A stretch of 39,023 nt of DNA, from the IMG/VR virus record IMGVR_UViG_3300034072_001521, positions 1-39,023 of that record; one strand, written 5' to 3'. Below the pieces are notes generated by a model that saw only the letters and a list, made by a program, of their open reading frames with translations, was not told the origin of the DNA and made no database searches. This DNA comes from a virus. A program made the position numbers and the translations under genes. This document shows positions 1 to 39,023 of the stretch, piece after piece (position 1 is the stretch's first letter; every line of letters begins with the position of its first letter).

Positions 1-197
1 GGGCCATTCTGTCGTCGGTCATCGTCTTCTTCTCCAGGTTCGAGTTCGCATCCGAACCCTACCAGAAGATCGACGGTGGCCACCCTCTCAGGGAAACCTT
101 CCTACACCACCCCGTGGGACACGACCCTCGATCGCTTTCCATTGGGCGTCCGAGACAATGCGCAGATGGGGCACGTCGACGAAACGCCACTCGCTGA
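1..197 (+). CDS. Possible 3' end of a small membrane protein gene, open at the left window edge
   Basis: Frame 3 of the plus strand is open from the first base to a TGA at 195-197. The first ~30 codons have almost exclusively G or C at the third position, as expected for coding DNA in this genome, and encode a hydrophobic stretch (AILSSVIVFF) followed by a polar stretch. The rest overlaps the 3' end of the recombinase on the other strand and looks like its antisense, so the true gene may end near base 110. No start codon is inside the window on this side. It may join a start at 38975 if the molecule is circular (see findings). No function can be given. Confidence 0.3.
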   Translation, partial: AILSSVIVFFSRFEFASEPYQKIDGGHPLRETFLHHPVGHDPRSLSIGRPRQCADGARRRNATR

Positions 198-987
198 CCG
201 GGTTGACGCGAGCGACATAACGGCGCGTCTTGGGATGATAGGCGCGGCGCGTCCGGCCGTACACCATGACACCGCGATAGAGATTGTTGCGGAGAATGCC
301 GTTGGCCCGAACGCGATCACCATGGATGACGTTCGTGGCCCATAATTTGCCGCTGGGCGAAGGTATGCCTTCTTCGTTGAGGGCCTTCACGATAGCGCGG
401 CTGGAGACCCCTGCCAGTGTCTCATCGAAGATACGGCGGACGATCGCTGCTTCGTCTTCATTCACTTCGAGGATGCCGCGAACAATTTCCCCATCTTCGC
501 CGATTTTCTTGACCACATTGTAGCCATAAGCGAGGCCGCCGGCATTAAAGCCGCGACCATGTTGCCCGCGCTGACCGCGCCGAATGCGATCCGCCAGATC
601 CTTTAAAAAGCGGGAGTCCATCAGCCCCTTGATCGTGCCGGTAATTTCGTCGACATGACCATCAGCAAGGGTGAAGAGCCGCGCGCCGAAATGCTCCAGA
701 TGTTCGCGGACTGCATGGGCATCGCCACTGTGACGCGCGATGCGGTCGGTGGCCTCGGCCAAGACCTGATCAACATCGCCGCGCTCGACACGGTTGAGCA
801 TCGCGTTGAGGCCAGGGCGCTGCATTTCGCCAATACCCGCGCGGCCGCTGATTTCTTCGTCGGCGAATGTGTCGATGATGGTCCATCCTTCGCGATCAGC
901 GCGCTCGCGCAGCGAAGCGATCTGATCGACAGTGGACAGGGCATTTTGCAGTTCGCTGGAATATCGGGCGTAGAGGATCGTGCGCAT
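88..987 (-). CDS. Serine recombinase (resolvase/invertase family), C-terminally short
   Basis: Site-specific serine recombinase of 299 aa. Residues 1-150 form the resolvase catalytic domain: the start motif YARYSSELQ places the nucleophile at about Ser10 with Arg8 beside it, and the RIARHSGD and LADRIRRGQRG stretches fit the rest of the domain. Residues ~155-285 are a recombinase DNA-binding domain (GYNVV...EAAIVRRIFDE...NEEGIPSP). Large serine recombinases normally continue with a zinc-ribbon and coiled coil to about 500 aa; here the frame stops just after that domain, and no zinc-ribbon is visible in the other frames up to the window edge. It could be the phage integrase, since no tyrosine integrase is present, but the missing C-terminus makes activity uncertain. 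It is the last gene of the leftward early operon, 3 bp after a 49-aa ORF. Confidence 0.85.
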   Translation of the reverse strand: MRTILYARYSSELQNALSTVDQIASLRERADREGWTIIDTFADEEISGRAGIGEMQRPGLNAMLNRVERGDVDQVLAEATDRIARHSGDAHAVREHLEHFGARLFTLADGHVDEITGTIKGLMDSRFLKDLADRIRRGQRGQHGRGFNAGGLAYGYNVVKKIGEDGEIVRGILEVNEDEAAIVRRIFDETLAGVSSRAIVKALNEEGIPSPSGKLWATNVIHGDRVRANGILRNNLYRGVMVYGRTRRAYHPKTRRYVARVNPVSEWRFVDVPHLRIVSDAQWKAIEGRVPRGGVGRFP

Positions 988-990
988 CGT

Positions 991-1140
991 CTATTTTATG
1001 TCTTTGCTGTGCGGTGCAGAGGTGGATTTGCGGCCGGCGCGCGCTGTGAACATGGCCAATTGGCGGCCTTGGCCGGGATGGGTGCGATCAAGCTGACGGC
1101 ATGCCAAGCAATCGCAAAGGCCCGATCCCGATCGGTTCAT
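991..1140 (-). CDS. Small cysteine-containing protein (49 aa)
   Basis: Short ORF that stops 3 bp before the recombinase start. It carries a CDCLAC cysteine cluster at residues 9-14 and a basic C-terminal half. Its ATG overlaps the TGA of a preceding reading frame (AAATGA), which suggests translational coupling. No ribosome binding site is obvious. Function unknown; the cysteines could bind a metal, but this is inference. It is called mainly because of position and spacing in a tightly packed operon. Confidence 0.45.
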   Translation of the reverse strand: MNRSGSGLCDCLACRQLDRTHPGQGRQLAMFTARAGRKSTSAPHSKDIK

Positions 1141-1162
1141 TTGGCCGCTGCGCAGAGCAAGA

Positions 1163-1324
1163 TCACGGCATCCTCCATTGCTGAGGGACGGTGCCGGTCG
1201 TCAGGATGGCGGCGCTGTGGCGGCCGCAGTTGACGGTGCCGCACCGAGGGCAGGAGGTGCGCGTCAAGCGTAGGGGGAGAGCTTGTACTCTCTGTGCGGG
1301 CTGAGCGCGGCGAAGAATGCTCAT
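1163..1324 (-). CDS. Small putative zinc-knuckle protein (53 aa)
   Basis: The start ATG lies 5 bp after the stop of the preceding 51-aa gene. The second half has strong G/C third-position bias and contains CPRCGTVNCG, a C-X2-C-G...C-G pattern of the kind seen in small zinc-ribbon phage proteins. The same frame runs open further upstream to 1690, but that part is the shadow of GapR and of the 51-aa gene, so the internal ATG is preferred. Role unknown. Confidence 0.45.
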   Translation of the reverse strand: MSILRRAQPAQRVQALPLRLTRTSCPRCGTVNCGRHSAAILTTGTVPQQWRMP

Positions 1325-1329
1325 CGGCG

Positions 1330-1485
1330 TCAATTCCCCATCGTCGCCGGACGCGAAGCCGGGGGAAGCGGGACGGTGGCGCGCAGGCGGGCGATGTCGC
1401 GATCGACCATGAGGTCGGCGAGGGCTTCGACGATGCGCGCGATGGCGGGATCGAGGGGGCGGTGCTGTCCCATGGGACGGTTCAT
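1330..1485 (-). CDS. Small hypothetical early protein (51 aa or 47 aa)
   Basis: Predicted from 1485 (or the second in-frame ATG at 1473, which has an AAGGA about 11 bp upstream). The middle is an amphipathic helix (DPAIARIVEALADLMVDRDI), a plausible DNA- or protein-binding helix. A 19-codon ORF starting at 1543 ends in a TGA that overlaps the 1485 ATG, so coupling is possible. A degenerate copy of the phage palindrome lies just upstream (1518-1544). Function unknown. Confidence 0.5.
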   Translation of the reverse strand: MNRPMGQHRPLDPAIARIVEALADLMVDRDIARLRATVPLPPASRPATMGN

Positions 1486-1517
1486 CCTTTTTCGAACTGG
1501 GCGAGATCAATCGGGGG

Positions 1518-1544
1518 CATTGTGAGAGAAGGCCTCTCCATATG
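1518..1544. repeat. Degenerate copy of the phage palindrome
   Basis: CATTGTGAGAGA-AGG-CCTCTCCATATG. The right arm (1533-1544) is identical to the arm of the three perfect copies at 16819, 25117 and 33642; the left arm has mismatches. It sits 33-59 bp upstream of the start(s) of the 51-aa early gene, the same kind of place as the other copies. Confidence 0.7.
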
Positions 1545-1562
1545 CAGCGCATAGGAGAGGCC
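1531..1562. terminator. Stem-loop after gapR (possible attenuator)
   Basis: GGCCTCTCC and GGAGAGGCC form a 9-bp stem, extended by TATG/CATA after a bulged A, with a 5-nt loop. It begins 16 bp after the gapR stop codon on the minus strand and shares its CCTCTCCATATG bases with the degenerate palindrome, so the two foldings are mutually exclusive. There is no T-run, so simple intrinsic termination is doubtful. Confidence 0.5.
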
Positions 1563-1577
1563 GGTGGGAGGAGGCGG

Positions 1578-1820
1578 CTATTCCATGCCCAGCGCGGACA
1601 GGTAGGTCTGGAGAATGGCCTCCATCTCCTGCCGATCATGGGGCTGCATCTTCCGCAGGGCGATGATCTGGCGCATGATCTTGGGATCATATCCGGTGGC
1701 CTTACCCTCCAGATAAACGTCCTTGATGTCGTCGCTTATGGCCTTCTTCTCTTCCTCCAGGCGCTCGATGCGCTCGATCAAGAGGCGCAGTTGATCTGCG
1801 GCGACGTTGCCGGTGCTCAT
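1578..1820 (-). CDS. gapR: GapR-like DNA-binding protein (DUF2312)
   Basis: An 80-aa protein matching the GapR/DUF2312 family along its whole length: helical N-terminus ([15 protein letters not shown]), the conserved core [17 protein letters not shown] and the tail IIALRKMQ...[14 protein letters not shown]. In Caulobacter GapR is a nucleoid-associated protein that encircles overtwisted DNA and helps replication and segregation. Phage copies may assist phage DNA topology or modulate the host; that is inference. The ATG at 1820 is chosen because AGAAGGG lies about 10 bp upstream and family members begin near here. It follows the mini membrane gene by 2 bp. Confidence 0.92.
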
Positions 1821-1822
1821 GT

Positions 1823-1918
1823 TCAATTTCCCTTCTGGTTGGTCAGTGCCCAAGCGATGACGAAGGGCATGACGAGGATGGTGGCGATGATGAGGAGCAG
1901 CTTGACCAGGCGCATCAT
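1823..1918 (-). CDS. Mini membrane protein (31 aa)
   Basis: A 31-residue ORF consisting mostly of one hydrophobic helix (residues ~5-24, [20 protein letters not shown]) with a short polar tail. Its ATG overlaps the TGA of the upstream HTH/zinc gene and it ends 2 bp before gapR, so it is translationally embedded in the operon. Single-pass inner membrane protein of unknown role; possibly a superinfection or lysis modulator, which is speculative. Confidence 0.55.
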
Positions 1919-2304
1919 TGGCCGGCGGCCTGCGCGCAGCGGGTGCAAATGGCGTCGTCGGCGCGCGACCAAGTGATCAGGCCGCCGTGGCCGTCAGGCT
2001 GATCGGTGTGGGCATCCCAGCCGCAGCGCTGGCAAAGGCGCGGATGTTGATGCGGCGGAAGGTCGGCCAACTGGCGATAGACGGTCGCGCTGAACGGCAT
2101 GGCCTGGTCCAGTGCGGCGATCTGCTGGAAGCGCAGGCCGGGCGTTTCGATGGCGCGCAAGTGGCGCTCATAGATTTTGCCGCCAAGCGCGGTGGCCAGT
2201 TGTTCGACGGACAGACCAGCGGCGTTGCGGCGCATGGCGACATAATCCCAGGGCTGGATTACGGGCGTGGCGGGCGCGGCGTGCAGAAGATTGGCGTGGC
2301 GCAT
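1915..2304 (-). CDS. HTH plus zinc-ribbon phage protein (129 aa)
   Basis: The N-terminal part (~24-55) resembles a helix-turn-helix ([19 protein letters not shown]); the C-terminal part holds two CXXC pairs (CQRCGW at ~93-98 and CTRCAQ near the end), as in a zinc ribbon. Probably a DNA-binding regulator of the early operon. The start at 2304 is supported by AGGAG ~8 bp upstream. A 106-bp gap separates it from the Ogr-like gene. No gene name is recognised. Confidence 0.7.
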
Positions 2305-2410
2305 GATCGAAGCTCCTGATTTTCAGGCAAAGAGAGGGCGTCGCCGGCAGCGGGGGGATGCCGGATGGATCAAATCTGGTGCGGAAAGCGGGCCTTGCGG
2401 CCTGGCAGGA

Positions 2411-2746
2411 TTAGCTGCTCAGCATGTCGGTGTTCGGCTCGCTGGGCGGGTCATCGTCATTGGCGGCGCGATCGTTCGCGGCGGCGCGCCAGGTGGTCAT
2501 CGGCAGCGTTTCCAGCGGCTTTGGCCAGCGGGACGCGCGGGTGGTGCGCAACGCCGAAATGCCGACGACGAATTCATGACCGCAGTCGCGCACGTCGCGG
2601 CAATGGTAATAGACCTCGCGATAGAGGAGGGTCCGCTTGCCGACCTGACGGGCGAAGGCGCGCTGTCCGCAGCACGGACAATCGACCGATGCCATGCGGG
2701 GACGTTCCCCGCTGGAGTTTGTTTGTGGCCGCTGGCCCTTGCTCAT
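2411..2746 (-). CDS. ogr: Ogr/Delta-like zinc-finger activator of late transcription
   Basis: Residues 23-55 show the Ogr/Delta zinc-finger arrangement: C-X2-C (CPCC), 22 residues, then C-X5-C (CRDVRDC), with an aromatic YYHC before the third cysteine. P2 Ogr has C-X2-C-X22-C-X4-C. These proteins contact the alpha subunit of RNA polymerase and activate P2 late promoters. The protein is 111 aa, longer than P2 Ogr (72 aa) through a ~20-residue N-terminal extension and a longer tail; a start at 2695 (MASVDCPCC) is possible but has no visible ribosome site. The ATG at 2746 overlaps the upstream stop as ATGA. It is encoded in the early operon, not beside D as in P2. Confidence 0.85.
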   Translation of the reverse strand: MSKGQRPQTNSSGERPRMASVDCPCCGQRAFARQVGKRTLLYREVYYHCRDVRDCGHEFVVGISALRTTRASRWPKPLETLPMTTWRAAANDRAANDDDPPSEPNTDMLSS

Positions 2747-3234
2747 GTGCGTACCCCCGCATTGTCCCCGCCAGCCCCATTGCCGGGCAGGAATGATCTG
2801 AGCCGCCCCAGAAGGCGGGTCAGGCGGACGCCGGCTTCCTCTGTTTCGGCAATGGCGCGGTGCACGGCGGTCGGCGACGCGCCAGGCTGAATGATGTGAA
2901 TACTGGCGCCAATGGCGTCAGCGGTTTCGCGGGACACGGCGGCGATGTCGTCGCCCAGCGCGGCATGGCAGGCCATGGCAGGTGCTAAGGCAACATCAAG
3001 TTGCCGCGCGTAGCTTTCGAGGATCGGCGCAAAGCCGCCGCCCGCCTCAAGGAAAGCGCGATCCAGAGCAATAGCCTGATCGAGCGTCGGCGTGCCTTTC
3101 CGGTCGCTTTCGCTCCAATGGCGCAGGGTACGGTTGGCACGGCGCGTGATGCGGCCGGCAGCGTCCCAGCCGATGAGACCGATTGCCGTGGTGATGGCGA
3201 GGGAGAAGGAGAGGGGCGCCCTAACCTTTGTCAT
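2743..3234 (-). CDS. CII-like phage regulatory protein
   Basis: A 163-aa protein with an N-terminal HTH-like region (residues ~10-55: AIGLIGWDAAGRITRRANRTLRHWSE...) followed by a helical domain rich in short residues. The sequence type 'IGWD...a.ITGR...vr.WSD' is found in phage CII-family regulators; assignment is by this resemblance. The ATG at 3234 overlaps the upstream TGA (ATGA), so an upstream extension of the open frame is rejected. It is followed with ATGA overlap by the Ogr-like gene, which suggests a cascade from early regulator to late activator. Confidence 0.65.
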   Translation of the reverse strand: MTKVRAPLSFSLAITTAIGLIGWDAAGRITRRANRTLRHWSESDRKGTPTLDQAIALDRAFLEAGGGFAPILESYARQLDVALAPAMACHAALGDDIAAVSRETADAIGASIHIIQPGASPTAVHRAIAETEEAGVRLTRLLGRLRSFLPGNGAGGDNAGVRT

Positions 3235-3506
3235 GCGGGCCAGCCCCTGGAGAAATCGACAGGAACGCCGCAGTGCTTTGCAACCAGGCAGCCAATCCGA
3301 AATCGGTTGGCCGCCAGGCTGTTTCTGCCGATGCCAGCATGGTGGGCGAGGTGTTCGATAGCATTGAGAATGTCCGCCATTTCCTGTGCAGCGCCGTGGC
3401 AATGGAAAGAGGCGAAATGTTCACCACGCAAATAGAGGTATCCGTTGGACACGCCCTTATGCGCCACGAAAGCCGGCTCAGTCTTTGGTCGGTTTGCTTG
3501 GCTCAT
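3231..3506 (-). CDS. Hypothetical early protein (91 aa)
   Basis: Soluble, histidine-rich small protein (HFASFHCHGAAQEMADILNAIEHLAHHAG). It overlaps both neighbours by ATGA junctions, which is the best evidence that it is translated. No domain is recognised; a regulator or anti-host protein would fit the location in the early operon, but nothing in the sequence proves it. Confidence 0.65.
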   Translation of the reverse strand: MSQANRPKTEPAFVAHKGVSNGYLYLRGEHFASFHCHGAAQEMADILNAIEHLAHHAGIGRNSLAANRFRIGCLVAKHCGVPVDFSRGWPA

Positions 3507-3676
3507 GCGCCGGTCCTCCCCATCGCGGTCATAGCCAGCAGGACGCCGTAAGCGCCGACAACGAAAATAAGATACTGGCTCAAGCTATAGGCGCCGCGCA
3601 GTCGCTCCATCGCGGTTTTGGGGCGCTCCACAGGTGCCGGGTTGCGGCGAGGCGGGAGTTTGATGATCGTCTTCAT
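3503..3676 (-). CDS. Small membrane protein (57 aa)
   Basis: The N-terminal half is basic and proline-rich (KLPPRRNPAPVERPK); residues ~33-52 form one hydrophobic helix (QYLIFVVGAYGVLLAMTAMG). GGAG lies ~11 bp before the ATG. Its TGA overlaps the next ATG. Probably a single-pass inner membrane protein of the early operon, function unknown. Confidence 0.6.
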   Translation of the reverse strand: MKTIIKLPPRRNPAPVERPKTAMERLRGAYSLSQYLIFVVGAYGVLLAMTAMGRTGA

Positions 3677-3749
3677 TCCGTTCTTGCTCCATACAAGGGC
3701 GGTCCGATCGGGCGGGAGGCGTAGCCCGTCCGATCAACTTGCTGAAAAT

Positions 3750-4052
3750 CTAGATCTTCGGTTCGGCGGCTTCGGCGCATTGCGAAGCATTTTGCCGATC
3801 GCAAAAGACGCGCGCATTCAGCGGCGGTAGATCGGCGTAAGCGGCATGCGGCCGACCCAGGGGAAAGACGACATGTTCGGCGGCAATCGGCAGGCCCAGC
3901 TTCAAACCGACAGCCAGCACATGGGGTTGCTTTTCCGCCGGGATGCGGCCGACACGCTTCCATGCGGAAATGTTCGAGGGTGATTCACCAAGCGAGCGCG
4001 CCATCGGCCTGATGCCGCCAAACATCTCGAAAATTGTGCGTAGCTGTTCCAT
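3750..4052 (-). CDS. Cro-like helix-turn-helix protein
   Basis: A 100-aa protein with a helix-turn-helix at residues ~10-35 (FGGIRPMARSLGESPSNISAWKRVGRIP), the pattern of YdaS/Cro-type phage regulators. It is the first gene of the leftward early operon and is divergent from the repressor at 4136, the classic position of Cro. It probably binds the shared operator region 4053-4135. The C-terminal ~40 residues are not recognisable. Confidence 0.75.
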   Translation of the reverse strand: MEQLRTIFEMFGGIRPMARSLGESPSNISAWKRVGRIPAEKQPHVLAVGLKLGLPIAAEHVVFPLGRPHAAYADLPPLNARVFCDRQNASQCAEAAEPKI

Positions 4053-4135
4053 GCAGCTTGTGTGCTTAAAATATACACACTAGTCAATAGACTATCTACG
4101 CAGACGGTGTGCAAAAAATCTGCATGGTGCCACTG
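4053..4135. promoter_or_regulatory. Divergent operator/promoter region of the lysis-lysogeny switch
   Basis: AT-rich gap between the divergent cro-like and repressor genes. It contains GTGTGC followed by an A/T run twice in direct orientation (4060 and 4107), GTGTG...CACAC as an inverted pair (4060-4080) and a perfect short palindrome TAGTC-AATA-GACTA (4081-4094). These are likely operator half-sites for the two HTH proteins. No convincing -35/-10 pair was fixed by eye. No ribosome binding site precedes the repressor starts, so its message may be leaderless. Confidence 0.6.
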
Positions 4136-4681
4136 ATGGTAGCTGTTGGGCCAAAACTTAAGGAATTGCGCGGACGGACAAAGCCGCGCGTGTCGTCACG
4201 GCGCGCCGCTGACCTGTTAGGTATTGGGCATTCTCGCTATGCATTTTATGAGAACCCCAACACCTACAAAAAGCCCTACCTGCCACTAGATTTGGCTAGG
4301 CAGATTGCTTCCGCCTTCGCGGATTATGGGATTGAACCTGCTGAGGTGATGGCATTGGCCGGACTAACCGACAGCGAGGTCGAACCCGAAGCGCGGGAAA
4401 TTGAGGCGCAGCGCCCCATCGCGCAGTTCGCAATCATGACGGTCGCGCTTCCTAGTGAAGCGGCCCTGACCGACATGTTCGAAAGCCTTCTGTCGTTGAT
4501 CCCCCCCGATGCGACGCGGGCCGAAGCTGCTCAAATCCTCGCTCGGCGGCTGCCATCTGGGTTTGGAGCTTGCGGACCTCTCTCGCTCGATCAATTGTCG
4601 GCGCCCATGCCTGCAGCCGGAGCAACTGCTCAATCTCCCGCCAGAGAGCATCGCGCGCATGGGCCATCGTCGCGCAGCTGA
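4136..4681 (+). CDS. CI-like phage repressor (HTH)
   Basis: HTH regulator transcribed opposite to the early operon. Residues ~5-60 contain a helix-turn-helix of the XRE type (SSRRAADLLGIGHSRYAFYENP) followed by LDLARQIASAFADYGIEPAEVMALAGL, typical of short phage repressors. The middle has an amphipathic helix (LTDMFESLLSLIP). There is no LexA-type peptidase domain, so induction need not be RecA-dependent (inference). The start is uncertain: ATG 4136 is used, with GTG 4109 and ATG 4124 in frame and no ribosome site for any. The last ~75 codons overlap the opposite-strand gene 4452-4787. Confidence 0.75.
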   Translation: MVAVGPKLKELRGRTKPRVSSRRAADLLGIGHSRYAFYENPNTYKKPYLPLDLARQIASAFADYGIEPAEVMALAGLTDSEVEPEAREIEAQRPIAQFAIMTVALPSEAALTDMFESLLSLIPPDATRAEAAQILARRLPSGFGACGPLSLDQLSAPMPAAGATAQSPAREHRAHGPSSRS

Positions 4682-4787
4682 CCTTGCAGGACGGGCAACG
4701 GAATTCGCATCCTGGCGTTAGTCTGATCGCTCGTCCGCTCAACTCACTATTGCCTAATTGTTCCCTATTTGTTCTAACCTTGGCCAA
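4452..4787 (-). CDS. Hypothetical protein with CXXC motif (111 aa), overlaps repressor 3' end
   Basis: Residues ~27-40 hold CEFRCPSCKVSC, a possible zinc site. Residues ~41-88 are a long charged helix (ARDALWREIEQLLRLQAW...EVRKLQTQMAAAERGFEQL). The helix looks genuinely coding; the last ~20 residues look like antisense of the repressor. The 230-bp convergent overlap with the repressor is unusual and one of the two frames may end earlier in reality. It could be a protein that tunes the repressor by antisense transcription, which is speculation. Confidence 0.45.
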   Translation of the reverse strand: MAKVRTNREQLGNSELSGRAIRLTPGCEFRCPSCKVSCATMAHARDALWREIEQLLRLQAWAPTIDRAREVRKLQTQMAAAERGFEQLRPASHRGGSTTEGFRTCRSGPLH

Positions 4788-4887
4788 AGTTGAGCCTGTA
4801 GGAAAGAGGAAAAGCGCGGACAGGAAATTTCCTTGTGGATAAGTCTGTTAGGGCCTCGTCGGCAGCGCCAACCTGTCCATATAGGCG

Positions 4888-4930
4888 AAAAAAAGAGAAT
4901 GGGCCGTCGCACCTGAGGATGGCCCATTCT
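4888..4930 (-). terminator. Intrinsic terminator for leftward late transcription
   Basis: A 10-bp perfect stem AGAATGGGCC/GGCCCATTCT (4896-4905 with 4921-4930) and a 15-nt loop. On the minus strand it is followed by a run of seven T (A-run 4888-4894). It lies ~100 bp after the stop of the last late gene at 5028. Confidence 0.75.
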
Positions 4931-4975
4931 TTGCTGCCTGAACTGAATGATCAGGTATGGTGCATTTTCTGAAAT

Positions 4976-5008
4976 GGGAGATCAGCAGGCAAAAGCCTCT
5001 GATCTCCC
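4976..5008 (-). terminator. Second strong hairpin after the late operon
   Basis: GGGAGATCAG/CTGATCTCCC forms a 10-bp stem capped by an inner AGGC-AAAA-GCCT hairpin, with one bulged C. It starts 20 bp after the stop codon at 5028 and precedes the T-run terminator at 4888. There is no T-run directly after it, so it may act as an mRNA 3'-end stabiliser or back-up terminator. Confidence 0.65.
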
Positions 5009-5027
5009 TTGCTCAGATATGGCCAGG

Positions 5028-8000
5028 TCAATCCCCGGAGATGGCCATTGCAAGCATTCCGGGCTCCGTGTTTCCGTTAATCACGATCGGCGAGGGAGAA
5101 AATGACATCTCGTCGACAATCAAATGATAGAGCGACACCGGGGCTAGATTGCCAGTCTTCACAGATTCTATGTCAATAAGAATTTCAGAAAATTTGGATA
5201 CGTCGACGCCATCAAAATCAGCAGAAACATAATTATTATCTGATCTTGGGCCTAATGGCAGCATACGTGATCCGATGAATATGAGATTATCTGGTTCCTT
5301 ATCGATGCCATAAATGGATAGCATCGTATCGCCGGTCGCAGCACCCTTGTGTGTTCCGACCTTCAAAGAGATTTTATCAATCCTATTAAAGTCAGAATGG
5401 ACGAACTGCGAGCATGATAGCCGCCCATTTTCGCCTTTGGTAAGAAGACGTTTAGCAATCGGTATTGATTCAGAAGAAAACACGATCCGTGAATTCGGCT
5501 TTCCCTTTTCCATAAGGTGTCCAGTCCTCTGGAGTGTCGGGAACTTCTTAAGAATTTGCTCTCCATCGAAGAAGTAAGCGATTTCCATTTCGTTTTTCCA
5601 GATCGAATATGCGTGGCTCAACTGATCTCTTTTGCTTCCACTTTTGATCTCGTTCCACCATGTTTCCATGGTCTGCTGAACCGGGGCGGCATTGTGACGG
5701 CGCAACAAGACGTTGCACTCGCCCATGCCAAGTTTCTCAGGGAAGCCCTCTGAAGCATATCGAGTCATCTGTTCATTGATGACGTCGGGCAGATCTTTGC
5801 CTTGACGAATGCAGGCCTCCGCCTCGTTGTACAGGCAGGTGCGATCGGGATGCTTGAAGACAAAGCTGTCGCCCTTTGAAATATGTTCGGCAATGAGCGG
5901 CTCCAGTGAGCCCTTGATACGGATATTGGCATCCACCCAAAGGCTCCATTCGAAGTCCGGAAAATATAAGTGCGGAAGAATTTTCGGATGTTTTGCCATC
6001 CTATTGGAGTCTTCGTCCTGAGATAGAGGGAATGGACGAATTTCCCAGACGGAGCTTTTGATATTCTCGTTATCGGTGAAGCAAATATATTTCGCACCAT
6101 CGATCACATGTTCTGGATCATAGAGCGCGTCCACGCCGCCAGCCAAGGCCGTGTAGATGACGAGGTTGTGGACGCGTCCATAGCCTTTGGAAATGAGAAA
6201 AATATCATTTCCGAGCATCTGGGATAGCTTCGTGAAATCGTAGTCTGCCTGATATTTCGCGTCCGTTGCCTTATGGCCTTCGGCAATGCCTGCGCGCCCA
6301 GGGGTTCCCTTCAGGCCGACGTTCATCGTCTCATGTTCGCGCACTAGCAATTTTGAGCCGGGGTAACCGCGCCAAAGGAAGCGATCGACGAGGCCGCTGC
6401 GCTGTACGCCGGGAATGTCGGATGTGCAGACTTCGGCTAGGAAGTGATAGGCCTCATGTCGCAAAGCGGTCTGGGCCAAGGACGTTGTGGCCTGTGGCTT
6501 GCCCTGCTTCCAAAGTCGGGAATAGTAATGATAATAGTGAATTTTATTCAATCCAACCATTTCATTCGACTTTAGGGCGTGGGACATGAATTCGATATAA
6601 TCACTTCGATACCAGTCATCGTCCTCCATGATCATCATCTTATCATAGCGGATGCGCTTCACCGCGAAGGCAAGCTGATTTGCCAGTGTATGCGGGAAAT
6701 CTTGCTTCGTCCGCTCACGCCGATGATATTCCGCATAGGGTGGGAGGTCAGCGACGTCAGGGAAGGGGACCATTCCGTCATCGACGATGATCCACTGATC
6801 AGGTTGCCTGGTCTGCGCCTTCATCCACGCCATGAGCAGTCTCAGCCCTTCCGGACGATCTCCAGTCGGGGTTACGACGCATACACCATCCTCATATTGT
6901 GTGTTGTGCTTCTGATGGGCAGGCGCTCGAGGCCGATTCATGCATGAGAGGTCCGCATTGCTCCAGGGGGATGGGACATCGGACTGACGAAGCGCAATTT
7001 GGGCGACGTCGAAGGTGAGGGATTTTCGATTTTTCACCGAAAATGAAAGCTCGATACCGTTTTCGGTATCTGGGATGATCAGCTTGTGCGTTTCCCAATC
7101 TTTGGCGACGGGCAGTGTGAACTCATTAATCGGGTAGCCGGATTGCTTGTCCTTAATCGAAATCTCGACAGAGGATTTCTTTGAGGCGCGGCACAAGATT
7201 TCAACTATATTGCGGGCCTTGGACGAAGAAAAGCTGTAGGGAAACGCCAAGTCGTCACCCTGATCATTGCTCATAGACATGAATTGCAGAATTTTGCTGG
7301 TGGTTCGGGTTCCGTCGCTGGCGACGACCCGCTGCCTCCGCATTTCCGTGATGTAGCCTGTCGGACTGATGGATGAGAGAGCGAAATGGTCGAGGTCGCT
7401 TCTTCGCCATCCAATAGATACGCGTGGCACCGTGGCGGGAATTGCGTCCTCACTAGGTACACCCTTCTCGGTGAACTCGAATAGTCCGACAGCCCAATCG
7501 CTCGGCCAATCGAACGATAGCGGTTCGGCAATTTGCCCGCGAACAAGGGGAGCAAACTGCGTTTTTACCGATAGATGCGGAAGAAGTAGAAGGCTCTTTT
7601 TGTTTTCGACTGGTGCTTTCTCGATCTTGACCCTGAAAGTGGCGCTTCCGCTTGGTGCCTCATGGAGGAATGAGAAGGGCAGATACCCCGAAGCGTCTGG
7701 GCCGCCTTTGCCGCCTCGCGCAAGCGAGAAGCGCGTGGTCTCAACGGCAAAGCCTGAGCGGTCGGAAAATTCAATATAAATCAGGGTGTCTCCGCCATGG
7801 GAGGCGTACAGCCCAGAAATCGATAAATTGTCACCGGCATTTACGGGTATATTGCTCCCGTGTACCGGGTGGTGGTAAATAAGGCCAGATATATGGCTTG
7901 GCAAAGCAGGCTTAAGAAATAATGTGCAGCCAGATTTTATGAAATGGTTTACACCACCAAATTCATAATTTATGCCAAATTCTGTCGAACCATATGGAGT

Positions 8001-8183
8001 CCACCCATCTGATCCATTTTTGAAAAAAGGGTCAGAGACAAATTCCACGCAATAGTCTTCAGCGTATTTTAGTCTCTTAATAAATCCTGGAACCGTTTCA
8101 ATAATATCATTCGGATAGGAGGAGACAAATTTATCCTTGTCTGATATGATAAATTTTGCATCTTCGCTATGCTTAACAAACAT
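5028..8183 (-). CDS. Giant multi-domain glycosyltransferase (GT-A plus DUF616/TOD1-MUCI70-like)
   Basis: A 1051-aa cargo protein. Residues 1-~430 are beta-rich with no recognised family, possibly carbohydrate-binding. Residues ~431-660 resemble a GT-A glycosyltransferase: GVCVVTPTGDRPEGL start, IIVDDG, and an acidic metal site MMIMEDDDW (~515-523). Residues ~696-850 match the DUF616 (TOD1/MUCI70) glycosyltransferase-like domain: YICFTDNENI, KILPHLYFPDFEWSLWVDAN, FKHPDRTCLYNEAEACI. The C-terminal ~170 residues are again beta-rich. No signal peptide or membrane segment is seen. It is the last gene of the leftward late block, followed by two hairpins, and is AT-richer than the tail genes. It may glycosylate lysogen surface polysaccharide or the virion; which one is inference. 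Confidence 0.75.
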   Translation of the reverse strand: MFVKHSEDAKFIISDKDKFVSSYPNDIIETVPGFIKRLKYAEDYCVEFVSDPFFKNGSDGWTPYGSTEFGINYEFGGVNHFIKSGCTLFLKPALPSHISGLIYHHPVHGSNIPVNAGDNLSISGLYASHGGDTLIYIEFSDRSGFAVETTRFSLARGGKGGPDASGYLPFSFLHEAPSGSATFRVKIEKAPVENKKSLLLLPHLSVKTQFAPLVRGQIAEPLSFDWPSDWAVGLFEFTEKGVPSEDAIPATVPRVSIGWRRSDLDHFALSSISPTGYITEMRRQRVVASDGTRTTSKILQFMSMSNDQGDDLAFPYSFSSSKARNIVEILCRASKKSSVEISIKDKQSGYPINEFTLPVAKDWETHKLIIPDTENGIELSFSVKNRKSLTFDVAQIALRQSDVPSPWSNADLSCMNRPRAPAHQKHNTQYEDGVCVVTPTGDRPEGLRLLMAWMKAQTRQPDQWIIVDDGMVPFPDVADLPPYAEYHRRERTKQDFPHTLANQLAFAVKRIRYDKMMIMEDDDWYRSDYIEFMSHALKSNEMVGLNKIHYYHYYSRLWKQGKPQATTSLAQTALRHEAYHFLAEVCTSDIPGVQRSGLVDRFLWRGYPGSKLLVREHETMNVGLKGTPGRAGIAEGHKATDAKYQADYDFTKLSQMLGNDIFLISKGYGRVHNLVIYTALAGGVDALYDPEHVIDGAKYICFTDNENIKSSVWEIRPFPLSQDEDSNRMAKHPKILPHLYFPDFEWSLWVDANIRIKGSLEPLIAEHISKGDSFVFKHPDRTCLYNEAEACIRQGKDLPDVINEQMTRYASEGFPEKLGMGECNVLLRRHNAAPVQQTMETWWNEIKSGSKRDQLSHAYSIWKNEMEIAYFFDGEQILKKFPTLQRTGHLMEKGKPNSRIVFSSESIPIAKRLLTKGENGRLSCSQFVHSDFNRIDKISLKVGTHKGAATGDTMLSIYGIDKEPDNLIFIGSRMLPLGPRSDNNYVSADFDGVDVSKFSEILIDIESVKTGNLAPVSLYHLIVDEMSFSPSPIVINGNTEPGMLAMAISGD

Positions 8184-8299
8184 TTAATGGTCCCCTGATT
8201 TAATGAAAATCGAGAAATTAATAATATAAAATTGCGACCATTATTTATATTTCATGTGTTCGACCCGGATTTCCAGAATCCGGAACGATTCTTGATAGG

Positions 8300-8656
8300 C
8301 TATGAATTGCGATATAAAATCTCAAGCACTGATTTCTTGAGATCGCGCGCTTCTGGTTCCGAAATGAGGCGCATTTCGTTACATATTTCTGACCGACCCA
8401 GAGGTTCTGTATTTTTGTTGGTCCAGCGTATCTGGTGATTGGAGCCTGGTACGTATAAAATCGTGATATGTAACGAATTTTCTGGCGATACTGCGATTGT
8501 TTTTTCTAATTTTATGATCGTTGTTATAGTCTGTTGGCTGCCATCTACTGGAGCGGCGGCGCTATTCCCGCGTCGGCGTCCACACGATTCCAAGTACTTC
8601 GATGGCGGTGTCTTCGGGGCTAACCAATGGCGGGGCTTCGTGCATCGACGGTTCAA
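8300..8656 (-). CDS. Possible small hypothetical ORF between two cargo genes
   Basis: The C-terminal ~80 residues have the look of a beta/alpha protein (SLHITILYVPGSNHQIRW, then EARDLKKSVLEILYRNS). The only ATG (8656) lies inside the SGNH gene, and the first ~35 codons look like its shadow, so the true start is unknown or uses a rare codon. 8184-8299 is AT-rich and holds no other recognisable feature. Function unknown. Confidence 0.35.
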   Translation of the reverse strand: MNRRCTKPRHWLAPKTPPSKYLESCGRRRGNSAAAPVDGSQQTITTIIKLEKTIAVSPENSLHITILYVPGSNHQIRWTNKNTEPLGRSEICNEMRLISEPEARDLKKSVLEILYRNS

Positions 8657-9635
8657 GATCGAGCGAGTTCAGGTGGTCTTCTGATATGCCAGGCTCGATC
8701 GTTACCGGTTTTGAGACGCTTCCGCTCAGCGGGCGAGCAAACTGCTTTAGGAAAACTCTGGATGATGTCGTCGAGAAAAAGCCGTCGAACATGTTTTTGG
8801 CAAACGATCGGTTAGATCCTTCAAATTTTACGTAGCCAGTGTCGCCACAAGTGTTTGTCAGTAGGCCTAATATAGCTCCTTCCACATGGATTTTGGCCTT
8901 GGTGGCTGGAAGTAGCCTGACGCCGTTCCCCTGAAAAATCGAGGTTTGGCGCGAAATTAACTCGTGTGGACCCTCGATGCTTAGCGCGGATGTGTCCGAG
9001 ATAACGGCGTTGAGAGGTGCTATTGCTGGCCGGTCGAGTGCAAGAGAAGAGGGTTGCGACGTTGCTTGTGAGATCTGCCTGAGTGCTTCATGGCCGATAA
9101 TTTCTGCAGCCTTAACACTGTAATGCATGTCATCTGCATATGCTTGAGCAAGTCTGGTAATGCCATAATCTTGATGCATCATCAAAATAGACGTGGCATC
9201 AATATACTCATAGTTGAAGTGGTCTGCAATTGCTTTGTAAGTTGAAATTACTGGGCATTTTCCTTGTAGGTAATTTTCTAGATTATATCTTGGACACATA
9301 ATAAGAAATCTGCCGTGGCAGCCATTTTTTCTTGATAATTCGCAATAATCAAACAGAACCCTTTCAAGAAGGCCTACTGAATATAATCCGTTTCTGTAAT
9401 ATGAAATGTCGTTTAAGGTGTATTCAAATAGGAATTGAGAATTTGGATTTAGAAATCCTTTCATTTTTGCATTCGAAAGTCCGTACAGGCTTGTCGACGC
9501 ACCAAGCATATGACGAACTGCGCGATCGTCGCCCCATGCCTTTTTTATGACAGCGGTGTAACCATCGCTCTTTCCAGTGTTGGATCCACCTATCAATACG
9601 ACTTTAAGAGGAGATGATTCAGGAGAATCCAGCAT
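8562..9635 (-). CDS. SGNH-type hydrolase with beta-rich C-terminal domain
   Basis: Shows the SGNH hydrolase blocks: nucleophile motif VVLIGGSNTGKSDG (Ser about residue 18 from this start), TLND (block III Asn) and YADDMHYS (catalytic Asp/His). Family members are esterases, often acting on acetylated sugars. The second half (~150 aa) is beta-rich and ends in TAIEVLGIVW. The ATG at 9635 is preferred (GGGAG 11 bp upstream, starts just before the SGNH domain); the frame is open to an ATG at 9797 inside the D gene, giving 411 aa, and the AT-rich codons 9635-9740 may be coding. It sits directly after D, a common cargo position in P2-like phages. Possible O-acetyl esterase acting on surface glycan; substrate unknown. 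Confidence 0.7.
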   Translation of the reverse strand: MLDSPESSPLKVVLIGGSNTGKSDGYTAVIKKAWGDDRAVRHMLGASTSLYGLSNAKMKGFLNPNSQFLFEYTLNDISYYRNGLYSVGLLERVLFDYCELSRKNGCHGRFLIMCPRYNLENYLQGKCPVISTYKAIADHFNYEYIDATSILMMHQDYGITRLAQAYADDMHYSVKAAEIIGHEALRQISQATSQPSSLALDRPAIAPLNAVISDTSALSIEGPHELISRQTSIFQGNGVRLLPATKAKIHVEGAILGLLTNTCGDTGYVKFEGSNRSFAKNMFDGFFSTTSSRVFLKQFARPLSGSVSKPVTIEPGISEDHLNSLDLEPSMHEAPPLVSPEDTAIEVLGIVWTPTRE

Positions 9636-9750
9636 GTCTTCACAAACTCCCGTGGCATTGGAAGTGCGATTTTTAGCGAAATTAGATGAGGCGTCAAATG
9701 ATGCGGTGATTTGGATTTTTTTGACTTGAAATTGTGAATATGCGCCCTGG

Positions 9751-10758
9751 CTAAGTTCCCGTTTCCATCTCGAGCGCTGTCGTGAAGCCGCCGCCATTGT
9801 CGAGGTTGTGGGTGACTTCGCTGATCAGCCAGGTGCCATCAATCCCCGCCTTGATGCCGGTCACGCGGGCGCGCAGATCGACGTAGATATCGGCACGACC
9901 GAGCGCCAGGCGCATGTCGAGTGTGGCGGGCGCGCGCTTGAGCCGCGCCTGTTCGGCGGTGGCGGCACGGTGCGCCGATACTTCGTCCGCAAAGGTTTTG
10001 CGCAGCCGCTTCGCTCCATCCTTCTCGCCTACGGTGACGGTCTGTCGCTTCGCTGCTTTGCGATCGTGCCAGCTGGCCGTGACCCCGGCTTGCCCATCGC
10101 GCTTCTGCCGTTGCCAGTTGTGCCCATCGCCGGCGCTGCGGCGGATGGTCAGGCTGGGCAATGCGGTGCCGCTGGTGGTGGTGCCGGCGCCCTTGCGCGC
10201 GAAGATCAGCTTGCCGTCCTTGATGGTCGCAACGGCGTCATTTTCGCGCCCCAGGCGGCGCAGGAAGGTGATATCGCTTTGCCGGCTCTGACTGACGGTC
10301 GGCAGCGCGATCGACGCCAGATCGGCCGCTATGCGCGGCGTGAGGCCATTGCGGCCCGCCACCTCTGTCAGTACGGCGCCCAAGCTCGTATTCTGCCAGC
10401 TCTGTTCCCGGCGGTTGCGGATGTCGCTGGTGAAGTCGGCGGCGCGGGCGCGAATGCGGACCTGATCTGGCGGGCCGCTATGGCTGACATCGTCCACCTT
10501 GAACGTACCCTTGTCGATCAGGCCCGGCGTTACGTCACGGCCCTGTTTCCAGCCCAGGGCAAGGCGCAGCGTTGCCCCCTCCGACGGGAGGGCCAAGCCG
10601 CCATCGCTATCGTCCAGCACGATATCCAGCTGGTCCGCCTCGTCCCCCCGTTTTTCCGACAGGGTGAGCGACACCAGGCGCGGGCGTATCTCGCCGGTCA
10701 GGTCGGTGTCGCCCAGCGTGACACGGAAATCGGGGATATTGGCGATGCGATCCGTCAT
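9751..10758 (-). CDS. D: Tail protein gpD (late control gene D protein)
   Basis: 335 aa, similar to P2 gpD, a baseplate hub/tail component. Landmarks are FRVTLGDTDLTGEIRPRLVSLTLSEKRG near the N-terminus, the SWQNTSLGAVLTEVAGRNGL segment, QSRQSDITFLRRLGRENDAVATIKDG, and the C-terminal GTWLISEVTHNLDNGGGFTT. In P2 it is the last gene of the F operon, as here. Overlaps the upstream U stop by ATGA. Confidence 0.92.
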   Translation of the reverse strand: MTDRIANIPDFRVTLGDTDLTGEIRPRLVSLTLSEKRGDEADQLDIVLDDSDGGLALPSEGATLRLALGWKQGRDVTPGLIDKGTFKVDDVSHSGPPDQVRIRARAADFTSDIRNRREQSWQNTSLGAVLTEVAGRNGLTPRIAADLASIALPTVSQSRQSDITFLRRLGRENDAVATIKDGKLIFARKGAGTTTSGTALPSLTIRRSAGDGHNWQRQKRDGQAGVTASWHDRKAAKRQTVTVGEKDGAKRLRKTFADEVSAHRAATAEQARLKRAPATLDMRLALGRADIYVDLRARVTGIKAGIDGTWLISEVTHNLDNGGGFTTALEMETGT

Positions 10759-11150
10759 GCCGCCGTGACCTGGTCCGCCACGCGTAATAGATCGATGGCG
10801 AAGTCGATGCGCTGGGCGCGGCCATCAGTCATCAGATAGGCATGGCGTTCGTCGATCGCCTCGATCACGAAATCGCCGAATACGGTGCCGGTGCCGTCGA
10901 GCAGGGGCCATGCCTCGCCCGATGCGGCCATGGTGCGCAGATCGTCGATCGACACGCGGCCATCCGTGATTTCGGCATAGACGGCGCCCGACAGGTTGAT
11001 GGTTTCCTCGCCCGGCCCGACGAACTGGGTTGCATCTCGGGCGCCGACGCGGGCGCTGCGCGCGTGGCGCCAGGATGCGCGGCGCTGCAGTTCGTCATGG
11101 GCGAGGGTCGGCAGATCGAAGATGAACATGCCCAGGGCCATCAGCATCAA
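10755..11150 (-). CDS. U: Tail terminator-like protein gpU
   Basis: 131 aa with the gpU start pattern (MALGMFIFDLPTLAHDELQRR) and a central GPGEETINLSGAVYAEITDGR stretch typical of the family. gpU caps or organises the tail tube end in P2-like phages. It lies between T and D, with ATGA overlaps on both sides; position and sequence agree. Confidence 0.9.
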   Translation of the reverse strand: MMLMALGMFIFDLPTLAHDELQRRASWRHARSARVGARDATQFVGPGEETINLSGAVYAEITDGRVSIDDLRTMAASGEAWPLLDGTGTVFGDFVIEAIDERHAYLMTDGRAQRIDFAIDLLRVADQVTAA

Positions 11151-13603
11151 TAATCCCCTTCGTCGCCGAAGCCGCGGCCTCGCCGTTCGCGCTCGATCTG
11201 TTCAATCGCCTTGCGCACTTCATCGGCAATGTCGGTGGCCGACGCATTGCCGCCGCCTACATCGATCTTGATGGAATAGGTCACCGCGATCGGCGCCGCG
11301 CCCATGGCACCGCCGGACTGGGCTGCCGCCGGCGCACCGACGGCCATGGCTGCGCTGCCCGCGCCGATGGCCAGGGCACGGGTCATTTGCCCCGACAGGT
11401 CGGATATCTGTCCGATCGGCGCGGACGTATTGTTGGCTAGCCCCTGATCCAGGCCGCTCATCACATGGCCGCCGATTTCGGCGAACACGCGCGACGGGGA
11501 GTGAATGCCGAGCAGCTTGCGCAGCCCATCCGGCAGCATTTTGCCTATTCTGCCCACGATCGCCGTCAGGTTGGGAAAGGCGGCCGTCATGCCGGCGACC
11601 AGGCCATCGATCAGATGGCGGCCGATCGCCGCGAAATCGAGCGAGCGCAGATAGGAGAGAACGGGCAGGAATGCCCGGATCATCATGCCCAAGGGCGTGA
11701 AGTTCAGAAAGGCATCGACCAGGGCGCCGAGCGCCGCGACCGTGTTGCTGCGGATCGTCTCCCACAGGCCCGCCAGCCAGCCCACCATGGCGCCCCAGTT
11801 ATTGTAGATGACATAGACCAGCGCGGCTAGCACGGCGATGGCCGCCACGATCAGCAGCAGCGGCCCGAGGGCAATGCCCAGCGGTGCGGCGGCGGCTGTA
11901 ATGGCGGCGAACGCCAATCCGAGGCCACCCAGGACGACCAGCAGACCCGATCCCACGCCCATGAAGATCATGAGCGCTTTGGTGATGCCGGGATGCTCCT
12001 GCGCCCAATGGCGCAGGCCGCTGGCGGCCCACTGCACAAGGCCCGCCAGTTTCACGACGGTCGGCAGCAATGCCTTGCCCATGGTGATGTTGAGGCCCGA
12101 CAGGGCGTTGGTGGCAAGGCCGGTCGCGCCCTCCGTCGTGCCGATGCGGTTGAGGAATTCCGCCTGCATTGATCCGGCATAGCGGCTTTCATCGCCGACC
12201 AGCGCCAGGCGGTTCTTGAGACCGTCGAGATCGGTCAGCATCGGCGCGATGGCGGCAACGCTTTCCGAGCCGAAAAGCTGGGTCAGCAGGCCCGACTGCT
12301 GATCGGCATCCAGCTTGCCGATGCGGGACATGACATCGACGATCGCGCCGGCGGCGTCGGTCTGCATGCGCTTGGCGACATCGGTGGCCGACAGGCCCAG
12401 CGCCTTGAATGCGCCCTGCTGGCTTTTCGTCGCCGCTTCGCCCTTGGTTAGGGCCAGCATCGTGTTCTTGATGCCGGTGGCGGCCACTTCGCTGGGTACG
12501 CCGATGGAATCGAGCGTAGAGCCGAGCGCCGCAATTTCCGGCGCGGCGAGGCCCGCGACCTTACCCAGCGGGCCGATGCGGGTGATGATGTCGGTGACAT
12601 TGGCCGCCTTACCGCCGAAAGTGTTGGTCAGCGCATTGACGCGGTCGCCCAGCGCGCGAACGCCGTCCTGGGGCAGTTCGAAGGCGGTGCGCCATTTGGC
12701 CATGGTTTCGCCGGCGACATCGGCGGTCATGTCGAACGCCACGCCCATCTTCGCCGCGTCGGCGGTGAATTCTTCCAGCTGCTGGCGCTGGTCGGCCATG
12801 GGCTGGCCCATCTTGTCCATGCCGACACCGGCAGCGCCGGCGGCCGCCGCGATCTGGGCCATGCCTTCCGCCGGCACCGGGATCGTCTCGCTCAGATCGA
12901 GGAAGTCTCGCGACATTTGATCAATCTGCGGCTTGGTCATGTTGGTGACCTTGGACACGTCGGCCATGGCGCTTTCCAGCGTCATCGCCTGCTTGGTCGC
13001 GGCGACCACGGGCACGCCAGCGGCGGTGCCGGCGGCGATCATGCCCAGGCCCGCACCGGTCGCCTTGGCACTGATATCGTTCAGCTTTTGCGTGTTGCTG
13101 TTGGCCCGGTTCAGCTTTTCGACGGTCCCGATCTGCTGTTTCAGCGCCTTGTTCGCATCATAGACACGGCTCGACAGCCGATCTTCATGGGCGGCGAGGT
13201 CGGCGACGTCGATGCCGGCGGCCTCCAGCTGGCGCTGCAGCTGCTGCAATTCCTTGCCGCCGGCATCGACCCGATCGGTCAACATGCTCGCCTGGCGCTG
13301 CGCCTTTTCAAATTCGGTGCGCAGCTTCTTGGTCGGGGCCTGCGTCGCCTCCAGTTCGTGGCGCAGCTGCTCGACGCGAGCCTGTGTCTGCTGCAGCTGC
13401 TGATGATCGGATGCGAAGCGCCCTTCGGCCGCTTTATATCCGCCGACCTGTTTCTGCAGGGCGTCGAGCGATTTCAGCTGCTTCTGGGTTTCGGCCAGGT
13501 CGCGGCGTGCGCCCGACGACGCATTGGTGATGGACTTGAGCGGCGCGGTGACGCGGTCCAGCCCCTCAAGGATCAGCTGCATGCGGAGGTTACGATCGGC
13601 CAT
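11147..13603 (-). CDS. T: Tail tape measure protein gpT
   Basis: 818 aa, close to P2 gpT (~815 aa). Residues ~20-175 are a long Q/E/K/L-rich coiled coil; the centre contains a TIGR01760-like tape-measure core (SAMADVSKVTNMTKPQIDQMSRDF, MALTKGEAATKSQQGAFKALGLS), and residues ~540-605 are strongly hydrophobic, as expected for the membrane-interacting part. The length sets tail length. Its ATG lies inside the 3' end of the E' frame (14 bp overlap). Confidence 0.95.
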   Translation of the reverse strand: MADRNLRMQLILEGLDRVTAPLKSITNASSGARRDLAETQKQLKSLDALQKQVGGYKAAEGRFASDHQQLQQTQARVEQLRHELEATQAPTKKLRTEFEKAQRQASMLTDRVDAGGKELQQLQRQLEAAGIDVADLAAHEDRLSSRVYDANKALKQQIGTVEKLNRANSNTQKLNDISAKATGAGLGMIAAGTAAGVPVVAATKQAMTLESAMADVSKVTNMTKPQIDQMSRDFLDLSETIPVPAEGMAQIAAAAGAAGVGMDKMGQPMADQRQQLEEFTADAAKMGVAFDMTADVAGETMAKWRTAFELPQDGVRALGDRVNALTNTFGGKAANVTDIITRIGPLGKVAGLAAPEIAALGSTLDSIGVPSEVAATGIKNTMLALTKGEAATKSQQGAFKALGLSATDVAKRMQTDAAGAIVDVMSRIGKLDADQQSGLLTQLFGSESVAAIAPMLTDLDGLKNRLALVGDESRYAGSMQAEFLNRIGTTEGATGLATNALSGLNITMGKALLPTVVKLAGLVQWAASGLRHWAQEHPGITKALMIFMGVGSGLLVVLGGLGLAFAAITAAAAPLGIALGPLLLIVAAIAVLAALVYVIYNNWGAMVGWLAGLWETIRSNTVAALGALVDAFLNFTPLGMMIRAFLPVLSYLRSLDFAAIGRHLIDGLVAGMTAAFPNLTAIVGRIGKMLPDGLRKLLGIHSPSRVFAEIGGHVMSGLDQGLANNTSAPIGQISDLSGQMTRALAIGAGSAAMAVGAPAAAQSGGAMGAAPIAVTYSIKIDVGGGNASATDIADEVRKAIEQIERERRGRGFGDEGDY

Positions 13604-14047
13604 TCTTCTTTTTCCCGGTTTCGGGCGGCTTGGCCCGTTTCGCAGCCTGTTCGCGCCAGCCCATCAGTTCGGGCAGCGTCATCGGGTCCATGACGTCGGG
13701 CGACCAGTGGAAGATGATCGCCACATCCGCCATCGCGTCATCTACTGAGCGTGGGCATCCGCATGATGCGACTTCTGCAGCAAAAAACCGCCAATTTCCG
13801 TGCCGATGGCGAGCAGGTCGGCAGTGTCGAGATTGGCGACATCGACTTCGGTGATGGTCGGCATGGCGATGCGCGGCACGATCTTGATCAGAGCGTCGAC
13901 CTTGAGCTGGCCCAGATCGACCAGGGTGAGGCCGCGCAGTTCGCCCGAGCGGGGCTTACGCAGCTGCAGCGTGTCGATCGTGGTTTCGCCCTTGATGATG
14001 GGGGTGTCGAGCGTGACGGTGCGGAAGACGGGACCGGTGTCGTTCAT
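13590..14047 (-). CDS. E': gpE+E' tail assembly chaperone made by -1 ribosomal frameshift
   Basis: Reading E from 14047 and slipping back one base at T-TTT-TTG (minus-strand bases 13787 to 13781) passes the E stop and stays open to TAA at 13590-13592, giving ~152 aa (P2 E+E' ~142 aa). The added part ends with the E' signature AIIFHWSPDVMDPMTLPELMGWREQAA. P2 uses the same heptamer T-TTT-TTG. E and E+E' act as tail tube/tape measure assembly chaperones. A free E' start at 13733 (MADVAIIFHW) also exists. Confidence 0.85.
13742..14047 (-). CDS. E: Tail assembly chaperone gpE
   Basis: 101 aa, phage tail assembly protein family (TITEVDVANLDTADLLAIGTEIGGFL near the end; RTVTLDTPI at the start). It is the zero-frame product between FII and T. 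The slippery heptamer lies in codons for GGFL, close to the end, so that a fraction of ribosomes make the E+E' form. Confidence 0.9.
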   Translation of the reverse strand: MNDTGPVFRTVTLDTPIIKGETTIDTLQLRKPRSGELRGLTLVDLGQLKVDALIKIVPRIAMPTITEVDVANLDTADLLAIGTEIGGFLLQKSHHADAHAQ

Positions 14048-14074
14048 GGTGAAAGCCTATGCGTGAGGGGAGGG

Positions 14075-14097
14075 CGGCCCGGCGCGCGGCCGGGCCG
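14075..14097 (-). terminator. GC-rich hairpin between FII and E
   Basis: CGGCCCGGC/GCCGGGCCG forms a perfect 9-bp stem with a 5-nt loop in the 55-bp gap after the tail tube gene. There is no T-run. It may lower expression of E/T relative to the abundant tube and sheath (attenuation or 3' end protection), which is inference. Confidence 0.5.
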
Positions 14098-14102
14098 AAG
14101 GA

Positions 14103-14615
14103 TCAGAAGATGCCGATGGCGTTGCGGATGGCGGCGCGGCGATCGACGCCGTCGACAATCTCGATGCCCGCCAGGACGTCGATTTCGATTTCGGTGCGGC
14201 CGTTCCAGACCAGCTTGTAATAGACCAGGCCCGAGGTGACGGAGAATTCCCCGGCCTCGCCGACTTCCTGATCGCCGAACTCGATTTCCTTGTGACGGCC
14301 GCGCACGATCACTTCGACGCTGTCGACCGCGCCGCTGTCGTCATCCTGATAGGCGCCGGCGAAGCGGAGGTAGACGCCGTTGACGGTGGTGATGCCGAAC
14401 TGGCGCAGGATGTCGCGCATCGGGCCGCCGAAGGTGGAGGTCATCTCCAGCGCCTCCAGCCCCATGTCCATTTCCGCGACGCCGCCCATGCCGCCGCCCC
14501 GCCACTCCTCCGTCTTGCGGGTCAGGGTGGGCAGGGTGACGGTCTTGCACTCGCCGATATAGGCGAGGCCTTCGTTGAAGAGCATCATGTCCTTGAGGGT
14601 GCGGGCCATGCCCAT
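14103..14615 (-). CDS. FII: Major tail tube protein gpFII
   Basis: 170 aa (P2 FII ~172). Recognisable by its N-terminus (MARTLKDMMLFNEGLAYIGE), LPTLTRKTEEWRGGGMGG and the C-terminal VYYKLVWNGRTEIEIDVL. Forms the inner tube of the contractile tail. AAGGA lies 9 bp upstream of the ATG at 14615. Confidence 0.95.
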   Translation of the reverse strand: MGMARTLKDMMLFNEGLAYIGECKTVTLPTLTRKTEEWRGGGMGGVAEMDMGLEALEMTSTFGGPMRDILRQFGITTVNGVYLRFAGAYQDDDSGAVDSVEVIVRGRHKEIEFGDQEVGEAGEFSVTSGLVYYKLVWNGRTEIEIDVLAGIEIVDGVDRRAAIRNAIGIF

Positions 14616-14660
14616 GGCGATATTCCTTTGATCGAGAGGGGGGGGAGGCGCGCGTGGGCG

Positions 14661-15842
14661 TCAGCCGGCGTCAGTCAGCTGGGCGGCGAAGTCGGCGAAA
14701 TATTCGTCGGTGATTTCCTGGTAGAAGCCGAGATCCTCAAGCGGCGGCGGGACGGTATATTTGTAGCGGATGCGCAGCTTGCCGGCCTTGAGGCTGTCCA
14801 CCGGATTGGCGGTTTCATCGTACCAAGCCTCAAACCCCAGAACGACGCCGGCGGCCTTGAGATTGCGGCCCAAGCCGTTGATGGTTTCGATGATATCCTT
14901 GGCCAGGCTAGGCGTTAGCGGCTTATCCATCGCCCAGTCCATGCCCTTGGCGATCGTATCGGCCAGCAGCTGGGCGACGCGAACGCCGCTTTCGAAAACG
15001 AACAGGGGATCGTCGGAACAGGTGCGGTTGCCCCAGAAGCAAAAGCCGTTGCTCTTGCGGATCAGCGCCGTGATCTGGGCGGCATTGAGCAGGCCGGCAT
15101 CGGTGTCCTGATCCTCGATATCCCAATGCATCGGCTGCGACAGGCCGACAACGCCATCGACAGCGACGTTGGACAGCGTCTTCTGCGGCCCGGTCTGTTC
15201 GTCGATATAGGCGCGCAGACCCATGGCATGCGCCGCCGCGAAGCTGGTGACATTGGCGCTGGCATCGGTGTCCCAGGCGAGGAAGTCGGGCATCAGCAGC
15301 ATCAGTTCGCGCTGGCTGAAGTTGGCGCGATAGAGGGTGGCGGCCGCGACGGTCGCGCCGATCGCGCGGGCATAGGCGAAGGCGCGCAGCTTCTTGGCGA
15401 CGACGGCCAGCGCGGTGGTGACTGCCTGCGTCTCCAGCCCCGGCGTGCCCAGGATGCGCGGGATCACGCCCACTTCTGCCGACGCCGATAGCAGGGCCTG
15501 CATTCCAGTGCGGATGCCTTCGGCCGTGATAGTGCCGATGGCATTGCTGGCCGTTTCGGCCGCATCCTCGCCTTCTTCGACGCGGATCAGGACGATGATG
15601 GGCCGGGTGATGTCGGCGATGGCGCGCAGCGAGCGGGCCAGCGTGCCTTCCGCGCCGATGTCGCCGATCGCCGCTTCGATGTCGCTGACCAGGATAGGCT
15701 TGTTGAGCGGGTAGGCGGCGGGATCGGCATCGGGCGCAGTGCCGACCAGGCCGATGATGGCGGTGCTGACCGCCGTCAGGGTGCGGGCGCCGGTCGATAC
15801 TTCGGTGACGGTGATGCCATGCTTGAATGCAGCGGTGGGCAT
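14661..15842 (-). CDS. FI: Tail sheath protein gpFI
   Basis: 393 aa (P2 FI ~396). Sheath landmarks: HGITVTEVSTGARTL near the N-terminus, TAIIGLVGTAPDAD, the conserved FCFWGNRTCSDDPLFVFESGVRVA and the C-terminal LRIRYKYTVPPPLEDLGFYQ. Contractile sheath surrounding the tube. AAGG precedes the ATG at 15842 by ~9 bp. It follows W with a 14-bp gap; in P2 FI follows G, so the order is changed. Confidence 0.96.
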   Translation of the reverse strand: MPTAAFKHGITVTEVSTGARTLTAVSTAIIGLVGTAPDADPAAYPLNKPILVSDIEAAIGDIGAEGTLARSLRAIADITRPIIVLIRVEEGEDAAETASNAIGTITAEGIRTGMQALLSASAEVGVIPRILGTPGLETQAVTTALAVVAKKLRAFAYARAIGATVAAATLYRANFSQRELMLLMPDFLAWDTDASANVTSFAAAHAMGLRAYIDEQTGPQKTLSNVAVDGVVGLSQPMHWDIEDQDTDAGLLNAAQITALIRKSNGFCFWGNRTCSDDPLFVFESGVRVAQLLADTIAKGMDWAMDKPLTPSLAKDIIETINGLGRNLKAAGVVLGFEAWYDETANPVDSLKAGKLRIRYKYTVPPPLEDLGFYQEITDEYFADFAAQLTDAG

Positions 15843-15856
15843 GGTTGGGCCTTTCT

Positions 15857-16207
15857 TCAGCGGATGAGGGGCAGGAGGATGCGGGAGAGGCTGGCGGTGG
15901 CGATGTCGCCCTTGCGTTCCGCCTCGATCGACAGGGACGCGGCGCCGGGGCGGTCGCCGGGCACAAGTTGCAGCCGGCGGAGGCGGATGCGGTCTTCCCA
16001 GCGTGACAGGGCGAGGGCGGTCGCGGCGAAGATGCGCAGGATGTTGGCGCCGGTCATGGGCTGGTCGACCAGGTCGGGGACCAGCGAGCCATATTCACGA
16101 CGGCCGACCAGCGTGCCGATGGGCGTGCCGATAATGTCGGCCATGGACTGGGCGATATGGTCGATACCGTCGAGCCTGGCGCCGGTGGTGCGGTCCATTC
16201 CGGCCAT
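15857..16207 (-). CDS. W: Baseplate wedge protein gpW (gp25-like)
   Basis: 116 aa (P2 W ~115), GPW/gp25 family: GLDxIDHIAQSMADIIGTPIGTLVGRREYGS at the N-terminus and RFxR-type basic C-terminal region. It is a baseplate wedge component with lysozyme-like fold in T4 gp25 relatives. Overlaps the V stop by one base (TGATG). Confidence 0.92.
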   Translation of the reverse strand: MAGMDRTTGARLDGIDHIAQSMADIIGTPIGTLVGRREYGSLVPDLVDQPMTGANILRIFAATALALSRWEDRIRLRRLQLVPGDRPGAASLSIEAERKGDIATASLSRILLPLIR

Positions 16208-16818
16208 CAGACGGGCGGCCCAGATTGCGCCGCGCCGGCCTGCACCTGGCCATGTTTGTGCGATTTGAGGCTGATCCCGCCAGCGATAACGTCTTCGTTT
16301 GCCGTGATCTTGCCGCTGACATTGAGGCTGCCCGCAATATGCGTGTCGCCGACGATGCCGGTATCGCCGATGATCGTTACACCGCCGGGTGCATCAATCG
16401 TAACGCTGCCGCCCTCCGGCAGAGTCGCGGTCAGTTCATGCGAGACATGGTCATAGGCGATGATCGCGCCGTCGGGATATTCGACCAGGCTGACATTGGG
16501 GTCGGTGGAAGGCGGCGGGCAGGCGTCGGAATAGAGACCGACGATGACCATGGCCGCGTCAAGATCGCCTTCGGGCGCGAGGATCAGGCATTGTTCGCCC
16601 ACGCTGGGCGGTGACCAGGCGCGGATATTGCCGGCGCGCTGGGCAATCCACGGGATGTTGCCGGTGAGGATATCACCGCTTTGCGCCGTGCAGGTGCCGT
16701 TGGCCAGATCGAGCGATGCGATCGTACCCAGGCGAAGCACCTCGCCGGCTGCAGCTTCGGGATCAGAAAAACGCGCCATGGCGGCGACCATGGCGCGACG
16801 ACGATTGGCGCGCGACAT
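16207..16818 (-). CDS. V: Baseplate spike protein gpV
   Basis: 203 aa (P2 V ~211). N-terminal OB-fold-like part (VLRLGTIASLDLANGTCTAQSGDILTGNIPW), a repetitive beta-helix (GGVTIIGDTGIVGDTHIAGSL), and a C-terminal SHKHGQVQ with the HxH pair that binds iron at the spike tip in P2-like phages. The central membrane-piercing needle of the tail. The start ATG directly abuts the palindrome at 16819-16855 and has no other ribosome site; an in-frame ATG at 16779 (MARFSD) is an alternative. Confidence 0.93.
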   Translation of the reverse strand: MSRANRRRAMVAAMARFSDPEAAAGEVLRLGTIASLDLANGTCTAQSGDILTGNIPWIAQRAGNIRAWSPPSVGEQCLILAPEGDLDAAMVIVGLYSDACPPPSTDPNVSLVEYPDGAIIAYDHVSHELTATLPEGGSVTIDAPGGVTIIGDTGIVGDTHIAGSLNVSGKITANEDVIAGGISLKSHKHGQVQAGAAQSGPPV

Positions 16819-16855
16819 GCCGGCATATGGAGAGGTAGCCTCTCCATATGCCGGC
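16819..16855. repeat. Perfect 17-bp palindrome upstream of V (phage palindrome copy)
   Basis: Arms of 17 bp containing the core CATATGGAGAGG, 3-bp spacer TAG (CTA in the direction of V). It fills the 45-bp gap between the preceding stop (16864) and the V start codon. GGAGAGG inside the left arm is also the only SD-like sequence for V. See findings. Confidence 0.9.
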
Positions 16856-16863
16856 TTGGAAGA

Positions 16864-17742
16864 TCAGGCCGCGATAGCAGGGATATCGTAGCGGTCGCCG
16901 CACAGCTTTTCGATAAGGGCGATCAATCCCGCATCATCGAAGCCAAAGCCGCGATGGACGCCGAATTCCGCAAGATCGGCATAATCGGCCACGCCTGCGC
17001 TAGCCGGACCAGCGCAGCCCAGGCGCAGCGTCCCCTCCGCATTGACGACGTTGCCGGTGCCAACGGTCTTATCATAGAGGCCACGATCGATGCGGATGCG
17101 GGCGGTGTTGGTCGTGTCCGAGAAGCCGATCATGACCAGGCGCGGGCCATCGGCAAACAGTGACGTGAACGCCGGGGTAAGCGCCGTCGTATTGAAAATC
17201 TGCGTACCGCCGATCTGCAGGACGAGCGCGCCGGCGCTGGTCCACTGGAAAAATGTTCCGGGATTGCCGGACCCCGGCACCAGATTGTTGCCCCAGAAAT
17301 AGACATTGTCGCCGGGGCCGGGACGCCCATAGAACCAGATGAAGAAATCGCCGAACTGCTGGTCGCCATGGACGCTCAGCCCATTGTCGAGGCGCAAGTG
17401 ACCGTTGGTGGCACCCTGACCGAACCTGAGCGCATGGTTCCGGTTATACGCCTCCCAGATAGCGGCATCGATCGTCGCCCCTTCGACCAGGTCGAGGTCG
17501 GGGCTGATGCCGCTGATCTGGGTCGGCAAGGCAACATTGCCCGGCACCATAATCGCGTCGCTATTGGGCGCGCGGGTCTGCCATCCCGCCGAAGAAAAGC
17601 CGTCGCGCCCCCTGCCCCAGAAGACGAGGCTCGGATGGTCGCACAGCGCCTTTTCGTCGGGAATGGCCGCCAGGTCGATCCCGAGAAGGGCGGCAGCGCC
17701 GGGGTTGATATAGGGGTTCTGTTTGAAAGAGGTTCCGGCCAT
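16864..17742 (-). CDS. Virion-associated lectin-like protein (292 aa), probable
   Basis: Not a recognised named gene. The N-terminal ~90 residues are a polar linker (NPGAAALLGIDLAAIPDEKALCDHPSL). The rest alternates beta-strands (DFFIWFYGR, NVYFWGN, LVLQIGG, RLVMIGFSD, ADLAEFGVHRGFGFDDAGLIALIEKL), like a concanavalin/LamG jelly roll that ends in a short helix. It lies in the fibre region between the 629-aa protein and V. Probable surface-binding virion protein; function inferred from context only. Confidence 0.6.
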   Translation of the reverse strand: MAGTSFKQNPYINPGAAALLGIDLAAIPDEKALCDHPSLVFWGRGRDGFSSAGWQTRAPNSDAIMVPGNVALPTQISGISPDLDLVEGATIDAAIWEAYNRNHALRFGQGATNGHLRLDNGLSVHGDQQFGDFFIWFYGRPGPGDNVYFWGNNLVPGSGNPGTFFQWTSAGALVLQIGGTQIFNTTALTPAFTSLFADGPRLVMIGFSDTTNTARIRIDRGLYDKTVGTGNVVNAEGTLRLGCAGPASAGVADYADLAEFGVHRGFGFDDAGLIALIEKLCGDRYDIPAIAA

Positions 17743-17784
17743 CGGTTAGCTCCAGACCTTGAGGGATGGGGAAAGGGGCGGCCG

Positions 17785-19674
17785 TCAGCGCGGCGCGCGG
17801 AGAGTGAGGGTGGCGTAGTCGGCCGGCGCAGCGACATCGACGCTGAGCCGCCCAGACAGGACCGTGCCTTTGACGGTGGCGTTGCGCGAACTGCTGACGG
17901 TGAATGCGCGGCCGACCAGGTCGGGCGGCAGTTCGATCGTGTCGAGGCCCGACCTGTTGTGCCAGTCGATCATGATATAGGCCGCCTCGCGCGTCCGGGC
18001 GACGGTGAAGGCGGTGCGATCAGGCCGCGTGACGCCGACATTGCGGAAAATGACACAGGAAAAATATTCCCCCGCCGCCGCCATGAAATCGCCCTTGTCG
18101 ACCAGCCTCCAATAGCGCTTGCCGGTATCGCCGCGAATTTCCATTGCGTGATCGGTGATCAGGCTGCGGCGAACATCGTCGGCGGCGCTGCCCACCGGGA
18201 GGAAACCCGAGGCATCGAAATAGCCGCTGTCATAGAGCGCATAGGCGCGCAGCAGCGCCGGGCCGGTCGCCTCGATCTTGGCGGGGGTGAATTTGACGCT
18301 GCCTTCGTCATTCGGGTCCGGCGACACCATCGTCAGATCGGCGGGCACCTTCATCGAATAGTTGATGGTGGCGCCATTGTACGCGAAGGGCAGAGTGTTC
18401 GGGATGTAATAGTCCGCCGCCGCCGTGTCGAAGGCACCCTTCGCCTCCATCTGCATCCCCATGATGTCGGAGATCGGCATAGGCTGAAGGACCAGCCAGT
18501 CGCGGTAGATCGCCAGGCCGCCAAACTTGTCATATTCATAGACCGTCGTGACCCGCAGGCTCGCGGTTCGGCCGGTGGGATAGAGGCTGGCCGGGCGCGT
18601 CTGTTTCCATGCGATCATCTCCGCCTTCGACAGATATTCGCACACCTCGACGAACTGCGCAGCGTCCCGAACCGTATAGACCCCGTTCAGGGTGCCGGAG
18701 GTCAGCGCGCCGCGATCGACGCGGCCAACCTCTTCGCCATCGACAAGGGCGCGCAGCTGCAGATCCTGGGCGGGCGGCATCCATTGCGCGTCGGCGCGCG
18801 CCGTGACCACGATGTTCGCCGTCGCGGTGGCGCCGGAGACATGGGTATAGGTGCCGGTCTGCGGCATGCTGCTGCTGTCCACGCGGGTCAGCAGAAGCTG
18901 GGTCGTGCTGACGATTTCCACCAGGACAAACTGGTTACCGCCATTGGCCCAGATCGAGCCGATATCGGCCGCCGTCTTGCCATGGGCCGCCGCCGTCACG
19001 AGGCTGGAGGGGTAGCCGTGGTTGGCGCCGATCGTGGTCCCGAAGATATGATCCGGGGTGGCGTCATCCTTGGGCGCGCGAACGGTGACGCCGCCGACCA
19101 CATCCTTGTCGGGGTTGAACTGCCACCGGGTCTGGCGCGCGTTGGCCACCGGGTTGGAGGGACCGAACCAGCGCTGGATTAGCGGCCCGCTGAGCTTGCT
19201 CTCGATATAGCTCAGATTGCCGGCGCCATTGAGGTACAGGGTCGCCGTGCCGGCATCGGCCGCCAATCCGGCGGCTTGAGGCATGATCAGCTTGCCATTG
19301 CTGGCGATACGCCGTTTCGCATTGTCACTGCGCGCGACATCGGGTGCGCCGTGGAGGTCGGTTTCCAGCGAAGCCAGCATGGCGACGCGCGGAATGACGC
19401 CGCTGATGACCGCAACGTCGCCCACAATGTCGGTACGGAGCGCCTGCGCATCGACGCCAGAGACGTTGACCAGCTGCATCTTGCCGGCGAGCAGCGCCTT
19501 TTCCGAACCGTCGAACGTCATGCGGGCCTCCGGTGCGCCGGCGAGATTGGCTGTCAGGGATGCGTTCATGCCGACCAAGGGGATGGTCTCGCCATTGAGG
19601 CGGTCCAACTCCGCATCGACTGCGGAGAGCATCCTATCCGCATAAAGCCCCGGCTTGGTGTAGCTCATCGTCAT
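17785..19674 (-). CDS. Large virion/fibre-region protein of unknown family (629 aa)
   Basis: Repetitive beta-rich protein with an N-terminal YADRMLSAVDAELDRLNGE helix and strands throughout (ATATANIVVTA, YEYDKFGGLAIYRDWLVLQPMP, FMAAAGEYFSCVIFRNVGV, SVDVAAPADYATLTLRAP). The C-terminus resembles a beta-sandwich. Its place downstream of the SGNH esterase and ConA-like gene suggests a fibre or baseplate accessory. No enzyme motif was recognised. Antisense frames as long as 604 codons exist but are shadows of this GC-rich gene. Confidence 0.65.
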   Translation of the reverse strand: MTMSYTKPGLYADRMLSAVDAELDRLNGETIPLVGMNASLTANLAGAPEARMTFDGSEKALLAGKMQLVNVSGVDAQALRTDIVGDVAVISGVIPRVAMLASLETDLHGAPDVARSDNAKRRIASNGKLIMPQAAGLAADAGTATLYLNGAGNLSYIESKLSGPLIQRWFGPSNPVANARQTRWQFNPDKDVVGGVTVRAPKDDATPDHIFGTTIGANHGYPSSLVTAAAHGKTAADIGSIWANGGNQFVLVEIVSTTQLLLTRVDSSSMPQTGTYTHVSGATATANIVVTARADAQWMPPAQDLQLRALVDGEEVGRVDRGALTSGTLNGVYTVRDAAQFVEVCEYLSKAEMIAWKQTRPASLYPTGRTASLRVTTVYEYDKFGGLAIYRDWLVLQPMPISDIMGMQMEAKGAFDTAAADYYIPNTLPFAYNGATINYSMKVPADLTMVSPDPNDEGSVKFTPAKIEATGPALLRAYALYDSGYFDASGFLPVGSAADDVRRSLITDHAMEIRGDTGKRYWRLVDKGDFMAAAGEYFSCVIFRNVGVTRPDRTAFTVARTREAAYIMIDWHNRSGLDTIELPPDLVGRAFTVSSSRNATVKGTVLSGRLSVDVAAPADYATLTLRAPR

Positions 19675-19680
19675 CCCCCT

Positions 19681-20430
19681 CTAGATAGCCAGGTCGATGG
19701 TGGCGAAATGCGCCTTGAGGCGCGCGTAGAGCAGGTCGATCTGCGCATTGCTCAGGATGCCGACGATCAGGCCGGCGCCGGCAATGGCGAGGTTCGCGGG
19801 CGTCGGCACCGTGTGGTCATGGTTGTTGCCGATGCTCCAGGGCACCGGGCCATAGACCCCGGTCGCGTCGATCGCGGCGACCACATCGGCCGATGCGGTG
19901 ATGCTGCGGCGATGCAGCGAGCAGCCATTGGGCTGGATGCAGCCCACCAGCAAATCCCAGCCGGCACCCGTGCCGACGTTCAGTGGCAGGCTGGGCGACC
20001 CGATGAAGCCGACGCCAGAGCCGGTGCTGATCAGCATCTTGTAGGCGCCGCCGGCCGCCGGATCGATGACCAGGTCGACAAAGCGCTGGTTGGCGCCGCC
20101 CGACGAACCGATGAATGTTTCGGCGACGGGCGAGGCTGCACTGCTATGCGTCCTGACCAAGGCCCAGAGCGTGAAATATTCGCCCAGGTCGCGCGGCGCG
20201 ATCGGCGTGTCGGTCCACCCGCCAGCGCCCCAGCCCGCGCCGAAAGAGACGCCTTCGGGCGAAACGTCATTGCCGTTGAGGCTATAGTCCCAGCCCTGGT
20301 GATTGGGATGGTCGAGACCCAGAAGCCAGGTCGCAACCTCGCCTTCGAAATCGACCGGTCGCTGGGTCCAGCCAAGGCCGAGGCCAGAGGCGTCGGCACT
20401 GTCGGACATAAGGATTTGTGGGACGGTCAT
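19681..20430 (-). CDS. Virion-associated lectin-like protein (249 aa), probable
   Basis: Start taken at ATG 20430 (MTVPQILMSDSADASG), because the upstream part of the open frame is a shadow of the SGNH gene. The sequence is a chain of strands (EYFTLWALVRTH, RFVDLVIDPAAGGAYKMLI, WDLLVGCIQPNGCSL) ending in an amphipathic helix (GILSNAQIDLLYARLKAHF), the ConA-like layout also seen in the 292-aa protein at 16864. Possible glycan binding; inferred. Confidence 0.55.
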   Translation of the reverse strand: MTVPQILMSDSADASGLGLGWTQRPVDFEGEVATWLLGLDHPNHQGWDYSLNGNDVSPEGVSFGAGWGAGGWTDTPIAPRDLGEYFTLWALVRTHSSAASPVAETFIGSSGGANQRFVDLVIDPAAGGAYKMLISTGSGVGFIGSPSLPLNVGTGAGWDLLVGCIQPNGCSLHRRSITASADVVAAIDATGVYGPVPWSIGNNHDHTVPTPANLAIAGAGLIVGILSNAQIDLLYARLKAHFATIDLAI

Positions 20431-20440
20431 GTCTGGCCCT

Positions 20441-22063
20441 TCAAAGCATGATGGGGATGCGGAAATGGCGGCAGTAATTGCGCATGCGGTGGTTGATGCC
20501 GCCGGGATCGAACACATGGTCCTCGCTGTCGGCCAGGTTGCCGCGCGCGCCCTTGATCCGCCCGGTCTCCCAATTCTGACCCGCGACCTGGCTGTCGCGC
20601 AGCGCATAGCAAAGCCGGTCGCCATGCTTGAGATCGGCGGCGGCGGTCAGGCGGACGCGGTTGCGGGCATGAATAACCGGCGCGCTGGCGAGGGCGATAT
20701 CGCCGACGCCGGGACGCTCGATGTAGAAGCCGTAGTTGCTCGCGAGGGCGACCTGTGTCGTGTCCCAGACCAGCGGCGGCTTAGGCACGTGAAACAGCAC
20801 ATCGACGACGCGCGGCCCCTGGCGCTTGGCCCGGATTGGCTGGAGCGGCCTGAACTTGCGATCAGGGTCATAGGCCAGCGTCCCGTCCGCATCTTCGAAG
20901 ACGGACTGGAGATAGGCGCGGCTCGCATAGGCGCCCAAAATCTTGGATGATCGCGCGGTGAAGTGTACGCCAGACACTGCCGCGCCATCGCCAGCCACAT
21001 AATCGAGCATGTAGGTCGGCCCGGCCATGATGAACCATGGATTGGTATCGCACAGGATCGCCTGCGCCATGGGGATGCCGATCGGGTCAGCCTTGCCATA
21101 GCCAACCAGATTGAAGCTGGAGGTCTGTGCGTGGACGCAGACGACGGGCCGATGTTCGCCGACCGCGCCGGCAACGTCGCGCTCGAAGTCGCGGCGCTCC
21201 TTTGCCACGATCTTGCGCCAGGCGGCGGGATCGGTCTGGAGCGAGATATCCGCCTCGCCCTGGACCCGAATATAATAAGGGACGCTGACCGACTGGCCCA
21301 GCGACCGTGCATATTGGACGCCGTAGCGCATCTGTTCTGTGAGGCGCGCGAAGTAGGAGCTTCCGCGCGCCAGGCGTGCCGCTTCGGTCCCGGCCTCGCC
21401 TGCCGAGTGAAACAACATTTTCATGTTCATGTCGGCCAGGCTGAGGCCGAAGCGGGTTTTCATCGTCTCCAGCATGGCAAGGCCGGCGCCCGACGCCAGC
21501 GTTTCGCCCCGGATGCCGGAAGCGGTCTCATGCAGGGGAACGACGCTGGCATAGTCGGCGCCGGTGGTGCCATCGTCCTGGGGACGAACGCCGCCGACGA
21601 ACATCAGCAGCCGATCGGAAAATGCGGTGGTCGTCAGGATCGGCAGGCTCTCATAGCCTTCGCTGGTGGACTGGCCGTAGAGCGCGACGTTGGCCGCTTC
21701 GGTGTTGAGCCCGTTGATCGGCGCCACGACATGTTCGACGCCATGCGCATCGGTGCGGCGCGGCGCGGCAAGCGCATAGCCGTTGCGATCCACCTCGACC
21801 CGCGAATAGACGCCGCGGATATGCCGGGCGGGCTCCCGCCCCATGAAGCGCTTGAGGTGGCCGTCATGCTCGAAAATCGCGACCGCATAGCCGCGCAGAT
21901 CGGCAAGGATGGCGAGCGGCCTGATCGCCCGATTGCCGATGGGCAGGATCGAGCGGACATAGTCGCGCAGGCGCGCACGGCCCGTCTGTTCGCTATTTTC
22001 CAGCACGACATGTTCGGTGCCGTCGAGGTCGAGGATCTCGGGGAGGTCGAGGATTTTCGGCAT
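20441..22063 (-). CDS. SGNH/carbohydrate-esterase-like virion protein (540 aa)
   Basis: Carries an SGNH hydrolase core of the carbohydrate esterase/SASA type: GQST (~130-133, nucleophile Ser132), VQGEAD (~267-272, oxyanion/Gln-Glu block) and a VHFTARS His (~H367). The aspartate usually three residues before this His is not conserved (S-G-V-H), which may affect activity. Residues 1-115 are a separate N-terminal part, and the C-terminal ~150 residues are beta-rich (VRLTAAADLKHGDRLCYALRD). It lies in the fibre region and probably removes acetyl groups from host capsule or LPS during adsorption (inference). Confidence 0.65.
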   Translation of the reverse strand: MPKILDLPEILDLDGTEHVVLENSEQTGRARLRDYVRSILPIGNRAIRPLAILADLRGYAVAIFEHDGHLKRFMGREPARHIRGVYSRVEVDRNGYALAAPRRTDAHGVEHVVAPINGLNTEAANVALYGQSTSEGYESLPILTTTAFSDRLLMFVGGVRPQDDGTTGADYASVVPLHETASGIRGETLASGAGLAMLETMKTRFGLSLADMNMKMLFHSAGEAGTEAARLARGSSYFARLTEQMRYGVQYARSLGQSVSVPYYIRVQGEADISLQTDPAAWRKIVAKERRDFERDVAGAVGEHRPVVCVHAQTSSFNLVGYGKADPIGIPMAQAILCDTNPWFIMAGPTYMLDYVAGDGAAVSGVHFTARSSKILGAYASRAYLQSVFEDADGTLAYDPDRKFRPLQPIRAKRQGPRVVDVLFHVPKPPLVWDTTQVALASNYGFYIERPGVGDIALASAPVIHARNRVRLTAAADLKHGDRLCYALRDSQVAGQNWETGRIKGARGNLADSEDHVFDPGGINHRMRNYCRHFRIPIML

Positions 22064-22066
22064 CGT

Positions 22067-22501
22067 CTACTCCGCCGGCCAGAGGGGATGGTCGGCGATG
22101 GCGAAGGCTGCGAGGGCATCGGCGCCCAGCTGGTCAATCTCTGCCTCGATCGCGTCGGATGTGGCGCGGATCGCGTCGATCGCGGCGAAGCGCGCGGCGC
22201 CCGCGGGCGACGGCGCGCGCTGGTCGTTCAGCTGGCGCCAGAGCGGCGCGATCGTCTCGATGCGGCGCGCAGCTTCGCGCTTAACCTGGCGCTGCAGCCG
22301 AGCGCGGCGCGCGCCGATGGTCACGACCAGGCGGCGGACTGCCGGGCGGCCCTCGCGTGATTCGATCGAGGCGCCCTGTTCTTGCGCGGACAGTAGTTCG
22401 CGATGGCGTACGGCGGTGATGGCAATGGCGTCCGCCGGCAGCGTCTTATGGATCGCGTCGTCGAAGAAGCCGTTGCAGGATGCGGAAAAGTGGATGGCCA
22501 A
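22067..22501 (-). CDS. G: Tail fibre assembly/chaperone-like protein (144 aa)
   Basis: 144 aa, occupying the position of P2 gpG just after the tail fibre gene. The N-terminus (AIHFSASCNGFFDDAIHKTLPADAIAI) has the usual look of a phage tail-fibre assembly protein, and the C-terminal half is helical and basic (RRARLQRQVKREAARRIE). Probably helps folding or attachment of the fibre. Gene name by position. Confidence 0.6.
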   Translation of the reverse strand: MAIHFSASCNGFFDDAIHKTLPADAIAITAVRHRELLSAQEQGASIESREGRPAVRRLVVTIGARRARLQRQVKREAARRIETIAPLWRQLNDQRAPSPAGAARFAAIDAIRATSDAIEAEIDQLGADALAAFAIADHPLWPAE

Positions 22502-22504
22502 GGT

Positions 22505-23551
22505 TCAGGCTCCCAAGGCGATGTAGCCGCAGGCGTTGCTGCTATCGTCGGCTGAAAAGGCGGAAAAACCCGAGGTTGTGATGGTCGAATAATCGACGCC
22601 GGCGGGGTTATCCTGACTGTCGGCGCCACTGCCCTTCACCCCGTCCACCAGAACGACGAAGCAGGCGGTCGTGAAGCTGTCAGTGAACAGCACATTGGTC
22701 GAGCCGTTGGCGATGGAGGTAAAACGTCCCCACATCAGGCGCAGGCCGCCAGCGCCGGGAATGAAAGCGTGGCCATTCGTCGTGATGGATCGGAGCAGTC
22801 CAGACAGGGCGGCAGGGGTCACAGCCCGATCATTGGCGACACCGGCGGCGACGTCGGCCGCGCTGGCGGCCGCGACAGTCAGGGTGCGGCTTGCGCTCAG
22901 GTCGCCGCCGCCGCTGACGAGGCCGGCGCCGGTGATGGTGCGGGCGATCAGTGCGGCAAAGGCGGCGGCAAAGTCAGGCTCGCCAGGGGCTATCAGTTCA
23001 CCCAGGGCGTCCAGGACCAGGCGCAGCTTGCGCGGGGTGATGATGCGCTGATCATCGTCGCCCTCTTCCGCCTCAGCGGCCGTTGCAATTTCGGCCACCC
23101 CCTTCACCGTCTCGCTGGCGGGCGGCATCAGGAAGCTGGTGTCGCCAAAGACGATATCGCCGGCGACGCCGTTGGAAAAGCCGATGTCCAGCGCCAGCAG
23201 GAAGAAGGAGATGGACACCTTGCGGAAGACCGGGGCTTGCTGGCTGTAGACCGCAAACAGGGTGCCATCGGCCAGGTACAGGCCAAGGCCGCGCAGTTCG
23301 TAAATGTCGGTGCTGACGTCCTGGGCCGTCATGTGGATGACGGTTTCGCTGACCGCTTCGCCGGCGACTGCGTCGATCCGCTTTAGCTCGCCTGGCACGT
23401 TGGTCAGGGTGGGCGCCATCACGAAGGCATTTTCGGTGATGCCGAGCGACGCGATACGAATGGGATCGGTGCCGCCGCCCTGCGCATCGACAAGCGCATC
23501 CAGCCCGGCGGCCGTTACCATGAAAATGGCCGGTTCATTGTCCATGTTCAA
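22505..23551 (-). CDS. H: Tail fibre protein gpH-like
   Basis: 348 aa. The N-terminal ~150 residues match the P2-type tail fibre/collar N-terminal domain (MVTAAGLDALVDA, IRIASLGITE, YELRGLGLYLADGTLFAVYSQ), which attaches to the baseplate. The rest is a repetitive Ala/Gly-rich shaft and a short C-terminal head (TTACFVVLVDGVKG). Shorter than P2 gpH (~669 aa), so binding may be shared with the following virion proteins. Overlaps I by ATGA. Confidence 0.85.
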   Translation of the reverse strand: MNMDNEPAIFMVTAAGLDALVDAQGGGTDPIRIASLGITENAFVMAPTLTNVPGELKRIDAVAGEAVSETVIHMTAQDVSTDIYELRGLGLYLADGTLFAVYSQQAPVFRKVSISFFLLALDIGFSNGVAGDIVFGDTSFLMPPASETVKGVAEIATAAEAEEGDDDQRIITPRKLRLVLDALGELIAPGEPDFAAAFAALIARTITGAGLVSGGGDLSASRTLTVAAASAADVAAGVANDRAVTPAALSGLLRSITTNGHAFIPGAGGLRLMWGRFTSIANGSTNVLFTDSFTTACFVVLVDGVKGSGADSQDNPAGVDYSTITTSGFSAFSADDSSNACGYIALGA

Positions 23552-24183
23552 GCCTCCATGAATTCGCGCGCGCGCGTCAGGATCGGCTCGCCGTCGCGGG
23601 TCTGCAGAAAGGTGGCCCAGGACGGATCAAGCGCACTGTCCTGGTCGGCATGCGCATCGAGGCGGGTCAGGCCGCCGATCTGTGCGGCCGACACCAGCCA
23701 GGCCTGTGCCTGCGCCTTCATCTTGAAGACGGCGATCATGTGCGCGCGCACCGGCTTTACCTGGGCAATGTCGCGCAAAATCTGATCGACCAGCTTTTCA
23801 TCGTAGAGGACGTCGCTTTCGGCGAGCAGCGGCAGTTCCAGGCGGAAATAGAAGGGATCGAGCGTGTCGCGATCCTGATGCCATTCGACCAATTTGATGA
23901 GCGGGTCGAAGCGATCGAGGACGGTGCGCAACGATGCTGGCGTGCCCTTGCGCCGCTGAAAGGCGATGGCATCGGCCACGACGGCGCGTTTGACAGCTTC
24001 GGGCCAGGAAGCGTCCCAGATATCGACCGAAAGCCCCCAGGCCAGCCAGGGCAGATGCGACATGGGGCATTCCCACGGCGACCATAGCTTGCGCAGTTCG
24101 ACCGGCAGGTCGAGCAGGTCGGTGGTTACCTGTTCCAGCGCACGCTGCAGTGTCGTCGATCGGGGTGGCAGGACCGACGTCAT
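23548..24183 (-). CDS. I: Baseplate protein gpI
   Basis: 211 aa from the ATG at 24183, which overlaps the J stop (ATGA); the longer open frame upstream is shadow. Typical gpI features: LPPRSTTLQRALEQVT, LWSPWECPMSHLPWLAWGLSVDIWDASWPEAVKR, then KGTPASLRTVLDRF. Baseplate wedge component that bridges J and the fibre. Confidence 0.92.
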   Translation of the reverse strand: MTSVLPPRSTTLQRALEQVTTDLLDLPVELRKLWSPWECPMSHLPWLAWGLSVDIWDASWPEAVKRAVVADAIAFQRRKGTPASLRTVLDRFDPLIKLVEWHQDRDTLDPFYFRLELPLLAESDVLYDEKLVDQILRDIAQVKPVRAHMIAVFKMKAQAQAWLVSAAQIGGLTRLDAHADQDSALDPSWATFLQTRDGEPILTRAREFMEA

Positions 24184-25076
24184 TCGCCCACCCCCACGAA
24201 ACTCACGTCGATCGCGGTGCAATAGGGGGCCTGCGAGCGGCTGACGACAATGTCGACTGCCGGGGCCGACAGGACGACATTTTGGACCCCCTCGACATGC
24301 AGCGCGGCAAAGATGCCCGAGCGCGTCACATCGCGGCCGAGCCGGTGGCATTCGGCGACATAGGTTTCGAGGCGCGTCTGCGCCGCCGCGACGACGACCT
24401 GCGCATCGGGACCACGATAGGTGCGCAGGGTCGCGGCGATCGTGAAGGGGATGATCTGGGCGGACTGGACGGTCACCAGATCGGTCAGCGGTCGGCGCGT
24501 CTCATCGGACAGATAGGCTTCGACCGTTGCCAGCAGCGCGGCCGACGCTGAGCCGCTGACCGTCTCGCGCGAGAGGATGGATACCAGCACTTCGCCTGGC
24601 GCCGGGCTGGAGGCGCTGGCATCTAGTACGCGGGCATCAGCAGAAAGAGCATGGAAGATATAGGCCCCCTCCGGACCAGCGACGGTATAGCCCTCCGGCG
24701 CCAGCACCATGCGGCGGCGGAAATCATCGTCGGTTTCCATGACTGCCGCCGCCCCGGTGGCGGGATCAGCCGGGACCAGGGTAAAACGGCCGATTGTGAA
24801 ACTGGCGGCCAGATTGTCGAGGTCGGCGCCGACGGCATGGGCTGGCATGACGGCGCGGGCGGCATCATTGATCCGCTGGCGCAGGGTCTGGACAATGTAG
24901 GACAGAACCAGCAGCTGCTTGGTGGCCGGGTCGCTCTCACGCGCTTCGAAATCCGGCATCAATGCCTTCATCTTCGCGACAGCGGTCGCATAGATGGTTT
25001 CAAAGTCGAGCAGTTCGACGACGTCGGGCGAAGGAAGGCGCGACAGATCGACAGCAGTGAAGGTTTCATCGGCCAT
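24180..25076 (-). CDS. J: Baseplate protein gpJ
   Basis: 298 aa (P2 J ~302). Conserved: FETIYATAVAKMKALMPDFEARESDPATKQLLVLSYIVQ near the N-terminus, EGAYIFHALSADARV and RPLTDLVTVQSAQ. Main baseplate wedge protein. Two starts are possible (25085 or 25076); neither has a clear SD. First gene of the J-I-H block; the palindrome at 25117-25149 lies 41 bp upstream of 25076. Confidence 0.93.
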   Translation of the reverse strand: MADETFTAVDLSRLPSPDVVELLDFETIYATAVAKMKALMPDFEARESDPATKQLLVLSYIVQTLRQRINDAARAVMPAHAVGADLDNLAASFTIGRFTLVPADPATGAAAVMETDDDFRRRMVLAPEGYTVAGPEGAYIFHALSADARVLDASASSPAPGEVLVSILSRETVSGSASAALLATVEAYLSDETRRPLTDLVTVQSAQIIPFTIAATLRTYRGPDAQVVVAAAQTRLETYVAECHRLGRDVTRSGIFAALHVEGVQNVVLSAPAVDIVVSRSQAPYCTAIDVSFVGVGE

Positions 25077-25116
25077 GGCGCCCATGTCGTTGAGACATGA
25101 TGCGCATGGCCATGGG

Positions 25117-25149
25117 ATCCATATGGAGAGGCAGCCTCTCCATATGGAT
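25117..25149. repeat. Perfect 15-bp palindrome upstream of J (phage palindrome copy)
   Basis: 15-bp arms containing CATATGGAGAGG, spacer CAG (CTG in the direction of J). It lies between the AT-rich cargo island and the J-I-H operon, the position where a late promoter is needed. 25150-25310 is an AT-rich gap in which no gene or clear terminator was seen. Confidence 0.9.
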
Positions 25150-25310
25150 GATAAATGTAATGCACTGAGGTGACGCTATTAGCTGACGATCGCGGCTGCA
25201 TATGTGATTAATAAAAAGTAAATGCAACCAATGTATTAATTATCTATTTTTAAAATTGTTAAATAATATTTTTTCATATTGTATATATTTAATAATAGAA
25301 TGAATCTATA

Positions 25311-26303
25311 TTATTTTGTTAATATGAAATACATTTCAATAGATGCGTCAATTCCTTCATCTCCAGGGTGGCTCCATATTTCGGAAAACGGAGCCCATTT
25401 CTTTGACAAATTAAATAGTTCTAAAGCGCTATCGTGGGTAAATGTATGTAAATGTATGTCATTTTTATTTTTCCATGATTCTAAAATTTTATCCAAATCT
25501 TCTAAATAAAATTTTTCGACATTCATGTATTTATCTATATAGTTTTCTAGATCTCTATCGGGAGATGGTGATATGAAGTCGGCAATGAAGTGAGGTATGC
25601 TGGTGACATTCCGGTTTCTATCATGAGTTCTTTTTTTGTCAGGAATCATGAGAATGAGTTTTCCTCCGGGTTTTAGGATGGAATAGCATTTCTCAAGCAT
25701 TCCTATTGGATTTGAAACGTGTTCAATTACATGGCTTGCTATAATGAAATCCGCAGTAGTGACATGTTCCATTTTTTCAATTGAATCGACAATGTCGATG
25801 GGCATGAAATCACCAACTCCGGTTCCATTTCGAGAACTAGAATATTCTCTCATTTCTTCATTTGAAAATCTGTCAACGTAAGTAACTTTAGTGCCGATAG
25901 GCGTGATCATCGGCCTGCCACCTGCTCCAAACTCATATCCGCTACCTGAAACGGATGAGCAGATGAATTCTCGCATTCTGCCGGCTGTAGATGGAAAACT
26001 TTGATTATTGGAAAAACGCAAATCTGGATCAGTCGGTGCCAATGCGCCTCGTCTTGCGGAAATATGAGAAGGGACCTGAGTGTAATCTATTTCGCCAAAT
26101 TTTGCCTTGTATAATTCTAATGAATTTGGAGATGTTATTTTACGAAGTCTTGATTGATCTATAATGTACCAGCCATTCAATCCCAATTGATTGGAAAATT
26201 TTACAATTTTTTGATCAAATTGATTAGATGGATCAACTGGTTTTGTGATGTTTTTGCGAGGTTTTCTGCGCGAGAGTGTTTTTTTTCTTGAATCTAACTT
26301 CAT
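25311..26303 (-). CDS. SAM-dependent methyltransferase (cargo)
   Basis: 330 aa. Class I methyltransferase core: glycine-rich SAM loop EFGAGGRPMI (~119-128), VTYVDRFSN acidic loop, ADFIIASHVIEHVSNP (methyltransferase motif II) and LKPGGKLILMIPD (motif III), then a C-terminal part. The N-terminal ~110 residues are a basic, separate region. Start at ATG 26303 because GGAGG lies 8 bp upstream; a GTG at 26318 would include that SD. The gene is strongly AT-rich compared with its neighbours, so it was probably acquired separately. Target unknown; it could methylate a surface sugar or another small molecule. Confidence 0.75.
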   Translation of the reverse strand: MKLDSRKKTLSRRKPRKNITKPVDPSNQFDQKIVKFSNQLGLNGWYIIDQSRLRKITSPNSLELYKAKFGEIDYTQVPSHISARRGALAPTDPDLRFSNNQSFPSTAGRMREFICSSVSGSGYEFGAGGRPMITPIGTKVTYVDRFSNEEMREYSSSRNGTGVGDFMPIDIVDSIEKMEHVTTADFIIASHVIEHVSNPIGMLEKCYSILKPGGKLILMIPDKKRTHDRNRNVTSIPHFIADFISPSPDRDLENYIDKYMNVEKFYLEDLDKILESWKNKNDIHLHTFTHDSALELFNLSKKWAPFSEIWSHPGDEGIDASIEMYFILTK

Positions 26304-26420
26304 AGAAATTCCCTCCACACTTATTTCTGCCTAGCCCCGTAGGGACAGGTTACGTGAATCGCATAGCACTAGATCGTGAACCCATTTATGCTGGGGAATT
26401 AGCTTCGCCCTGACACGAAA

Positions 26421-26774
26421 TTACCTTTGACGTTTTTGCATATCGTCAAGAACTTCGTTGGATACGACCATGAAGGTCAAATCAACCCATTCGCCGCCTG
26501 CAATGTCTGCATCCTTCATTGCTTCAACGCCCTCGGAGAATGAAACACCAACATTTCGTGGCCGTTTTCCAGCTAACTTACTGTCGTCGTTCTCAAGGGC
26601 CATAAGCGTGTGGCAATGGCAATTATCTTCGGGCGGCGACGCTATGAGCCAGTCCAATTGATGACGGAGGTCGATCAGAGCCTCCCGATTGCAGTAGGCT
26701 GTCAGACCATCCGCTGCGAAGTTGAGACAGAGGCGGGAGTTGTGGTTGGCGTCAGGTTGCATACCCAATTGCAT
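26421..26774 (-). CDS. Hypothetical protein, weak resemblance to Imm32
   Basis: 117 aa. The stretch LCLNFAADGLTAYCNREALIDLRHQLDWLIASPP...HCHTL resembles Imm32-type immunity proteins (a helix of 'leu...L..l..gs..H.hl' form), with a C-terminal VDLTFMVVSNE strand. This is only pattern resemblance. If an immunity protein, no partner toxin is visible next to it. It lies in the AT-rich cargo island between S and J. 26304-26420 holds no gene. Confidence 0.45.
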   Translation of the reverse strand: MQLGMQPDANHNSRLCLNFAADGLTAYCNREALIDLRHQLDWLIASPPEDNCHCHTLMALENDDSKLAGKRPRNVGVSFSEGVEAMKDADIAGGEWVDLTFMVVSNEVLDDMQKRQR

Positions 26775-26955
26775 AGCTTGAAAAACACCTGTCCGCTACT
26801 GGGCGATACCCGTGGCATATTATTCAAATTATGCCGGAACCACATTTAGAGTTGACATGAGCCGATATTGACTGATTCGCCTCGGGTGGGGTGTGATCGA
26901 GTTGCTGCTCCACGACAAGCTGAGAGGCGTTCAATGCGTCAATGATGGCTGAAGA
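26775..26955. other. Intergenic stretch with no gene seen
   Basis: 181 bp between the Imm32-like gene and the transposase remnant. No start-stop frame or hairpin was convincing. It may contain further decayed transposon DNA. Confidence 0.4.
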
Positions 26956-27153
26956 TTGGTCAGCATCCCCGCTCGCGCTAAGCGGCGGCTATACCGACGA
27001 TGGAACCTGATCGATCAAGCTTTCTCAAAGCAGAACCACTTCAGTCGTGTCGCCGCTCGTTACGATAACCTCGCCGCCAACTTCTCGGCAATGGTCAATC
27101 TTGCTTCAGTGCGCCTGTGGCTTCGTGTTTACGAGCTTTTCAAGTGCAAGTAG
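26956..27153 (+). pseudogene. IS5-family transposase C-terminal remnant
   Basis: Plus-strand frame of 65 codons ending with RVAARYDNLAANFSAMVNL and ASVRLWLRVYEL, a typical C-terminal tail of IS5-type DDE transposases ('RRIATRYDKLAANF...LASIRLWLR'). The upstream catalytic region is missing and no full inverted repeats were found. Its 3' end overlaps the S stop codon by 25 bp, so it may have trimmed the end of S. Marks past IS activity in the cargo island. Confidence 0.65.
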
Positions 27154-27800
27154 AGAAGATCAAGCATATGCTCGCGGTCGGCTGCATCAGCGCCGATCAG
27201 TTCGCGCTGTGGATAGCCCATTGCCTGGGCGCGCGGCGACGGTTTGTCGCGCAGGCCATAATGGTGGATCGAGGCGATGGCCGATGCCTTGCCCGAGAAG
27301 CCGACCCAGAAGCCGCGATCATCGGCCTGGCTGCGCAGATATTTGCCTGAGGCGAGACGGCGAAACATGGCTTTGCGCCGGAGGCCGCCGCGCCGGCGCA
27401 GCGTCCCGCCACTACGATTTCGATGCTCTTCGGGTACGGGCAGCCATTTAACCACCTTGGAAAATTCAAAGGATCGGATCGCGCCCGCCTCGATATCGAA
27501 ACCGGTCATCATCTGGTTGCTACCCCAAGTGAAGCTTTTCATGATGACACGGCGCGGCGCACCGCCACCGCCCGAGGGGTAGAGGAAGCAGGTCGCGCCC
27601 CGCCCGGTGACCGGCTGCGGCTTGGCCTTGCGCGGCTCGAACGCCGCGCCGGTAGGATCGCGCTGGGCAGCGACGCGCGCCCGGTTGGCCTGGGCAAGAT
27701 CGCGGCCCATGCGGCGCAGGATCGTGCGCCGCTGTGGCGCGCCCAGGCTGCGCAGCAACGAGCCGGCAAGCCGTTCCAATTCCTCCAGATCATCGCTCAA
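27129..27800 (-). CDS. S: Tail completion protein gpS (virion morphogenesis family)
   Basis: 223 aa, longer than P2 S (~150). The N-terminus LERLAGSLLRSLGAPQRRTILRRMGRDLAQANRARVAAQRDP is diagnostic, as is the C-terminal DKPSPRAQAMGYPQRELIGADAADREHMLDLL. The middle is expanded. The last residues lie on the transposase remnant border, but the frame closes normally. Works with R to finish the tail. ATGA overlap with R. Confidence 0.88.
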   Translation of the reverse strand: MSDDLEELERLAGSLLRSLGAPQRRTILRRMGRDLAQANRARVAAQRDPTGAAFEPRKAKPQPVTGRGATCFLYPSGGGGAPRRVIMKSFTWGSNQMMTGFDIEAGAIRSFEFSKVVKWLPVPEEHRNRSGGTLRRRGGLRRKAMFRRLASGKYLRSQADDRGFWVGFSGKASAIASIHHYGLRDKPSPRAQAMGYPQRELIGADAADREHMLDLLYLHLKSS

Positions 27801-28267
27801 GGCGCGATATCCTCGTCATTGGCGATCAGGGCGCCGAAAGATGCTGTCACGCCAGGGAAGGCATCGGTCAGTCCGACTTCTGGCGGGTGCTGGATGTCAT
27901 ATCCGGTTCCAGCATCATTCGGCGTCACCACAACGGCTTCGGTCAGGTCGATCGAAATCAGGACATCGGACAGGTCGCCATCGAGCAGTTCGCATTCGAA
28001 GCCGAAGGGCTGGCTATCGTCACGGCGCAGCAGCTGGGGCTGCTCCTTCTCTATCCAGGCGAGCAGCGGCACGAGGATATGGTCGGCGTCGCCGGCAAAT
28101 TCCCAAAGCCCCACCTTCAAGGTGTAGCGATAGGTGAAGCATAGGGTACGCGATCGGCGCGCCTCGACCTGGCCCCCCTCGATCCAGACATGCAGCCGAT
28201 CGGGATGCGACTTATAGTCCGGCAGATAGGCGGTCAGCCATTGCCGCAGACTGTCAGCCTTGCGCAT
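27797..28267 (-). CDS. R: Tail completion protein gpR
   Basis: 156 aa (P2 R ~155). Recognised by ADSLRQWLTAYLPDYKSHPDRLHVWIEGG and FTYRYTLKVGLWEFAGDADHILVPLLAWIEKEQPQLL. Needed for a functional tail end. Lies directly upstream of S in the leftward O-N-M-L...R-S operon, as in P2. Confidence 0.93.
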   Translation of the reverse strand: MRKADSLRQWLTAYLPDYKSHPDRLHVWIEGGQVEARRSRTLCFTYRYTLKVGLWEFAGDADHILVPLLAWIEKEQPQLLRRDDSQPFGFECELLDGDLSDVLISIDLTEAVVVTPNDAGTGYDIQHPPEVGLTDAFPGVTASFGALIANDEDIAP

Positions 28268-28270
28268 CGA

Positions 28271-28561
28271 TCAGCGCCCCGCGCAGGCGCCGGCGCGCAC
28301 CTGACCCTGCAGTTCGATCAGCGCGGCGCGAATCTGGCCGGCAACGTCATAGAGCGCGGCCAGGCTGCCATGACACTGGCCGCCGGTCATATCACCGCCG
28401 GGGCTGCGCTGCACCATCGGCAGGCGCGGCGGCGGTGCCAGCAGCGAGGGCGACAGGTTCGCCGTTGGCCGTGGCGGCGGCGCGGTCGAGCAGGCCGACG
28501 CCATCAGCATCAAGGCAGACATTGCGATAGACCGGCCGATCAATGACTTTCTGGCTTTCAT
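28271..28561 (-). CDS. Rz1: Rz1-like outer-membrane spanin lipoprotein
   Basis: 96 aa starting MKARKSLIGRSIAMSALMLM and a lipobox ASAC with the lipidated Cys at ~24, followed by a proline-rich segment (STAPPPRPTANLSPSLLAPPPR) as in Rz1 proteins. Nested out of frame inside the Rz gene, the classic overlapping spanin arrangement (like P2 LysC in LysB). The outer-membrane half of the complex that fuses the membranes at lysis. Confidence 0.8.
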   Translation of the reverse strand: MKARKSLIGRSIAMSALMLMASACSTAPPPRPTANLSPSLLAPPPRLPMVQRSPGGDMTGGQCHGSLAALYDVAGQIRAALIELQGQVRAGACAGR

Positions 28562-28790
28562 GGTAGATTTCCCTGACTGTGCCCTGTCGGGCATATTCGG
28601 CGGCCTGGTGCTGCTGCGCTGAGGCGTCGATCTGCGCCTGCAGCCTGGCCCGTTCGGCCTCGCGCGCATGGTCTGCGCGCTTCTGCGTCGCCTGTTCCTG
28701 GGCGGCGCCCACATGGACGCCATAAGCGAAGCCGGCGATGCCGATCAGACAGGCGGCGAGCGCCGCGCCCAGCGCAAGGCGGGCCGTCAT
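28392..28790 (-). CDS. Rz: Rz-like inner-membrane spanin
   Basis: 132 aa from the ATG at 28790 that overlaps the endolysin stop (ATGA). One N-terminal membrane helix (LALGAALAACLIGIAGFAYG), then a long charged coiled coil (QKRADHAREAERARLQAQIDASAQQ). It is the periplasm-spanning partner of the Rz1-like lipoprotein. P2 counterpart: LysB. Confidence 0.82.
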   Translation of the reverse strand: MTARLALGAALAACLIGIAGFAYGVHVGAAQEQATQKRADHAREAERARLQAQIDASAQQHQAAEYARQGTVREIYHESQKVIDRPVYRNVCLDADGVGLLDRAAATANGEPVALAAGTAAAPADGAAQPRR

Positions 28791-29326
28791 GCGACCCGGT
28801 TCCGGAACCACCCGAACACGAAATCCTCATTGGCCGCGCGCGATCGGGCGAGCATCTTGTAGCGCTCGCCCTGCGAGCAATTGAGCGCGCGGAGCATGAC
28901 CCGTTCGGCATCGGCGCCGCGCACCTTGAGATAGGTGCGGAAGGTCGCCAGCGTCTGGGGACCGATGTCGCCATCTTCCTTGATGTCGGGATAGAGCTTG
29001 CCCTGCTGATTGAAGGCGTTGAGCGACTCCTGAAACCAGAGCGCGGGAACAGCCGGACCCATGTTCACGCCGGTGTCGAACAATTCTTCGCCCACGGCCT
29101 CGTTGATCTGGGCAACGGCGGCAAAGCCGGTGTCGATCGCAAATAGCTGGCGGTAGATGGCAACCGCCGTCGCGCGCGGGAGGGCGCGCATGTCGCCCTT
29201 GTAGCCATGCTTGCGGGCGATCCGTTCGGTGATGCCCCACATGGTGGCACCGCCCTTGTCGGAAGGATGATTGGAATAGCCGCCTTCACGGCCGATGACA
29301 TTGTCGATCAGCGTTTCAATGCTCAT
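28787..29326 (-). CDS. Endolysin, glycoside hydrolase family 108
   Basis: 179 aa. N-terminal GH108 lysozyme motif REGGYSNHPSDKGGATMWGIT (the Glu after Arg is the expected catalytic residue, ~E14), then a C-terminal peptidoglycan-binding region of the PG_binding_3 type (GDIGPQTLATFRTYL). Cuts the peptidoglycan glycan strand. No signal peptide, so release needs a holin. Lies in the lysis cassette between holin and spanins, like P2 K. Confidence 0.9.
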   Translation of the reverse strand: MSIETLIDNVIGREGGYSNHPSDKGGATMWGITERIARKHGYKGDMRALPRATAVAIYRQLFAIDTGFAAVAQINEAVGEELFDTGVNMGPAVPALWFQESLNAFNQQGKLYPDIKEDGDIGPQTLATFRTYLKVRGADAERVMLRALNCSQGERYKMLARSRAANEDFVFGWFRNRVA

Positions 29327-29329
29327 GGA

Positions 29330-29662
29330 TCAGTCCCCCTTGGGCAAATAGCGGTCAGTCAGGCGCGCGGGCAGGCCGGCCAATATGTCGGAGACGGCGC
29401 GCAGGACGCGCGGGGTCGCGTCGAAGGCGACCAGGGCGATGGCAAAGGCGATCGACTGGGCGACAAAGCCATTCCAGCCCGTCACGGCGATAATGCCGAT
29501 GGTGGCGTAATAGCTGACGGTCGAGCCGACCACCCATTGCACGAAGCGCTGATGGAGCGGCAGGGCCGGCTTCCATGCCTGGGCGACGGCCGAGCCGATC
29601 AGCGAGGGGGTGAGCGACCCGACAAGGTCGGCGCCGGTTTCAAACAAGGTGCGCAGGTCCAT
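29330..29662 (-). CDS. Putative holin
   Basis: 110 aa with two likely membrane helices (~41-60 FVQWVVGSTVSYYATIGIIA and ~65-82 FVAQSIAFAIALVAFDAT), a short N-terminal part and a charged basic C-terminus. Placed directly before the endolysin (transcription goes leftward). Holin assignment rests on topology and position, as in the P2 Y gene slot. Confidence 0.65.
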   Translation of the reverse strand: MDLRTLFETGADLVGSLTPSLIGSAVAQAWKPALPLHQRFVQWVVGSTVSYYATIGIIAVTGWNGFVAQSIAFAIALVAFDATPRVLRAVSDILAGLPARLTDRYLPKGD

Positions 29663-29665
29663 GGA

Positions 29666-29890
29666 TCAGTCCCAAAGTTGCGTGATGGTGCGCACGCCGG
29701 TGGCGGTGCTGGCGGAGGTTGCCGGGACGGTCACAAGCGTGCCGAGCGCCAGGATGGTGCCAAGATCGGCAAGGCCGGGATTGGCATCGAGAACACGGGT
29801 CAGATGATCGGGGCCAAGCCCGGCATCGCGCCACAGCAGTAGATCGAGCGTGTCGCCCTGCCGCGCGGTCAGCTGCTGCGCGCCGGCCAT
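29666..29890 (-). CDS. X: Tail protein gpX (LysM-like)
   Basis: 74 aa (P2 X ~67). LysM-like pattern: TARQGDTLDLLLWRDAGLGPDHLTRVLDANPGLADLG and ILALGTLVTVP. Small tail completion/attachment protein. Lies between L and the holin, with one-base overlap to L. Confidence 0.9.
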   Translation of the reverse strand: MAGAQQLTARQGDTLDLLLWRDAGLGPDHLTRVLDANPGLADLGTILALGTLVTVPATSASTATGVRTITQLWD

Positions 29891-30372
29891 CAGATGAGGT
29901 CCACGATGGTGCGGCCGATCCCCTTGAGATCGCGCAGGGCGTGCTGGGCATCGCGGCGCAATTCGCCGATAGATCCTTCCAGTTCGCTCGCCTGGTTGGC
30001 GCCGGCGCTGGTGGTATCGAAATCCCGGTGCCGCTCGATCAGTTCGGCCTTGGCATAAAGGCCGATAGCGCGCTGATAGGCGAGGACGCGAATGCTGGTG
30101 CCGTCCAGCTGCGGGCCTGGCATATCCTGCAGCCGGGCGTGGCCGGCGGCCTGCGCCGATGCGGCGAAGGCGACCAGATCGATGCGCGCGGTCATCATCG
30201 CGCCCAGGATCGCGGCCCGCAGGCGCGCGGCCGTGATGCTGGAGGGAACGCGCTGGGCCGCGCGCACGGCCCGCGGATCGATATCGGGAAAGAAGCCGTC
30301 ATTGGTGACTGGCGTTTCTTCCTCTGGTGTCGGCTCCAGATCGGCTTCGGGGGGACGGGCGACGAAACTCAT
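29890..30372 (-). CDS. L: Head completion protein gpL
   Basis: 160 aa (P2 L ~169) from the ATG at 30372, which overlaps the stop of the upstream membrane gene (ATGA). Family signs: DGFFPDIDPRAVRAAQRVPSSITAARLRAAILGAM and GTSIRVLAYQRAIGLYAKAELIERHRDFDTT. Completes the packaged head. Confidence 0.92.
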   Translation of the reverse strand: MSFVARPPEADLEPTPEEETPVTNDGFFPDIDPRAVRAAQRVPSSITAARLRAAILGAMMTARIDLVAFAASAQAAGHARLQDMPGPQLDGTSIRVLAYQRAIGLYAKAELIERHRDFDTTSAGANQASELEGSIGELRRDAQHALRDLKGIGRTIVDLI

Positions 30373-30641
30373 GCCGGCGACATCGCAAGGCGCGCCAGCT
30401 GACAGGCGGTCGGGAAGGCGATCAGCAGCCAGAAGATGAGACTGACCAGATGACCATAGGGAAAGCCGATCCACGCGAACTGGCGCCAGAACAGGCGACG
30501 CATTGTGGGCGGATATTCGCCGATGATGCGGCGATACAGCGTGATCCGGTCGAAGATGGTGCGGATATCAATCGCCATGATCACCATGACGATCGCCAGC
30601 ACCAGCGCGGTCGCGATCAGGGCAATGTTGGGCATCATCAT
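30369..30641 (-). CDS. Extra membrane protein between M and L (90 aa)
   Basis: Two hydrophobic helices: near the N-terminus (NIALIATALVLAIVMVIMAI) and near the C-terminus (HLVSLIFWLLIAFPTACQLA), with a basic stretch between (FDRITLYRRIIGEYPPTMRR). No P2 counterpart lies between M and L. ATGA overlap with L suggests it is expressed with the packaging genes. Function unknown; a superinfection-exclusion or membrane role is a guess. Confidence 0.65.
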   Translation of the reverse strand: MMMPNIALIATALVLAIVMVIMAIDIRTIFDRITLYRRIIGEYPPTMRRLFWRQFAWIGFPYGHLVSLIFWLLIAFPTACQLARLAMSPA

Positions 30642-30755
30642 GTCCTTATCCTGCGCCCCGGCTTACAGGGGTGGGGATCGGGTCCGGTGCGGCCCTATGG
30701 CCCGAAGGCCTTCCCGCATCGCGCGATCCGCCCCTGAGCGCCGGGGGCGAGCTTG

Positions 30756-31556
30756 TCAGGCGCCGGCGCCCTGATCGGGCGCAGCGCCGGGTTCGTTGGC
30801 TGGGGCAAGCGCGGCGAGGGTGGCTGCCTGCAGCTTGGCTGCCCGCTTGATCTTGTCCTTGACGCCGACGCGGGCGTTGAGGCGCTGTGCTTCGTTGAGG
30901 CTCAGCAGGGCCGATTGAAGCCGGGGCAGGGCGGCCGTGGCTTCCATCTCTTCGGCATCGCGCAGATGCTCGACGCCGATGGCCTTCATCAGCTTGGCGC
31001 GGACCTGATCATGTAGATCGATATGGGCGGTCATATCTTCCACGCGAACGAGGATATCGGGCGAGAATGGCTCGCCCAGGCCCTGGACCTTGAGCGCCGC
31101 ATCGGCGATTTCCTCGACGATGATGGTGGCAGCGTCGCGCTGATAGCGCGCGGGCATCGCGACATGATGGCGCAGGGTAAATTCAGCCAGGTCCAGCCCG
31201 TCATGATATTCGCCGATGTCGATGCACCAGACCATCATGGTCGGCAGGACTTCGGCGGCCAGGCCCGTGCCGACGCCGGCGTCGGCCTCCAGCAGCCCTT
31301 TCACCCAATCGCGATATTCGGGGATCATCTCCCGCTTCGCCGCGATCTTCATGTCGATCGAGCGGATTTCCTTCAGGCGGCGCAGATCATGGGTGAGGCG
31401 CAGGCCGATCTGGCGTGCGGCGATATCGGCCTGTGAGGGCTTGGCTGCCCCCGCCGGGAGAGTGGCGGCGGGGGCAGCGGCCGCCCCACCATTGGGAGCA
31501 GACGCAGCGCTTTGGGCAGCAAGGATGCGTTCCTTGTGACGGCGAGCAAGGCTCAT
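30756..31556 (-). CDS. M: Terminase small subunit/endonuclease gpM
   Basis: 266 aa (P2 M ~247). Marks: MSLARRHKERILAAQ, DIAARQIGLRLTHDLRRLKEIRS, KREMIPEYRDWVKGLLEADAGVGTGLAAEVLPTMMVWCIDIGEY. The Ala/Pro-rich linker at ~17-40 is longer than in P2. gpM acts with P on cos DNA at the capsid. 30642-30755 has no gene. Confidence 0.93.
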   Translation of the reverse strand: MSLARRHKERILAAQSAASAPNGGAAAAPAATLPAGAAKPSQADIAARQIGLRLTHDLRRLKEIRSIDMKIAAKREMIPEYRDWVKGLLEADAGVGTGLAAEVLPTMMVWCIDIGEYHDGLDLAEFTLRHHVAMPARYQRDAATIIVEEIADAALKVQGLGEPFSPDILVRVEDMTAHIDLHDQVRAKLMKAIGVEHLRDAEEMEATAALPRLQSALLSLNEAQRLNARVGVKDKIKRAAKLQAATLAALAPANEPGAAPDQGAGA

Positions 31557-31595
31557 GTGCGTGACCTGTCAGGTGGGGAGGATAGGGGGATGGGA

Positions 31596-31615
31596 AAGCC
31601 GGATCAGGCCGGCTT
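31596..31615 (-). terminator. Short hairpin at the end of N
   Basis: AAGCCGG/CCGGCTT (7-bp stem, 6-nt loop) covering the N stop codon region, followed on the minus strand by TTTCCC. A weak terminator/attenuator or 3' stabiliser after the major capsid gene. Confidence 0.45.
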
Positions 31616-32686
31616 CTTGCCCATCACGATATTCTGCGCGAAGGCGGTGCGGCCATAATCCTCGACCACATAGTCTTCGTTGACGCTCTCATAATTCTCG
31701 ATCTGGTCGAGCGCCGGCTCATCCTTGATCTGGCGGCGGCGGGTTTCCTCCTGCCAATAGATGGAGAGGTTATCGAGACTGGTGATCAGGATCGCGTCTT
31801 CCGGGAAGAAGGGCACGATCACCGCGCGCTTGCCGGCCATCTGCTTGGGCAGGGTCAGGATGCGGTGGGCGGCTTCCCGTTCGGTGGCGGTGTCGCCGGC
31901 GGCCTGCAGCAGGTTCTGATATTTGTCCTTCACCAGCTTCCAGCCGACGATGACGACCAGGTCGGTGTCGCTGCGGTGCCAGGGATCGAGCAGGTCGAGC
32001 ATGTCGAAGGCGAGCGCGTCGAGGTTGGCGTAGTCGGCTTCCGCCGTGGCGACATTGGTGGCGTCCTGATCGACGACGTCGACACCGGCGGCGACATAAA
32101 TGGCCTGGGTGCCGCCATCGGTGAGGGCGCCATCGTCCAGCACGCGTTCGGGGGCATGGGTGCGGATCTTGTGCAACCAGCCTTCATTGACGTCCTGCAG
32201 CAGCGGATTGGCCGCAATATCGGTCTGCGGCGCGACGGAGGTGCCGTTGAAGCCGATCATGATGCGGTCGCGGCCCTGCTGTTTCAGGATCACGTCGCGC
32301 AGCAGCGTCTGGAATTCCGGCCGGTGGCGCCAGGCGTCGAGCTTCGAATAGCGGATCGCATGATCGAAGTTGGTCTGGCGGCAGTGGTAGCCGCCGTCAT
32401 CCGTGGTGTCGGTCGGATCACCGGGCGTGCGGCGATTGCCACCGGCGGTGTTGGTGCGGCTTGCCAGCGGCCGGGTCACCGTCACGCCGACCTTGTCGCC
32501 CTGCTGGGCAGGGACGCCGACGATGTTGATCTGCTGCAGGAAGTCGCTCGACTCCTGGATTTTCTCTTCCAGCTTCTGTTCGACCACCGGGGCGATGCTG
32601 AATTTGACGGTGGCATCCTCGACGCCGTTCACCAGCGCGATCTGGCTGACATAGGCTTTGAAGAGCTTGCGGGTTTCGTTGCGCAT
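31604..32686 (-). CDS. N: Major capsid protein gpN
   Basis: 360 aa (P2 N ~357). HK97-fold capsid precursor with RKLFKAYVSQIALVNGVEDATVKFSIAPVVEQKLEEKIQESSDFL at the N-terminus (the part cleaved by gpO in P2), TDDGGYHCRQTNFDHAIRYSKLDAWRH and FAQNIVMGKKPA at the end. Built with the scaffold O and cleaved during maturation. Confidence 0.95.
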   Translation of the reverse strand: MRNETRKLFKAYVSQIALVNGVEDATVKFSIAPVVEQKLEEKIQESSDFLQQINIVGVPAQQGDKVGVTVTRPLASRTNTAGGNRRTPGDPTDTTDDGGYHCRQTNFDHAIRYSKLDAWRHRPEFQTLLRDVILKQQGRDRIMIGFNGTSVAPQTDIAANPLLQDVNEGWLHKIRTHAPERVLDDGALTDGGTQAIYVAAGVDVVDQDATNVATAEADYANLDALAFDMLDLLDPWHRSDTDLVVIVGWKLVKDKYQNLLQAAGDTATEREAAHRILTLPKQMAGKRAVIVPFFPEDAILITSLDNLSIYWQEETRRRQIKDEPALDQIENYESVNEDYVVEDYGRTAFAQNIVMGKKPA

Positions 32687-32740
32687 GGATGAAAGGCTCC
32701 TGGGGGCGATATCGGGAAGAGTGGGGCGACGCGGTGCTGA

Positions 32741-33550
32741 TCAGCAGTCGGTGACGATCGCGCCGGCGCCGCCCGAGGCGGGCGGCCGATGGAAGGTCTG
32801 GGGCTGGGGCGACCCTGCCAGTTGGGCGCGCAACGCCGTCATGTCGGACTGGATCGCGGCGACAGCATCATTGGCGGGCTTGGTGGCGGCGGCGATCTGT
32901 TTGGCGACGCTGTCGCCAAAGGCGGTGGCAAAGGCCTGAGCATCGAAGCTGTTGTCGTTGGCCGGGGGAGGCGGGGGTGGCGCGGCGGGCTCTTCCTTCT
33001 TCTTGAAGAAAGCCATGATGGATTCGCCGATGCTCTTGCCGATCGCGTCGCTGTCGATCGGTGCCGACAGGATATCGATCTGGGTTTCGTGCGCGATGGT
33101 GAAGAGGTTGGGGCGCGACTGGGCGGCGAACTTCAGCGGTTCGGTGCCGAGCGACGCAGGCTGATCGGTGACGGCCAGGCCGACCAGATAGGCCTTGCCC
33201 TCGCCAGCAAAGTCGGGGTGGATTTCGCAGCTGGTGAACAGCTTCTGCCCGGCCTTATTGATCGCGACCAACTGATCATTGGCCTCGATCTCCGCATAGA
33301 GGCCCAGCAGCACCTTATTCTCGCCATTGATGCTGAGCGTCACCTCTTCGGTCTTGAGCGAGGCGACGGTGCCATAGGCGTTGAACGGCTTGTCGGGGCT
33401 GTAGCCGGCAATATGCTCGCAATTGATGCGCGCGGCATAGGTGGCGGGGTTGTAGCCGGCGGCGCACTGTTCCAGCCATTCGCGCTGGATCACGCGGCCA
33501 TCGACGGTGGCGCCCTCGACTGCGACGCGGAAAAATTTGCTTTTGGCCAT
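32741..33550 (-). CDS. O: Capsid scaffold/maturation protease gpO
   Basis: 269 aa (P2 O ~284). The serine protease residues expected for P2 gpO (Asp19, His48, Ser107) fit Asp17, His46 and Ser107 here (VDG, CEHIAG, FTSCEI). The C-terminal ~110 residues are scaffold-like: Lys/Pro linker (KKKEEPAAPPPPPP), then FDAQAFATAFGDSVAKQIAAATKPANDA. First gene of the leftward head operon; divergent from P. Confidence 0.94.
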   Translation of the reverse strand: MAKSKFFRVAVEGATVDGRVIQREWLEQCAAGYNPATYAARINCEHIAGYSPDKPFNAYGTVASLKTEEVTLSINGENKVLLGLYAEIEANDQLVAINKAGQKLFTSCEIHPDFAGEGKAYLVGLAVTDQPASLGTEPLKFAAQSRPNLFTIAHETQIDILSAPIDSDAIGKSIGESIMAFFKKKEEPAAPPPPPPANDNSFDAQAFATAFGDSVAKQIAAATKPANDAVAAIQSDMTALRAQLAGSPQPQTFHRPPASGGAGAIVTDC

Positions 33551-33714
33551 GGTCGGTTCCGATTCCCGTGGTTGCGGGGCGCGGCGCCCCTGATCATCGG
33601 GAGCCAGAAAGGAACCGAAGGCGGCTGCTTCTCAAGGCGGAGCATATGGAGAGGCTTCCTCTCCATATGCAGGGCAGTGCGGCGGCGATGATCGGCGCGG
33701 CATGGTCCGCCCCG
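33551..33714. promoter_or_regulatory. Divergent O/P control region
   Basis: 164 bp between the O and P starts, where P2 has its two late promoters PO and PP. It contains the 13-bp palindrome 33642-33670 and a nested inverted repeat: TCGGTTCC (33553-33560) with GGAACCGA (33611-33618), enclosing GGGGCGC-G-GCGCCCC (33576-33590). No clear sigma-70 promoter was seen. Confidence 0.6.
33642..33670. repeat. Perfect 13-bp palindrome between O and P (phage palindrome copy)
   Basis: Arms of 13 bp with the core CATATGGAGAGG, spacer CTT in the direction of P (AAG toward O). It lies 45 bp before the P start and 92 bp before the O start. Confidence 0.9.
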
Positions 33715-35565
33715 ATGACCAGCCAATCTCCCAAGCCCGGTGCGCCCTCTGTCCTGTGGCAGTATGATCCGCGTCGGCATGCGCGCAGCCTGTACTGGCG
33801 CGGATGGGGCGTGACGCAGATCGCGGAGGAATTCGCGCTGCATGGCGTCGTCAACGACAAGGGCGGGCCGATCCCGCGCGCGACGATCGAGGCCTGGAAA
33901 CAGCGCGAACGGTGGGACGACGCGCCCTCGATCCGCAAGATCGAGGATGGCCTCGAAATCCGGCTACTGACGCTGATCGCCAAGGAAAAGAAGACGCCCG
34001 CCGACTATGTCGAGATGGACGCACTCAATCGGTCGATCGAGAGCCTGGCCAAGGTTCGCCGCTACGACGCGCCCGGCGGCCATGCCGGCGACCTCAACGA
34101 CAAGGTCGCCAATCGCAACGCCGGGCCACGCAAGAAGGCGAAGAAGAACCATTTCACGGCCGAGCAAGCGGAAGAGCTCAAGCGCATCTTCCTAGACGGC
34201 CTCTATGATTATCAGCATCGCTGGTGGCAGGCCAAGGATCAGCGCACGCGCATGATCCTCAAGTCCCGCCAGATCGGCGCGACCTATTATTTTGCCTTCG
34301 AAGCGCTGATCGACGCGATCGAGACGGGCCGAAACCAGATTTTCCTGTCCGCCTCCAAGGCGCAGGCGCATCAGTTCCGATCCTATATCGTCAGTTTCGC
34401 CAAACTGGTTGGCGTGGCGCTGACCGGCGATCCGATGCTGATCACGTCGGACCTGCGACCGCCCGAGGAAGCGGCGGCCGAAATGCATTTTCTGGGCACC
34501 AATTTCCGCACCGCCCAGGGCCGACACGGCAATTTCTATTTCGACGAATTTTTCTGGGTCCATTCGTTCGAGGAATTAAACAAGGTCGCCTCAGGCATGG
34601 CGACGCACAAGAAGTGGCGCAAAACCTACTTCTCGACGCCATCGACCGTCGCACACCCGGCCTATCCCTACTGGACCGGCGACCGGCGCAACCGCCGGCG
34701 CAAGAAGTCCGAGCAGATCAAGATCGATGTCAGCCATGCCGCGCTGGCGATCGGCAGCGTCGGGCCGGATCGGGTCTGGCGCAACATCGTCAATATCGAG
34801 GATGCGCAGGCCGGCGGCTGCGACCTGTTCGATATCGAGGAACTGCGCGACGAATATGCGCCCGACGAATTCGCCAACCTGTTCATGTGCGATTTCGTCG
34901 ACGACAGCATGTCGGCCTTCAAGTTCAACGACATGATCGCTTGTGGCATCGACAGCCTGGTCGAATGGAAGGATTTCGATCCCGAGGCCGAGCGCCCCTA
35001 TGGCATGCGATCGGTCTGGGCCGGTTATGATCCGCAGGAAAGCGAGACGGGCGACAATGCCGCCCTGGTGATTGCCGCGCCGCCGCTGGAGATAGGCGGC
35101 GACTTCCGCATTCTTGAGCGCCACCAGCTGCGCGGTCTCGATTTCGAACAGCAGGCCGAATTCATTAAGGCGGTGCTAAGCCGCTATCACTGCACCTATC
35201 TGGGGATCGATGCCAAGGGCGTCGGCGCCGGCGTCTATCAGCTTCTGGCCAAGCCAGGCGCCATGCCAGGCTGCACCGTCGCCAAGATCGAATATTCGCT
35301 GGAGCTCAAGGCCCAGATGATCATGAAGGCGCAGAATGTCGTGCGCCGTGGGCGCCTCAAGATCGATACCGCCATGCTCGACATCGTTTCGGCCTTCGTA
35401 TCGATTAAGAAGACGCTGACCACCAGCGGTCGCAACGTCACCTTCAAGGCCGGGCGCGGCGGCGAGGACGGCCATGCCGATCTGGCCTGGGCGACGATGC
35501 ACATCCTCATGAATGAGCCGCTGGACGGCAAGGAAAAGCCCAAGGGCACGATGGAGATCATATGA
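33715..35565 (+). CDS. P: Terminase large subunit (ATPase) gpP
   Basis: 616 aa (P2 P ~590). N-terminal HTH (ARSLYWRGWGVTQIAEEFAL ... TIEAWKQRERWDD), Walker A-like KSRQIGATYY (~181-190), Walker B FYFDEFFW (~272-279), then an RNase H-like nuclease part with WAGYDPQESETGDNAALV, LGIDAKGVGAG and DGHADLAWATMHIL. Packages DNA with M. Start ATG 33715 (MTSQSPKPG) is chosen because homologues begin near the HTH; ATG 33688 is also possible; no SD is seen. The frame stays open back through the palindrome. Confidence 0.95.
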   Translation: MTSQSPKPGAPSVLWQYDPRRHARSLYWRGWGVTQIAEEFALHGVVNDKGGPIPRATIEAWKQRERWDDAPSIRKIEDGLEIRLLTLIAKEKKTPADYVEMDALNRSIESLAKVRRYDAPGGHAGDLNDKVANRNAGPRKKAKKNHFTAEQAEELKRIFLDGLYDYQHRWWQAKDQRTRMILKSRQIGATYYFAFEALIDAIETGRNQIFLSASKAQAHQFRSYIVSFAKLVGVALTGDPMLITSDLRPPEEAAAEMHFLGTNFRTAQGRHGNFYFDEFFWVHSFEELNKVASGMATHKKWRKTYFSTPSTVAHPAYPYWTGDRRNRRRKKSEQIKIDVSHAALAIGSVGPDRVWRNIVNIEDAQAGGCDLFDIEELRDEYAPDEFANLFMCDFVDDSMSAFKFNDMIACGIDSLVEWKDFDPEAERPYGMRSVWAGYDPQESETGDNAALVIAAPPLEIGGDFRILERHQLRGLDFEQQAEFIKAVLSRYHCTYLGIDAKGVGAGVYQLLAKPGAMPGCTVAKIEYSLELKAQMIMKAQNVVRRGRLKIDTAMLDIVSAFVSIKKTLTTSGRNVTFKAGRGGEDGHADLAWATMHILMNEPLDGKEKPKGTMEII

Positions 35566-36635
35566 GCAAGCGCGCACGACGCCAGAAGACCTTGGGAATG
35601 AACCGCATGGAAGCCAGCGCCGCCGCCGATGGCGCGATCGTGGCCGCCAATGACAACAGGAAGGGGGCATCAATCCAGGCCTTCACCTTCGGCGATCCCG
35701 AACCGGTGCTGAGCCGGGCGACCATGCTCGATATGCTGGAATGCTATCATAACCAGCGCTGGTACGAGCCGCCGGTGTCGCTGCACGGTCTGGCGCGCGC
35801 CTATCGCGCCTCGCCACATCATTCGAGCGCGATCATCCTCAAGCGGAACATGCTGGCCGCCAGCCTCGATCCGACGCCTTATCTGTCGCGGCGGGAGTTC
35901 GCCGTCCTGGTCCAGGACTATCTGGTCCTGGGCAATGCCTATGTGCAGGAAATCCGCAACCGCCTGGGCGGCATGATGCGGCTCGATCCATGCCTGGCCA
36001 AGTTTACGCGGCGCGGTGTCGCGCCTGGTCATTTCTGGTGGGTGCCGGGCCATGGGCAGGAAGCGGAATTCGAGCCGGGCACCGTGCATCAGCTGATGTC
36101 GCCCGACATCAATCAGGAGATCTATGGGCTGCCCGAATATCTGTCAGCCTTGCAGTCGGCCTTGCTCAATGAAAATGCCACGCTGTTCCGTCGGCGCTAT
36201 TTCGAGAATGGCAGCCATGCCGGCTATATCCTCTATGCCACCGGCGAGTTTGCCGATGGCGATGTCGATTCCATGCGCGAGGCGCTCAAGCGATCGAAAG
36301 GGCCGGGCAACTTTCGCAACCTGTTCGTCCATTCGCCCAATGGGAAGGAAAACGGCATCCGCCTGCTGCCGATCGCGGAGGTGGGGGCGAAGGATGATTT
36401 CCTGGGCATCAAGAACACGACGCGCGACGACGTCCTGGCCGCGCACCGCGTGCCGCCGCAGCTGCTGGGCATCGTGCCGGCCAATGCCGGTGGCTTTGGC
36501 GATGTCACCAAGGCGACCGACGCATTCTTCGAACTAGAGATCGAGCCGCTGCAGGCGGTGTTTCTGGAATTGAACGAGGTTCTGGGCCTTGAAGTGGTGC
36601 GCTTCCGTCAACGGGAGCGCGCGCCTCAGGCCTGA
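35562..36635 (+). CDS. Q: Portal protein gpQ
   Basis: 357 aa (P2 Q ~344). Phage portal family: FTFGDPEPVLSRATMLDMLECYHNQRWYEPPVSLHGLARAYRASPHHSSAI, VLGNAYVQEIRN, RVPPQLLGIVPANAGGFGDV. Forms the vertex through which P packages DNA. ATGA overlap with P. Confidence 0.95.
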   Translation: MSKRARRQKTLGMNRMEASAAADGAIVAANDNRKGASIQAFTFGDPEPVLSRATMLDMLECYHNQRWYEPPVSLHGLARAYRASPHHSSAIILKRNMLAASLDPTPYLSRREFAVLVQDYLVLGNAYVQEIRNRLGGMMRLDPCLAKFTRRGVAPGHFWWVPGHGQEAEFEPGTVHQLMSPDINQEIYGLPEYLSALQSALLNENATLFRRRYFENGSHAGYILYATGEFADGDVDSMREALKRSKGPGNFRNLFVHSPNGKENGIRLLPIAEVGAKDDFLGIKNTTRDDVLAAHRVPPQLLGIVPANAGGFGDVTKATDAFFELEIEPLQAVFLELNEVLGLEVVRFRQRERAPQA

Positions 36636-36771
36636 TCTATTCCCGAACGGGGATGCCCGCGCTGCAACGCGGCCACCGACGAGGACCATGCTCGCCACTG
36701 CCAATCGGCCACCCTGGCCGCCCCGCCCGGATCATCCAGGGCGGAGGTTCATCTGTGAGCGAAAATCCAAC

Positions 36772-37572
36772 ATGTCACTCGAAAAAATTCAGCCTGTTAC
36801 CCCGGCCGCCGGCTATATCGGCGGCAAGCGCAACCTGGCCCGCCGCCTGGTGTCAATCATCGGGCGCGTGCCTCATGACAGCTATGCCGAACCCTTTGTC
36901 GGGATGGGCGGCATTTTCCTGCGCCGATCGGCGCGGCCGCGCGCGGAGGCCATCAACGACATCAGCGGGGATGTCGCCAACTTTTTTCGCATTCTGCAGG
37001 AGCATTATCCCTATTTCATCGACATGCTGCGCTGGCGCGTGGCGAGCCGCGCCGAGTTCGACCGGCTGCGCGCACTGCCGGCCGATCGGCTAACCGACCT
37101 GCAGCGCGCGGCGCGCTTCCTCTATCTCCAGCGCCTGGCCTTTGGCGGTAAAGTGCAGGGCAGGGGATTTGGGGTCGACGCCAGCGCCGGCGCGCGGTTC
37201 AATATTACGAAGCTCGAGCCGATGTTGGCCGATATCCATGAGCGTCTGGCCGGGGTGGTGATCGAGCAATTGCCCTATGGCGATTTCATCCGGCGCTATG
37301 ATCGAACCGGCGCGCTTTTCTATCTCGATCCGCCTTATTGGGGATGCGAGACCGACTATGGCCAGGACGTGTTTTCGCGCGCGGACTTCGCGGCGCTGGC
37401 CGACCTGCTGGACGGGATTAAGGGCAAGTTCTTGCTGTCGATCAACGCAACGGGAGGGGCGAGGGCCACGTTCGCGCGCTTTCACGTGGCTGACGTTCCG
37501 ACCACCTACACCGTCGGTGGCGAGCCCAAGGCGGTGACCGAACTGATCGTCAGCAACTTCCCCTTACCGTGA
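36772..37572 (+). CDS. dam: DNA adenine methylase (Dam/D12 type)
   Basis: 266 aa. D12-class N6-adenine methyltransferase: YIGGKRNLARRLV (~15-27), SAM-binding EPFVGMGGIF (~40-49) and catalytic DPPYWG (D186-P-P-Y). Start ATG 36772 is chosen because the upstream open frame (to 36589) overlaps the portal gene. It is the last gene on the rightward strand, 136 bp after Q. Likely protects phage DNA from host restriction or affects packaging or transcription; target motif unknown. No partner restriction gene is seen. Confidence 0.88.
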   Translation: MSLEKIQPVTPAAGYIGGKRNLARRLVSIIGRVPHDSYAEPFVGMGGIFLRRSARPRAEAINDISGDVANFFRILQEHYPYFIDMLRWRVASRAEFDRLRALPADRLTDLQRAARFLYLQRLAFGGKVQGRGFGVDASAGARFNITKLEPMLADIHERLAGVVIEQLPYGDFIRRYDRTGALFYLDPPYWGCETDYGQDVFSRADFAALADLLDGIKGKFLLSINATGGARATFARFHVADVPTTYTVGGEPKAVTELIVSNFPLP

Positions 37573-37667
37573 TTGTTGCGCGGGCTGGCGACGACGTTGG
37601 CCCGCTCACTCTATGTCTGAGAAGGGTGGTTTGCTGACTGTCCGGTTTCGGCAAATTTTCTGCTATT

Positions 37668-37835
37668 TTAGCCCACAACAAAGCCCAAAATGAATGCGAA
37701 CGGATACAGCCAGGGGAATGAAGATACAAAGTCGCCAATATATATTGAATATATTATGTCGCCGACCAAAGGTAGAGCCATCAATGCTAACCCTCGGAGA
37801 ACGGCGTCTTTAAAGGGTCTACGTTCTAATTTCAT
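37668..37835 (-). CDS. Small membrane protein (55 aa), probable
   Basis: Two hydrophobic stretches (ALMALPLVGDIIYSIYIG and PWLYPFAFILGFVVG) after a basic N-terminus (MKLERRPFKD). AT-richer than the phage genes. No SD is clear. Probably non-phage DNA right of the prophage. 37573-37667 has no gene. Confidence 0.45.
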   Translation of the reverse strand: MKLERRPFKDAVLRGLALMALPLVGDIIYSIYIGDFVSSFPWLYPFAFILGFVVG

Positions 37836-37914
37836 TTTGTGCCCAACTTTGATCGCGCCGATCCAGTCAATGTCTGCTAACTGGAAGCATAGCCGTCAAG
37901 ATTAATGACAGTTT

Positions 37915-37970
37915 TTGGTCGCTTCGTGCCGGGCGGCTTTCCTATCAAGGAGCGGACCGACCGCTATCGG
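37915..37970. repeat. Intergenic GC-rich repeat, copy 1
   Basis: Begins TTGGTCGCTTCGTGCCGGGC and ends CCGCTATCGG; an imperfect direct repeat of 38324-38379. It lies just beyond the stop of the 90-aa gene and is typical of dispersed intergenic repeats in sphingomonad chromosomes (recollection of style, not a database match). Confidence 0.55.
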
Positions 37971-38015
37971 GACTGCCGGGCACCCTTCGGCCCAATGGCC
38001 GGCGACCGAGGGTGG

Positions 38016-38288
38016 TTATCGAACGTTCCGCCGTTTGAGATAAGCCTCCTGTTCGGCGGCCTCTTCGTCGGAATAAACGTAGTCCTCGGTCCCTTCCGGG
38101 TCGTAGATGCCGAAGTCCAGCTTGTCGTATTGACGCTGCATAGCTTGGTGCCATGATTCCGCCAAAACGCTGAAAACAAATCGTGCGTTTGGCGTGATTG
38201 CCGGTCGTAATTCGTCATTACGCTCTCTCACGACGGCGAACTCAGCCCCGTCGTCGCTCTCATAATACTCATGCAGAAGTGTTGCCAT
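38016..38288 (-). CDS. Hypothetical acidic protein (90 aa)
   Basis: Compact, acidic protein (EYYESDDGAEFAVV, DFGIYDPEGTEDYVYSDEEAAEQEAYL) with one mixed helix-strand core (NARFVFSVLAESWHQAM). No family recognised. Codon use is normal for the host. Flanked by the two copies of the intergenic repeat. Confidence 0.65.
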   Translation of the reverse strand: MATLLHEYYESDDGAEFAVVRERNDELRPAITPNARFVFSVLAESWHQAMQRQYDKLDFGIYDPEGTEDYVYSDEEAAEQEAYLKRRNVR

Positions 38289-38323
38289 CGCGGGACATTA
38301 GCTGAGCGGGGCGATGTCCGCTA

Positions 38324-38379
38324 TTGGTCGCTTCGCGCCGGGCAGCTTTCCCGCCCAGGAGCGGACGGGCAGCTATAGG
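38324..38379. repeat. Intergenic GC-rich repeat, copy 2
   Basis: Begins TTGGTCGCTTCGCGCCGGGC and ends CAGCTATAGG. About three-quarters identical to 37915-37970 by eye, with the same orientation. Confidence 0.55.
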
Positions 38380-38474
38380 GGGAGCGAGGCGCCAGGCGCG
38401 CCGGTGAACGGCGATCGAGGGTGGGAAGCGGAATGGCGGCTTTCAGTAACGGGTGGACCAAAACCGGACATTGG

Positions 38475-38801
38475 CTAGAATTCATCGTTGAGAATTAGAC
38501 CAGCATCGAACGGCACCAGTTTCATTTCAGCGGAAGTAAGCACTCCTCCACAAATGTAACCCTGCCTCTCCGGTATTCCCGGCCCTTGTTGCCAAAATCC
38601 GACGCTTATGAATGTCATGCCACATCTAGGATTAAGCCCTAGCTTTAAGCCGGTGCGAAATTCTGACGGGCCGCTGCTCTGGATTTTAGCTTGGGCGGCT
38701 TCTAGGCGGAGATGGTTGCAGTATCCAAATATCGCGAGCGTTACGACTAGCAGGCCGAACATTTTGATCAGGATAGGGAGATGCGACCTCGCAGAGTTCA
38801 T
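38475..38801 (-). CDS. Hypothetical single-pass membrane/secreted protein (108 aa)
   Basis: From the ATG at 38801: one N-terminal hydrophobic helix (HLPILIKMFGLLVVTLAIFGY), then a polar domain with two cysteines (NPRCGMTF...GYICGGV) that could form a disulfide in the periplasm. The frame is open to 38858, but that extension looks non-coding. Function unknown. 38802-38974 holds no clear gene. Confidence 0.55.
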   Translation of the reverse strand: MNSARSHLPILIKMFGLLVVTLAIFGYCNHLRLEAAQAKIQSSGPSEFRTGLKLGLNPRCGMTFISVGFWQQGPGIPERQGYICGGVLTSAEMKLVPFDAGLILNDEF

Positions 38802-38974
38802 TATCCGACAATAGCTGGCCAAATCACTTCTGCAATGGCGATTTGCGGGGTGTTGCAAGTGCTCGCAGAAGTCCGCAATTGGTCGGTGTGAGACAGACAG
38901 CTTTCGTAACCAAGGATCGATCTACGGGATAATCCAAGCTTGGGGTAACTTAGCGAAATAGCCCCATTCGCTCC

Positions 38975-39023
38975 ATGGCACATCGATTTTTCCGGCGCTT
39001 CGTGAAGCCAATCGCCATTCTGG
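38975..39023 (+). CDS. Possible start of a membrane protein gene running off the right edge
   Basis: ATG 38975 begins MAHRFFRRFVKPIAIL, a positively charged start followed by a hydrophobic run, cut by the window end. No SD is seen. It can continue in frame into the open frame at base 1 (see findings). Confidence 0.3.
   Translation, partial: MAHRFFRRFVKPIAIL

Follow-up and report, generated by a model that had tools for sequence, protein, structure and literature searches.

A two-domain transferase gene behind tail gene D

The window analyzed here is the complete 39,023-nt stretch of the IMG/VR virus record IMGVR_UViG_3300034072_001521, a P2-like phage, and the gene under study is transcribed from its minus strand immediately past tail gene D, at the end of the late block where the sequence-only reading had placed it. 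Genes D, U, T, E, FII, FI, V, I, J, S, P and Q of the backbone were identified by family, and genes M, N and O were assigned from position and conservation. By terminase, the closest records are viral, with identities of 98–53%, and those relatives that are annotated comprise a Sphingomonas plasmid at 70% identity and Zymomonas elements at 61%; the host therefore probably belongs to the Sphingomonadales. The recombinase of this P2-like phage (88–987) is of the serine type, with Resolvase and Recombinase domains. The cassette behind gene D and the protein that it encodes comprise the following features:

4834–9750, no strand assigned: cargo cassette 1, delimited by DNA alignment with the closest relative (G001), the swap falling exactly at the D stop codon
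5028–8183, minus strand: fusion protein P0001, 1051 aa, with two glycosyltransferase domains between beta-rich regions (ORF, Pfam)
5112–5444, minus strand: C-terminal beta-sandwich, residues ~914–1024 (model, pLDDT ~70)
5544–6170, minus strand: TOD1/MUCI70 (DUF616) GT-A-like domain as modeled, residues 672–880, with D751, W842, D853 and Q854 (Pfam, model)
6180–6893, minus strand: GT2-type GT-A domain as modeled, residues 431–668, with motifs D468-D469, EDDD 520–523, D600 and PGR 628–630
6894–8183, minus strand: N-terminal beta-rich region, residues 1–430 (model; no sequence relatives found)
8562–9635, minus strand: candidate SGNH-like hydrolase of 357 aa, counted from the ATG at 9635, with motifs GGSN, ND and DxxH read by eye; GC 0.46
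9751–10758, minus strand: tail gene D, the final backbone gene ahead of the cassette

The P0001 frame opens with an ATG, and 8 nt ahead of it lies a ribosome-binding site, AGGGG. Its GC content is 0.496 and its GC3 is 0.55, below the backbone genes at 0.62–0.66 and 0.72–0.90, respectively, confirming the AT bias that had been noticed in the gene. In PHROGs, residues 675–864 match a moron family annotated as 'glycosyltransferase'. The highest mean hydropathy of any 19-residue window is only 0.9 on the Kyte-Doolittle scale, and P0001 is therefore predicted to have neither a membrane helix nor a signal peptide.

We modeled the protein in two parts, residues 1–672 from an alignment with 46 GT2 relatives and residues 660–1051 from an alignment with 31 DUF616 relatives. 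For the first transferase domain, the Pfam match to Glycos_transf_2 (PF00535; residues 435–546, E 1e-3) scores 19.4 bits, under the curated cut-off of 23.3, which the near relative P0002 exceeds with 38.9 bits. The structure model settles this weak match: pLDDT is mostly above 90 across residues 431–668, and comparison by VIA-align gives a Z score of 18.1 to the fucosyltransferase WrtF (rmsd 2.2, 174 aligned), about 18 likewise to SpsA, and 16 to TarS and TarP. In the 47-row GT2 alignment, D469 and E520-D522 are invariant and D468 is nearly so, and P0001 keeps D468, D469, E520-D523, D600 and R630. As modeled, residues 431–668 are a GT-A-like transferase with a DD and a DxD metal motif.

The second domain matches Pfam TOD1_MUCI70 (PF04765) over residues 722–865 with an E value of 5.6e-17 and 62.5 bits, against a cut-off of 21.4. 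Its pLDDT exceeds 90 over residues ~672–880, and the alignment shows the conserved D of the DxN motif (D751) and the WWNEI...RDQ signature (W842, D853-Q854) intact in P0001. The model reaches a Z score of 13 to BoGT6a, the ABO enzymes and alpha-1,3-galactosyltransferase (GT6), with glycogenin and LARGE1 also listed. Residues 672–880 are thus predicted by the model to be a GT-A-like transferase, one that resembles the retaining families GT6 and GT8. Within this family, the plant protein MUCI70 has been reported as a galacturonosyltransferase (PMC10576798) and TOD1 itself as a ceramidase (PMC4309442). The sequence-only reading had proposed two glycosyltransferase domains in these 1051 aa; both middle regions model as transferase folds, and structural comparison assigns a GT-A fold to each.

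The beta-rich character proposed for the flanks holds in outline, in that residues 280–400 (N2) model as a beta-sandwich with pLDDT of 65–85 and a further sandwich is modeled near the C-terminus, whereas the model of residues 1–270 is unreliable. For both part models the VIA-align rows span the transferase domains only. Neither residues 1–430 nor the C-terminal 170 residues have relatives among the collected loci, and a comparison of residues 1–430 with plasmids returned only weak aldehyde-dehydrogenase matches that we judged to be chance. Scans of viral records and genomes with full-length P0001 matched the DUF616 part alone, or nothing. A carbohydrate-binding module at the N-terminus is a by-eye reading that has no match in Pfam. 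P0001 was also considered as a virion fiber, a candidate that was dropped because the two catalytic domains are each intact and P0001 matches no tail family. P0001 is a new domain architecture within a known class of prophage cargo.

The SGNH-like candidate shares the cassette with the transferase gene, and its longest ORF begins at 9797, within D. Pfam GDSL gives a weak match (E 0.17), the G-N-D-H blocks being read by eye, and the protein has no relatives in viral contigs (single-protein scan), phages or plasmids.

Cargo exchange in the slot behind gene D

At the DNA level, the window aligns with its closest relative at 91% over 9750–16851; the match stops at the D stop codon (9751) and returns at 4833, such that ~4.9 kb carrying the transferase and SGNH-like genes in the window is replaced by 3.4 kb in the relative. 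This exact exchange of a cassette strongly supports the view, first taken from base composition, that the gene is cargo. The relative carries a Septu system in the slot (L091:3984-6016), composed of PtuA (PADLOC 5e-151) and PtuB (6e-68). In other relatives the same slot holds a TIR protein (G015), a SIR2-STAND protein (G045), an HNH protein resembling restriction enzymes of type IV (G014), a DndB/DpdB-like protein (G019) or a match to the PADLOC family named cll (G026). In a further relative (G029; L116:6967-13661), a five-gene glycan cassette lies between D and the repressor and ogr, and encodes two GT2 enzymes, an FAD oxidoreductase, a xylose-isomerase-like (sugar-isomerase-like) protein and a PMT_2-like membrane protein. 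Slot contents were annotated in some of 20 relatives, from which no frequency is implied, and among these the slot behind D is a cargo hotspot, used mostly for defense, with a different glycan cassette in at least one case. In PADLOC, neither the transferase nor the SGNH-like protein of the window matches a known defense family.

Three further genes lie in other variable parts of the window:

20441–22063, minus strand: tail fiber protein, swapped relative to G001
25311–26318, minus strand: class I methyltransferase (GC 0.37) that occupies the interval from S to J, a second variable slot
26421–26774, minus strand: 117-aa ORF without a family match, also in the second slot

The tail-fiber region as a whole (16851–22834) is swapped relative to G001, and its ORFs at 16864, 17785 and 19681 are without a family match. 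A GQS motif, read by eye, suggests that the tail fiber protein may be an SGNH-type esterase. The second hypervariable slot (25086–27128, S–J) holds other AT-rich genes in relatives and is empty (66–83 bp) in G029 and G045. The methyltransferase has no relatives in viral contigs (single-protein scan).

Relatives and ancestry of the two domains

P0001 was found in none of 50 related phage records. DUF616 itself is present in 13 GenBank phage records and 33 viral contigs, and the suggestion that the family is rare or unusual in phages was therefore overstated. GT2 and DUF616 domains are fused in viral proteins of 919 aa (L230) and 457 aa (L237/L238) and are encoded by adjacent genes in viral L140, L167, L176, L181, L185, L204 and L207; the pairing is not unique to the window. 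In L167 (9176–11372) and L185 (9080–11375), the pair is flanked by the major head protein gene on one side and head-tail connector genes on the other, and in L140 (8689–10675) it lies among connector genes. An MptE-like (DUF115) gene or fused domain accompanies the pair in L140 and L167. It is possible that such MptE-like/GT2/DUF616 insertions among head and connector genes are virion glycosylation cassettes. Two other DUF616 arrangements were observed. An unrelated prophage (L150:8510-11905) encodes a 1131-aa RgpF-DUF616-GT61 fusion immediately behind its tail-spike gene, with GC below the surroundings, and another viral protein (L138:9998-12601) has two DUF616 domains linked by a coiled-coil-like stretch.

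The best two-domain relative is an RgpF-GT2-DUF616 protein of Cereibacter sphaeroides plasmid p.A (CP031752, AXQ96024.1), with 40% identity over residues 427–864. At this plasmid locus a sulfotransferase gene adjoins and a sugar ABC permease is encoded nearby. A tree built from 72 GT2 domains groups P0001 with Cereibacter and Alloyangia (100/98) and sets it away from the phage enzymes of virion modules. The DUF616 tree, which has 39 domains, puts it into a 98/91 clade that also contains Cereibacter and the virion-module phage copies, and within that clade the window copy does not separate from the phage ones. Sampling of bacteria was thin, consisting of two plasmids in the GT2 tree and of one plasmid and seven genome loci in the DUF616 tree, and these placements, including the bacterial, RgpF-linked affinity of the GT2 half, are therefore a lead rather than proof.

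Proposed surface-glycan conversion, its alternatives and known systems

Our preferred explanation, to which we give an even chance, is that P0001 is prophage cargo for lysogenic conversion and that an altered surface glycan excludes competing phages. Expressed in the lysogen, a protein with no signal or membrane helix would act in the cytoplasm, where the GT2 domain would add one sugar and the DUF616 domain a second, probably to one growing polysaccharide of the host surface. The beta-sandwich modules may hold the glycan or oligomerize the enzyme, and the SGNH-like neighbor may edit acyl groups. The capsule, exopolysaccharide or O-antigen changed in this way would remove or mask the receptors of competitor phages. 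Consistent with conversion, both GT-A folds retain their active-site residues, the other occupants of the slot are mostly defense systems, a glycan cassette occupies the slot in G029, the GT2 half groups with Cereibacter and Alloyangia, and the closest two-domain relative sits at a plasmid polysaccharide locus. The prophage GT-A enzyme TarP, described below, provides a precedent for receptor conversion.

Several observations speak against conversion. The gene has the orientation of the late operon and follows D immediately, and a scan of 4500–11200 gave no terminator-like site against 7.5 expected; the gene could therefore be a late gene. Promoter-scan matches are at most modestly above chance. 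No flippase or membrane transferase gene adjoins the P0001 gene, and related GT2/DUF616 pairs lie inside capsid and connector modules elsewhere. Given the absence of P0001 from the 50 related records, no conservation backs a benefit to the phage.

A late gene would fit the main rival, namely that P0001 glycosylates a virion protein (capsid, tail or fiber) and thereby shields the particle or adjusts its adsorption. The strand shared with the tail operon, the pairs at head and connector genes in L140, L167 and L185 with their MptE-like (DUF115) associates, and the DUF616 clade that the window copy shares with virion-module copies all favor virion glycosylation. Nevertheless, we consider it unlikely, as the GT2 half lies with bacterial RgpF-linked enzymes and away from the virion-module ones, the window has no MptE-like partner, and the slot of relatives contains defense or glycan cargo. 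Of the two roles that the sequence-only reading had offered, receptor blocking thus gains indirect support from the defense-hotspot slot and the relative's glycan cassette there, and virion decoration retains its smaller probability through the pairs in capsid and connector modules.

Ranked next, and also doubtful, is cargo for host fitness, in which the surface glycan is changed to the gain of the host in its habitat (in biofilms or in interaction with plants or grazers) and not for phage exclusion. The bacterial relatives on polysaccharide plasmids and the methyltransferase cargo in the second slot are in keeping with this, but the other occupants of the slot behind D are mostly defense systems. 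A recently acquired, transient and decaying passenger without function, to which the absence from related records and the atypical GC might point, is improbable given the intact 1051-codon frame, the clear ribosome-binding site and the retention of every invariant residue.

Returning to lysogenic conversion, a more specific proposal is that a single protein, combining an inverting GT2 activity, a retaining-type DUF616 activity and its own beta modules, is a glycan machine that serves as an anti-phage module interchangeable with Septu, TIR and SIR2 in one slot. We advance this tentatively and lean against it. If true, surface-glycan rewriting would be one swappable option of a phage defense hotspot. 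More broadly, conversion would tie DUF616, a poorly studied transferase family, to phage competition. The data name a defense hotspot for P2-like phages of the Sphingomonadales type that differs in position from the one known in E. coli, and suggest that glycan-rewriting cassettes and classical defense systems are interchangeable cargo. The unnamed genes of the slot downstream of D become candidates for new defense or conversion systems, and the hotspot adds interest to the new domain architecture.

P0001 can be compared with several known systems. The Cereibacter protein has the same domain order, fused, although an N-terminal RgpF replaces the beta-rich modules of P0001, the C-terminal sandwich is missing, and the gene belongs to a plasmid polysaccharide locus, whereas P0001 is phage-borne. 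The GT2-DUF616 proteins and pairs of other phages bring both domains together as P0001 does; several differ in lying in virion modules with MptE-like partners, and their GT2 domains come from other branches. Plant MUCI70/RGGAT1 has the Pfam family in common with the DUF616 domain but is a pectin enzyme, unlike the phage protein. In E. coli P2-like phages, a hotspot for anti-phage systems adjoins cos, between gpA and gpQ (PMC9122126); it is likewise a small exchangeable slot between conserved P2-like genes with anti-phage contents, but the slot described here differs in position, being behind D and ahead of the repressor region. Finally, TarP is, like P0001, a prophage-borne soluble GT2-type GT-A enzyme, and it is reported to convert a phage receptor, podophages having failed to infect S. 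aureus once it was lysogenized by tarP phages (PMC9650247). TarP has a single transferase domain, acts on a Gram-positive polymer, wall teichoic acid, and is without DUF616 or beta modules of the P0001 type.
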